This document shows, in pieces, positions 1-64,000 of a stretch of DNA of 64,000 nt. A program made the translations under genes and the position numbers. Within the stretch, counting starts at the first letter, position 1; the number at the start of each line of letters is the position of its first letter. Source of the DNA: Isoetes taiwanensis (lineage: Eukaryota; Streptophyta; Lycopodiopsida; Isoetales; Isoetaceae); the NCBI GenBank assembly GCA_021234155.1, contig JAJEKV010000164.1, forward strand, positions 279,182-343,181. Reading direction: 5' to 3'. Below the pieces are notes generated by a model. It was given only the letters and a program-made list of their open reading frames with translations. It searched no databases and was not told the origin of the DNA.

Positions 1-975
1 TGACTCGTGATGCCACCGATGCTCCCAAAAGTTGCTAACAAATTCATCAAAAGTGCACATATTTATTCTGCCGCATGCTTGCAGGTATTCTGGATCAACC
101 CAGCGAGGATGTTCTTGCAAATTTACCATTTGCAAAAAACTAGTGGAGCAGACAAAGAGCAAAACAGCTACTTAATAAGGAGCAAACAAGGAGCAGACAG
201 GGAGACAAGGAGCATGCAAACAAGGAGCAGACAGGGACGCAAGGAGCAATAAGAAGCGGACAGGGAGGCAAGGAGCATGCAAACAAGAAGCAGACAAGAG
301 GGGGAAAGAGGCAAAGACAATGAAGGCGTAGATGGCTATTTAAAGAGAAACTAGATATATATACTATATATGTACATTATATTTACATGTGTATTTTGTA
401 CATTATGCTCAGATATATAACCAATAATGTCGCTGAAGCATGTCAATAATTTTGTTCGATATAAGTACATGGCTTCAATGCGTAAGGCATCCATTTGCTA
501 TGTCTCTTCCTTCATCTTCTTATTCCGTGGGGTCTACCTTGTCTCCTCGTCCAAGATATAGACTCCATTACTTGTACTATGACATTTAATGATCTTGTTA
601 GATGCAAAGGGTATCCCCTTGCTCCCTTATTGGAAGGAGTAACTACGGGTCGAACTCATTCTTCCTCTAGGTTCTATCGTTTGTTATCCACCTTGATTGG
701 GTTCAGGCCTTGGCTTTATGAGCTTAATAACATCACTCAACCACCTGCTCATGATGAGCACGACCCCGAATGAACTGCTTCATTCATGTATGTTATGCCT
801 CTTATATGAGTTCTAAATTTCAAGCACTAGAATATTTCGGACATTAAGCTAGTTATAAGGATGTAACCAGAAGTGATACATGTGATCCATCTATCTATCG
901 CACATTTTCAATTTGGAAAGCTCTTGGCCATTTGCCTTACATGTAGATTCTAAATTCAGATAAGCATTCTCTTCT
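1..975. other. Intergenic, no gene recognised
   Basis: No recognisable protein or RNA gene is visible. Short open frames exist on the plus strand near 7-252 and 495-773, but neither resembles a known family. The first ends in a tandem repeat, so its coding status is doubtful. The stretch 340-420 is AT-rich (TATATA-type) sequence. Confidence 0.5.
175..310. repeat. Short purine-rich tandem repeat
   Basis: Imperfect tandem copies of a purine-rich unit based on AAGGAGCAGACAGGG and AAGGAGCATGCAAAC occur about three to four times with a pitch of roughly 35-60 bp. It is a minisatellite-like tract with no visible function. Confidence 0.6.
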
Positions 976-1178
976 GCATGTGCGAAATAGGCACCCCGGC
1001 ACGTTGTTTGAGTAAAATGACTGAACGTATCCACGGTGCGAAAGTGGCCCCCACACAGCGTGTGGAACAGTCAATTTCGCACCGTAGTTGCGCCCTCCAG
1101 AAATTTTGGAACTATCGACGGTGCGAAATAGACCTTCCCACAGAATGTGGAATAGTCATTTTCGCACTGTGGCCACGG
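976..1178. repeat. Hairpin repeat array A (GCACCGTGGC family)
   Basis: Copies of GGTGCGAAA and its complement TTTCGCACC alternate at about 976, 1031, 1075, 1116 and 1159. Together with flanking CCACGG/CCGTGG they make short imperfect hairpins. The same motif family forms arrays at 2769-2946 and 20701-20990. The array lies about 160 bp downstream of the stop of the minus-strand H3-like ORF. Subterminal repeats of CACTA-type transposons are organised like this, but no CACTA terminus is established here. Confidence 0.75.
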
Positions 1179-1335
1179 TCAACACTAGTAAATGAATACA
1201 CAGTCTCAATAAATAGAATAGCAAATAATTACAGAACCTCAACATTTATTAGAAGGAGAACTAAAATGTAACCATAAAGAGAAAAATATTAAAACACTCA
1301 TATATTAACAACCAAAAAAGGGTTACAAAAGGCTC

Positions 1336-1803
1336 CTAAGGGAGGCATCCACGGAAGTATCTAGCTAAGGCATAGTCCCTGTCATGCACAGTAACACGTC
1401 CTCTGTGCACACAACAGCGGACACTGTCCTCAAAGAGGCTAATTAGATGAGCCTCTGCTGCCTCTTGCAATATATCCAAGGCCTCTGCTTGGATTCTATT
1501 CATCTCCTCCTCCACCATCGGGACATAGTCTGGTGCTCTCTCCCTCCTCTTCTTCCTTGATTCCTTCCTCCTCTCAATGATGGCCTTCATCTCGTACCTG
1601 ACCATTCTAGCGAAGGCAAGCTTGGGAATCAGAGGCTGGGTGTGTGCCTGCCAGTACCTAATTTCCCTTAAAGCATGAGTGCCAGGAGGAGCACCCTTTA
1701 TCTTCTCAGGGCCACCATATCTAATACTAGGCTCCCCTTCCTTCGGCTTCCGCTTATTCCCATGCTTATCTCCCTTGGCTGCATCTCTCTCGCCTTGTCT
1801 CAA
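1336..1803 (-). CDS. Histone H3-like protein with enlarged loop 1
   Basis: An intact 155-aa ORF has a clear histone H3 fold. The alphaN region (residues 40-59) contains PGTHALREIR. Alpha1 is LAFARMVRYE (62-71). Alpha2 is LQEAAEAHLISLFED (112-126), with the Cys/His-containing continuation CCVH. Loop 2 and alpha3 are RVTVHDRDYALARYFRG (136-152). Canonical H3 has LQEA-EAYL-LFED, HAKRVT and LARR-RG at matching places. The N-tail is Lys/Arg/Gly-rich but has no ARTKQTARKS-type start. Loop 1 carries about 22 extra residues (roughly 72-103), including a strongly basic ERRKESRKKRRER run. CENP-A/CenH3 proteins also vary in loop 1 and the N-tail, but not usually by this much. The gene sits between hairpin arrays, which suggests it is transposon-borne. 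It is intact where its neighbours are broken. It could alternatively be a captured host CenH3-like copy. Confidence 0.82.
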   Translation of the reverse strand: MRQGERDAAKGDKHGNKRKPKEGEPSIRYGGPEKIKGAPPGTHALREIRYWQAHTQPLIPKLAFARMVRYEMKAIIERRKESRKKRRERAPDYVPMVEEEMNRIQAEALDILQEAAEAHLISLFEDSVRCCVHRGRVTVHDRDYALARYFRGCLP

Positions 1804-2326
1804 CTAGGAACAAGCTTAGAGGCTTTTGTGCGCCGGATCTCTTGAGTGGATTTCGCTTCGCCCTCTAAATGGCTTCAGTACCGCTCCACTTTGAACCGGG
1901 CTTCCCGTGATCATCCTAATTCTGGCGATCATGCCGGGCACCGTCGCCGATCATCTTTGGTCCTGTTGCTAGTCCCGCTTGATCATGCCGGTCCTGGCGA
2001 TGCTGATCATGTTGGTCCTGGCCGATCTTGCCGCACTTCTGAGTCTGTTTGCTGCACTCAGAGTTCTGGAAGTGCTCTTTGTTCCTGCCCCCTCACTCTT
2101 GCCAAACATTTGGGAATGCGATCATTGGCCCCAACGCCTTAGACGGGTAACTGATCCAGCGACCACCGGGCACCATGGCCTCAATCAACTGCCACAAAGA
2201 CTGGCCGTGTAGATAATTTCAATGGTCCAAAAGATGTAATCCAAATTATTACACCGAACCGGAATGGCTGCTTTCTCCGCACGACATGATGTCATCATCC
2301 TTGGCCACATGATGTGACCCGACCAT
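1804..2326. other. GC-rich spacer upstream of the H3-like ORF
   Basis: This is the presumed promoter and 5' region of the minus-strand H3-like ORF. It is GC-richer than the surroundings. Open frames here (1846-2142 and 1979-2212, plus strand) are short, and their translations are low-complexity products of the tandem repeat at 1905-2030. No TATA element is obvious. Confidence 0.4.
1905..2030. repeat. GATCATG-type degenerate tandem repeat
   Basis: Degenerate copies of a 20-25 bp unit built on GATCATGCCGG and TGGTCCTGGCGAT recur about five times upstream of the H3-like ORF. It could be a promoter-proximal minisatellite. No function can be inferred. Confidence 0.5.
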
Positions 2327-2680
2327 CTAGCTTCCTCTACCGCTTCCGCCTCGGGGTGGGGAAGGGCAGACCCAATTAGTAAAGAACCTGCTTAATGGAA
2401 CATTGAAAGCACGTTGATTATCTACAATCTCGTTTTCCTTCTCCAGAGTTGTGTCCACTGATACCACAATCTGATGTCCGAACTGGAATATTGTGGCGCA
2501 TAAAGGCCTTCGAAAAAAAACTCCTTCCCCAACAACCTTACCGAGCTCAAAGAAGGAGACCCGAGTAGGAAACACAAATAGCTGTCTCTGGTCTTTAGTA
2601 ATGACCTCGTCAAGATTATGTATGCCTTTGGGCCGCGCCTCATTTTGTGGGTTTTTAGAGCTAGCGCCTTCCATGGACAT
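2327..2680 (-). CDS. Orphan 117-aa ORF, unknown function
   Basis: This minus-strand ORF of 117 residues starts MSMEGASSKN and ends in a Gly/Ser/Arg-rich tail (PPRGGSGRGS). The middle part is mixed hydrophobic, with no signal peptide, no membrane segment and no family I recognise. It lies about 90 bp downstream, in the minus direction, of hairpin array B, and upstream of the H3-like ORF on the same strand. It may therefore be a separate gene or a 5' exon of the same transcription unit. Coding status rests on length, strand agreement and position only. A random ORF is possible. Confidence 0.35.
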   Translation of the reverse strand: MSMEGASSKNPQNEARPKGIHNLDEVITKDQRQLFVFPTRVSFFELGKVVGEGVFFRRPLCATIFQFGHQIVVSVDTTLEKENEIVDNQRAFNVPLSRFFTNWVCPSPPRGGSGRGS

Positions 2681-2768
2681 GAGCGGATTTTACCAAGGAG
2701 AAGAAATTCAAATAAGCAATATTGTCTCTCTCGATCCCATAAACCCCTAGACTAAAAAATGTTCATAG

Positions 2769-2946
2769 TAGCCACGGTGCGAAACGATATCATGCACACG
2801 CCGTGGAATGGTTGTTTTGCACCGTAGCCACGGTGCGAAATAGGGCAGTCCAAAAACTGCCGACATCCTGTTTTTGCACCGTAGCCACGGTGCGAAATAG
2901 GGCAGTCCAAAAACTGCCGACATCCTGTTTTCGCACCGTGGCTACG
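2769..2946. repeat. Hairpin repeat array B, 57-bp pitch
   Basis: Four hairpin sites of the GCACCGTAGC / GCCACGGTGC type occur at about 2769, 2815, 2872 and 2929. The last two units are nearly identical 57-bp repeats (2830-2886 and 2887-2943), each containing a small internal inverted repeat (GGCAGT...ACTGCC). The array ends 25 bp before the start of the copia 5' LTR, so the LTR element inserted next to it. It is the putative upstream region of the 117-aa ORF. Confidence 0.8.
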
Positions 2947-2970
2947 CTCCTAATGTACATACATGGAAAT

Positions 2971-3513
2971 TGTTGGATGTCAAACAATATTCTCAGATGA
3001 TGAGATCTTGCATTTGATTCCAGTGCTAGGTTGTTATCTGGCAAGTCACACTAAACCCTGTACCTTGGTTTCGATGGTCACATAAGGTGAAACATTGGTA
3101 GTTGAATATAATGGTTAAAAGGTTAAAGGCTTAAGTTGGAAGTTATCGAATATTGAAGGAAATTATATTGCTTATTTAAGATGGCAAATAGGACCATGGC
3201 AAATCGAGATTCAATGGTCGGTGAAGGCAAAACCGTCGGAGCCGAACACACTCGGTTTAACCTTAGGATCCGCTTGGCTATAAACATTCGTGAACAATGG
3301 ATCGTCTCTCGAGTGAGCCGGATCCGCCTAGTTCCGGGCCAACAAGGACAGAGTCAAATGTGCTACGATTTTGATTAATCCCAAAGCTACAGTGAAGTGC
3401 ATAATTGTATTTCTAATGGTTAAGGTTGTTATATAGCTAAGTGAAAAGGGTTGCCTTGTTGCTTAAATACTGGCATGAATAGAGAAGTTGCTTAAGAATT
3501 TTTTGAACTGACA
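2971..3513 (+). repeat. Copia 5' LTR
   Basis: This 543-bp repeat is matched by 18283-18835. The start TGTTGGATGTCA follows GGAAAT directly, and the end TTTTTTGAACTGACA is followed by a few bases and then the primer-binding site. Small indels separate the two copies, for example near 3000-3030. Confidence 0.9.
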
Positions 3514-3518
3514 ACAAG

Positions 3519-3530
3519 TGATATCAGAGC
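3519..3530 (+). other. Copia primer-binding site (initiator tRNA-Met type)
   Basis: TGATATCAGAGC lies 5 bp inside the 5' LTR. It matches the usual plant copia site TGGTATCAGAGC, complementary to the 3' end of initiator tRNA-Met, with one mismatch. Confidence 0.8.
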
Positions 3531-3547
3531 ACTCCAGGTTCAGGATC

Positions 3548-4416
3548 ATGGCCAGTAGATTTGGAGCAAGTCTACTCAATGCTGTTGAAGTCTGTAAAGG
3601 GGGACAGATTATGCATATTCTGGAAGTAGAAGAACTTTGGGAACTTGTACATCGCAATGAAGGTGAGGATAATGCAGATGGTACATCTGCTACAAGTGTT
3701 GCTGGTGCAAGCTCAACAGTAGGAGAAGTCAGAGGAGGAGGACGTCTGCAAATCCTAGTGAAGAAGGAAGCTCGTCAAATGCAACCAGAATTGCAAAATT
3801 AAAGGAGGCCAAAGGCATTATTTGCAGCAAGGTTGGACCAACTATTATGCTCAAACTCAGAGGTAAGACACCTAGGCAAATGTGGAGTTATTTGCTTAAA
3901 AAAAAAAAAAAATTATGAGGCCAGGACATCTTCACAAATTGATGTTTTGGAACCGAACTAAGGAACCTTAGGTTTCATGAGGATGATGATGTGTCGGGAA
4001 TTTTTTAAATTTGATAACATCATAAGCTGATTTAGATGGAGCTGGAGTTGTCATAAATGAAAGGTATCAAGTGCTATCCATAGCCCGGAGTTGTTTCTTC
4101 TAATGAGCATCCGCCGGTCTTGATAAGAAATGTTGCTAAGACAAGGAATAAAGCTGAAAATATGCTCAGAACTGAAGTAGAACAAAGGAAGGTAAAAAGG
4201 GAGAGTGATGAAAATAATGAAATACTCTATGCTAGGGGAAGAGGCCGAGTAGGTCCCTGCTTTTATTGCAATCTAGAAGGCCACATTAAGGCTAACTGTC
4301 CCCAAACTCCAAAAGATAATAGATGCTTTAATTGCCAAGGTTATGATCATGTAGTCGCTAACCGCTCCAGCCCAAGGGATCAAGAAAAAGGTAGAGGAAG
4401 AGGCATGATTTGCTAG
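3548..4416 (+). pseudogene. gag: Copia gag, broken
   Basis: The first ATG after the primer-binding site begins MASRFGASLL. A later ELWELVHRNEGED stretch fits the copia Gag position where DLWE/ELWE motifs are common. The frame is interrupted at about 3802 and again before 4120. The second half carries two zinc-knuckle-like motifs. CFYCNLEGHIKANC (about 4258-4299) is a complete CX2CX4HX4C knuckle. CFNCQGYDHVVANR (about 4324-4365) has lost its final Cys. In a working element this protein packages RNA in virus-like particles. Here it cannot be made in one piece. A poly-A run (3898-3911) is the likely site of one break. Confidence 0.8.
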
Positions 4417-4542
4417 GGGCGAGGGGTATAATTCAGAGGTAATAACTCAAGGGGAAGAGGAAACCTTAGGAACAAAGGCAAAGGAAGACCAACTGCTATA
4501 AACATAACCAGAGAAGCAGAAGAAGAGGAGGCTGAAGATGAA

Positions 4543-6079
4543 ATGGACGAAAATGCAGAGGTAACTAATTCAAAAATCTTTTCTGTTTCTGAAAGAACTT
4601 CTAAAGATGATGATAATCTATTTGTCATAGATAGTGGAGCTGAAAGAAGCGTGATAAAATCCAAGTCAAAGCAAAGGAGAAGACTAGCAAAATTTCAGCT
4701 TTTGTTTCAATGGGAGATGGGAAATTAGAAAAGGTTGAAGAAGGAGAACTTTTGGAATTATATGACTTGGAAGGAAAGATTGTTATGTTAGAGAAAGTAT
4801 TTTGTGTTCCTAATATAGTGAAGAACCTTGTAGATCTTGGATATCAAGTAGTGTTTGAAAAACTATTTTGTAAAGTGATGATGCATAATAAAATCAAGTT
4901 TCTTGGGAAATGTATTGGCAAACTCTTTGGTTTCTATAATGATAAGGCTGATGCAATCAATACAGTAAGAATACCTTCCTTGAAATTATGGCATGAGAGA
5001 CTTGGCCATACTCATGCAAACAATATTAACTATATGATTAAAAGAGGGCTGATTATAGGGGAAGAAGATAAGGTTGAAAACCTTAAGTGTGAGGGCTGTT
5101 TATTGGGAAAAAACAGTAGATTACCATTTTCCAAGCAAGCAAAAAGGGCAAAAGAAATCTCGGAGATTGTGCATAGTGATCTATGTGGACCACTAAATGT
5201 TAGAAGCATTCATGGGAGAAAGTACTTTATTACCTTTACCAAGGATCAAGCTTTGAAGCATTCAAAATATTTCAAGCTGAAACAGAAAGACAAACTGGTA
5301 AGAAAATTAAATGCTTGAGAACTGACAGAGGAGGTGAGTTTGTTTCTTACAGATTTAACAAATATTGCCAAAGTCTTGGGATTAAAAGGCAACTTACATG
5401 CTCACACACTCCTCAACAAAATGGAGTAGCAGAGAGGAAGAATAGATCACTGCTTAATGCAGTGAGATCTATGATCAAGCATACTGGCCTGCCAAACTTT
5501 CTGTGGGAGGAAGCACTCAAATCAGCAGCAAGTATTCAATAAATCTGTTGAGAATGGAGAGGATCAGCTAGATGTGCATCATGAGGATAATGTGTTGAAA
5601 AACAAGAAAAGGAGGACAGAGGCGGAAAAACTTAAGGATGGCTTGAACATTGATACAAATAAATATGGAAGAAGTGATGAAGGAAAAAGTAGGAGATTTG
5701 CTGAAGAACCCGAACTTGAACAAATTCTAGCCATTCTAGAACCTAATGTACCTTCCTGCTATGAAGAATCTATGAGTGCTGATGACTCATTATGTTGGAA
5801 AAAAGCCATGGAAGAGGAAATGAATACCTTTCAAAGGACACAAACTTATGAGTTTTGAGAGACCTAGTGGAAAAAATATTGTGAAAAACAAATGGATATT
5901 TAAACTCAAACCAGAGTCTGATGGAAAGGGGCAGAAATACAAGGCCAGATTAGTGGCCAAGGGATTCTCTCAATGGCATATGCAAATGCAAAAAACCTTG
6001 AGGTCCATCATATGGACGTTAGTACTGCTTTCTTGAATGCTCAACTAGATGAGGAGATCTTTATGGAACAACCACAAGG
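4543..6079 (+). pseudogene. pol: Copia pol, 5' part: protease, integrase, RT N-terminus
   Basis: The protease motif LFVIDSGAERSVI (about 4618-4656) keeps the DSGA catalytic core. The GAG-pre-integrase motif LWHERLGHTHAN and the CEGCLLGK zinc-binding part lie at about 4985-5110. Integrase core motifs are HSDLCGPLN (first Asp, about 5173), RTDRGGEF (second Asp, about 5318) and HTPQQNGVAERKNR with the catalytic Glu (about 5404). RT begins with CWKKAMEEEMNTF and WIFKLKP...KARLVAKGFSQ (about 5794-5975), and continues in another frame to the strand just before the palm. The frame changes at least five times. The RT is cut at 6080 within EQPQG-FEV, and the sequence resumes at 17069. Confidence 0.9.
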
Positions 6080-6622
6080 TGTTTGGGGGTCCAGGTTCGG
6101 GAACTCTGCGAGATGACCCTCTGGAGGACCCTTGGATCAAACAGAGAATTCGGTAGAATGTGTCACGCTGGGACGGTAAAAGGAACAAAGGAAAAGGGAA
6201 AGAGAGAGAACAAAGAAAACAATAAGAACACAATGATGAGAACGAAACTCTTTGATATCAATGATGATACATGAGCTCTCGCAATAGAGAGAAAATAGAA
6301 TGGAGATAAGACCAAAAACTCATCTAAAAACTCGAGTGCTAGCTCTACTCATATATAGTACAATGACCTCTGGCCCAATATAGACACTTTGCAGATCTCG
6401 GTGCCGACTCCTGGAAGGAGGCCTGATTTGCAGGAATGTTGGCGGTGCCTCTTGAGGTGTCTGAAATCACGCTGACGCTGACGGCCCGTCACTTGTCTGT
6501 TCGCCTCTTCTTTGTCGCGGGCGGCGTGGCCTTCTGCATGGTCTGCTGCGTGGTCTGCTGCTTGGTCTTCTGGCCCTTTGATGACCGACCGGACTGGACC
6601 AGGCTCCTTGTCGGGACTAACA
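6080..6622 (-). repeat. Gypsy 3' LTR (left copy)
   Basis: This is the left copy of the 540-580 bp LTR. On the plus strand it starts TGTTTGGGGGTCC and ends GACTAACA. It contains a TATA-like TACTATATATG on the minus strand (6350-6360). It differs from the right copy by many indels, notably at 6520-6560, where GTCTGCTGCGTGGTCTGCTG is expanded. Confidence 0.88.
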
Positions 6623-7779
6623 CTCCCCCCCACCAAACGACACTCAATGAGGAGAAAAGGAGGAACGGTTTCAGATGGCGGGAACCCATGAGTCTGAAAT
6701 TCATCCTGGCGAGTATGAGGACGGGGGCCATTATGATAGTTCCCAATGAGATCTTGGCGTGCCTGAAGAGCTTCGGAGGTGTGGAGACCTATGGCGTTAT
6801 GAGCGTCAATGAGAAACCCAGAGTGCACCATTTCTTCAAGGGCACGGTGTGCTTCAGCAGGTACAAACTGGCATTCCATGAGAAGGCAGGTCTGGAGGCC
6901 GAAGGTACTGACGCTTGCATTCGGGTTGCAATAATAGATAGGACGCCCTCTGGCAAGAGAGCTCAGCAAAAAGCACTTTAAGGCAGCACAAAAACCTGCT
7001 TGGCGGTGAACAGATGAATCCGGGGAACTGGCAGCATGTTCCAAAAAGAGATCAAGGCCAGAGATAGCATGTGTGGGTGTCTCCCAACCTCGTGCATTAG
7101 GGATGTAGATCCAATTTTCGGTATGGTCCAAAGTAGCGCCATTCTCCCAATTAGAGCATCGAACAAAACGCGTATCCCAGCGGAGATCCGTGGAGATCTG
7201 AGGAGGAGTCCACCCAGCATGGCCTTCCAGGACCTTAGTCCAAAAGGGAAGATGCTTATCCGAGGTGAGATACCTGGGGCGTGCGGGTGCATGTAATGAA
7301 GCATACGGAGATTGCGCCATGCCCGTGGGTGTGGGCAGCTGGGCCTGCTCCCTGAATTCACGAACAAGGTCTGCATCCAGAGCACGGCACCACTGTTCCC
7401 AATCTGAATCTGAGAGCATGGTATAGACTGGAGGATTAACCCAACCCGTGGGTATAGTCTTGCTGTCCAGAAGGGCACGCAGGGAGTTGTAGCCATCCAG
7501 GTGCTGCATATAAATTTGTGCAAACGGAAGATCCTCAGGATGGGCTAAATTCTTCCGCACCTGTTCCAACGTTTCAGCTTGCCATAGAGGTAGGTGATGA
7601 GCAAGCTTAGGCATGTACTCAGTGCATAGAGTGTTGGACCGCGCAGGATCCTGTAAATACGGATTGTTTTCCAATAACAACCAGTGGGCATGAGGGTTTC
7701 CCTGAAAAATGCGATGTGCCTCATCTCTGAATTTATCCTGTGTATCATCCAGATAGAAATCATGAAAAATATAAGCCAT
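6349..7779 (-). CDS. Gypsy-borne extra 3' ORF, unknown function, runs into the 3' LTR
   Basis: This open 476-codon minus-strand frame (start MAYIFHDFYLDD) lies between integrase and the 3' LTR. The first 385 or so residues are ordinary, well-mixed protein sequence, rich in Trp and His (for example YLTSDKHLPFWTKVLEGHAG). They have no membrane segment, zinc finger or catalytic motif that I recognise. The frame then passes through the polypurine tract and into the LTR, where the composition turns to charged repeats (DQAADHAADHAEGHAARDKE). That tail may be chance. Athila/Tat-type gypsy elements often carry an extra ORF here. It stands out as long and unbroken in an element whose gag and pol are broken. 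Confidence 0.55.
   Translation of the reverse strand: MAYIFHDFYLDDTQDKFRDEAHRIFQGNPHAHWLLLENNPYLQDPARSNTLCTEYMPKLAHHLPLWQAETLEQVRKNLAHPEDLPFAQIYMQHLDGYNSLRALLDSKTIPTGWVNPPVYTMLSDSDWEQWCRALDADLVREFREQAQLPTPTGMAQSPYASLHAPARPRYLTSDKHLPFWTKVLEGHAGWTPPQISTDLRWDTRFVRCSNWENGATLDHTENWIYIPNARGWETPTHAISGLDLFLEHAASSPDSSVHRQAGFCAALKCFLLSSLARGRPIYYCNPNASVSTFGLQTCLLMECQFVPAEAHRALEEMVHSGFLIDAHNAIGLHTSEALQARQDLIGNYHNGPRPHTRQDEFQTHGFPPSETVPPFLLIECRLVGGSVSPDKEPGPVRSVIKGPEDQAADHAADHAEGHAARDKEEANRQVTGRQRQRDFRHLKRHRQHSCKSGLLPGVGTEICKVSILGQRSLYYI
6623..6636 (-). other. Gypsy polypurine tract
   Basis: Read on the minus strand, TTGGTGGGGGGGGAG stands directly before the TGTTAGTC start of the 3' LTR. This is the expected place and composition for a plus-strand-priming polypurine tract. 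It also lies inside the long 6349-7779 reading frame. Confidence 0.85.
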
Positions 7780-7799
7780 AGGCCGACAACGCTTAAGAT

Positions 7800-10090
7800 G
7801 ACCAAATCGGAATCCTCACGATTGGATTTGATCAAAGACTAAGAGGGCACAGAGTAAGCCTTTGTCTTCAATGGAAAGGTCCGGCCAGATCTGGAGAAAA
7901 TCCGTGCTACCCAGGGGCTGCGTATTAATCTTGCCGTTGGCCGAGTACCACTTGAGAAGAAAAAGGTGGCGTCGGGCAACCACATAATCCAGATAACTGG
8001 AAGGAGTACAGAAGTCCGTAGGAATGCGGAGAGCAATATCAATATATACCTCATGTTGACTCTGGGCTTCTTCCGCAAATTGAATAGCTTGCTTGAGTTG
8101 ATGCTCTAAGTCTCGGAGCTGATTATCTTTGTCGCCAAAGAAGACGGACTCTGATTACTTCTGGTAGAGAGCGTGGCTGTGAAGATGAAGGCACGGGAGT
8201 GGAGCTTTGAAGCCGAAGGGTGGCAATTTCTGCCATCAATTATCTTACGCTACGAAGCGGTGAGTTGAGCCTCGGAGAGGCGTGAGCCGACCGGCGGCGT
8301 GGAAAGTTGGTCTTCAGAGAAGAGATGCGCATATTGTGCTCAGCAAAGTTCTTGGACTTCGGTTGGTGTAGTGCGGAGAGAGCTCCATGTACATGGTGTG
8401 GAGATCTGCAAGGGCTTGATCCCTTGTCGACAAAGGAGTTTATCCGTGATCCTTGTTGGTAGCCAACAATTCTGAATAGTGGGCTGTAACTAAGCACGGT
8501 GATCGTGGCAGGGCTAGTCTGTTCTGCTCAGCTTTTAGAGATTCATGGGCACGTAAAAGAGCCTGCATTAGCTTCGTTGAAGCTTATCTTCAAGAGATTG
8601 AACTTCCGTGGTGGCGGCAGCATGGAGATCCCCGTGAACCGCCCCGTGGCCTCCATGTAAGCTTGCATGCCATTCATGAAGGTTTCTTGCAGTCCACGAA
8701 GCTTAAGGACAACCTTGTACATCCTCACGATATTGATCTGGGCCTGCCGAAGGTGAAAGTCGCGGGGCCTCGTTGGCGGTTAGACTGTGACGTCTGAGAA
8801 ACATGATGAGAATTTGAGGGCGTGGTCTCCATGGATGAAGAGGACACAGGAATAGGTTTGTCTTGATTTTGAGCGTGACCATTCACCAGGGGAAGGATGA
8901 GGGCGTGAAGTCTCAGCCCGATGGTTTTTAAGAAGGGAATGGAAGGTTTGGTGGGTGGATGCTTGAGAAGTGGTGGGGGACCCAGGACTGGATAGAGGGA
9001 CACAATGATGGATGACAGTTTGGAGGTGAGCACCCACAGCAGTTTCAAAGCCAGAAGAGGGGGCTGCTCGGATGCGATCAATTTCATGAAGAAGTCGGAG
9101 GAACAAAATCTGTGGCCAATCAATAGGATGAGTGGAGTGGATGGCCATAATAACGATGTTGAAAAACTGTTTATTGATGTGGGTATTCTTGATGGAATAC
9201 CCATAGAACTTGCGCCATAGAAATTTAACAAAGTTCGTGAGTCTATGAGTGTTGGCTTGATAAGGAGGTTGGCCATACTGAGAGACATCCTGTTCCTGTA
9301 AGGCAGCCCAAGATAAAGAAGACTTGTGAAGAGAGACTTGGAATACCTGAGAAAGCAGAACCGGGGTAAGCAAAATTGTGGTCCGACGACTTCGGTGGCG
9401 TGATCCGCCGCTGATGTTGATCATGTGAGCGACAAACCACCGAGTTGATTCGATTGGGGGGCAGGAGTTCCCGCCGAAGAATTCATATGCCTAGTGGCGC
9501 TTCTGCAATAAATAGCGACTTGGACCTTCCAAAGCATCGCGAAAGGTGGGAGTGGAAAAACTAACAGACTCAAAAAGAGTCGGATCCCTTGGAGCAGTAT
9601 CTTGAAGAGTAGGGAATTTTGGTGAAACAGCCATGGCAAGAAACGAAGGAAGGAAGCGCAAGAGCGATGGAAAGAAGCCGAGGGTGGAGAGCTAAGAGGA
9701 AAAACGAAGATAGACGGTAAAGGTTTTAGGGGCTTAAGTTGTGGTTTAAAGGGCATGATGAGAAGGAAAAAGGGTCGTTGATGAGGGCCAAGTGGCAACA
9801 GATCCGGCGGGGACGATTGAGAGGCAAAAATTTGGCTAAGTCCCGTAGTAGTGAAGGGAAGCGATGAACCGCATGGAGATAAGTCGTGAAGGAAATCCGG
9901 TGAGGGATTTGACAGCCAATGGCAAGGTACAAATAATAATGGCCGACGGGCGAAAAGGAAGGGATGGCAATTAATGCCGTAACTCCGGCGGATATCATAA
10001 AGAAGAATGTGTCGCATAAAGGCCATGGCTAGATATGCGGCGCGAGAGAAATTCAGATTTAGAAAGAGCCTTGCATTGCAAACCACATTA
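7800..10090 (-). pseudogene. Gypsy extra region, fragmented ORFs
   Basis: Several overlapping minus-strand frames suggest one or two former proteins broken by frameshifts. The clearest stretch (about 8780-9424) includes TNFVKFLWRKFYGYSIKN and MAIHSTHPIDWPQILFLRLL. This style resembles the plant transposon ORFs found in Athila-like elements, but I cannot name the family with certainty. A second stretch (9421-10086) begins MVCNARLFLNLNFSRAAYL and becomes Pro/Leu/Ser-rich. No membrane protein or envelope is claimed. The region lies between the integrase and the 6349-7779 ORF on the same strand. Confidence 0.5.
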
Positions 10091-10544
10091 GCAATTTTGG
10101 GAGTGGTCCACGCCTACAGAGCTCCAAGCCGTTGGGCTATATAAGACGCAAAGCTGGTCGGCCGAGACGCCAACATATGGAGCATGGACGGCCAAATGTA
10201 CTATGCCGATGAGTTGCCGTGAATGGATCACTTGCAAGATGAACGCCGCGATGGACCTCGGAAATGTCGCATACCGCAGATCCGGATGGACGGCCGGTGT
10301 GGCGCAATGGCGAGCACCACCGACCAAGACCACTCCTATCGAGGTGGTAATTCATCTGGCTACGGGAGCCCCGAAACCACCGCCACTACACGGTGCTCCG
10401 CATCACCTCTCTTCCAAACCCTGAGTAGGGGTTCTTTTAACTTAGGATTTTGTAAATAGGGCTCGCCCATAAGCGGATGTATATATGGGCAATGCCCACC
10501 TTTTGTATGTCGCCACTAATATAATATAAATATGTCGCTAGTCA
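10091..10544. other. Spacer between gypsy integrase and the extra ORFs
   Basis: There is no recognisable gene. An AT-rich patch (10515-10535, ATATAATATAAATAT on the plus strand) lies just downstream of integrase. It could serve as a TATA region for transcription of the extra minus-strand ORFs, but nothing beyond composition supports this. GC-rich short frames on both strands at 10137-10459 shadow each other. Confidence 0.35.
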
Positions 10545-13480
10545 CTATCGTGGAGTCGAATTTTGTTGTTGATCATGTGTATGAACGCTTGTATCTTCAG
10601 ATAAAATTGTTTGAGGCAAAACCATTAACCAGTTGTAGGTAATGGAGTGCCATCTAATTCGCCCAGCTTTGAAAACACTTTGGGTTGAACAACTTGAATA
10701 ATTTGATAAGGACCAAGCCACCAATTTTAACTTGCCCGAAAATTTTTTGTAACGAGAATCATAAAGCAAAACCAAATCACCTTCTTTAAAAGTTTTGGTC
10801 TTCGGATGTTTGTCATGCAAGGATTTTTTATAATGCTGGCCATGAAGAACCGAATATAAGCATCTCGCCTAAGTTCATCCAATTGTTCAAGTTGATAAAC
10901 TCGTTCTTGAAGAGCTGCAGGTGGATTACATGTGGTGGCGAGTTGGAAACGAAGTGTCGGAAGAACATATTCAAAGGGCATCAAAGCTTCTTGACCATAA
11001 ACCAACTTAAAAGGAGTATGACCAGTAGCAATCGTGAAACAGCAGTTGTAAGCCCAAAGAACAGTGGGTAACTTTTCTTGCGAATCCGTGCGAGAGGCAT
11101 CACAGATTTTCTTCAGAATAGTGATGAGAGTCTTGTTTGTGCTTTCAGCCAAACCATTTCCTTGAGGATAGTAAGGTGTGCTTTTGCGGTGATGTATGTG
11201 CAAATAATCCGTCAGCTCCTTGATGGTGTGATTAATGAAATGGACGCCACGATCACTAACAAGTTCCGTGGGACAACCAAAACGCGTGATGATGTGCGTG
11301 TAGAGAACCTTGGCCGGGCCGGTCGTTGTCAGAAGGCACAAGCCTCGCCCATTTGGTGCCGCAATCCGGTGATGACCAGAATGTAGCGGGCATGGGTGTG
11401 CCAGCTACGGAGGATCCATGGGCCCCACAAAGTCCATTCCCCATTTGCTGAAGAGAAGGCGGCGGCGACCGGCGCCAACGGGAGTGCGTCACGGGCAGGC
11501 CGACCTCCACACGCCGGATGCACATCACACGTGCGGCGGGAGCATGGGCATTCTTGAAGAGCGTAATGCCGTAAATAGCATGCGAGAAGGATTTTGCGCG
11601 GGGCGGGTGTCACTATAGAAATGATTCACCACCAAGCCCCCTCATGGGCTTGTCGAACGATATTGGGTGCTTCATGAGGAAGAACACAGCGTCTGAGGAC
11701 CATATCCTTGCCGCATTTGTACAGATGGCCCGCAACCATGGTGTAGTCACTGACCTCACCGGAGAAAACCGACGGTGGGCGGGATCAAGCTTTTCGGGAG
11801 AAAGCGTGGGATCTTCTGATGGAAGAGCACCGGTGAGAAGATACTGCTGAAAGTGATGGAACCAATGGGGCGTGGCCGTGATCAAAAACAGCTGTGCGTC
11901 AGGAAAGGCATCTTAAACACCCGTGGAGGGATCATCTGTATGGATGCGTGAGAGATAATCTGGGACAACATGAGATTTGCCAGCTTTATGAACGATTTCA
12001 AAAGAAGCGAATTCTTGCAAAAGAAGGACCCAACGAGTAATCCTGTCCGTGGGTGTGGACTTGTTGATCAAATAGAGAAGAGCCTGATAATCAACAAAGA
12101 ACTTGATCTGACTGCCCAACAAATAATGACGGAAGCGTTGGACACAAAAAATTAAACCCAAGGCCTCCCTCTCGGTGGCAGAGTAGTTGCGCTCAGCAGG
12201 ATTAAGTTTTCTGCTGGCATAACGGTTGGGTTTATCTGTAATGCGTCATATGCTTGAGAGAGAACAACACCAATAGCAAACGCGAGACATCGACATGAAC
12301 ATGGAAAGGCTTGTCCCATTGAGGAGGAACAAGCACTGGGGCCTGAAAAGCAAGAGCTTCAACCGGATGAAAGCGAAGATCACGGCTGGGAATTCCAAGC
12401 CCAGTGGATTCATCACCCGTGAGTTTATGAATGGGATCGACAAATAGCGCAAGTCCGGGGAATGAAGGTGGAATAGTAATTTACCTTGCCCACGAAAGAA
12501 CGTGTCTCCTTGATATTAGATGGTGCTTGAGCCTTAAGCACACAACAACCGATTTTAGCGGGATCCGTGGTGATACCTTCTTCTTACCTACATGACCCTA
12601 ACAGAACACCGAGAGGTGACGGTGCATTTCTCCGTGATTTAGACTAATACCACTGACTCATCACATTTCTAAAAGACTAGCTCTAACTTGTCCGGTGATC
12701 ATCCATGGAACTCGTAGGCGAAAAGTCATCTTGAAAGATTTGGAGAAAGGGTTTCTCCTTCATATAATCGTGAAAACCGAGAGCATGATGCGCTGAAACG
12801 TGGATGGAGAGTTGGATAAACCAAAAGGAACCACCTTGTAGGCAAAAGTGCCCTACCGGGGTGGTAAAGGTAGTCTTGAGTTGATCCGCCTCTTTGATTG
12901 AAATTTGATTGTAGCCCCGAAAAACCATCCATGAAGGAGTACATTTCATGACCAGCAACCTCTTCCGAACCCAGTGCATGAAGGGAAGCGGAAGTGATCA
13001 CGCCGCGGGCTCGATTGAGTTTATGATAGTCCACGCAGACGGATCTTACCGTTGTGTTTGAGAGCAATGACGACGGGGCTCACCCATTCGTAATGTTTGA
13101 CCTCATAAATCAAGCTTCCAAGCATCAATTTCGGTCTTGACACGGTCCGCGATAATTGGGGTTGAGCCGTCTTCGTCGTTGATAGACGGGGGCGTGCATC
13201 CGGGTTTGGTAGGAATGGTGAGTTCCCCAAGTCTTTGTTGATACCCCAAGATCATTATAGCTCCGTGCAAAAATGTGTTTGAATTTTTGAATAGTGTGAT
13301 GGCGCGTCGCCATAGGTGGTCCGGGTGATTTGCGGCTAGGCGGGGCGGGCTGATTGTTGCCAACGTCCACAATCTCCAGTGGAACAACTTCTTTGTCTTG
13401 AACAACGTGAGCAGGAGGTTGAAACATGACAGGATGAGCTGCATTTTGTGTGGTGAAGAAAAGCGGTTGCTGAGCGTCAT
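10545..13480 (-). pseudogene. pol: Gypsy pol: RT, RNase H, integrase (broken)
   Basis: Read on the minus strand. RT spans about 13.2-12.7 kb, with YEWVSPVV, YSFMDGFSG (FxDxFSG catalytic Asp), YNQISIKEAD and TTFTTPVG, and FLQIFQDDF as the palm DD motif. RNase H spans 12161-11913, with FFVDYQALLYLI and PDYLSR. The integrase core spans about 11341-10890, with GCPTELVSDRGVHF (second catalytic Asp) and YPQGNGLAESTNK (catalytic Glu). The end of integrase follows (KTFKEGDLVLLYDSRYK, about 10800-10740). The RT-RH-IN order is Ty3/gypsy. At least six frame changes or stops exclude a functional polyprotein as written. GC content is high between 11.3 and 11.6 kb, where the zinc-binding part should be. 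Confidence 0.88.
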
Positions 13481-13643
13481 CTAGCAGTGGTTTGCTTCAT
13501 GACGGCATGGACGCCCACCGTTTCGGAGGAAGTTGTTGGAAAAATGGTCGGTCTTTGATGTGATTGCAAGGAGCCGGTAAGGGTCGAAAGCTGCAAAAGC
13601 GCGTACCGGCACAGTCTGATCCAGAGTCATCTCACACCAAGGA

Positions 13644-16250
13644 TCAAAGATATTCGTGTAGATGAAAGAGGCGACTCGCAGTGGGAGCCCCGAACATGAT
13701 AGATATTTTGGGCGTCGTCGGAATCGGTGTCGGAGAGAGAAGGTTCGACATGTTCAACAGAAATGATCTTGCCGGTTTCCAAATCCATGGAACCATCTCG
13801 AATGAGCTACCGGTCCATGGCCCAAGAATAATACTTTTTGCCGACGGAGAAAAAGGTCCGGCCACCAACATTTCATATAATCAACGGATCTTCCTTCCAA
13901 ATACCAAATTCTAGAGGGAATTGAAGTTCGCCTGTATTGATGTGAAGAAGGGGTGTGACGCCTTGAGGGCGCGTGATATGACCATTGGCCAACTTGATGT
14001 CATAAGGGCACGGTGTAAAGTTGTTTGATGCCCAATTGCTTTCTCGGGCTTATCAAGAATGAGATTGACAAAGACTTCCACCATCAACTCATTACGATTG
14101 ACTTGGTGATTGCCCACCGCATGCATGCAATCGCGGGTGTTGAGGTAGCCAACGCCCCAACCAGAATAGTGGGAAGGGGGAAGCCGGTCCTGAGAGAGCG
14201 TGAGTTTCAAAATGGTGGCTAGACTCAACGGAATCTTGATTTTTGCAAGTTCTTCCCCGGAGTTCCAAGGGAACATGTGAAAACAGAAGCGCGGATCCAA
14301 GGGAGCAGGAGTTGTAGGTAATCGACCCAGCAACTTCTTGGAGAAGCTCCACCTCAACAATGTTAGGATATTGCCGAGCCGAGGAGTGTTGAGATGACGT
14401 AGGGGGCTCTTGACGCCGAAAGCCAGCTGTGGTTTAGTGTACATTGGCAAGCGCGGCGCGCCCATTGCATAAGGTTGAGAATGCTCGCCGGACCTTTGGC
14501 ATGACATGGGGCATAAGAGTATCCAAAGCCGGAGAAAATGGACCTTTACCGCCGCCATGAGGGATCGGTTATTTGATCAAAGGCGGGTTGTGTGTCATTA
14601 GGGAATTATGGTTAAGGGCGTGAAGCCCCGGTTCGATGTGAGACCAAACCAACCCAATTGGGACAGCTTGACCCGAGGATTGAGAGCTTGGTAAATTATT
14701 CCTGAGCTTGTTGATCCACAGGAGGAGTTGGACGGGCGAGCTGGTTGATACCTTTGTTGTTGAGGCACGCTGGTGGCTTTGGAAACGGGGCGAGGCCTTG
14801 TTTGCCATTAGCAATCCAAAGTTGATAGGCCGTGAGGCGATCGACGTGGTTTGATTCGCGCCGTGAAGTTGGACTTGAACTTGAGGAAGTTGAGGGCACG
14901 CCGCGGGTGGTATGACCCCATTCCGCATAATGATAAAGAATCGGGCTTAGAAGGATCAAAAGGGGCCGTTGCTTTGTCCCCGTGGCTGCTGAGATTGTTG
15001 ATACTGTTGAGGAGGTTGTGCTGGAAATTGCTGAGGCGCGTATGAGAGTTGTTGCTGAGGTGTGGTCTGTACTTGATAAACCATCTTTTGTCTGAAGGGT
15101 GTAGGATGAGTACGAAAGTGCATTCTTCCGTGGCATGATTGCACATGTTGCGATTTACAAATGAGGGGGGCCATTGAGGAATTGCACTCATTGGCCAAAT
15201 GGCCTTGATATTTGGAAGATGTGGCACCAAATTTGACCGCGTTGTGGATTGGAGTGTTGAGACCAATCGGCGCCCGAGGAACCATGACAGGTGGGATGAA
15301 GGGTAGCTCTTGGAGAGCCACGCCTCTGGGAGGAAACATTAACCCCGAATGATTGACGAGTTCGATGGCCCGCCTCTCCAAAGTCTTGGGGTGCGTGTGA
15401 TACGTCATGAGACGAATAGCCTGAGGAAGTCCCTCGTAGAAACCGGCGAGGATCCGGCTTTGGGGGCGGGTACTCTTGGAGTTTGCCGAGGAGTATGTGA
15501 AGACGATCCACAAAATCCCGGGTGGACTCCGCTGGCTCTTGGGTGAAGATCATTGAGTTGCTTGAGAAGAAGTTGATCATCATCGTGGTGCCATAATGGG
15601 AAAGGAAAGCGTCTTTATTTCTCGGCTCAGCTTTGTTTCCAATGGCTTTTGTTTGCCATGAGCCATTGATGAGGGATCCACGCAGGCGTGGTGGAAAAGA
15701 TGTGGAACTCCGGTTGAGGTTGAGCGTGACCATTTAGGACAGCCGCAGCCTCAAATTCTTCCATGTGGGCTTGAGCACTTTGATCCAATGGTTTGCCTTT
15801 TAGTACGCCAAAAGTGGGATAGGTCAGTTTTGAGAGTTTGAAAAGAAGATTGTGGCGGACCTTGGCATAGAGCGGCTGAGTAGGGACGAGGCACATAATG
15901 AGGTGGTACAGCCATAGTCTCGGGATGGTGTGTCGAGGGGCGTAAAACCTTGAGAGTCTTGAAAAAGAGCATCCCGTGGGGAAGGTCCTTGAGAGCTTTG
16001 TTCGTGAGGTTTGAGATCGAGAGTGTAAACCGGAAGAGTATGTTGAAAAGAAGGGGATTGGGGATATGTCCCGGCTGGGGGGGCCGAAGAGACACACTGG
16101 ATAACCCATTCGTCGAGGGAGAGATGATGGTTGTGAAGGCGCGGGGAGTATGGCGGAGGAGATATGAATGTAGGCACTCGGGAGTGTGGAAATAAGCCGG
16201 GAGGGGTCAAAACGAGTGCATGATGGGGAGACTGAGGTTGTGAACAATGT
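13644..16250 (-). pseudogene. gag: Gypsy gag and protease region (broken)
   Basis: On the minus strand from 16.25 kb. A Pro/Ser-rich N-terminal part is followed by a capsid-like segment with FLSHYGTTMM and STRDFVDRLHILLGKLQ (about 15.6-15.48 kb). Next is a degenerate zinc knuckle, KYQGHLANEC (about 15.2 kb), and then a Gln/Pro-rich stretch (QQQLSYAPQQFPAQPPQQ, about 15.06-15.0 kb). Downstream, 14.56-13.9 kb includes ELMVEVFVNLILDKPEKAIG, placed where a protease or its linker should be, but a clear DTG/DSG was not found. Repeated frame changes make this a pseudogene. The order fits gag-pro upstream of the pol part at 13.5-10.5 kb. Confidence 0.72.
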
Positions 16251-16491
16251 TTACACGCACTGGAGAGCTAGGACGAGGAGTGAACACGAGGAGTAGGTGG
16301 CGCCGACCGGGCGTGGAGCCGAATATGGCCTCCCTCAATATCATAACGGTCATACATATCTCGAAAGCAACTTCGCGACGCTGATGGCGCTCCAATCGAC
16401 GCGTCGTCGGCTAAGAAGCTCCTCCGGTGAAAGCTCCCCTAGGACATGGGCAAAGAAGGAATGAAAAGAAAATCGCACCAGTTAGCCACGG

Positions 16492-17068
16492 CGGTTTGGG
16501 GGTCTGATTTGGGAACTCCTCGGCATACCCTCCGGAGGACCCTTGATCAAACAGGGAAATCCGTAGTCGTGGTCACAGCGGGATTTGCAAAAGGAACAAA
16601 GGAAAAGGGAAAGAGAGAACAAAAGAAAAACAATAAGAACACAATGATGAGAACTAAAACTCTTTGATATCAATGATGATACATGAGCTCTCAATAGAGA
16701 AAATATAATGGAGATAAGACCAAAAACTCATCAAAAACTTCGAAAGTGCTAGCTCTACTCATATATAGTACAATGGCCTCATGGCCCAATATAGATACTT
16801 GCAAATCTCGGTGCCGACTCACGGAAGGGAGGGATTCTAAGAATGTGTGGCGGTGCCTCTTGAGGTGAGAAATCACGTGGCACCCGACGGCCCGTCACTT
16901 GTCTGTTCGCCTCTTCTTTGTCGCCGGGCGCCTTCCTTCACGTGGTCTGGCTGCTTTGTCTTCTTTGGGCCTTTGATGGTGACACGGACCTCGGCCGCGG
17001 GCTCCTTATTCTTGACTGGTCCTCCCGGTGTGCATGAATAGTCTGTACCGGGGCGTACAAGACTAACA
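16492..17068 (-). repeat. Gypsy 5' LTR (right copy)
   Basis: This is the right-hand LTR copy, which is the promoter-side LTR for this minus-strand element. It matches 6080-6622 over its whole length, with many small indels. It ends GACTAACA at 17068, immediately before copia RT resumes. Confidence 0.87.
16760..16770 (-). promoter_or_regulatory. TATA-like element in the gypsy 5' LTR
   Basis: The minus strand reads TACTATATATG, conserved at 6350-6360 in the other LTR. Its position inside the LTR suits the core promoter of the retroelement. No experimental support is implied. Confidence 0.5.
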
Positions 17069-18237
17069 CAAAGGCTTTGAGGTTGGAATCAATATGGTAT
17101 GGAGATTAAAAGAGGCAGGTCTATGGACTCAAACAAGCACCAGAACAATGGTACATTTGTATGGATGACTATCTCAGAAAAAAAGGCTTTAATAAATTGC
17201 AAAGTGATGGCAATATTTATGTTTTAAAACAAAGTGGCAATTTTTGCATCATTGCACTATATGTCGATGTTTACATCATGATTTCGAACACTATGGAGTG
17301 TCTAAAACAGAAAGCAAAAGCTATGTTAAAGGAGAAATTCAATTAAAGAAATTCTTGGGAATTGAAGTGCAAAAAGAAATGGGGGCAACAGAAAACTCAC
17401 ACTCACACAAACCGCAAATATTCAAAGCATACTTGGAAAGATTTGGAATGAATGAGTGTAAGGCAATTGACACATCTTTGGTACCTGGTCATTCTATATC
17501 GAGGGATATGTGTCCTAATTACGCTTATGAAGAAAATGGAGGAAATACCATCCACGTGGAATTACTAGGATGTTTGTTATACATTAGCAATTGCACACCG
17601 ACGACATTGACTTTCTCTCTCCACCCTCAACGGCGGATACACAAATAATCGGGCAAACCACACCGGATAGCGAAGAAAAGAATTATGAGGTTTCTCAAAA
17701 GAACACAAGATCGGGGCATATGTTACTCTAATGATGATTTGATACTAAAGGGATATTGTGATGCAGTTGGGGCTCGAGACCTGAGACAAATGAAAAATCT
17801 ACATCGGGGTTCTCATTGATGCTTGGAGGAGCGCCATAATATGGAAATCAAAGAAACAGTCTAGTACTGCCATGTCTTCAGCTTGGTTGAATATGCGAGC
17901 CACTACACTTGCAGCCAAAGAGATTGTCTGGGCGAGAAGGTTACTAAATGAGCTAGGCATAATGCAAATGAAGGCAACCATCCTACTATGTGATAGTCAA
18001 AGCTGCATTGCTATTATAAAAAATCCTGTCTTGCATCAAAGGACCAAGCACATTGAGCTACATATGCATTATATCAGAGAAATGGTTGCTAAGAAATATG
18101 TATCAGTTGAATTTATAAGCACCCAAGATCAAGCTGCAGACATATTTACAAAGGCTCTCACACAAGTTAAGTTCTGCAAGTTCAAAGAATTACTTGGTAT
18201 TGCAGGTTCAATACTTCAAAAAGCAGGAATCTCTTAA
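17069..18237 (+). pseudogene. pol: Copia pol, 3' part: RT C-terminus and RNase H
   Basis: This continues the RT cut at 6079. The GFEV stretch is followed by a KQAPEQWY-type motif and MDDYLRKKGFNKLQSDGNIY. The palm motif appears as YVDVYIMIS (about 17260), where copia elements have YVDD, so the second catalytic Asp is lost. KKFLGIEVQKE lies at about 17346. RNase H covers about 17870-18237, with AAKEIVWARRLLNELG, LLCDSQSCIAI, RTKHIELHMHYIRE and STQDQAADIFTKAL. Frames change near 17340, 17650 and 17870. It ends about 45 bp before the 3' LTR polypurine tract. Confidence 0.9.
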
Positions 18238-18271
18238 AGTTCAGTCAGTTATCTGAATTAGAGAATATATC

Positions 18272-18835
18272 TGATGGGGGAATGTTGGATGTCAGGACAA
18301 TATTCTCGAGATGATGATCTTGCGCCAAGGTTGTTATCGGAAAGTCACACTAAACCACTGCACCTTGGTTTCGATGGTCACATAAGGTGAAACATTGGTA
18401 GTTGAATATAATGGTTAAAAGGTTAAAGGGTTAAGTTGGAAGTTATCGAATATTGAAGAAAATTATATTGCTTATTTAAGATGGCAAATAGGACCATGGC
18501 AAATCGAGATTCAGTGGTCGATGAAGGCAAAACCGTCGGAGCTGAACACCTCAGTTGCTTAACCGCCGGATCTGCTTGGCTATAAACATCTGTGAACAAT
18601 GGATCTGTCTTTGAGTGAGCCGGATCCGCCTAGTTCAGTTCAACAAGGACGAGTCAAATGTGCTACAGTTTTCGATTACTCCCAAAGCTACAGTGAAGCG
18701 CATAATTGTATTTCTAATGGTTAAGGTTGTTATATAGCTAAGTTAAAAGGGTGAATGTTAATGGATTATACTTGCCTTGTTGCTTAAATATTGGCATGAA
18801 TAGAGAAGTTGCTTAAGAATTTTTTGAACCCGACA
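18272..18835 (+). repeat. Copia polypurine tract and 3' LTR
   Basis: TGATGGGGGAA (18272-18282) is followed by the LTR start TGTTGGATGTCA at 18283. The LTR ends at 18835 in GAACCCGACA. It is about 10 bp longer than the 5' copy, mainly from an insertion near 18751-18770. Confidence 0.9.
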
Positions 18836-19346
18836 AATGTAAATGGTGATTCACTATTAAAGATGACCTAACATATACATCTAACAAGGATTTATTGCTG
18901 ACATTGAATTCTAGCAATTAATGAATTTCATAGATGAACAATCATACAAAAGCAATTTTCTCATATAAAAACAATTCATGAATTTTATAGAAAAGATATT
19001 ATATTAATACAAACGTTTTCAAGTACATTTCCTTTTTCTTGGCATCGGGGCACTGAGTAACCTAATCAAATTCTTCTAAGTCCTCTTCCTTTACTCCAGC
19101 CCCAATTGCATCTAACGCACACAATATATCGTGGTCCTTCATTGCACGTGGACAAGCGCTTGAGTGCTTCCTTGTCTTCCTTTACTCCAGCCCCAATTGC
19201 ATCTAATAGACACAATATATCGGGGTCCTCCTATGCACAGGGACAAGTGCGGTGCTTCCTTTGTCTGCTCCACTCAAGCCTAGAGCTGCTTTTACTTGCA
19301 AGGGCGAGTACATTTTGAAGCCCCGAAGACATACATGGCGATATCC
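18836..19346. other. Spacer with a duplicated ~90-bp unit
   Basis: This is AT-rich flanking DNA of the putative transposon, downstream of the 459-aa gene on the minus strand. A unit of about 90 bp containing CCTTTACTCCAGCCCCAATT and CACAATATATCG is present twice (about 19085-19173 and 19174-19260). No gene is recognised. Confidence 0.55.
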
Positions 19347-20726
19347 CTATCTCTTTTCGCTATAACTTCGATCATAGTTTGCGGCTAGGGGCACGCGTGG
19401 TTGCCGACTAAGGACGTGAGCTTTAAAAACGAGGACCTCTTCTACTCTAGATGGACTATATTTATTGTGAAACACAATAATTTCCCCCTTGTGAAGGTAG
19501 CCCGTATAATGTGCAATCTTTGGCGTCCCACCTAGGGTGACTCTCTCATGCCTTTGCAATGAAGTCATCAATAAATAACTCCTGCATAAAAGAAACATCA
19601 GATTCAAAAAGAAATAAAAATGAAACCAGATAAATGCCTCTCTCTTGTCCCGTTCGACAGCAGCTGGGTTTGTTATTTTGAAAGAGGACTTCGACAGCTC
19701 ACGTTCTATGAACACAGAAGCAGTGTTTGAAGAGCTAGCAGCTTCAAATTTGATATCTTTCACTGCTTCATACCCTGCTTCAGCTTGCTGCATGACAATT
19801 TCAAATGCATCCTCTGGAGGTGTTGAGGATCCATCATAAGTCACAGCCTCCATCATTTGTCTGGGGACATCAGTCTCAAAGTCTATAAGTCCTCCCAGGC
19901 CTACAACATGCGCATATATCTGGCCCAATATCTCGTCTTCTCTCAACTCTGTCACTTCAGATATGTCGGGCAACAACAAGTATGGTTTCCCACCTACATG
20001 GATGGGATATGCTTCTGATAACCCCCAAGTAGACAATTTTTTCTCAGAGACATCCTCTTCCAAAACCTCGTTCTCCTCATTTTCTAGTATGAGCTTCTCT
20101 TCCTTAGGATCTATCGGCTCCTCTATTGGTGAGGCGGGGCATTCTATTTGAGCGACCTGTGCACTTGAAGAAGAACTGACATCTTTGCTTGGCTTAGTGT
20201 AAATCATGTATGTGTTGAACATATCTAGGCTGAAAAAACTTTCCTTGCCCTCTTGCCTGCACAATTCTGCAGGTAGTCTCTTCAAGAACCTTCTAATTCG
20301 GTCTTGATCAGGTTTCGGAAACATCTTAATTAAAGCTTGCATGCTTAGTGAAGGCAAACCAGTCACAGGACATGGTTTCACGTTAGGACCAGCTCTAGCC
20401 ATGAAGCTATGAAGGATGCGGCCATATGCATCAGTAAACCTGTTACACTCTGCCATAATGTCTACTGTCAGGCAAAAAATATTATATACAGTGGTTGCAT
20501 CCACTGGTTCCTCTAGCTCCTCCTCGAACTCTTCTGGATGCTTCTGACGAAAATCCCGTTCTTTCTCCACTATTTTTTCATACCATGCGCTAAACAGCTC
20601 CCATGCCTTATCTGACCCGCTATTTGCCATTCTCGTGGAGCAGCGCCTCGATTTATGACACTTTGAATGTGAGCGGCTTGATTTGCAAGAGAGACTAACA
20701 ACGTGGCAACGATGCGAAAATAACAC
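19347..20726 (-). CDS. Orphan 459-aa acidic protein, transposon-associated
   Basis: This long intact minus-strand ORF belongs to no family I recognise. The likely start is the internal Met at residue 33 (MANSGSDKAWELF, ATG at 20630), because the first 32 codons approach the hairpin array. Residues about 33-180 are a helical, charged domain (AWYEKIVEKERDFRQ, NRFTDAYGRILHSF, MFPKPDQDRIRRFLKRLP). Residues about 200-250 are very acidic (EEKLILENEENEVLEEDVSE). They are followed by SEAYPIHVGGKPYLLLPDIS and a C-terminal part with GGTPKIAHYTGYLHKGEIIV. A hydrophobic run near residues 365-385 translates a T-rich patch with splice-like ends (about 45 nt), so it may be a very short in-frame intron. Gene-like composition and full length argue for recent selection. 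Confidence 0.6.
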   Translation of the reverse strand: MLFSHRCHVVSLSCKSSRSHSKCHKSRRCSTRMANSGSDKAWELFSAWYEKIVEKERDFRQKHPEEFEEELEEPVDATTVYNIFCLTVDIMAECNRFTDAYGRILHSFMARAGPNVKPCPVTGLPSLSMQALIKMFPKPDQDRIRRFLKRLPAELCRQEGKESFFSLDMFNTYMIYTKPSKDVSSSSSAQVAQIECPASPIEEPIDPKEEKLILENEENEVLEEDVSEKKLSTWGLSEAYPIHVGGKPYLLLPDISEVTELREDEILGQIYAHVVGLGGLIDFETDVPRQMMEAVTYDGSSTPPEDAFEIVMQQAEAGYEAVKDIKFEAASSSNTASVFIERELSKSSFKITNPAAVERDKREAFIWFHFYFFLNLMFLLCRSYLLMTSLQRHERVTLGGTPKIAHYTGYLHKGEIIVFHNKYSPSRVEEVLVFKAHVLSRQPRVPLAANYDRSYSEKR

Positions 20727-20990
20727 TTCCTTAATTTATGCTATACACAAATTCGCACCATGGCTACGGCGTGAAAATAAGACTTCGATAATTTATTCTA
20801 TGTTGCACCGTGGCTACGGTGCGAAAATACCCCTTTCATTTTTTATGCTATGCACATTTTTGCACCATGGCTACGGTGCAAAAATAGCTCTTCTATATTT
20901 TATAATATCGACAATTTCGCACCGTAAGTACGGTGTGAAAATACAACATCCATATTTTATGTTGTACACAATTTCGCACCGTGGCTACTT
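20701..20990. repeat. Hairpin repeat array C, 55-58 bp pitch
   Basis: Six hairpin sites (about 20701, 20750, 20802, 20857, 20914, 20971) each hold a variant of GCACCGTGGC followed by its complement and AAAATA. AT-rich spacers of about 30 bp separate them. The array lies directly upstream of the minus-strand 459-aa ORF and downstream of the DUF7869-like gene. It is the same family as arrays A and B. Confidence 0.82.
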
Positions 20991-21059
20991 GAATACAATA
21001 GATCTCCAATTAACTATCACTTATATTTATATTACATAGATTCATATACAGATATGACT

Positions 21060-23400
21060 TTGGATGGCATGCATGACCCCAATTTATAGCATAGTGGTGG
21101 TTACATCAGAGAGTGCCACCCCTAACCATATTGGACAGTCCTCATCATCAGGCCTTACTAGCACAAAGTATCCTTCCTTGATGTCCTCAAAGGGATCCCA
21201 CTCAGGAAGATCAAACCACTTCGGCTTTGAGGCCTTACTTCCCACAAACCACTTGGAACCCTTGTTAGGACCCAAGTGAACATTCTTAGACGTGCTTGCT
21301 CCTTGAGGACCCTCCCATCTTGACTCTGGCAAGAACCCGTCTCTTAGCTTCCTCCCACATGGTTGTTCGGTTTCTAAGCATGTCACAACTTTCTCCCAAA
21401 GACTTGATTAGGGGAGTCCATTTGATTTTTCTTGAGAGTGGAGGTGTGCTTTCCATTTCGAACATCATCCCAAGCGTTATGTAATCCTTGATGCCCTTCA
21501 CTAGTTGGCTAGTCTTTGATGTCATTAGTCTTGAAGGGAGGTAGTGGTTTTGGCTGCCCTTTAAGAATGAGAACTTCACCAAAGAACCCCTTTGCCACAA
21601 CTCGATTCCTTGTGTACAGCATCCACAACTTGTCACCTGGTCTCCACTTATATTGCATGATTGGTATTCCATCCCTAACCCAAAACTTTGAACTGAAGTG
21701 GCTTTGTGTGTCCTGCATCAACCGGGTCCTTACCATCTAGCAAGTATCCCTCTACAAATGATTTCCAATCTTCAACCTCATCCATCAAGAAAGCCATTGG
21801 GTTGGGGTCAATGCAGCTCTCAAACACATCCATTAGTTCAGGGGAGACTAGTCACGTTTTTCTCTCTTGAGCTTAGTGGAGAAAGTTCCAAAGAATCCAT
21901 CTATATCATCATGCATATGCCCAACCATCATGAATCCCACTTTCACAACTTTGAATACTCCCACTGCTGTCAAGTATGACATTGCCCCAAACATCCATCT
22001 ATTCTTGTTTTCTTTCCAACAGCTTGTCCAATTGAACACATAGCTCCTCGTGCAAAGGCTTCTCAAGTAAGGGGAAATCATCCCAAGTCCTCCTTGATTC
22101 ACTAGACACCTTGGATGTGAGCTGTTTTATCCGCCTTTGGTAACAAAGCGTTGATCATGCATCAAAGCCTCAAAAATGGGTGCCAAAGGGGAATACCTCC
22201 TCCCTTCTATCGATCCTTTCTCTAGTGTTCTCAAGCATTTGAAAATAGAGCTCACATGGAAGTTTGGATCATCCCTCCATAGATCAAGCACAAAATGACC
22301 ATATGTTCCAGTTCCATGACCATGTGTTAAGACACCCGCCGGACTTACTTTCATCAAAAGCGCTTTTGACAACGCTTGGGTAAAGGATCTAGCTTTGGCA
22401 AGAAAGTCTTGTGTTGGTCCATCTTATCATGAATTATACACAAAAATTTGTCCGACCGCATCTCGAAAAATGTTCTCCACCCGCCAATACAACTGTCTAC
22501 ATGATATTTGGTCCCTTTAGTGATCTCGCAAATTTCTCCCTAATTGCCATTCTTTCTTTCTCTATTGCAGTTGATGCAAGTGTATCCTTGAGTTGAATGC
22601 AAGTGTTGCACTTTTGAGAATGGCATGTGTTGTAGGACACTCACGCCCCTGAGAAGTGAGTGCTCCATAACTTGCTGAAATGTGATTGAGAAAGAGGCCT
22701 ACCTCCAAGAGTTTCGGGATGGAGTTGACCTCCTTAAGGCACTCCATTTGGATATAGTGTTGTGGCAACACTCTTTTGCACCACTCGCACACCGCGTGCT
22801 CGTTCACCTTCGACTTGTGGGGCATAGATTGAGACATGTATCTCACAAAGCTCTCGAAGACTACAATGGCCTTGAGAGTATTTGCTCTAGGTTTCAAAGT
22901 GAGTGCATTACCATGTTGGAACAAATCGCGGCCCCTTTTCTAACCTGCTCCCAAAGATTCGAAAATGAAGACTTGCTCACCCCAAGAATCCATCTCAATG
23001 CTCTCATACATACCTTCATGCCCCTCAATTGATATAGTAGCCGGCCCTGTTTTCATCATAGCTGGAATTCCTACACAAGGAGTAAATGAAATTAATCCTA
23101 TCTTTTTTTGAAGCTGTCCAATGTATTGGGACCTTATATCTCGCAGACGAGGTCATCCACATTGTAATCGCGACTGCGCAATCTAGGTTGCAACACTCTT
23201 GTCCCCTAATTGCCTCAGAGGTTTTCTCCTGTTGGTGCCATACTTTCCATCCTTTCTAAATATTTGTCACTTCTAGGCCTCTTGGGCACCCTTGGCTGCC
23301 TTTTATGAAAGACATAGCGCCTCTTCCTTGTGATCAAAGGATGCTCATCGACCACCAAGTCTTCCACATGGCCTTGGGTGGGCCTTGGGGTGTAGTTCAA
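21060..23400 (-). pseudogene. DUF7869-like transposon protein with BAH-like C-terminus (broken)
   Basis: Read on the minus strand from about 23400. A basic N-terminal piece (RKRRYVFHKRQPRVPKRPRS) is followed by a Cys-containing part (HAVCEWCKRVLPQHY, about 22.8 kb). Next comes the signature VKVGFMMVGHMHDDIDGFFG (about 21.93-21.87 kb), which matches the VGHTHEDID hallmark of DUF7869 proteins of repeat families in plants and other eukaryotes. Downstream are KWRPGDKLWMLYTRNRVVAK and a C-terminal GYFVLVRPDDEDCPIWLGVA (about 21.17-21.12 kb), which looks like a BAH-type chromatin-reading start. Several frame changes break the gene. The biochemical role of DUF7869 is not known to me. The two Asp of the DDID motif suggest a catalytic core but prove nothing. 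Confidence 0.68.
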
Positions 23401-23769
23401 GAGGGCATTCTAGAGTATCACCATTCTTGTGTGTAATATATCTAATTGGCCATCTCAACTGAGCTTGGGACTCCAAAGAGCCCTCGAGCACACAATGCAA
23501 TCACTAGAGCTTCCACGGGACATGATTGTATCAACTTCGATAAGAAGCTTCACAATGCCAACTCCAAGATGTTCATCTCCCAAATTTCATCATTCACACT
23601 ATCAAATGGATCAACCTGCTTATTATGCCCTCTCAAAATACCGCCCGTTGCAAGGGTGCAACAAAAGGCAACCCATCTTCCTCCATTGTAGCCTAGGGCA
23701 ATGGCCTCTCACTGGACTTCCTTGGCTCCATTTTACTCATCTCACATGCTCCCCTAATGAAAAAGCTCA

Positions 23770-24010
23770 CATTAAAACCATATAGCCCCAAACACCACAA
23801 ATATGACCATATAAGCCATATAAAACCATACAAACATATTAAATATAACCATATTAAATCATACAACCATATTAACTAAAATCATATAACCATATTAAAC
23901 CATACAACCATACTCATTGTAAACCATATGTAAACATTGTAACCATATATAACCATTGAAACTATTCAACCATTGAAACCATATTAAATATATAAGATAA
24001 CATATATAAA
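23770..24010. repeat. AT-rich ACCATATTAAACCAT-type simple repeat
   Basis: Degenerate repeats of ACCATATAAA, ACCATATTAA and ACCATACAA fill about 240 bp upstream of the DUF7869-like gene. It is low-complexity DNA that marks the boundary of that gene. Confidence 0.75.
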
Positions 24011-25040
24011 CATATAACCTAACCTTTAATATCTTGTCATTGCCACGTGGCGCCTCCTCAGAGGCTGAAAGCGCAATATGTCAGCAATCCGCACTGCCAC
24101 GTCATGGAGGGCATGGCCCACACGTGACAGAAGTTTATTGCACTTTTACGAGGTTCGAGGGTGCGGCCATTAATCGCACCCTCTTCCTCTCCCCCCATTC
24201 TTCCTCTCCTGTTTTGTCCGATCACTCTTCGAGCTCAGATTTTCCTTAAAGCTTTTTTCCGTCAGCGATCGATCGAACCGAGCCATTCCAAGGCCATCTT
24301 ATGACAAATGGCTTGGTCGACGGATCGGGACGCTTCCAAATACCGGTTCTCGCCAGATTGAGTGTTCGAGCGAGGCGTTCTTGCACGAGAAGAAAGTGAG
24401 GCCCTTTTACTACTGCTTTTTAGTTTTCCTCGTAAGTCCTTTCTTGCATTTTTACTTATATTACGTTGTTAGAGGCTCTTATTAATCCCTCATACAATTT
24501 ACCCAGACAAATCCTTATTCACGCTTTGCGAATGACTATACCCACATGGAATCGAACACGGAAGCCTCCTCCTCATCCAAAGAAATCTTCCGTGTATGTT
24601 TTTGTAATATCACACCCTTTTTTAATCTCATTTCTGCAGATTTGTTCTCTGTTTTCTCATTAATCTCATTTGTCTCCACCACTTCTCTAATCATTAATCT
24701 CACTAATCTCTCACATTATCTGCTTTTCCTTTTGTATTGTTTTCTGCTTTTGTTATCTTTTTCTTGCTTGTGGTTGAATTGAATACATTGTACGAGCACA
24801 AGTGAGAATAGTGGTAAGAGTAGTAGCAAGCAACCGAGATAGAAATCATCGAGAGACAGGTGTTAGGAAGTAAGATATTGCGTAGCATTAATGTAAGAGA
24901 TTCACAAAAGATATAGCTAAACTGTCTAAGAATGTTTCATAAATGTAACATAACTAGGAATGTTTTTCTCCCACTAAGAACTAAGAATAGGAATTGCTTC
25001 ACGTAATCCGCATTTCTAACTCACAACATATCCTCCACTA
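24011..25040. other. Intergenic region between the two transposon-like units
   Basis: The GC-rich stretch 24030-24300 could be a promoter for the minus-strand DUF7869-like gene. A plus-strand mini-exon (24546-24597, MESNTEASSSSKEIFRV followed by a GT) could be a first exon, but no partner exon was found. The rest (24600-25000) is T-rich and then A-rich without a recognisable gene. Confidence 0.35.
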
Positions 25041-25299
25041 CGAGGAGACATGCAGAGGGGAGTGGCGAGTTGAGAATACCTCGCCTTGCCAACAAATCCC
25101 AGAAGTACAGTTCTTCTCACTCGCGAGTCGAGGAGGCGGGAAGAGGGAGTGTACACTGGATCGCTGGTCGCTTGAGGGATTCTCGACTCAAGCGATTCGA
25201 TTGCACACAACTACCCAACGCCTCACATTCTTTTTAAGCTGTTGCACCTTCTTCGACTCGAGTCGCAGAATGTCATACCACCAATGGCCCTTTGTGCGG

Positions 25300-26495
25300 T
25301 CGCCGGAGTGCCTCCACCCGATCTGAGTCACTCTCCTTGAACCATGCTCATCGAATATTGCGAAGAGGACTGCCCGACGGGTGGAGGCCTACGACTAACC
25401 ACGAGGTGTTGGCGCTTTCGACTGCGTGAGTCGAGAAAATGCTGCTCTAGTGCACTCTAGAGCTGGCTGCAGATAGCCTTAACCACTCTCCTTCTATCTT
25501 CCTCGATATTGCGAAGGAAGTGGTTTTGACCGCCTCTGCGGGCCAACTCTTAGCAACCCAATTCTCTCTGTATGGGTCACATGGCCTCTACCCAATCCAA
25601 GACCGTCTCCTTGAACCATCTTAGGCCGAATATTGCGAAGGGATGGGCTCGATAGTGGAGGCCTCTACAACTAACCACAGGGAAACCACGTAGCTTGTTG
25701 TATGCATTCTCTACCATGAGTCGGAATGCCTTACCCAACCCAAGACTCCATGTGTACCATCCGAGTTCTCGATGGCTAAGGCATTCTCGACTTGCGAAGT
25801 CGAATGTAGACACGGTTAACAACCAACGATTCTTCTCGACTCGCTAGTCGAGAATCCTCTAGCCAGCCAATTCTCCTGTGTGTGGTCGCAGTGGCCTCTA
25901 CCCAGTCAGAGCCACTCTCCTTCGAACCATCTTCGACGAATATCGCGAAGGGGAGGGGCTCGGACTGGGTGGAGGCCTCTACAACTAACCACAGGGAAAC
26001 CACAGAGCTTGCTGTCTGCATTCTCGGCTCGCGAGTCGGGAATGCCTTAACCAACCCACTCCATGTGTACTATCCGGAGTTCTGGATGGCCAAGGCATTC
26101 TCGACTTGCGAGTCGAGAATGTAGACAGAGTTAACAATCGTATTCTCACTCAAGCAAGTCGAAATCCCTTAGCCAGCCAATTCTCCTGTGTCTGGTAGCA
26201 GTGGCCTCGACCCAGTCAGAGTCACTCTCCTTCGAACCATCTTCGTCGAATATTGCGAAGGGGAGGGGCTCGGACTGGGTGGAGGCCTCTACAACTAACC
26301 ACAGGGAAACCACAGAGAACAAGCCAAGGCTTGCATTCTCCTACAACTACTGCACTTTGTATTCTCCTGTTTTTTAGTCCCAAGTGCCTCTAGCCCTGCC
26401 CCGAGCCACTCTCCTTCAACCATCTTCCTCGAATATTGCGAAGAGGAGTGGTTTCGACCGGGTGGAGGCCCCTCCTACTAACTACAAGAGGATGC
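25300..26495. repeat. Tandem long-hairpin units (~190-310 bp pitch)
   Basis: Units at about 25300, 25575, 25880, 26190 and 26385, plus a partial one near 25470, share CCACTCTCCTTCGAACCATC and a central CGAATATTGCGAA. In the best copies (25893-26000 and 26205-26300), arms of about 32 bp pair imperfectly: GGCCTCTACCCAGTC opposite GACTGGGTGGAGGCC. Each unit can therefore fold into a hairpin. The smaller TCTCGACTCG palindromes lie between units, near 25830, 26020 and 26095. Confidence 0.78.
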
Positions 26496-27396
26496 ATTTG
26501 AACCGCATCTCCGGGCCTTAGACCTAGCCCCGATCCATGTACAACATTCCAAGAAAACACTCCATGAAAAATACACCTAAAAACGGAATTGTTCATTACC
26601 CCGATCCATTGTTTCCTTGCCGAGCATCTCTCAACCCGTAGAGTAAATCATCTCGAAGATGAAAAATGCCGGACAAGGAAACGATGAACTCCGCCGAGCT
26701 TATCGGCCAGCTCCATTATTTAAACACAAACAAAGATGTTCCACAAGCGAAATAACATAGGCATCTCTCAAACTCACCTCTTCACGCTAGTAATTCCTTG
26801 GGCCATCAGATCACGGATCCCGCAGCCTCACCTAGAGTCTTTGCTTTTTCTCACGGTCTCATCAAGAGTGTATTCAAGATCTAATACTTGTATCACCGCG
26901 ATTCTCGCGTATCCCCGCTCCATGGTGTAAAGAAGTAGAGTTCCCTGTGGTTCCGCAGCTCCTCTCCGCTTCCTACCTTAGCTCCATGCTCATCGATCAA
27001 ATCAATCGGCTTGCAATAGGACGCTACGTCGGAAAAACACACAAAGCAAGGCGTTATTAGCGCCTTACGGCGTCAAGGGGCGCCATTCCCGAAGTCGCTA
27101 CGCCGATGCTCGCCTCGAACTCAAGGTCGCCAATGCCGCAGTTGAAGATAAACTACGCCCCGCTCACTAAGTCCCTTGATGTGATTCAATTTGAAATAGT
27201 GTTTGGGCGGGATAAAGGCGACCGTCTTTGCGGTCCTTAGCCCTTTCTTTCTTAAATGATTGCAAATTAATCTTTAAATTCAAATTAAAGAACACGCCCG
27301 ATCTTTTTTACATGCAGTCCTAAAACTTACAACGCCACGGAGGAAACTTAATTTACGTATGGTCCGTCCGGGGAAGAGGATGAGGGGGCATCTGAC
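26496..27396. other. Presumed promoter and 5' region of the HAD/DGQHR gene
   Basis: No gene is recognised. The last 350 bp before the ATG at 27397 contain GC-rich stretches with small inverted repeats (GCGCCTTACGGCG near 27058) and an AT-rich patch (27240-27300). This is suitable for a promoter, but no core element is convincing. Confidence 0.35.
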
Positions 27397-28190
27397 ATGG
27401 CGACTCCGCCCAAGACGCTGAGGCGCCGAGGGGATGCTGGTTCTAGCGGCAGCAAGAAGAAGAAGACAGGCTCCTCAGGTGAGCTCTGAGGTTTTTCTTT
27501 GGTCGGAATACCTTAACTGATCCATCCTTTCTTCTTGCAGCATTCACCGCGGACTCACTAGTGATCACTGGCCGAACTCCGTTCTTCGTCATCGAGGGAC
27601 TGGAGACAGAGCTTCTTGACACACCAGCAGATTCTTGGTGGTATGTCGAGGTATCAACAAGTGGGAAGGAGAAAGATCTGTTTCTCCACCAAAGGGACAA
27701 GAAGAGCTCCGAGACAAGTACAAGAAAATCGGTGTTGTGCTCTCCGCCTCGGCCGATTCAAGCATTTAACACTACATGTCGAGGACCCGCCGTAAGAGTA
27801 AGTTCTATCACACCAAAAATTATCGGTTTCAAATTATTCTCACTCTTCCATGAGCAAGGCTAAGGGCACCAAAAAAAAAGCAGCCTTTTAAATTGTCGTA
27901 ACCTTGGGTGGAAGGATCCGGAAGGGATGAAGGAGGCCTAACCCTAACATCCGTGGAGCTTGGAATGGAGATTTCCGTGAGTCGGGAAAAACTGTTCAAT
28001 ACGGGGAGCTTCACTTCTACTGTGCTGAAGACTCTACAACACTCTGCAGTGGGGAATGAAGTTGTGGTTCATACAGAAAAAAGTCCGCAGAAGCCCAAAG
28101 ATGGAGAAGATGATACCACACGGGAGGAATCAGATGATGAAGGAGACGAAGATATGGTCGACTCCCAACTAATGGATCCGTGATGAGCGG
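27397..28190 (+). CDS. HAD/DGQHR gene, 5' exons (N-terminal part)
   Basis: Exon 1 (27397-27478) encodes MATPPKTLRRRGDAGSSGSK and then a Lys run, a likely nuclear localisation signal. It ends CAG before GTGAGC. The intron ends TTTCTTCTTGCAG (27540), and exon 2 keeps the frame (FTADSLVITGRTPFFVIEG). The 62-bp intron with consensus ends and conserved phase is the best splice evidence in the window. Further on, 27690-27760 reads better in another frame (EELRDKYKKIGVVLSASA). The stretch 27908-28183 ends very acidic (REESDDEGDEDMVD). The frame disagreement means that frameshifts or unseen introns are present. No known domain was recognised in this part. Confidence 0.6.
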
Positions 28191-28229
28191 TCGGGATTTC
28201 ACAGAGGGGCACGTAAAATGGAGCGGTTG

Positions 28230-28680
28230 GCTCAAGATATCCGTTGGGAATAGCACACAAGCTGCTCTTGGACATCAGACGCCTGAAGGTCTGCACGGGA
28301 GATGCCGTCTTGTTCAACCACAGGGAATTTAATACATCACACATGCTGGAGATTCTGAACCTGATGGTGCGACATCCTGTTGCAGATCCAATGCCTGCGG
28401 ATGTCATACCTTTTAGCAGATCGACCGGTCAGTTGTTCAGCTGGAAGTCTGAGGAAGACCTGAAGGGAAAAGACGTCCGGTTCTGGGTAGTGGACGGTCA
28501 GCATTCAGTGAGGGCGGCGCAAGTATTGCAGACGGAGAAGGAGGTGCCGCAAAGGATCAAGGATAGATATGCCAAGCGAGAGTGCAGAGTTCTTTCGAGA
28601 GACGCCAAAGAACCGAATCGGCAAAGATTAGCCAACGCTGAAACACAATAGCAAATGAGTGTCGCCTACGTAAGGTAAAT
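28230..28680 (+). CDS. HAD/DGQHR gene, ParB/DGQHR-like exon
   Basis: The open frame contains DVRFWVVDGQHSVRAAQVL (about 28473-28530), with VVDGQHS at about 28485-28505. DGQHR and ParB/sulfiredoxin-type nuclease domains carry the same DGxHR-like nucleotide-binding/nuclease signature. They occur in DNA-modification and phage-defence proteins and in ParB. Here His is followed by Ser instead of Arg, and the family assignment is by motif only. Downstream the frame stops at 28651, but a neighbouring frame continues with IANECRLRK up to a splice-like AAG before GTAAAT (28675). The exon end is therefore uncertain and a one-base frameshift is likely. Confidence 0.5.
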
Positions 28681-28699
28681 AACTCCTTCGATTTTTCCA

Positions 28700-28904
28700 T
28701 TCTCGACTCGCGAGTCGAGAAAGCCCTACCATCCTAACATTTCCCGATTATCACTGGGGTTTCTCGACTCGCGAGTCGAGAAAGCCAGGGGAACACAGAA
28801 AATCAAAGGATGCAGAGCTTTCTCGACTCGCGAGTCGAGAAAACCTAGAGAAGTAAAAGAAAATTAGACATTCAAGGGACTTTCTCGACTCGCGAGTCGA
28901 GAAA
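28700..28904. repeat. Array of four perfect 22-24 bp palindromes, ~60-bp pitch
   Basis: Four copies of the palindrome with half-site TTTCTCGACTCG (the first is 22 bp, the others 24 bp) are centred at about 28710, 28771, 28830 and 28892. Each is a perfect palindrome. The spacers are unique. The array is inside the presumed intron between the DGQHR-like exon and the next exon (28986). Degenerate copies occur at 30598-30735 and 31705-31990, and upstream at 25.1-26.2 kb. Confidence 0.92.
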
Positions 28905-28985
28905 CCCCGGGGCTACTATTTACTGTTTATTTCGGGTGTTTGTAGATACTTTCATGCTCTGACATTGGTACATTGACTGAATGCA

Positions 28986-29381
28986 GCCCTTATCCTGACC
29001 AGATCATACACGCTAGGCAACAGTGGAAAGCATTGGGTTGTCCTCGGCCCTAAAGGAAACAAGGCTCCCTGGATAAGTGGAAGACCTTTGAGAAACTATG
29101 CAGATATGTTCTCACTGAGGGCCGAAGATGATGAGGGAGAGGATGAAGAGGAGAAGAAGAAGAGAACACCAAGGAAAGGTAGGGAGTCTCTCTCGCACCA
29201 ATATGACCTCATTCTTAGCACCGAGGCTGTCCGGAGAAATGGACTCGAGATATGGGATCAATGGACAAGAGGCAAGTCAAGGACAAAGAATGGAGAATTT
29301 CCATCCAAGCCGGACCCCAAGTTGTTTGACAAGCGCTTCATGAAGAGGATACAGGGCCTCACGGACAAAGAAACGCTTTGA
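28986..29381 (+). CDS. HAD/DGQHR gene, middle exon (charged)
   Basis: The exon follows a splice-acceptor-like ATGCAG at 28981-28985. It runs open as LTRSYTLGNSGKHWVVLGP, then KGNKAPWISGRPLRNYADMF and an acidic/basic run (EDDEGEDEEEKKKRTPRKGR). It ends in QYDLILSTEAVRRNGLEIW and PKLFDKRFMKRIQGLTDKET. I recognise no domain. The region is hydrophilic and well formed, so it reads as real coding sequence. The stop at 29381 may be the true exon end or a frameshift. Confidence 0.55.
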   Translation, partial: ALILTRSYTLGNSGKHWVVLGPKGNKAPWISGRPLRNYADMFSLRAEDDEGEDEEEKKKRTPRKGRESLSHQYDLILSTEAVRRNGLEIWDQWTRGKSRTKNGEFPSKPDPKLFDKRFMKRIQGLTDKETL

Positions 29382-29529
29382 CCTACAAGGCGTAATCTTG
29401 ATGGAACAATCCCGCTAAGGAAGACTAGGAGTTCTAAAATGCGTGACGCAAAGGATTATGCCACAAATCCTAAAGAGACAAATAAGTTAGAAGAAGGCAT
29501 CACGAAGTTCTCGCAACGCTGCATCTAAT

Positions 29530-30010
29530 GAATACCATGATTTTGATTATTACAAGGAAAAGGCTGCCCTTGATGAGGAAGACATGAAGGAATTGAACCG
29601 CTTATGTCAACCCTACATCAACACCAAGCTGAAGCGTAATGTCAAAACCCTTCCTTTCCCTCAACGTGCTATGGCAATTCTCAAGAGGAAGCTTGGATTC
29701 GGGTGGTCCCATTTAAGGCCGACGATAGCTCCCCCATTTCTGGTAACTTTGGGACACAAGGGATTTGGTGGTCCGAACTCGCACTGACCCATGGCACTAT
29801 TTGTCATCAATATGATCAAGACCCCACCCTTTTTTATGACAAAGCTGACATAGAGCAGTTGGTACAAGACGGTTCCGACATGATTGACCGGATACTTTCA
29901 GTTTCCTTGTCTTTTGCATGCCGGCAATCGACAAACCTGTTGTCTCCCAATGGGCAAACCGATATTAACTTCACCAACAAGATCATGTACTCCATATACC
30001 TAACTTGATC
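29530..30010 (+). CDS. HAD/DGQHR gene, second middle segment
   Basis: A coding-like segment in two frames. The first (about 29525-29700) carries EYHDFDYYKEKAALDEED, MKELNRLCQPYINTKLKRN and AMAILKRKLGFGW. The second (from about 29700) carries VPFKADDSSPISGNFGTQG, IWWSELALTHGTICHQYDQD and FYDKADIEQLVQDGSDMID. They join across a frameshift near 29700-29706. It is probably one folded domain, but no family comes to mind. Between 30010 and 30545 only weak fragments follow (KLYAKVVHEWPVLSGAMPFG near 30300). Confidence 0.45.
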
Positions 30011-30594
30011 ATGAGTGTAGACTTGGCTTGCCAAGGCACCAAGCTTTGCCAACATAGTTTTGGTTTTGATTTCAAGATCGGTCTGTAGACCTCGATAAGT
30101 GGTGGTCTAGCTTAACATCATTATCTCGACAGTTCATGATCTCTCAAGAGCGTATGGAACCCCGGAAGGGGGCAGATTTATGGAGGATGTTCCATCGATG
30201 GACAAAGTTGGCAAAGATGGTGCGACGAGTTCTATACATAGAATTCCTATCCGCCAAGAGTTATCAAGTACTTCATAAACCAGCTTTTGGTCGAGGAAGA
30301 TCAAATTGTATGCGAAAGTGGTACATGAATGGCCTGTTCTCTCGGGGGCTATGCCGTTTGGAATGAAACCTATATCCGTGGTTGGAAATAAGGATATGGT
30401 TGAAACCATTCGGCCATACCCGGATCTCGCCTTCATGAGCATTTCAAGGGGAGGAAGACAAATGGAAGCAAGAAAGACGACGAGGACGAGGGAGACAAAG
30501 CCGACGACGAGAATGTCGAAGGTTTAGATCGAGGATGTCGCCAACACATTCTTGAGAATCTGAGATTGAGGTGAGTTTACTTTTGTCCCATCGG

Positions 30595-30735
30595 TGTTTC
30601 TCGACTTCAGCGAGTCGAAAAACTCGCTTCCTTTCAATACCTTTTCTTTTCATTCTCGACTCGCGAAATGAGAAAACTCGCTTCCCTTCAATACCTTTTT
30701 TTTTCATTCTCGACTCATGAGTTGAGAAAACTCGC
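30595..30735. repeat. Degenerate TTTCTCGACTCG palindromes, second array
   Basis: Three variant palindromes with a pitch of about 56 bp (near 30598, 30653 and 30705) share GAAAACTCGC on their right side. They lie between coding-like segments of the same gene, so again probably in an intron. Confidence 0.75.
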
Positions 30736-30953
30736 CTTTCTCTCGACAGATGTCAACATTTCGTGGAGTTCCATGTCAACGACTCGGATCATTGTCAATG
30801 GATACCAGCGGTTCACGCCGCGGGAGGAGAATGCACTCCCAAAGACAATCCAGAGCAAGACACCGCCACGGCCGTAAAGGACCTAAAAAAGATAATGATC
30901 CCGCGATTTGGATCCCGATGAACCGAAATATGGTCGAGCCAAACTCCAACTGA

Positions 30954-31602
30954 TCCACCGGTCCCGCCAAGCTTGTAATATTTGACGTCAATGGAGTATT
31001 AGCTGCAGTATACCACGATAAAGATGTCCCCGAGATTAACACCTCACAGATCCCGACCAAAACGGAGCATAAAATAGTGTATCCGAGGCCTAGAGCTAAG
31101 GAAATTGTTGAATGGTGCCCGAACGGGATTCGGCGGGGCATATGGTCTTGTATGGCAAAGAAAAATATTGTCAATGTTCTTGGTGTTCTCGGCATTTCAG
31201 TTTTGAAGTTCAAGTTCGCTTGGGGAAACGAAAGGGTCGATGTGTGTCCGGACCTCGATCCAGCCATCACAAAGGGGAAGCCTACAATGGTGAAAAGGCT
31301 GGACAGGGTTTATGAGCAATTCCAGAACTATGGCAAACACAACACGCTGATCATAGACGACTCCGCCTACAAGTGCTATCATAACGCGCAAAATACAATC
31401 ATTGCTAAGCCATATCGACCAAGAATATGAGACGGATAGGTGATTGTCCTTCGACCGCGGTCCTCGCCTTGGCGGAATCCCTCTTTGCCATTCTTGTCAC
31501 GATGTGATTAGGAACTATCCGAGCCCTCACGGAACCCGATCCGAGAGCAAGGCGATCATGAAAGCTATGGACGACAAATATTTTGGTGAACAAGAAGAGT
31601 GA
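30954..31602 (+). CDS. HAD/DGQHR gene, FCP1/NIF-like HAD phosphatase domain
   Basis: The frame is open from about 30954 to 31430. HAD motif I is LVIFDVNGVLAAV, with the nucleophile Asp at 30984-30986. The second position is Asn instead of the usual Asp (DVNG, not DxDx), as in the plant DLNG/DVNG class of FCP1-like proteins. Motif II is GIWSCMAKKN. The C-terminal acidic motif is TLIIDDSAYKCYHNAQNTII, with the two Asp at 31356-31361. FCP1/NIF-domain proteins are protein phosphatases, or degenerate relatives. A short extension (GIPLCHSCHDVIRNYPSPHG) in another frame runs to a stop at 31600-31602. This catalytic-type domain is unusual cargo for a transposon-like unit. The substrate is unknown. 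Confidence 0.72.
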
Positions 31603-31639
31603 CCTCCTCGCCGATAGTCAAATTGTGTGAATATTGTAA

Positions 31640-32075
31640 ACAAACGTGAACACATGTATTGAACATTTTGTAATGAATATACTTGTATATTGAGTTTTGA
31701 TGCCTTTCTCGACTCACGAAATCGAGAAAGGCATGCTTGTCCCGCTGATGAGACCATTTGTATGTTTGATCGTGTGACCGGATGCAGCCACAATCTATTA
31801 TGATAATGCTTGTACATTGCGTTTTGGGGGCCTTTCTCGACTCGCGAGTCGAAAAGGCACCGGTTGTCTCGCTGATCTAAAACCATTTGTATGCTTCCGC
31901 AGGTGATTGGATGCAACCATATTCTAACGAGAATGGTTGTACTTTCACTTTTATGGGCCTTTCTCGACTCAAGGAGTCGAAAAGACACTACTTCCCACGC
32001 CATTGGATGCGCTTGTATGGAATGAATGTTCTCCATTGTAATTTGATTTCAACATTCTTTTCTTCGTTTGACTAA
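31640..32075. repeat. ~127-bp tandem units, each with a TTTCTCGACTCG palindrome
   Basis: Three imperfect units start near 31690, 31817 and 31945. Each contains GCCTTTCTCGACTC with its complement, then an ACCATTTGTATG-type stretch and GGATGCA. They lie just downstream of the HAD gene stop and form the right-hand part of the palindrome-marked unit. Confidence 0.75.
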
Positions 32076-32700
32076 TGCCACCGTAATTGTTAATCATACT
32101 CTCCTTGCTCCGTGGGTTCGTGCACGATCCGACACCAAAGACAGCATCCCGGCCAGCATCACGAGACCGCCCAGTGGCACGTGATCCCGCCAAGGCGAGA
32201 AGAAATACCGCTCGGCACGTGCATCCCTACCACGCTTACACTCTTGCCCTACTTTGGGATAAGGTTGCTCGCTAATTCAGAGGGTTGCTCGCTACACCCC
32301 GGGGATAAAGAACAAAGCGAAGAACAAAGAGAAAGTCCAGAAGCTCAAAGCATCTTGCAAGCATTGCATAACATCCACGGAGGTTGGGGAAGGAGCATAT
32401 TCAATGAAAGGTCATGGAGGCGAGTGGAGAAGTCGGGTGGACAGGACGGCCGGTAGCTCGTGAGGCACCTCCACGTGAGGCATTCCACACTCTTCAAAGT
32501 TGCCCCAAGACTTACAAATGGGCGTGAAGAAGCCCGCTAGTTAATCCCCTAAGGTGGACCACCTACCAAGATGATGTAATCAGAGTGACAAAGAAGACCA
32601 CCATGGTCTCTCGTCCATGTAAAAAATACATTGTACCTGTTCAATTTATTAATAAAAATTCTTTTTCAACTAGATCTTTGGTTTCAATCTTTAATGAATT
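32076..32700. other. Unassigned region downstream of the HAD unit
   Basis: Short open frames occur here (for example KNKEKVQKLKASCKHC near 32310-32360), but none is supported. This is the likely transition between the palindrome-marked unit and the gypsy fragment. Confidence 0.35.
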
Positions 32701-32869
32701 TCCTTTGTTTCAGTTGCATTGTTCTTGTTCTCGACTCGCTAACCAGGGAAAACTGCAGCAAAGCTTGGATGCAGAGTTTTATTCAAAAATTCGAATTAAG
32801 GATAGTTTTCGGGTCGGGGTGCTCCTTTTTATGTAAATTAACAGGGTTCCGAAAAAAAATGGGAATGGA

Positions 32870-33575
32870 ATGAGTCCCACTTTAATGAAATACGACTTTA
32901 ACACTATTCATTCGGTTATCCCAGAATCTTCCTTTGTAGTGGTGTGTAGATATTCTTTGGAATCTCTAATTATGAAACTAGGAAGAGACGTGTTAGCTTC
33001 TGATGAAGCAACAAGTGACTTTGCAACTATTCTACAAGAAGTAAACTTGTACCCAAACGAGCCAAGAATTAGTGATTTCTATACTTGCGAGGAAACGAAG
33101 GAAAATTGACTGTGGAAAAGGTCAATGGGTCTGGATTAACTGGCTCGTAGGTAATATGGGCCATTTCAAATTGACGAGGAAAGTCATTGAGAATGTTTAT
33201 CGTTTGCATTTGTTTTATGGTAAATGGGCTAACCTACATCCAGTTTTTAATGTTAGAGTACTAATGCCCTATAAGGGAAGTGAAATTTCTCATGAGACTC
33301 TGCAGAAAATGGAACACGCAGAATGGAACATGCAGAAACTTCTAACGTTAAAGGAGACAAGGAAGTGCCTAGAGCAAATAAATGGATAAATAAATACATA
33401 AATACATGCTCATCAAGATAAGGAGACACAGACTTCTTTTTATCAAAGGTATCTAGTTAAGTTCAAGTTTCATCCATCTTCTGATGCCATATGGTATTCT
33501 ACGGACCAACTTAAGGAGTACAAAGCATCCGTGGATGAATATGAACAAATATTGCGAAAGGATAAAGAAAGTTAG
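32870..33575 (+). pseudogene. Gypsy integrase C-terminus and chromodomain-like tail
   Basis: MSPTLMKYDFNTIHS (about 32870) recalls the TGMSPFxxxYGF stretch of gypsy integrases. KLGRDVLASDEATSDFA follows. In a second frame, LHPVFNVRVLMPYKG (about 33234-33280) is the GPY/F-type HPVFHVSLLKPY motif. In a third frame, YLVKFKFHPSSDAIWYSTDQ (about 33448-33507) resembles the chromodomain YLVKWKGH...TWEP tail that targets some gypsy elements to chromatin. It ends at the stop near 33573. Frame changes make it a pseudogene. Confidence 0.78.
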
Positions 33576-33750
33576 AGATTAAGTAACTATCTTGTTAGTT
33601 GAATACTTTGTCGACAAAGAAATATCTAAAGATGGATATGTGCTGGTGTAAGTTAGAATCTTTATGATCATAAAGAGTCAAGTCCTCTAAGAGAATTGAG
33701 GCCATTTCTATTAGAATTGAAATGAAAGTCTTTATCGAACAAGAGATTAA

Positions 33751-33960
33751 AGACCTCTAATTGAACCGAGGCCATTCCTAAAAGAACTGGAATGAACGTC
33801 TCTAAAGGAATTGAGATGAAAGACCTCTAATTGAACTGAGGCCATTCCTAAAAGAACTGGAATGAACGTCTCTAAAGGAATTGAGATGAAAGACCTCTAA
33901 TTGAACTGAGGCCATTCCTAAAAGAACTAGAATGAACGTCTTAACGAAAACCCTCTAAAG
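33751..33960. repeat. 70-bp tandem repeat, three copies
   Basis: AGACCTCTAATTGAACTGAG begins each unit at 33751, 33821 and 33891. The first two are almost identical and the third diverges after about 50 bp. More distant relatives extend from 33675 to 34050. It lies in the gypsy 3' untranslated region. Confidence 0.9.
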
Positions 33961-34110
33961 GAATTGAGGCCATTTCTAACTGAACTGAAATGAAGAATCC
34001 GTAACCTCTAAAGAAACTGAGGTTATAGAATTAAATATCCTTAAAGGAATTAGGATAGACAATTTTTCCTCAAGGTTAACGCGGACGTTTAACCTCGGGA
34101 AGGGAAGGAT

Positions 34111-34686
34111 TGTTACGGCTCAATGCCGGCTTGGGGGAGCGGCTCGGGTTCATGCATCGGGAAACCATATATTTCTCAGGCTTGTAAATTATTGGTAGCT
34201 CATATTTCCTTATGTCCCTAGGGTCTTGGGTTAGTAATTTAACTTAGTTTAGCACTATAAAACCATTGGGTGTTATTAAATTAAAATGTTAAAGGAGGCT
34301 GATAACGGGTCGCGGATCCGTTAGGCTGAAAATGTCTCGAGATCGTAGCAGGCCTCCCGGATCTGAGCAAAAAGGGTTCGTCCTGATCTGTAAAAGGTCC
34401 AGCCATAGATATTTCTGGTCGACCCTTAGTTTCTTAAGATCTTTTGCCTTTAGTTAGATATTTTTGGATCATTAAAGGGATATTTGAAAATAGGTCGATC
34501 CAGCCTATATAAGCAACCGATTCCTTTGAAACTGGGGCAGAAGTCTGGTTGTAAGTTTGTGTGAATCCTCTGCTAAGTCAAAGCCATTCCTGTTTAAGTC
34601 TGTCCTTTAAATCTAAAGTCCCGATTGCTGTGTTTGAGCAAGATAACGGATTCTTGCAGGCAGCCCGAGTCCGGTTGGGTGGTTAC
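34111..34686 (+). repeat. Gypsy 3' LTR (single copy)
   Basis: It starts TGTTACGGCTCAATGCC right after the polypurine tract. It contains a TATA box CCTATATAAGC (about 34503-34513). It probably ends near 34686 (GGTTAC), the inverse of its start TGTTAC. The partner LTR is outside the window or lost, so the end is estimated. Confidence 0.7.
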
Positions 34687-34739
34687 TATTCTTCTAAAGA
34701 TTGAAGAGCTGATTTGATTGATTATTTTTGTAGTCTCAA

Positions 34740-35540
34740 GTATTATAGATTTCTTTGTTGTATCAGAAAGCATTTACATGTTCAAATCATAAGAAGTGGA
34801 TTTTGGTCAGACATAAATATTGGAAATATAGTTATTAACTTGTATGCCACCTCTTGTTGTCTTGAAAGTGCAGGACAAAATTTTCAATCAAACGAGTAAG
34901 CGTGATATAGTTTCATGGAATGCCATTATTGGAGCCTATGCTAAGCATGGTTTTGGATATGCAGCAACTGCATTTCATCAGCAGCAGATGCAGGTGGAAT
35001 TCATGCAACCAAATAGCGTCACATTTGCAAATGCACTATCCGCATATTGTTCTTCTGCCTTGGTGGTTTATGCAGTATTCACCTTCATCTACCATTATTT
35101 GAGAGATGTTTCTGATTGGACACTATTATGCTTCATCTTAAAAAAAGAAGGTGCTTCTACATTCAGATACGAGAAGCCTGTTGGAAGTCTGCTTATTACA
35201 TTTTCCTATAAAGATGACATTTTGGTAATTCTGGAAACGTTTGCCAATGAAGGTAGAGTGTCTGAAAAACTCCTATTCCTAACTTGAAGCCAATGAGACA
35301 GCTACATAGGCATATTCGATACAATGGAAACTGGGCATTTCACATAGGACACTTTCGCTGTCTCCCTTGTGTTTGAAGCTCATCAAGCTAAACTGCATCC
35401 TCTTTATCTTCTAAGATGTGAAAGCATGAAGTCAAAGAGAAGGCTAGGAAATACATTCTCAAATTTCAATTATGTTGAACTTGATCAGCAAGTATGCAAA
35501 AGGCGGCTCACCTACTGACTTATGCAACATGTGTGATGTC
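34740..35540 (+). pseudogene. Pentatricopeptide repeat (PPR) protein, pseudogene
   Basis: Degenerate PPR repeats of the plant PLS type. HLHVQIIRSGFWSDINIGN and VINLYATSCCLESA (about 34768-34870) recall HxxIIRSGFxSDxxxxNxLIxMYAKCGxLExA. After a frameshift come KRDIVSWNAIIGAYAKHGFG (about 34890-34950) and FMQPNSVTFANALSAY (about 35000-35050). A later trace, LNLISKYAKGG (near 35475), suggests another repeat. Such proteins bind organelle RNA site-specifically. Stops and frame changes exclude function. The gypsy LTR sits at its 5' edge. Sequence style resembles the large PPR families of seed-free vascular plants. Confidence 0.82.
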
Positions 35541-37117
35541 TCCAAAAATATCACGCACATAGCATGCTCTTTTGCAGCAATATACAACCAATGCAAAACA
35601 CATTATCTATTAAGCTCTATAATACATAACAAGCAACCCAAACATTGATCAAACCTGAACAAACCCACATTCTACAAAAACCATGAAAACACACTCTCGG
35701 GCCACCGAAGGGCAACCTCTCATGCGCAGCACCTTGTTCCATAATGTTTGCCCGATCACAAACCGTATCTTTATAACATAAGATTGTCAAAGGTTCTGGA
35801 TGGTATTCATATACGAATGACGTAAATGCTGACGGTGGCACTGTGGATTCGAAATAGAAGAATCGGATCTAGGGTTTTATTTCTCTGGCGTTTAGGCTCA
35901 AAACATGCCGATGCATATGACGGCTAAAACAGGGGCTGTTGGACGCAAAACCCTGCTTGTTCCGGCATGATTCTGCAGTGAAGAGCATAAGACGCGTTGT
36001 AGGTGTTTGAATCCCTCCAGATATTACTTCCGCATCTCCATGAAAGGGCGCCATCTGTGTTTGATGAGATGAAAGGAGGGACATATGCCTCGTGTTTTCG
36101 CCAACGTTTTTGCCTTTGAGAGTTTTTGCATGACCTATGTTTTCCTTCTGTAATACAGATGAAAGGAGGGACATATTGCCTTCAGGCTTTCTGGATAATC
36201 TGTGTTTTGCAGGGGTTGAGCTGTACAACAGATCCTTGCCATAGGCACAAAAGAAAAACTTGTTGAAGATCTTCAAAGGCTGGTTCATCAGGTAAGCCAA
36301 GGGCATAGGATTCTTGTTGGGGCTCGATTCCCCAAGCTCTGGTCTGTTGCAAGTCCAAGTTGTATAAGGATCAACAATTAAGCCATAAGCATCGGATTGT
36401 TGAGTCATGGAGTGTTGTTACAAGAATACTCTTTTCATTGCGGAAACATTATACAGTAATCCGTTCTGCTGCTTTCATACCATACTGTACAAAAGCGAGA
36501 ATACTGTTTCATTCAATGGTGTCTGCTTTAATAATGCCCCCTTTAAAGTCGGGTCAACAAGGGCCAGTTTGATCTGCAAAAGACTCGGTCTGGACGTTGT
36601 GGATTTATGGAGAGGGGAATATGCTGTCAGATGTGCTGTTATCCAATGGCCGAGAAGCCATAATACAAGGTTTAGCCATAATACAATATGCGCACCATGA
36701 TTATTAAACAAACACAACAAGGTGCTGCGCACGGAGGGTGAAGTGGCTTAAATCATAGTTCAAAGTCATATTTTGACAATCAATTCAAAACCTTAACCCC
36801 GAACATTTAGAAACGAAATCCTCTGTAGTCAACGAACTACCTTTATCTTCCAAAATCCCTAAGTGGGCAGACATCTCTATTTTTGTTGGGTTAGAAAAGA
36901 CCTTTAATAGAGCCAATGTCGTAGGTGGGCATCAGAGCCTAGCCACCCACCAAACCACATGGGAATTCCATAGCGAAGTCTTGGTGAAACAACATGGTTC
37001 TCCAAGTCATGATCAAAGAGTGGGGAAGATTGAATCCTTTGAACTCAATTTTAAGAATCAATGAAGATGATGTAAGTGTTCTATCACAATAGGTGTCTTC
37101 CTAAATGTTGTAAGGTT
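35541..37117. other. Unassigned region
   Basis: No gene is recognised. A 179-codon minus-strand frame (35869-36408) has a short internal repeat (MSLLSS twice) and no known domain. The stretch 36400-36730 has frames open on both strands that shadow each other. Confidence 0.4.
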
Positions 37118-37188
37118 CATTCCTAGGATGGGTCCTATGACACAATCATCGGCCACTTGATTGTGTCATAGGACCCATCCTAGGAATG
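37118..37188. repeat. Perfect 31-bp inverted repeat with 9-bp loop
   Basis: 37118-37148 and 37158-37188 are perfect reverse complements, with loop TCGGCCACT (37149-37157). The arm contains CCTAGGATGGGTCC and TGACACAATCA. It sits at the outer left edge of the giant inverted repeat. Part of its sequence (GCCACTTGATTGTGTCA) recurs at the internal junctions at 43162 and 49875. Confidence 0.95.
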
Positions 37189-37191
37189 CCA

Positions 37192-37219
37192 CGGTTCTAT
37201 TGCGATAGCAATAGAACCG
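37192..37219. repeat. 12-bp inverted repeat with GATA loop
   Basis: CGGTTCTATTGC (37192-37203), loop GATA, then its exact complement (37208-37219). It forms the first element of the left arm. The right end of the structure keeps only one half (GCAATAGAACCG at about 55806-55817). Confidence 0.93.
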
Positions 37220-38334
37220 ACATTCCTTGGATGGGGACGCCCTTCCTCGTATCTCCTATTTATTTCGCCTTTTTTTCGTTTTAGTTTATCGGCGTTCTCT
37301 TGAGCTCCATTCATTTTTCCTTTTTGGCTCCACAAGTTTTCCTATCACGAACAAAATCTATTCTTCTAGCGGGTAAGCTTTGAATAGATTAGCTTTGCTT
37401 GGTTTCTCATCCGATGATGGTGTGTGCGCCTTTGTGGATCGTCCTTTCCTTCGGTACTATTGCATCTACTTCCCGTTCTTTGATTTTAGTTTATGTTGTC
37501 ATGCATCGGTTTTCCCCTTTTCTCTGATTTGGTGAATCTACGATGGATTTCCTCTTTCTCTGTTTTTTATTCGTGCTTACAAGCATCCATTCTCCTTTAT
37601 CTGCTTGGTGGGTTTCATGGATCGTTTTCTATGTAGTTCCTTCTATGTCCACAGCTTCTTTTTCGTTCCCCTGTTGACAAGATCTCTAAGGTTTTTCCCA
37701 GCCCTTGGTTGGATCGGTTCTGTGGATTTGTGTTGCACTCCCTCTATCTTTCTGATGTGTATTTCGGTGGTTGTGTTTTTTCGTGTTTCTATATGCCTTT
37801 AGTTTCGGATTATCCAGGCTCAGCTTTGCCCTCTGTGCTTTGGTCGAATCTTGCCAAGCATATTTATTTCTGATTTTTGTTCTATAACATATCGATTAGA
37901 TTAGCTTACAGTTGTTTCGTGTGTTTGGATGGAATCGGCCCTATTGGGCATGGACGGGATGCTGGACGGAGGCTTTATCCTGCTTATTGGGATTTATAGC
38001 ATTTTCCATTCTTCTTTTGATGATTCGGGCAGTACCAGGTCGTGGATACTAGGCGTGAGTCATTCATCTCTGGTTCCTCGTCCTTCTAAAGCTAAGGTAT
38101 TTCTCAAACTATCCTTTATCTTCAGATGGTTTTTGTATAAGGAAATACAGGTTTCGAGAAGCTCTGCAGCCTACGGATGTGAAGTCTTCTGGCTCCCAAG
38201 GAACCGACAGAGGCCGCCTCATGTTCAGAGTGTTCCTTGCACCTTTCTTTACTGCTTGACGGCCTTTAGGATATACATATTTGCTCGATTCTGCTAATGA
38301 CCGCTGACTGTGAACATTTGTGCTTTTCTGTAGC

Positions 38335-38424
38335 ATTCCGACTAAATTTCTAAAATCACTGTTTTTCCTGATTGTGGTGATTCCGACTAAATTTCTAAAA
38401 TCACTGTTATTCCTGATTGTGGTG
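38335..38424. repeat. 45-bp direct tandem duplication
   Basis: Two copies of a unit starting ATTCCGACTAAATTTC (38335-38379 and 38380-38424) differ at one base. The opposite arm (about 54610-54680) has a single copy, so the duplication came after the arms formed. Confidence 0.9.
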
Positions 38425-40714
38425 ATTTGCACCTGATCTGTATCCAGTTGGCCGATCCTGTATGTTCTTGTTCCATTTTCACAGAGTCCTCTGCTTGGCA
38501 TCAACTCTGCCAAATCAAGCTTGTCCCCCACACCTGATCATAGCCGCTGCAGTTGTGCTTAAGGCCTTCACATTCCTTAAACTGCACCTTTCATGCCTCA
38601 ATGGTTGGGCCATAGAAATTTTACCATGCAACCGCTTCCGCCTCTGTAAAAACTTCCGCTTCCGCTTCCGAATCTGTCGCTGCCTCTTGTCTTGGGGATA
38701 CCAGGTGCCTCCTTTTTTGCTGCCTCTTGACTTGGGGATACCAGAACCTCGTCTTCTTATCTCTTTTTTCTTGATTCACAAATAAATGTTAAAGGTTGTA
38801 ATGTTTAAAGGGCTCGTTTTTGCGTTATCTGGTCCTAAGAGCTAAACACGGAACATCCCACAGTGTTCTTTAATTTGTCTAGTTTCTTTCATATATATAT
38901 TGATAATTGATTTTCATGGCATTTGTGTTACTAATATTTGTATGTTACGTTAGATGAGTTTCGTTATGATCGACCGGACACTCTCAGTACCACTACAATT
39001 CACTATTATTGTTGAGTACCTTTGTAATTTTGTTTTTTTCATGATTAGTCTTAATGCACCTATGAGCATAGTTCGATTTGGACTTACACTGATGACGCTG
39101 CACCTAGTTGGGCACATGGGCCCGTCGACTCCATACATGCAAACCGACTCTTGAAACGATAGCCGCCTAGTTCCAGGTGACTCACTTAATTATTGTTCTA
39201 CTGGTGGTCTTACATTCAGTATTCCCCCTTTTTTGCTGCCCGTATTCTCTCGGGCTTGTTCCCCTCTAGTCCAAATTTAGCCTTGCAAAGGCGGTTTCTC
39301 CTCTTCGACATCTGTTAGCTTCGGGGAAGTTTCATGGGTACGTGCCTTGAGCTTTATATGTACGTGTATACACTAGGTATCTTAAAATTCATTATTGTTA
39401 GTAGGATGCTCTTTAGCCACAATTTATCTGTGTTGTGCTTTCTTGTTATGTAGGTTGGCTAGAGTAAGCCGCTCCTTATGCATGTCTCCATTATCTCTGT
39501 AAAAGCTATATTCTGCACCCTCTGTTGTTTTGATGTATCCATTTGTAATGTGGGCACCCTCTAGCTCAAGGAATTGGGAATATTGTGCATTGCATGATTC
39601 CAAGCTTCTAGGTTGTTGGTTCTTGCAATTATTTCGTTTCTTTCTGGCATGCTTTTTCATTATTCTCATATCCACGATTGCATCATTATATCAATTTGCT
39701 CTAACCATGGCAGTCATTCATTTTCTCCATCCCTCTTTACTTTTGGGGCTTGTCGTTTATCTACGTATTCTTGCACTTCGCCCCTTGTTGAGTTTAAGGT
39801 GGTTACCCTTTATAACATTGGTCATGGGTTTGGCATTCCTTATCTCCAATTTTGACATTTTTTTGTAAAGATTCTTCTGTTGGAAAGTTGGTCCTGGGTT
39901 GATCTGGCATATGGTCGAAATTCTTTGACAATTTTTATTCTTCTTTGTGTAAAATTTTCCTTTCTCGTCGCTTTTCTTCTTATTTGCCCTTAGTTCTCCC
40001 TTTATTCATGCTTTTGGATGATCCTACGCATCTCGTTAATAGCCTGATTTGCTTATTGCTTCAGGATGGCATCATTTCACCTGTTGGTATTCATATTGCT
40101 CAACGTCTTTTTTGCTCTTTGATCTGGTTATCATGTCCCCTTATATGCTTTGTTTTTTCCCTTCGTGTTTATCTTGTTTATTTTTTGCTATCTTAGTTTT
40201 GGTTGTTAGGTTTGTTCAATTCTTGGACTTCGATTGACTTTTTTCATCTTTGTTGAGGCCCTCTTTTCTTTCGTATGTCTTGTATAAAGTTGGTTTGCCC
40301 TCTTTTCTCTATCTTCGATTCTCACTTAGTTTGTTGTCCATCCTTGTTACTCTCTTGTGTGACTCCCACGCACTTTGTTCTTTCATTGGTCCATATGGCT
40401 TTATACGTCTTGTTTGCACCCATTGTCCATCTATTTTAGCTCCATTCGTTTCTTTCAATTCCTTTGGACCAATTTGTTCGCTTGATCCATTGATCTTGTT
40501 AGCCTCTATTGTCTTTGTTATTTTTCATGGTAGTTCTTTTATCCTGGTTCGTCAGGTTTGCCCCCTTTTTTCTTGCTTTTGTTTTATTTGTTTTCCTTTA
40601 TCCCACAGATGCACACATCGCTGCGATAGTTGAATTAGTTGACATTTGTTCACTTGGCACGCCATCCGTTTGGTACCTTTGCTTAATATGCGATCCTTGT
40701 GCGCTTGTTTTCCT

Positions 40715-41316
40715 CGGGTTTGAATGGCAAAATTTTTGTCTCACCGGGGAGGGGGCTAGACGTTCTTAAGGCCTCAAGGGGCTAAAAATTTTTTTGCAAC
40801 ACAAACCATTAACATCCAACATATAAAAATTAAACCCCCCACATAATAACCAACCACATAACAACCACGACATTAATAACCAACACATAACTGTACCATT
40901 ATATTAATTAATACAACCATTGGGTCCAGTCACATTTAAATTAAATCCCTTTAAACCCCTCATTTAGTACACCAATGGGGTGACTCCGCAACGAGAGTCG
41001 CTTGATAGGCATATTCACCCCTTATTCCTTAATCTACACCGTGACGTAGAAGTTCTCGCTTTGTGGGGTATGCAAGTACAAAATTTATATACTGTATAAC
41101 AAGATTCGCAAAATAATTATAGATTTCAAGGTAATACTATATGGTGCTGATTTAATGCGTAAAATACAATTATGAGGGCTCTCGTCACTTACGCCACCCC
41201 CCGTGAATATGCACCCAAACCAAGCTAAGGGGATTTTAATTTAACAAAAGCACCCAATGGTTGGTGTTAATTAATGTCAATGGTAGTTATGTTGGTTGTT
41301 AATGTCAATGGTTGTC
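40715..41316 (+). repeat. Truncated MITE copy in the left arm
   Basis: It has the left terminal region of the element at 45936-46686 (TTTGAATGGCAAAATTTTTG, then AACCATTAACATCCAACATA and ACCATTGACATTAAT-type units). It breaks off at CAATGGTTGT, where unrelated foldback sequence begins. The opposite arm has the same break at about 51810, so insertion and truncation predate the inverted duplication. Confidence 0.82.
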
Positions 41317-43178
41317 ACAATTCATTTACAGTTCTCTCTCGTATTCACTGCTCGTGTTTGCATCTCTCTTCTCCATTCGTATCCCATTATTCTTTAGCCC
41401 TTGTTTCTATGGTTGGCTTATTAGATATGTTTCAGAGTTTTTTGGTTTTTGTGGTCTTATCTCATAGAAATTGGCTCCTTTGCGGCTTATACTCAGTCAA
41501 CTTTGTCATTATTCATATTCAATTTATTTATGATGCTTTGTCTCACCGTCCGGTGTTACCCTTAGCTTTCTTGCTCAATTTGATTTGTCTCGGGCCATGT
41601 TGGGTTTAAGTTCTTCTTGTCCCTTTCTATGTTCTGAAGCGATACGTCCCTTTGGTGTTTCCTTTGTTAGTTAACTTACATTCTCGTTTAGTTCCTTTGG
41701 TTCTTTCCAAATCATATTATTCTTTTTTCTCCATGGTTTCGTGTTGTATCGGTTCAAATTCCTTTGCGCCCTTTTTAACTTTAGCCTTCACACATGTGTT
41801 TGCATGCCTTTTAGTTCTCCTTAAACTTTGTTGCTCTATCTACACGTATATTACAATTGACCTTCTCTTGCCACGCTTCCTTATCTTAACTTTGCCTACC
41901 CATCAATTTCTTATCATCCCTATCATCCTATTTTGTTTCCTTCTTCCAATTGGCTTTTGCCCCCATTCCTTGTTCCATGTCATTCCCAATCAACCATGTA
42001 GCCTATTCATTTCATTATTTCATTGGTTTCAAATGAGTTTTCATCCATGTGTCTCACTGCATCTAAAATGTTTTACTTTATTTCAATGTTTCTCATTCCT
42101 CTTGCCTTGACAATCCTCTCACCCATTAATCCAATGTTTTTCTCAAACTATTCATGTTACTTCCTTCAATTTCATTTTATTAGTATCTCATTGTTCCATC
42201 ACTCCTTGTGCCTCGGCTCTCCTTTGACCCCATTAATTTCTTTTGTGCCATTTTCCTTGGGTATTAAAATTAGTTCCATCCTTAGTGGTGTCATGGTTCC
42301 ATCACTGTCCGGGCTTCACCTATCCCTCTTGACCCCATTAACCTTTGTGTAGTGCCTCTTATGCCACGTTTATTTGCTTCCGGTTTTCTATTTTTGTTTT
42401 TCTTGCATTCTTTGATCCCATTGACTTTTGGTTCTCATTTCAGGCCCATCATGTTTATGAATTTAGGCCTCATGACTGCATTATCTCATGACTTGTCGCA
42501 TCTTTGTATTACACCGCCCTTCCCATATGAACATCCGCTCTTTTTTGTCTTTACTTATATTTATGCTCATGAGTTCTTTTTTGTTGGCTCTTGTTGGGTC
42601 TTTTCTACTTTTTTCACATATTATTTTCCTATTCTAGGTTTTCTTATGGGTCCTTTTGGGTTTCCTTTGCCGCTGATCTTAGATTCTTCGTTAGTTTTTA
42701 TTTATTTAGTCCATTTTTGTCTGCTCTGTTGTACTTTTATTATGGAATTCTCGTGTTAGTTTCTCGTCTAGTTCATTTTTGTCTATTTTTTCATTTGTCC
42801 TTGTCTATATTTCTTGTTTCTTTTTGTTCTTTTCTCCCTTCGTCATTATCCTTTTCCATCCTATGGTTCCTTTCATATTTATCATTTTGCTCCAGTTTCG
42901 CTTGTCCTTTCTTTTCCATCCTCGCATCACCTTAATCCTTATGTTCCTTTTTAACAAGGTCTCCATTTGTCTGAACTCTCTTCTCTCTGCCTTAGTTCTT
43001 TTTGGCCCCGTTAGTGTCTATGCTTACCTAATTGTTATGTTTTGCCCTTGCTTATGCTTATTCCATGTCTGTTCTATTTTGTCTTCCTCCATTTGTTCAC
43101 TTTTCTCATATTTTCCTAGTCACCTAGTTTGCCCTTTCTCGCTGAGATAGGTTCCTCTATCGCCACTTGATTGTGTCA

Positions 43179-45385
43179 CCAGACAGACATGATAAAAAGG
43201 GAACATAAGGATTACAAGATGCAAGGGATGAAAAGAAAGGACAAACAAGAACCGGAGCAAAATGGATAAATATGAGAAAGGAACCAGGGATGGAAAAGGA
43301 TAATGACGAAGGAGAAAGAATGTTAAACAACTTGAGAAAACATGGAGCAAAAGGACAATGAAAAAATGAACTAAAATGAACTAGACGAAACCCGGCTAAT
43401 GGTAAATTCCATAATGTAAAAGTACACCAGAACTTAATAAAAAATGGACTAAATAAATAAAACCAACGAGAATCTAAGATCAACTCGATGCTGAAACCCC
43501 AAAAAGGACCCATAAGAAAAACCCTAGAATAGGGAAATGAAAATACGTGAAAAACAAAGAAAATTGACCCAACAAAGGCCAACAAAAAAGAATAAACAGA
43601 AAGCACATAAAATATGCGAAAGACAAAAAGATTCGGATGTATGGTTCGTAAGGACTGTAATACAAAGATGCAAATAAAGCTGGATAATAGGATCAGGGAC
43701 TAAATTCACGCAAACATGATGGGCCGAGGAACCAAGGAGCTACCGGATCAAGGGGGCAAAAGCAAAATGAAGAAATAGGGTAAATAGAAGCAAAGGTATA
43801 AGATACTACACAAAGGAGTTAATGGGTCAAAGAGGATAGGTGAAGCTGTGACAAGGGATGGAACCAAGGACATACTAAGGATGGAACTAATTTAGACACC
43901 CAAGGAAAAGAAATGGCAGTGAAATTAATGGGTCAAAGAGAGGAGAGCTGAGGCACAAGGAGTGATGGAACAATGAGATACGTAAAGCAAAATGAAATTG
44001 AAGGAAGAATATGAATAGTTTGAGGAAAGAAGAAGCGAATGGGATTAATGGGTGAAAGAGGATTGTCAAGGCAAGAGGAGAGGAAACAATGAGAAACTAA
44101 GGCAAAAACATTTTGCATAAAGTGAGTATATGGATGAAACTCGCTTGGAAACCAATGAAGCTAATGAAATGAATAGGCTACATGGTTGATTGGGACAGCA
44201 TGGAACAAAGGAATGGGGGCAAAAGCCAATGGAAGAAGGAAACAAAATAGGCCAACTGTGATGATAAGAAATTGATGATGGCTGCTGGGCAAAGTAACAA
44301 AGATAAGGAACTGTGGGTAAGAGAGAAGGTCTGGTTGTAATATGGCATGGAATAGAGCAACAAAGTTTAAGGAGAACTAAAACCCATGCACCAAACACAT
44401 GTGTGAAAGGCTAAGAGCAAAAGGACGAAAAAGGGGACCGCACACTAAACTATGGAGAAAAGAATCACCGTGACCGGAAAGAACCAAAGGAACTAAACGA
44501 GAATATGAGATTAACTAACAAAGGAAACACTAAAGAGGACGTGATAAACGAATATAGAAAGGGACAAGAAGAACTTAAACCCAACATAGGCGCGGTATTA
44601 TTAAACCAAATTGAGCAAGAAAGCTAAGGAGGACACGGACAAGGAGACAAAACGTCAAAATAAATTGAATGAATAATGACAAAGTTGGATCGAGATAAGC
44701 CCATAGGAGCCAATTTCTATGAGATAAGACCACAAAAAACCAAAAAACTATGAAGCATATCTAGTAACCAAACTGTTAGAAACAAGGAGCCCAAAGAATA
44801 ATGGGATATGAATGGAGAAGAGATGCAACACGAGAACAAAGTGAATGCAACGTAAGAGGCTTTGTAAATGAACATGATGCCAAAGTATCAAGTTTGAATC
44901 GACTAAAATATATGCAACAAAAAAATATATACAACGAATCAAAGGAGCCCCCGTAAGTGAGTACCTATGAGCAACCCATGCAAGAGTGCACCAAGACGTA
45001 GCGTGGTACCACGATCATCCCCGTGCAAGCGCAAAGAGGAAAAAGGGGACTAAACATCATGAATATGTAGTATAACAATGTGGGGTTTTGTGTTTTGCAC
45101 GCTTTTCACTAAGGTTTTCTGTATGATTTCGATGTATTTCAAATGGATGTACTAATGTACATCTAGAGTGCACCATTTCGAGCCATTGATTTTAGCCCTT
45201 TTTTCCAATGGTCAACAAACCAATGGCTCACAACAAAAGCCCTTTTTTGTGCTATGACAAGACAACGGTCAACAACCAATGCTCACAACAAAAGTTTCTT
45301 TTTGTGTGCGTGGTATAATGGTCAACAACCACTCACAACAAAAAGTCCTCTTTTGTGTGTGTGGTATAATGGGCACATGAAGGGT
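43179..45385 (-). repeat. Foldback inner left segment (reverse of 41.3-43.0 kb plus extension)
   Basis: 43179-44890 is the reverse complement of 41317-42960, so it forms a direct palindromic junction with the outer arm near 43178. The extension 44890-45385 is absent from the outer arm and pairs only with 47736-48240. It contains CAATGGTCAACAACCA-type repeats. Confidence 0.8.
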
Positions 45386-45935
45386 ATGTAGTGCGCCTAC
45401 CGGCAACACATTTTATTATAACTTTTGATCCAGAGCCTGCTTGAGATGATTTTATTATGTTGGAAAGCTCTCTCCAGATCTTTTTGATAGTGTGTGCGAT
45501 ATGGATACGTTTGCTGTTTATCTACGCTTAAAACAAAGAATTTTCCGGGCCGGGTTTGGTAGGCTTGTATCTTACCAAATTACTAATACAGATTGCGCTT
45601 ATTGAATATTGTTTTATGGCTCCATTCCCGAATGAAGCTCGCAAAAATTACTATGCATTTAGATTTTGAGGCTTCTAGATCCTTGTGCTACCAAGGTAAA
45701 AGTTTCAATTTCTGTAGTTTCTCACCACAAGAATCCATGGAGGCTAAAGGTTGTCATAACTTCCCAAAGCTGGTAAATGTTTGTGTATGGTGTTGCAAAC
45801 TTATGACTTTCTTAATAATGGACTGAATCTGCTCTATCTTTATGGTAACTTTTTACTTATGTTCTATTTGTTTTATTGTGATGAAATTCAAAAGTTTATA
45901 GATAGAAAGCCTCAAATGATTTCTAGTTTTTTCTC
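45386..45935. other. Unique segment near the foldback centre
   Basis: These 550 bp are found on one side only, so they break the symmetry. A 77-codon plus-strand frame (45593-45826) exists but is not recognisable as a gene. Confidence 0.5.
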
Positions 45936-46686
45936 GGTTTGAATTCTAAAATTTTGTCTCAATGGGAGGGGGTCGACGCCTTAAGGCTCGGCGGCCAAAA
46001 ATTTTTTTGCAACACAAAACCATTAATATCCAACATAGAGTGAAAAATTAAACCCCCACATAATATCCAACACATAACAACCATTGACATTAATAACCAA
46101 CACATAACTACCATTGACATTAATTAACACAACCATTGGGTCCAAATACATTTAAATTAAAATCCTTAAACCCCTCGGTTTGGGGTGCATATTCACACTA
46201 AGAATGAGGCAGCGAGAGCCCCTCATAATTGTATTTTGCACGATGAAATCAATACCATAGTATTCCGCTTTGAAATCTTATATAGTATTTTTGCGAATCA
46301 TACACAAGATAGCAAATTTTGTACTCTGCATACCCTACAAACGAGGAACTTTACGCACGTGTGTAGATTAAGGAATAAGGGGTGAATATGTCATCCAATG
46401 CCTCTCGTTGCCCGTGAGTCACCGGTGGTGAATATGCACCCAAACCAAAGGGGGTTTAAGGGGGATTTTAATTTAATGTGTTGGACCCAATGGTTGTGCG
46501 TTAATTAATGTCAATGGTAGTTATGTGTTGGTTGTTAATGTCAATGGTTGTTGGTGTGTTGGTTGTTATGTGGGGGTTTAATTTTTATATGCTGGATGTT
46601 AGTTTCAGTTGCAAAAAGTTTTGCCCCTCTGGGCCCATAACGCCACAGCCCTCCCTTTGCGTGAGAAAATTTTAGAATTCAAACCG
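45936..46686. repeat. Palindromic MITE-like element, 751 bp, long terminal inverted repeats
   Basis: The ends are reverse complements (CGGTTTGAATTCTAAAATTT on the left, its complement on the right). Inverted repeats of about 200 bp or more follow, including ACCATTGACATTAAT-type units. A centre of about 250 bp is not symmetrical (46190-46440, with AATTGTATTTTGCACGATGA). It has no coding capacity. Two truncated copies lie in the outer arms. Confidence 0.85.
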
Positions 46687-47725
46687 TAAATCAATCGCAC
46701 AAGGATAACGTGACATACAAAGATACTCAAACAGATGATGCAAGTGAACAACAAATGTCAACTAACTAACCATGCGCAGAGTGTGCATCATAACAGGGAT
46801 GAAGGAAAACAACAAAACAAAAGCAAGCAGGCAAACCTATAATTAAAGACAAAAAGAACTACTATGAAAAATAACAACAAAGACAATAGAGGCCATCAAG
46901 ATCAATGGACTGCTTTAACAAATTGGTCCAAAGGAATTGAAAGAAACGAATGGAGCTAAATAGATGGACAATGGTGCAAACAGCACGATAAAGCCATATG
47001 GACCAATGAAAGAACAAAGTGCGTGGAGCTCTGGCTGCCAAGAGAGTAACAAGGATGGACAACAAACTAAGTGAGAATCGAAGATAGAAAAAGAGGGCAA
47101 ACCCAACTTTTATACAAGACATACGAAAGTGAAGAGGGCCTCAAACAAAGTGATGAAAAAAGTCAATCGAAGTCCAAGAATTGAAACAAACTTAACAACC
47201 AAAACTAAGATAGCAAAAAATAAACAAGATAAAACACGTAAGGGAAAAACAAAGCATATAAGGGACATGATAACCGCATCAAAGAGCAAAAAGACGTTGA
47301 GCAATATGAATACCAACAGTGAAATGATGCCATCCTCAAGCAATAAGCAAATCAAAGCATAATCTAGATGCGAGGGATCATCCAAAAGAAGGAATAAAGG
47401 GAGAACCAGGCAAATAAGAAGAAAAGCGATTTCAGAAAGGAAAATTACACAAAGAAGAATAAAATTGTCAAAGAATTTCAATTATATGCTTACCCAACCT
47501 GGTGGACCAACTTTCCAATGTATGAATCTTTACAAAAATGTCAAAATTGAGATAAGGAATGCCAAACCCATGACCAATGTTATAAAGGGTAACCACCTTT
47601 AAACTCAACAAGGGGCGTAAGTGCAAGAATACGAGATAAACGATAAGCCCAAAAGTAAAGAGGGATGGAGAAATGAATGACCTTGTCAGAAAGTAAATTG
47701 ACATAACGACGCAATCGTGGATACG
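46687..47725 (-). repeat. Third copy of the 39.66-40.71 kb segment
   Basis: It is the reverse complement of 39660-40714 and runs parallel to 52408-53440. It sits next to the central MITE exactly as the outer copies sit next to their truncated MITEs, so segment plus MITE moved or duplicated together. Confidence 0.78.
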
Positions 47726-47735
47726 GTAACGAACC

Positions 47736-49874
47736 CATTATGCACCACACACACAAAAGTAGGACTTTGTCAGGAGCTACCTATTGGCCGACCATTACGC
47801 ACCACACACACAAAAAAGAGCTTTGTCAAGGGCCACTATTGTTGACCATTGTGCACCACACTACGCAAGGGCTTTGCCAGAGCCATTGGTTGTTGACCAT
47901 TGGAAAAAAAAAAAAAGGGCTAAAATCAATGGCTCGTGAATGAAAGAATTCTGATGTACGCATTAGTACATCCATTTGAATACATCACGAAATCATAGGA
48001 AAACTCAGCAAAAGCGCATAAAAACACAAAAAGAAACCCCCGTTATTATGCTACATATTCATGATGTTCGTCCCTTCATGTCGCATCATTGCATCGTTGA
48101 TCGTGGTACCCACCCTTTTACGCTCTTGGTAATTTTGCAAGGGTTGTTTTGGGTGGTACTCACTTGTTGTGGCCTTGATTCGTTGTATATATTTTTGTTG
48201 CATATATTTTATCGATTCAAGTTTAGTATTTTGGCATCATAATTCATTTACAAAGCCCCTCTCACAGACTACTTTGTTCTCGTGTTTGCATCTCTTCTCC
48301 ATTCATATCCCATTATTCTTTAGGGCCTTTGTTTCTATGGTTGGTTACTAGATATGCTTCAGAGTTTTTTTGGTTTTTGTATCCTATCTCATAGAAAATT
48401 GGCCTTATGGCTTATCACCAACTTTTGTCATTATTCATTCAATTTGATGGCGACGCTGTCTCATCGTCTGCGTCACTTTCAGCTTTCGCTCAATTTGATT
48501 TGTCCGCCATGTTGGGTTTAAGTTCTTTGTCCCTTTCGATGTTCGCTTACACGCCCCTTTGGTGTTTCTTTCATAGTTAATCATATTCTCGCTTAGTTCC
48601 TTTGGTTCTTTCCAAATTAGTTATTCTTTTCCATGGTTTCGTGTTGCGCTCCCCCTTTAAGGCCCTTTTAACTTCATTTTCACACATGTGGTATGGGTTT
48701 CTAGTTCTCCTTAAACTTTGTTGCTCTATTCCATACTTGCATATTACAATCCTGACCTTCTCTCTTGCCACAGCTTCCTTTATTTTTATTACTTTGCCCA
48801 ACCATCATCAAATTTCATCATCCTCGATGTCCTATTTTGTTTTCTTCCAATTGGCTTTTTTGCCCCCATTCCTTTGTTCCATGTCGGCCCCAATCAACCA
48901 TGTAGTCGCCCATTTCATTAGCTTCATTGGTTTCAAACGAAGCTATCCATGTGTCTCACTGCACTAAAATGTTTTTTGCCTTAGTTTCTCATTGTTTCTC
49001 ATTCCTCTGCCTCGGCTAACCTCTTTCACCCCATTAATCCCATTGCTTTTCTTTCCTCAAACTATTCATGTTACTTCCTTCAATTCTCATTTTGCTTTAG
49101 TATTCAAATGCTCCATCACTCCTTAGCTCGCTCTCTTCGAATTTAATAATTTCTTTGTGCCATTTCTTTCCTTGGTGTTCAAATTAGTTCCATCCTTAGT
49201 ATGTCATGGTTCCACTACTATCCGGGTTTCACCTATCCTCTTTGACCCCATTAACTCCTTTTGTAATGCTCTTATGCCATCGCTTCTATTTGCCTTTATT
49301 TTCATTTTTGCTTTACCCCTCGATCCCATCGGGACTTCTTGGTTCACTCTACCACTGTTTGCGTGAATTTAGTCCCTATGATCCATTATCCATGACTTTA
49401 TTTGCATCTTTGTATTGTACCGTCTTCCGAACTATACACTGGTTTTTGTCTTTACCATATTTTATGTGCTCCTCGCTTATTCTTTTTGTTGGTCTTTGTT
49501 GGGTCAATTTTCTTTGTTTTTCACGATTTTCATTTTCCCTGACCGGTTTTCTTATGGTCCTTTTGGGTTTCTGTCGGCTGATCTTAGATTCTCGCTAGTT
49601 TTATTTATTTAGTCCATTTTTGTCGCTCTAGTTGTACTTTTACATCATAAATTCCTCGTGGCCGGGCCTGCCTAGTTCATTTTAGTTCATTTTTTCATTT
49701 GTCCTTTGCTCCATGTTTCTCGCTTGTTTCTTTGTTCTTTCTCCTTCGCCATTATCCTTCATCCCATGGTTCCCTTTCTCATATTTATCATTTTGCCCAG
49801 CTTGCTCGTCCTTTCTTTCCATCCCTTGCATCACGAATCCTTATGTTCCCTTTTTATCATGTCTCCGCCCCGGG
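47736..49874 (+). repeat. Foldback inner right segment
   Basis: It pairs inverted with 43179-45385. 48240-49860 is a further copy of 41317-42960. It ends at GTCTCCGCCCCGGG next to the shared 17-mer (49875-49891). The run of A at 47903-47916 corresponds to a T-rich patch at about 45199-45206. Confidence 0.8.
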
Positions 49875-52800
49875 TGACACAATCAAGTGGCCGAGCAGAA
49901 GAGGAAACCTATCTCAACCGTAAAGGAGCAACTAGACCTGACTAGGAAAATATGAGAAAAGTGAACCAGCAACGGGAGGAAAGGGCAAAATAGAACAAGA
50001 TAACGGAATAAACGTCGCTTAAGCAAGTAAACATAGCAATTGGGGTAAGTATAGACACTCATTGTACAAAAGAACTAAGAGACGAAGAAAGAGGGAGTTG
50101 AACAATGGAGACATGGGATAAAAAGGAACATAAGGATTAAGGTGGACAAGGGATGGAAAAGAAAGGACAAACAAGAAACTGGAGTAAATGGGATAACAGA
50201 GAAAGGAAACCGGGATGGAAAAGGATAATGACGAAGGAGAAAGAACAAAGAAACAATCGAGAAATATGGAGCAAAAGGACAAATGAAAAAACGAACCAAA
50301 AATGAACTAGACGAGAAACCAACACGAATTCCATAAATGTAAAAGTAATAACTAGAACGAACAAAAAATGGATAAATAAATAAAAAACTAACGAGAATCT
50401 AAGATCAATCGACAAAGAAACCCAAAAAGGACCCATAAGAAAACCTTCCTAGAATAGGGAAATGAAAATAGAAAAATGAAAAGAAATTGACCCAACAAAG
50501 GCCAACAAAAAGAATAAACAGTACATAAACATGGTAAAGACAAAAAGACTGATGTATGGTTCAGATGACTGGTGTAATACAAAATGCAAATAAAGTCATG
50601 GATAATAGGATCATAGGGGCTAAATTCACGCAAACATGATACGAGGAACCAAGGGAGTCAATGGGATCAAGGGGGAAGCAAAAAATGAAGAAAAATAAGG
50701 GTAAATAGGAAGGAAGTGGGTATAAGAGGCATCATTAAAGGAGTTAATGGGTCAAAGAGGATAGGTGTAGCTTTATAAGTGATGGAACCATGACACTACA
50801 TGGAACTAATTTAGACACCCAAGGAAAGAAATATACAAAGAAATTGAATGGGGTCAAGAGGAGAGCTGAGGCATAAGGAGTGATGGAAACAATGAGATAC
50901 TAAAGCAAAAATGAAATTGAAGGAAGTAAATATGAATAGCTTTGAGGAAAGAAAAGCGCAATGGGATTAATGGGGTGAAAGAGGATTGTCGAAGGCAAGA
51001 GGAATGAGGAAACAATGAGAACTAAGGCAAAAAACATTTTGGTACACAAGACACATGGATGAAAACTCATTTGGAAACCAATGAAGCTATAATGAAATGA
51101 ATAGGCTACATGGTTGATTGGGACAGCATGGAATGAAGGAATGGGGGCAAAAAGCCAATTGGAAGAAGGAAACAAATAGGACAATCAGTGATGATAAGAA
51201 ATTGATGATGGTCAAAGTTAAAGATAAGGAACTGTGGGTAAGAGAGAAGGTCAAGTTGTACATGCAAGTATGGAATAGAGCAACAAAGTTTAAGGAGAAC
51301 TAAACCCATGCACCAAACACATGTGTGAAAGGCTAAGAGTTAAAAAGGACGCAAAAGGGGACCGAACAATGCAACACCGTAAAACCATGGAGCAATAACC
51401 AATGATCGAAAGAACCAAAGGAACTAAAACGAGAATATGAGATTAACTAACAAAGGAAATACTCAAAGAGGACGATAAACTTAAATATAGAAAGGGGACA
51501 AGAAGAACTTAACCAACATAGGCGTATGCAAATCAAATTGAGCAAGAAAGCTAAGGAGTGACACGGATAAAGGAGACAAACGTCGTAAATAAATTGAATG
51601 AATAATGACAAAGTTGGATCGAGTATAAGCTCATAGGGAGCCAATTTCTAAGTGAGATAAGACCACAAAACCAAAACTAATGGGTTAATATCTAGTAACC
51701 AACTATAGAAACAAAGGAGCCCTAAAGAATAATGGGACTGAATGGAGAAGAGAGATGCAACACGCCCAGAATGAGGAATGCAACGAAGAGGGGCTTTGTA
51801 AATGAATTATTGACAACCATTGACATTAACAACCAAATACATAACTACCATTGATACTAATTAACACAACCATTGGTGTCCAACATATTTAAATTAAAAT
51901 CCCCCTTAAACCCCCTTTTGGTTTGGGTGTATATTCACACGGGTGACGAGGGCAAATGTAGGAGCCCTCATAATTGTATTTTGCACGATGAAATCAACAC
52001 CATAGTATTCTCGCTTGAATCTTATAGTATTTTAAGGAATCTTGTTATACAAAGATAGCAAATTTTGTACTTGCATACCCTAATAAACGAGGAACTTTAC
52101 GTATGTAGATTATGAATAAGGGGTGAATATGTTCATCCAATGCCTGCTGTCTCGAGTCACCCCCGCGGTGAATATGCACCCAAACCAAAAGGTTTATGAT
52201 TTTAACGAATGTTGACCCAATGGTTGTGTTAATTAATGTCAATGGTAGTTATGTGTTGGTTGTTAATGTCAATGGTTGTTATGTGTTGGTTGTTATGTGG
52301 GGGTTTAATTTTTATATGTTGGATGTTAATGGTTTGTGTTGCAAGTTTTTGGTCTCTTCGGGCCTTAAGGATCGCCATAGCCCCTCCTTGAGACAAAAAT
52401 TTTAGACCAACTAAAACTAATCAGACAAGGATACCGTGATATTAAGCAAAGATACCAAATGTATGGCGTACAAGTGAACAAATGTCAACTAATTCAACTA
52501 TGCGCAGAGTGTGCATCACAATAGGATGAAGGAAAAACAAATAAAACAAAAGCAAGAAAAGGGGGCAAACCTACTAACCAGATAAAGAACTACCATGAAA
52601 ATAACAAAAGACAATAGAGGCTAACAAGATCAATGGATCAAGCGAACAAATTGGTCCAAAGGAATTGAAAGAAACGTATCGGAGCTAAAATAGATGGACA
52701 ATGGTAAACAGACGTATAAAGCCATATGGACCAATGAAAGAACAAAGTTGGGAGTCGCTACTGCAAGAGAGTAACAAGGATGGACAACAAACTAAGTGAG

Positions 52801-55800
52801 AATCGAAGATAGAGAAAAGAGGGCAAACCAACTTTATATGTATACGAAAGAAAAGAGGGCTCAACAGTATGAAAAAGTCAATCGAAGTCCAAGAATCCGA
52901 ACAAACCTAATAAACCAAAACTAAGATAGCAAAAAAATAAACAAGATAAACACTTAAGGAAAAACAAAGCATATAAGGGGACATGATAAACTGATCAAAG
53001 AGCAAAAAAAAGACGCTGAGCAATATGAATAATGGTGTGAAATGATGCCATCCTCGAAGCAATACAAATCAAAGCTATTAACGAGATGCGAGGATCATCC
53101 AAAGCATGAATAAAGGGAGAACTATGCGTCAAGAGGAAAAGCTACGAGAAAGGAAAATTTTACACAAAGAAGAATAAAAATTGTCAAAGAATTTCACCAT
53201 ATGCCGTATCAACCCGTGGACCAACTTTCCAACAGAAGAATCTTTACAAAATGTCAAAATTGGAGAGATAAGGAATGCCAACCCATGACCAATGTTATAA
53301 AGGGTAATCCACCTTAAACTCAACAAGGGGCGGCGCAAGAATAATGAGATAAACGATAAGCCCCAAAAGTAAAGAGGGATGGAGAAAAATGGAATTAATC
53401 GCCATGGTTAGAGCAAATTGATATAATGGGCTTAACGTGGATATGAGAATAATGAAAAGCATGAAAGAAACGAAATAATTGTAAGAACCAACAACCTAGA
53501 AGCTTGGAATCATGTAATGCACAATATTCCCAATTCTCGAGCTAGAGGGTGCCTACACATAAAATGGATGCATCAAAAACAACAAGAGGGTGCGTATTTA
53601 TAGCTTACAGAGATAATGAGACATGCATAAGGAGCGGCTTACTCTAGCCAACTCCATATAACAAGAAAGCACAACACGTATAAATTGTGGCTAAGAGCAT
53701 CCTACTAACAATAATGAATTTTTAAGATACCTAGTGTATACACGCATATAAAGCTCAAGGCATCGCACTCCATGAAACTTCCCAAGCCAACAAATGCTCT
53801 AAGAGAGAAACCGCCGTGCGCTAAATTTGGACTAGAGGGGAATGAAGCCCCGAGAGAATACGGGCAAGAAAAAGGGGGAATATCGAACAAGACCACCAAG
53901 AGAACAATAATTAAGTGAGTCACCCGAACTAGGCTACTATCGTCAAGAGCCTGCTTGCATGTATGGAGTCGACGGCCCATGTGCCCAACTAGGTGCAACA
54001 CACGTTGTAAGTCCAAATCGACCACGCCATAGGTGCATTAAGACTAATCATGAAAACAAACAAAGGTACTCAACAATAATAGTGAATTGTAGTGGTACCT
54101 AGAGTGTCCTATCGAATATAACGAAACTCATCTAACGTAATATTGGCAAATATTAGTAACACAAATGCCATGAAAATCAATTATCAATATATATAAGGAA
54201 AGAAACTAGACAAATTAAAGAACACTGTGGGATGTTCCGTGTTTATTTCCAGTAGGACCGTGAGACCCAAAACGAGCCTTAAACATTACAACCTTTAACA
54301 TTTATTCAGGAATCAAGAAAGAGATAACAAGACGAGGGTCCCGTATCCCAAGTCAAGAGGCAAAGAAAAGGAGGCACTGTATCCCAAGACAAGAGGCAGC
54401 TGACATTCTAAGCGGAAGCGAAGTTTTTACAGAGGCTAAGTGGTTGCATGGTAAAATTCTATGGCCCAACCATTGAGGCATGAAAGGTGCATGGCGAGGC
54501 ACTACACAACTCAGCTGCTAAGGATCGTGTGGGGACAAGTTTACATTTAAGGTAGTTGATGCCAAGCAGAGGACTCTGGAAATGGAACAAGAACATATAG
54601 AATCGCCAATCGGATACAGATCAGTGCAACTACCACAATCAGAATAATAAGGATTTTAGAAATTTAGCCTAATCACCACAATCGTGAAAATGTTGATTTT
54701 AGGAATGCAATGGAATGCTAAGGTAAAGCACAAATTCACAAATACCGTCATTAGCAGACCGGAAAGCAACATGTGTATCCTAAAGGTCACAAGAAAGAAA
54801 GGTGCAAAGAACACTGAACATGAGGCGGCCTGCCGGTTCCTTTGGGAGCCGTATATCACATCCGTGAGGTCAGGCGCTTTAAACTCAGATTTTATACAAA
54901 ACCATTCAAGATAAAGGATAGTTTGAGAACACTTCTTAGTTTTAGAAGGACGAGGAACCAGAGATGAATGACTCACGCCTAGTATCCACGACCGGTATCG
55001 CCCGAATCATCAAAAAGAATGGAAATGCTATAAATCCCAATAAGGTGGATAAAGCCCGGGCCCAAAGATCCCGTCCATGCCCAATAGGGCCGATCTCCCA
55101 TCCAAACACACGAAATAACTGTAAGTTTAATCTAATCGATATGTTATAGAACAAAATTGAAATAAATATGCTTGCAAGTATCTGACCAAAGCAGAGGGCA
55201 AAGCCGAGCTCGATAATCCGAAATTAAAGGCATATAGAAACACGAAAACATAACCATCAAATACACATCGTAAAGATAGAGGGAGTGCAACACAAACTAT
55301 TTAACCGATCCAACCAAGGGCCGGAAAACCTTGAGATCTTGTCAATGGGGAACGAAAAAGAAGTCAGGACATAGAAGGAACTACATAGAAATGATCCATG
55401 AAACCCACCAAGGCAGAGGTGTTGAGAAGGGATGTCAGGGCAATTTAATAAAAAACAGAGAAAGAGGAACCCATCGAGATCTACCCAAATCGAGAAAAGG
55501 GGAAAACCGATGCATGACAACATAAACTAAAAATCAAAGAACTGAAGTAGATGCAATAGTACCGGAAGGAAAGGACAACTAATAAAGGCGCACACACCAT
55601 CACCTGATGAGAAACTACAAAGCTAATCTATTCAAAGCTACTCCGCTAGAAGAATAGATTTTGTTCGTATAGGAAAACTTGTGGAGCCAAAAAGGAAAAA
55701 TGAATGGAGCTCAAGAGAACGCCGATAAACCAAAACGAAAAGAGGCGAAATAAATAGAGATACGAGGAAGGGCGTCTCTATCCAGTGAATGTTCGTCGAC

Positions 55801-55824
55801 ATATCGCAATAGAACCGTGGCATT
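49875..55824 (-). repeat. Foldback outer right arm
   Basis: It is the reverse complement of 37185-43178 with many small differences. It starts with the complement of GCCACTTGATTGTGTCA and ends with the 23-bp outer terminus. The truncated MITE copy is at 51810-52407. Purine-rich on this strand, it has no convincing coding sequence. Confidence 0.82.
51810..52407 (-). repeat. Truncated MITE copy in the right arm
   Basis: It matches 40715-41316 in reverse, including the break at ACAACCATTG. It ends with AGACAAAAATTTTAGA, the terminal part of the MITE. Confidence 0.82.
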
Positions 55825-56749
55825 ATGTGTTATTATTATTTTCTACTAGTCCTTTTGGTAACAACATGTCCTCGACAAGATTATAGTATCGTAAACATTG
55901 CTTTCCTCGTGATAAACTTGAGATGGAATTTCATGACGCCGCATAAAATTGCCGGATCAAGCAAATTCAAAAGACTCTACTATTTTCAAAGTACTTAGCT
56001 TTGCCTCGGTAAAATAGGATTACTTGAGCATCATCATGTATTAAATTTAATATAAAAATTCGCTCTTTTATAATGACTCCTATAGATTTTGAATGCCACG
56101 GTCACTGCCTCGCTTATATTCAACTGGGTACAAAGGAATATATCCATTGATGGTCCCTCTCTCGTGAATTTGGAGGAGTTCACCGTGATTTGTATTTGCT
56201 GCAAAACAGAGCATATAATAATTCGACCAAAGCAGTGAATCCAATAATGAAGGGTTGTATGTGTTACCTTCTCTTTCTACCAGACCGGGCCTCCTCTCGA
56301 AAGCAACATCCTCCGTGCTTCCAAAGTCGCTAAGAGAGGCAAAGAACTCGGTTTTACAATTAAATCAAGGCGCTTGTTTTCTATGGTGGTCTTCAAAGTA
56401 AACGAATCGCAGATCTTTCAATCGAATATGATATAATTTAGCCACTACTTGATATAGCAAACATTGTTGCTTGATTAATTGCTTCCATTGTGCGTGCCTA
56501 ACAAAGTGAAACCCGTGTATAGCTCAGCTGAATATGACAAGAGTGGAAGTGTCATCATCTATATTTTAATGAAAGAACCATCTAGCACTCCATTCTCACT
56601 GAAAAATGAAACATATATCCAATATTCAGACACGACATAACAAAGAGCAAAGAAGTACCCATTCCATTGAAAATGAATAAATATGTAACTAATATTCAGA
56701 TTATGTATATAACAAAGAGCAAAGAATATTTTACTACAACTTAGGAGGG

Positions 56750-57155
56750 AAAAGAAGAGGCAAAGGCAAGTTTAGAGCGTGGACAAAGCAACATATCATA
56801 AAGCTTGCAAATATGCATCTCATAGACAACATTGCAGTAATGCAATGGCAACATGGACATTTGCGTAATCACATGAATAAGTAGCAGAACCCGAATGAGC
56901 TATATGCTAAACAAAGAACCGCAGAAGTTAGTGAACTTAAACAAGATAGCATATATGTTCATAGCTCATAATTGAAAGTGGAAGGGAAAGTAAAGCTTAG
57001 AGCAATGACATCATATGCCTTGCAAATATGCATTCAAGAAGACAAACATTGCGTGCAATGATAACTGGAGATTTGGAGAATCATATGAATAAGTAGTGAA
57101 CCTAGATGAGTCATATGTCAACAAAGAACCTGGAGGTTAGTGGCAATTCGTTTCA
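56750..57155. repeat. ~230-bp diverged tandem duplication
   Basis: Units at about 56753-56937 and 56982-57150 share GCTTGCAAATATGCAT / CTTGCAAATATGCATT, then GACAACATTGC / GACAAACATTGCG, CATGAATAAGTAG / CATATGAATAAGTAG and AACAAAGAACC. A minor related stretch (ATAACAAAGAGCAAAGAA) repeats at 56636 and 56711. Confidence 0.75.
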
Positions 57156-58430
57156 CCAGCTTTGCATAAAATTATTTACTACAAAGAGGGAGGCTTAAAA
57201 GTCTCTAGAATGAGGTTCATTCCTTTGAGCAAGAATGAGTTTCCACATTTGCAATTTCTTCGCCTTATATTACTAACCACAAGCACGCCTAGATGTAAGA
57301 TATGAATTGCAAATACTATAATAGTTATCAAGATGAAGAGTCTTCTTCAAAATGAATGCGACGGTTTTCTTCAGTCCTCGATTATGTAATCAGCAAAGAT
57401 CGGCAATGACAACCGCACTAAGCCACTCCAAAATCATTCACAACCCGCATGTTGACGGGGCAAACTTTAACTGCTAAATCTTATATCAATCAAAGATCAG
57501 AAGAAGAAACAAAGACATAAGGATGATGCCGCCTCCCCGCCGCAAAACAAGTGCATCTTGCAAGGCAGATACTCAGACTCCATCAAGAACCCCGCAAAAT
57601 AAGGGTTAACGCAGAGAACCAAGAAGCAAACCAAGTAAAGAATCAACAGACAGGCGAATCCAATGTGGGATTGAATGGGAAGAGCATACCCACCTTGCAA
57701 GCGAAAAGCATGGCAAAAAGCAAAGCAAGAGAATGAACAGGAGGAAGCCGATCAATACATCCTCAAGCAAATGTATACAAGGTGGCAAGAAGAAAGCATC
57801 CGCTCCTCACGTGTTCTTATTCATCGATTGAGCCGCCGGCCATCTTTTATCTAACATCTCTTGATACACAACGAACTGCATTTACAGGAACAAAGGGTTT
57901 TTAGCAATATCAACATATACTACATATTCCAAGATATACTGTGATATCCCATAAACTCATAACGAGGGTTTGCCTCTAGGGCAACCCAAAATGTAAAGAA
58001 AATTTTATTGACTACTTAGCCATAAGGTTCCCAAAAGATTATGTGGGCGGTTTTCAATGGTTAGGGGTGGGGTGGGTTGTTTTTTTATCTCAAGTTAAGG
58101 TATGTATTTAGCATTGGATAAGTTGTCACATGGTTTGGTCCAAATTAGGGTCGTGGTCTTTTTTGTTATTTTTGTTGTGCTTATCCTCGTCCTACCTAAG
58201 GAACTCGATGAATCGAGGTCAGTTTGTGATAGCTATATGTGAGACTCCAACCTGGGGTAGCGGCGGCGGCCGGAGGAGATGGTGGAGAAGTTAAAGGAGG
58301 TAGAGTTAGAACATGCCAAGGAAGGAGGTCTTCTGTCGAGACGAGAAGCACGCAGTATCGTGGAGGAGCAAGCAGTAGGCTCGTAGCGCGCAGCCTTCGA
58401 TGCGGTGTGGGTCATTAGATGCGGCGACCA

Positions 58431-58562
58431 ATTTGTTTGTGCACAAGGATTTGATTTGCCGGGACCACCCCGCCCCATTTCGATTCTTTGTTCCCTTTAG
58501 AAATTGTTTGTGCACAAGTGGTTTGATCTGCTTGGGGTTCAAGTCCCCGCCCATTTCGGACA
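58431..58562. repeat. 72-bp direct duplication
   Basis: TTGTTTGTGCACAAGGATTTGA at about 58433 and TTGTTTGTGCACAAGTGG at about 58505 open two related units. Both contain a CCCCGCCCATTTCG-type stretch (58470 and 58545). Confidence 0.7.
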
Positions 58563-59434
58563 TTCTTGCTTCTCGATTTCGATTCTTTTGCTTTAGATTT
58601 CGATTTGGTTGCCGTTGATCTGTCATGAGATTATTCGTTGAAGTTGTACGTTTCATATGTATTTAATATGCATGTAGACGTATTCATTGCTTAAATTTAT
58701 GAATGTAATGGTTTTGTAACTAAATGGTTGAGTTAAAAATATAAATGTGATAAGGTATGTGATAAGGTATGATAAGGCTAGCCATTAAAATAAGGTTGGA
58801 GTGTAAACGGCCGCCGTCGGTGGATGTATAGAAAAGCAAGTTTGGTGTACCTTCCCTTTTTTCCAGTATTGCAGCGATCCTTACATTTAGAGTGGCAAAT
58901 CCTCCAATACAATCCGAAACTACGCTAGCTGGAAGGGCATGTTTGGTGTCGAGGCATTTTTGAATCAAGTCGCTTTAGAGTACTAATTGTAAGAGGGATT
59001 TCCAAGGAAGGCAGTGTGCACTGCGTATGCCTTCAATTAGTTCACCTTGGTCTGATCGACCTTCTTTTTTGGATTTTTGGGGGCCATGTTGATGGGGAAG
59101 CTTACAATGGTGCCAAAAGGGATTCTATATCACACTCCATTCCAAGTCATTGGAAACAAACAAGCTATATGATACCCACTACACTGTTGAAAGTTTCAAA
59201 CATTTTGTTACTTATAGCCAGCACCGACAAATAATATGTTTTCTGCCGTGAATGAATGAATGGCAGAAAATCTCGTAGCAAGTTGAACTTAGCTGTATTT
59301 CTCTGTCCGTTTTACTGCTTGAATATTTGTGCAAACCACTTATCAAAGACTTAATTGCCCTTTGAGGCTTAGCTTCTAGATTTAAGGAACAGAGCCTGAG
59401 AATAGTCGTCACCAAAGCAAATTCTAGCAATCGT

Positions 59435-60860
59435 TTGCAACATAATAGCTTCTGTCTTTGTTTGCTATTCACACAGAAGATCAAAGATTGTGATGTTTCT
59501 GACCGGTTTATCTGCTGGTTGCAAACTATGAAGCCTACAAATACCCCTGTTAACTATGGTAGTGAGTACTCCAACTTAAGTCATAGTCTTGAGCTACTAA
59601 TTCCAGGCCTTCCATTTGATCTTGGATACAAATGCCTATTAAGAGTTCCATTACTTTATCATGCTCAGTTGAGAAGTGTATGTGTAGTTGTATGATGTGT
59701 TGTGACCACTCAATTTACAATGACCGTTTCTGAGAAGCTAGATGAGCACTAATATGCTTATGCCAGAGACAAGGGCACAACTCTTTCTGGTATGTATTTG
59801 ATACCTACTGCTAAGAAATGGTTTCGCCTCCCATCAATGCCTTCAAATGCATTACAGCAGAGCTGCACAACAATGTAAATCTGTAGGTGGAAAATTAATA
59901 GTATGTGGAGGGGGTTGGCAAGGCAAGCCCCTCAATGGATGTTATGATCTTTGATCCAAAGACAAATTTTTGGAGAAGAGCTGCACCACGATACTTGCAG
60001 GGCCTACTTGTAAGTGGAGTAATTCAGGTTGCCTTTATGTTGCAGGTGGGAATGATGGATGCTAACCACGCTCAAGATCAGAATGCTATGATCCCTATGA
60101 AATAAGTGGCATTTACTCCGCTCTGTGAGAATGGGCTTTCTTTGCACAGGATTAACGCTGATGATAAGCTTTTATCAAAGCTCGTGGAGGGGTGCTAAAG
60201 GGAATTCAGGCTTTCGCCCAGAAATGAATGCGTGGAGGAGATTGAAAGTCATATGATTGACCGTCAACCTACATGGCAACATGTAGTTCTTTTCAAGACC
60301 AGCTTTATAGATTAGCTCTCTGGTAAAAGGGTACATACTTGAGAAGTATGAACTGGAGAATGACAAAATGGACATATTTAAAATATCTGGGGCATTCTTC
60401 AAAGACAACAAAAGGTTCAGGATATTGCAGAGTTATAGATAAGATTTGCATAATTCTGGAAACTTCAGTGTGGCTCTCGACACCATAAATGAAACATGCG
60501 ATGCTTTATGAACAGTCTGTATCTGTTCAAGAGCTGAAGGAAAAGGTTAACGCCATGTGTTGGCATGCATAGGGAACAACTATGGGTGCTGTGCAGTATG
60601 AGACACATGAGGAACAGTGGCAGAAGCTTAAAGTTTTTATCAAATCACCGTCAAATATCAATTCAAATGTGGCTTGTATGTACTGGAAACAGGCTTGCAT
60701 GCCTGGCAGATTGAGGCCTGTGATGTTGCTGGAAAGAAGGGCAACTATAGAGGTGTTTACAGGTGCTTGGCCATTACCCCAGGTGCTTGTTCCATTTCTC
60801 AGAGCCATTTTCTTCTTTATGCAGATTTATTGGCAATGCATTTGAGGGGTCTTTTCAAGT
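59435..60860 (+). pseudogene. F-box/Kelch-repeat protein, pseudogene
   Basis: An F-box-like start is ELLIPGLPFDLGYKCLLRV and then LLYHAQLRSVC (about 59595-59685). It recalls the LIPGLPDDLAxxCLxRVP...L+SVC F-box of plant F-box/Kelch proteins. Kelch-type strands follow in several frames: KWFRLPSMPSNAL (about 59816), GGKLIVCGGGWQGKPLNGC (about 59886), FDPKTNFWRRAA (about 59950), GCLYVAGGNDG-like (about 60030) and a YDPYE motif. Downstream, 60570-60850 (MGAVQYETHEEQWQKL, then VACMYWKQACMPG) may be the C-terminal part. F-box/Kelch proteins recruit substrates to SCF ubiquitin ligases. Stops and frame shifts at every junction make this a pseudogene or a badly assembled gene. Confidence 0.75.
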
Positions 60861-63800
60861 AAATTATACAACTGAAATTGGCAGCACTTATCAATTTGGT
60901 GATTACTGCTTCAATCAGTTGGAAATGAATTTTGGAAAGCACAGGCTCCTACCTAGGCAGATAATGGAGAGGCAAATAAATATGCAAGTAAAACCAAGGT
61001 TTCCTAATACAGCCTGCAATGTTGAGAGTAAGAAATCTTTAATATAAAGCAAGAATGAACACCAGATTTGATCAGACGACGAATACGGTCTGGCAGGCTG
61101 TTCACGACCACTGAGTAGCTGACCGATGACAGAACCACACCACGATTGAGACGGCGGCACCTGAACACACCCCTGAGGCTCCATGCACCATTGATAGGTG
61201 ACTTAATCCGTCAAATTTTTCTAGGAGTAGAATCTACATCAACCTAGTCATTCAAGGCATTAGCTTATGGTCTGGTTTACGATGCTGTCAACAGATTTTT
61301 CCTGTTGCCAATAACGTTTTTTTCTCGGGCCCATCATCCTATCAGACTCAGGGGTTCCACGTTTGAAGGAAATAATGGAAGCAAGAAACCTGTTTGTGAT
61401 CGGGCAGAGGATCATGCTGGGTGCTATAAAATCATCCACCTGTCCCCATCTCTCTCGAAATCGCAGAGGATTGCTGCCATGCTATAAAATCATCCACCTG
61501 TCCTCATCTTCGAAACTCTGTTGACGCAATGCTTCCAACTGATGCAGGACTATTAAATCGATTGCTATCAATAGGGTTTCTTCCTGTCAAAATTTAGCTG
61601 TCAAAATTTAGCATGTGACCCTCTTCTGATTTCTATCATTGACGACATAATGAACCCTGTTGACAGCATCATGTGACCTGGACTCTAATAGAGGTTGTCT
61701 CAGACTCTTTGAGACTATCAAGCAAACCAGGACCACTGAGGCCGACAAGCTGACACCACCAATCTAATATGCATAGGGGATGACTGCAACAAGAGTCACC
61801 ACCTAAGGAGGAGTTCCAGTCGTCCATTACAGCATCAACAAGAGCGATATCATCTTCACCATCTAGTTCGTCCGAGAGAAGCAGATGAAATGGCACCACC
61901 AGCAGAAAAGGCAAGGAAGGAAGAGAGGGAATAATAGCACAACAACATTAATAAAAAGGATTGGGGGCGAAGCAACAAGGAAAGAGAAGCAAACCATTCG
62001 GCGTGCATCCAAAGATGCAGAGTTTCTTTACTATAAGTGAGAATAGCTGTGGAGAAGGGTTACAGGTGGTTTCCAGAGCTTGTACACTACAAGTTAAACA
62101 CATCTGTAGACAAGCTAACATATGGCATTGAAGTTTCGAAAGCTTTGTTTAATGCATGTTAGGACAGTTGCCCTTTTATGGCTGCCAAACATGTATTTGG
62201 GGCTGGCTGCAAAAGATGTGGAAACATGTTGAACGGGTGCAAAAGCTGTTTTCACTAGAAGAGCTTGGAGTAAAATCCAAACACTGGTATTCTATGAGAT
62301 GCTAGCTGAAGTAGGTATGCCCCTGAAGCAAAGGCACTTATATGACAATAAAATTGTGTGAACAGTACGAAGGAACTTGAAGCAAGAGCTATTTCCTTAC
62401 TTGTTTTAGCAAAATATCACAAAGTGGGGTGGTATCACCGGTACTTCAGCACGCTGACAAGATATATCATCACATAATTGGGCTGTGTACACCTTCCGGC
62501 GTAAGTGATTTGATACAAAAACAAGTCTGGAAGAGTTGTGAGGATTAGCCAAGTAATAATGTGAAAAACAAGCCTATAAAAATGAAATAAATGTTGGAGC
62601 CTTATGAGGTACATATATGCACCTTAGATTAGCAGAATTTGAGGAAACAAATATCCAAACTTCGCCCGCCTCACTGACCATGAGATTGAGGTCGAAGATG
62701 GAAAGGAATTCCACGGAGAGCTGATTATGTCCGTTGTATTTTCAAGGCAAGTGGAGACTTTAACAATATGCTTTTCTTGGAATGCCCATATATGAGCATA
62801 TCCGGAGATTTCAGTATTGGGAATATCACACTTGCGTAGCTATTGTATGCCACTACGGCTGTACATACAAGCGATCATTAAAGAGAGGGGAAGAGACTGT
62901 GGAATTATATCATAATATGAGCATTTTGAAGCAATTGGGGAGTTTGACTAATATTTTAATGGCTGTTTATTCAAAAACTTTTGAGGTACTCTTATTCATA
63001 TACAGTTCCATTAGAATATTTTGCCACATAGACCCAAGGGTCTCACGTGACATTTTAATAGAATTAATACACATCAAACGCTATGTGAGGTCCAACTCAG
63101 ATTAAGTCCAACCTCACGAGTTTGGAACCAAAGAATATTAGCAACGGCCTTGTATTTTTTTTTGTATATGTAATTCAGCTTATGTCTTGTAGTCATGCAA
63201 AAATGCAATAATATATTTTAACTGCCAAATAGTCCTAATTTTTATCAGGTACTCTCAATTAAACTCATAAAAAATGGTTTTTGGGAGGGAACAAAGGAAA
63301 ACCATTAAGTAACTCATACAATAAATTGCAATGGTTTAATGGATTTAAACATTTGGATATATAAAACATATTCTTTAAAGATATATCGGACCAGTTGAAA
63401 AACAAAATGCGCCCAACATTTTATCATATTCTGATTATCAAATACTGACTAGTATACCATGGAACAGACTAATATCGATGTTCACATTATAGGCAGCAGA
63501 TAACATCAGAATGGAGCCACGCTCAGCACAATGTATTGAAGAATATTTTGCTGCAGAATCTGCTTGAGACAGTGACAACTGATAAGAGTAGTACCATGGC
63601 AGCAATTGAATTGAGTACACAAAAAGGAAAATCTGAGAGCTTTGGGCCTTTTTTATTTGGCCCAAACACACACTTCAGCAAGGATCTCTTTAATTGATGC
63701 AAGTGAGGGAACCTGTTGAAAGTTTTGAGGCATCAAGCTCATTATTACCGCGCTGTGCAACGACTACAGCAGCTTGTCTGCCCAGTGTAAAATTTATCCA

Positions 63801-64000
63801 TTTAAATTAATCAATATACCCCTATACATCTCTAATTTCATTGTGAGAGACAGTACCTGGATTCCCGAAATTCCAGATACCGTACCACGGCCATTTAATG
63901 GTTAATGGAAGTATCATCACATCATTACACTGTTCGGGTATGTTGACTACTTTTTCATAGCGGAAATCTTAGTAATACGTAACTGAACGAAGTACAATGA
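60861..64000. other. Unassigned AT-rich region
   Basis: No gene is recognised in about 3.1 kb. An open frame at 62782-63105 (plus) has no known domain. A short direct repeat (GCTATAAAATCATCCACCTG) occurs at 61421 and 61480. The last kilobase is ordinary AT-rich sequence. Confidence 0.5.
61421..61508. repeat. Short direct repeat, 59-bp spacing
   Basis: GCTATAAAATCATCCACCTG, followed by a nearly identical CC/CTCATCT end, occurs twice. It could be a local slippage product or the footprint of an excision. Confidence 0.75.

Follow-up and report, generated by a model that had tools for sequence, protein, structure and literature searches.

A divergent histone H3 domain at the C-terminus of a fusion gene in a high-copy mobile element of Isoetes taiwanensis

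Results and Discussion

Features of the Locus

The window, that is, the whole stretch of 64,000 nucleotides of Isoetes taiwanensis DNA that was analysed, contains one copy of a multi-gene mobile element that carries an H3 domain as the 3′ part of a fusion gene. The features of this copy and its surroundings, together with the genes of the sister copy B, are listed in Table 1.

Table 1. Features of the window and of element copy B (window coordinates unless copy B is named)
Feature	Position	Strand	Remark
Element continuation downstream of H3	1..1021	-	3′ end outside the window, at C979:277056
Hairpin array 1	1022..1181	.	on the 3′ side of the H3 stop codon
H3 domain, 3′ part of fusion gene	1336..1803	-	open for 155 codons; 23-residue basic insert in loop 1
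Decayed middle part of fusion gene; in copy A, a linker that is Q/H-rich and basic	1804..2326	-	frames broken; open in copy A
N-terminal part of fusion gene, MSMEGASS..., ATG 2680	2327..2689	-	frame ends early; start as in copy A
Hairpin array 2	2768..2945	.	~90 bp upstream of the fusion-gene ATG
Inserted copia-type LTR retrotransposon	2971..18836	+	ends read by eye
Second gene, ATG 20630, frame to ~20735	19347..20630	-	match present in 18 of the 20 copies fetched
Hairpin array 3	20702..20988	.	directly upstream of the second-gene ATG
Breakpoint of homology to sister copies	21092..21096	.	5′ part of element absent; DUF7869 pseudogene beyond
Decayed DUF7869 gene (PF25273)	21848-22423	-	best piece 21848-22126, E value 2.5e-18
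Gene A (no Pfam match)	copy B 692-1624	sense	followed by an array
Second gene	copy B 2076-3259	sense	followed by an array
Fusion gene with H3	copy B ~3900-5291	sense	further arrays follow
Three long frames	copy B 10305-7608	opposite	candidate transposase

Sequence and Predicted Fold of the H3 Domain

The motifs ALREIR, LQEAAEAHLISLFED, RVTVHDRD, and LAR--RG follow one another in the 155-codon frame (1803..1336; sequence ...PPGTHALREIRYWQAHTQPLIPKLAFARMVRYEMKAIIERRKESRKKRRERAPDYVPMVEEEMNRIQAEALDILQEAAEAHLISLFEDSVRCCVHRGRVTVHDRDYALARYFRGCLP) in the same order as in H3, and the plus strand is interrupted by stops. The C-terminal 115 residues matched histone H3 in Pfam (Histone, PF00125; E value, 3.1e-18) with 66.6 bits against a curated cut-off of 26.4, and this was the sole match to the H3 profile below an E value of 0.25 among the 578 frames of at least 50 amino acids in the window. 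A sequence search of the PDB gave H3s with a best E value of 4e-17, aligned in two blocks flanking a gap; among the 60 displayed of 174 matches, 59 carried the name of H3 or of one of its variants, and the remaining one was called just a “histone domain-containing protein.” With P0001 as the sole query, a protein search yielded 20 candidates, none of which was scored, and the profile search (7990 proteins) is mute on nearer relatives because the 120 listed were all tandem H3s. The preliminary description had reported an intact 155-residue ORF with H3 motifs. The open frame, the motif order, and the Pfam match bear this out, and the HMM check that it suggested gave a clear histone sequence match rather than no histone hit. 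The frame is nevertheless not a complete gene and lies on the minus strand; it is intact merely as a frame, since it opens with TTG directly after a stop and has its first ATG at residue 67, within the fold.

Between α1 and α2, 23 extra residues, many of them basic (RRKESRKKRRER), take the place of the standard short loop 1. The canonical N-terminal tail (ARTKQTARKS...) was found neither in the window ORF nor in copy A, a sister copy described below. In a four-row alignment, residues C110, H113, R116, T118, D123, L126, and R83 (H3 numbering) were kept, and R129 of the H3–H3′ bundle was replaced; the residues kept are positions at which H3 contacts H3′ or DNA.

A single-sequence AlphaFold model (pLDDT 57) placed helices at residues 40–55, 58–89, 95–133, and 139–151, in the order αN–α1–α2–α3, and a Foldseek search with this model returned unrelated proteins and nothing at E ≤ 0.001. 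The second model, which was built with 14 H3 rows, had a pLDDT of 55; with H3 rows in its input, Foldseek returned five nucleosome entries at E values of 0.1–5.9 and none at E ≤ 0.001. The structure prediction proposed in the preliminary description thus agreed in the order of the helices and failed in model quality and fold search. Since both models were poor and the fold searches were not significant, the predicted histone fold of the domain rests on its sequence.

Structure of the Fusion Gene

In copy A (L010), a 373-codon frame opens at MSMEGASS and reaches the middle of H3; after one stop, which falls inside the H3 domain, 84 further codons lead to the H3 end. On the evidence of copy A, H3 thus forms the C-terminal domain of a ~455-residue protein, which consists of an N-terminal region, a Q/H-rich and then basic linker, and H3 at the end. 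The open part that holds H3 in copy B is 217 codons long. In the window, stops and frame changes separate the 5′ part of the gene from H3. Pfam gave no match for the N-terminal piece of the window (2327–2689), and no DNA-binding domain was found by Pfam in the N-terminal region of copy A. A separate H3 exon, with the splice acceptor CTTGTTCCTAG immediately before TTG at 1804, was also considered and was dropped because the copy A frame is uninterrupted at the matching position.

Copies of the H3 Domain in the Genome

The I. taiwanensis assembly (1.66 Gb, 1110 contigs) was searched with the H3 protein. At least 150 matches, including the window's own, were scored from 5498 candidates, with identities from 100% (the window itself) to 47%. 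The domain thus matches at least 149 further places in the genome, of which the next-best are up to 94% identical. By hand count, 27 of the 150 listed matches (window included) span residues 1 or 2 to 155 without a stop, and many of the H3-domain copies listed carry stops. The 20 places that ranked directly below that of the window were fetched with ~10 kb each. All 20 match the window element around H3 when oriented by H3, and in 18 of them the match extends to the second gene with the order preserved (L013 and L015 partly); in L024 and L027 it does not. An extra sample of six diverged H3 stretches contained five close relatives, most of them with broken frames.

The alternative named in the preliminary description, a single host CenH3 gene at a syntenic locus, does not agree with these copies, which lie in an element. 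A further possibility is that the protein is derived from CENH3 and steers the element to centromeric chromatin or imitates such chromatin. The LIP motif, AEAL..LQEAAE, and the lengthened loop 1 recall plant CENH3, and a small tree groups the domain with CENH3 at 82%, although on a very long branch among nine sequences. Over the fold, the window domain is 47% identical to plant CENH3 and 48% to canonical plant H3; over the whole alignment, the values are 43% to H3 and 39 and 36% to CENH3. Three close copies show 46–48% to CENH3 and 47–51% to H3. Given these identities and the distribution of the 150 listed matches over many contigs, we consider a CENH3-derived protein of this kind improbable, and a centromere-targeting role is not favoured on sequence grounds.

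Ends and Length of the Element

Copies A (C37) and B (C1076) are homologous over ~10.2 kb (A 7907–18162, B 7843–18040) and share a sharp 5′ end beyond which their flanks differ. The 3′ end is missing in copy A and lies at 18470 in copy B. The ends consist of CATTAGAGTTTTTTTGAGGTCAAWTAAGGGCC and its inverse, which form 32-bp inverted repeats, and the 3′ end of the window element was located at C979:277056–277077, 2126 bases left of the window. With up to three mismatches, the 32-base end occurs at 443 sites in the genome (215 forward and 228 reverse), and a reversed control gave none. Among the stretches fetched for their ends, the 5′ end was read in 8 of 11 and the 3′ end in 4 of 7. The element measures ~10–13 kb in three copies: copy B is 10.6 kb, and two pairs of ends that bracket H3 span 12,956 and 12,997 bases (C930 and C937). 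Longer pairs bracketing H3 (14.7, 18.4, 32, and 38 kb) presumably contain insertions. No target-site duplication of at least 2 bp was found in the 10 end pairs whose flanks were read, two of which bracket an H3 match; a 1-bp match of the flanks was seen in three of the 10, which is the chance level.

Facing 32-bp ends were also found 3.5–4.5 kb apart at several places, where the room is insufficient for the full gene set or H3. These short elements (e.g., C985:599253–603200, C907:29229193–29233034, and C982:377227–380733) share the 32-bp ends, lack a target-site duplication, and are likely H3-less derivatives. Because the same ends bound elements unable to hold H3, H3 appears dispensable in cis for movement. 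At C1078, three element ends in the same orientation (20463666, 20476658, and 20489652) lie 12,992 and 12,994 bases apart, which would fit a tandem arrangement of full elements.

The transposon-like ends and the many copies speak against an origin from a host gene in decay or from the remains of a large DNA virus, with neighbours placed by chance. Giant viruses carry H3, according to the accessible part of the report (PMC8015243), and the palindromes that separate the genes look virus-like; scans of viral contigs confirmed no relative, and either origin is very improbable.

Gene Content and Hairpin Arrays

The three opposite-strand frames of copy B may encode the transposase. By eye, they show H-x4-H followed by glutamate and no C-x2-C, and Pfam gave no match at E ≤ 1 for these ORFs (7608–10305). 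Among all element pieces searched except H3, nothing in Pfam was better than an E value of 0.19. For the second gene, none of 6088 protein-search candidates was scored.

The sequence GCACCGTGGC occurs 20 times in the window with at most one mismatch, and the mean of shuffled sequences was 1.28. Each array unit has the inverted arms ACGGTGCGAAA and TTTCGCACCGT around a loop of 30–31 nt (eight units), and the arrays folded better as RNA than their shuffles, with z scores from -1.95 to -6.92. Inner hairpins within the loops were rejected as a general rule, as just four of the eight units reached p < 0.05, on the plus strand. At least two arm motifs (at most one mismatch) lie within 1 kb 3′ of H3 in all 20 fetched copies and on both sides of H3 in 12 of the 20; the control of 20 loci shuffled once each gave 0. 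The hairpin arrays are parts of the element, located between its genes.

The preliminary description had proposed a mobile element that carries its own H3 variant, and this is supported by the copies, the ends, the arrays, and the signs of constraint given below. Its extent was misjudged: the transposon-like unit seen between two arrays is a multi-gene element of ~10–13 kb and not of 1.9 kb, with the arrays lying between genes. Likewise, the hairpin repeat noted beside other orphan genes is present there, but the gene concerned (19347–20735) is the second gene of the same element.

Selection on the H3 Domain

Substitution rates were calculated for 20 close copies, i.e., the window and 19 others; L027 was dropped for internal deletions, and stop codons were gapped in six rows (L010, L015, L017, L018, L019, and L021). 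The pooled dN/dS was 0.41, with 0.23 for αN–α1, 0.35 for α2–α3, 0.45 for the tail, and 0.65 for the insert, and the whole-tree omega was 0.68. Among variants shared between copies, nonsynonymous changes showed a weak deficit (17 to 14, 0.49 of neutral, p 0.036), which was smaller among singletons (66 to 36, 0.73 of neutral, p 0.084). This pattern, which is weak alone, would fit constraint while the element is mobile and decay afterwards.

A diverged relative, L075, was compared with four copies over two core segments, giving a pN of 0.22–0.24 and a pS of 0.94–1.00, with synonymous change saturated over ~38 synonymous sites. Its insert is likewise basic and nearly the same length as that of the window, and L075 also has a stop. 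From these comparisons, the H3 core looks to be under constraint.

A Second Family of H3 Fusions

A search with canonical H3 scored 150 matches of 9022 candidates. Fifteen of these, at 96–98% identity to plant H3, are likely the host's own H3 genes. At least 135 further matches have identities of 71–86%; 129 of the 135 are without a stop, and 49 of these 129 lie in open frames of at least 400 codons (hand transcription). Two examples, L079 (20–1411, C1045) and L080 (3–1397, C1018), encode proteins of ~410 residues with a layout like that of the first family, in which a different N-terminus is followed by a basic linker and then by an H3 close to the canonical one (Pfam E values, 1.7e-40 and 1.5e-41). 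The N-termini of the two families showed no similarity beyond the basic linker and H3. Between L079 and L080, dN was 0.085 and dS was 1.05, a ratio of 0.08 (0.07 for the N-terminus and 0.06 for H3). The same next frame begins ~200 bases downstream of both, with a stop within that of L080 by eye, and the downstream stretch common to the two is 78% identical and contains GCTGACGTCAGC. This second fusion family may belong to another mobile element as one of its genes, or else it may be a huge gene family.

These results bear on whether the H3 is passive cargo, i.e., a host H3 that was captured and amplified by a DNA transposon and is useless to it. A precedent exists in fungal hAT elements with hundreds of H3-like copies, as far as the available text of the source goes (PMC6710886), and the omega of 0.68 among close copies, the many copies with stops, and the H3-less elements with the same ends agree with it. 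Against this, the H3 core is conserved in L075 despite saturated synonymous change (~38 synonymous sites), the H3 of copy A is part of a fusion with its own N-terminus, and the second fusion family has a dN/dS of 0.08 across the whole protein. Passive cargo is therefore judged unlikely.

Proposed Function of the H3 Fusion

We tentatively propose that the divergent H3 protein of the element is incorporated into the nucleosomes that cover the copies of this element, with the transposon-made N-terminus replacing the H3 tail. The fusion protein would pair with host H4, enter nucleosomes, and be brought to its own element DNA, perhaps through an N-terminal region that reads the hairpin arrays. Nucleosomes of this kind would be without the ARTKQTARKS start and without lysines 4, 9, and 27 in their normal setting, and they would be poor substrates for H3K9 methylation, which feeds DNA methylation in plants. 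The weaker silencing might then allow a copy to be expressed long enough to move. Tail loss would in this way act against silencing.

Because the contact residues are kept, we argue that the domain would still pair with H4 and dimerise like H3, and this retention, together with the replacement of the tail in both families, is why self-made nucleosomes with a foreign tail are favoured as an anti-silencing device. The notion of a missing lysine 9 is not clean, since the L080 linker keeps an ARKS motif. Loop 1 of H3 contacts DNA, so a normal nucleosome could be impeded by the insert at this site.

The same insert, RRKESRKKRRER, would fit an altered DNA contact in a different role, in which the histone fold belongs to the transposition machinery as an architectural DNA-binding domain, and the fusion, like a TnpA-type accessory protein, binds the arrays and the transposase complex outside host nucleosomes. 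The arrays are integral to the element and repeated within it and could be the binding sites, and the replaced R129 of the H3–H3′ bundle agrees with such a role. Most of the H3–H4 and H3–H3′ contacts are kept, however, which goes beyond the needs of a mere DNA binder, and the N-terminal region of copy A has no detectable DNA-binding domain. We regard this role as doubtful, ranking it second and not far behind self-made nucleosomes.

It is conceivable, and again put forward with reserve, that in one plant genome at least two abundant families of mobile elements have H3 among their regular working genes, placed C-terminally in fusions whose N-terminus replaces the tail, and that the elements' own nucleosomes set the chromatin state of their copies and do not merely evade that of the host. 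Transposons are known to encode proteins by which silencing marks are erased or blocked; a transposon that supplied the histone itself, with the marked tail exchanged for a domain of the element, would show another means by which a parasite can own its chromatin. It would also become testable whether selfish DNA can give rise to H3 variants or drive them, and whether it was ever the source of host variants such as CENH3. For annotation, “histone H3” matches in such genomes can be transposon genes.

Comparison With Known Transposons

A transposon-borne H3 is not new, since fungal hAT transposons of the Dothideomycetes Pseudocercospora fijiensis and Pyrenophora tritici-repentis have captured H3, as described in the accessible part of that study (PMC6710886). 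The fungal element has terminal inverted repeats (TIRs), is ~9.5 kb long, occurs in hundreds of copies (784 in P. fijiensis), and has 8-bp target-site duplications (TSDs) and a hAT domain; its H3 is a captured transcript or retrocopy, killed by RIP in P. fijiensis and very recent in P. tritici-repentis (PMC6710886). An H3-like sequence in a high-copy TIR element is common to both systems. As far as the available portion of that source allows the comparison, the Isoetes H3 differs in being diverged, fused behind another N-terminus, extended by the 23-residue insert, and conserved in a diverged relative, and the Isoetes element differs in having no 8-bp TSD in 10 end pairs and no DUF659 or hAT transposase match in Pfam. 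What is new is that the H3 is fused, carries an insert, and has stayed conserved in a diverged relative, and that there is a second fusion family with signs of constraint.

Spy elements have TIRs and no TSD, and the Isoetes element resembles them in both respects; it is far larger and has several genes. Repeat arrays are known from CACTA elements. In the CMCT transposons (CACTA/EnSpm, Plavaka, Lanisha, and kin), the ends are mostly CA..TG, according to the part of the review that is open (PMC12730594). The ends of the Isoetes element, CATTAG...CTAATG, are of this form, and its arrays and the opposite-strand ORFs with H-x4-H and then glutamate (by eye) add to the likeness. Unlike the CMCT elements as that text presents them, it shows a TSD of 2–5 bp in none of the 10 end pairs, no Pfam transposase match, and no C-x2-C by eye. 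It was not filed under CMCT because of the missing TSD, despite the CA..TG ends.

Among transposons with other histone sequences, Helentron-Cq-32A of Culex contains H4 and H15 (linker histone) fragments with a stop, a frameshift, and indels, in eight copies, as the accessible section reports (PMC4067079). It is similar in that a transposon carries histone sequence; as described there, this sequence consists of fragments, is not H3, and is not a gene of the element. Transposon genes thought to act on chromatin include the VANDAL anti-silencing protein, SET-domain HarbingerS, and TET/JBP elements (PMC12730594, open part). Like these, the Isoetes element would encode a factor affecting its own epigenetic state; in that account, the known factors target DNA or histone marks or their control, whereas the Isoetes element would supply the histone itself. 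No plant transposon with H3 as a fused, constrained gene was found in the literature searched, whose coverage leaves out most subscription journals, and the main text of PMC13317346 contains no mention of “histone.”

Decay of the Window Copy and Neighbouring Sequences

The window element copy is dead. Its copia-type insertion has repeats at 3053–3451 and 18353–18752, inner repeats at 6178–6247 and 16589–16658, and a gag_pre-integrs match (E value, 3e-10), and a further element is apparently nested inside it; many sister copies are continuous across this site without the insertion. At 21092–21096, all listed copies but L016, whose match begins further in, continue in similar sequence. These positions were considered as a CACTA end and rejected, since none of 15 listed copies shares the window's upstream sequence (12 bases compared). 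CACTA ends elsewhere in the window were likewise dropped, as no array-bracketing pair has matching ends plus a TSD. The DUF7869 pseudogene was rejected as a part of the element because it is matched in none of the 20 fetched stretches, which extend at most ~0.4–1.4 kb past the junction; a literature search found no publication on DUF7869.

Another hairpin family, TTTCTCGACTCGCGAGTCGAGAAA, occupies window positions 25100–32750, around and within apparent introns of a NIF/FCP1-type phosphatase gene (phosphatase domain at 30954–31430; E value, 4e-8) that also has a VDGQHSVRAA motif. This region is perhaps an element of similar layout. A PPR_2 repeat in the window had an E value of 2.4e-5, below the Pfam cut-off. 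A large inverted repeat extends over 37270–55740, with arms of ~9 kb in blocks that are 71–100% complementary and a centre near 46.5 kb.
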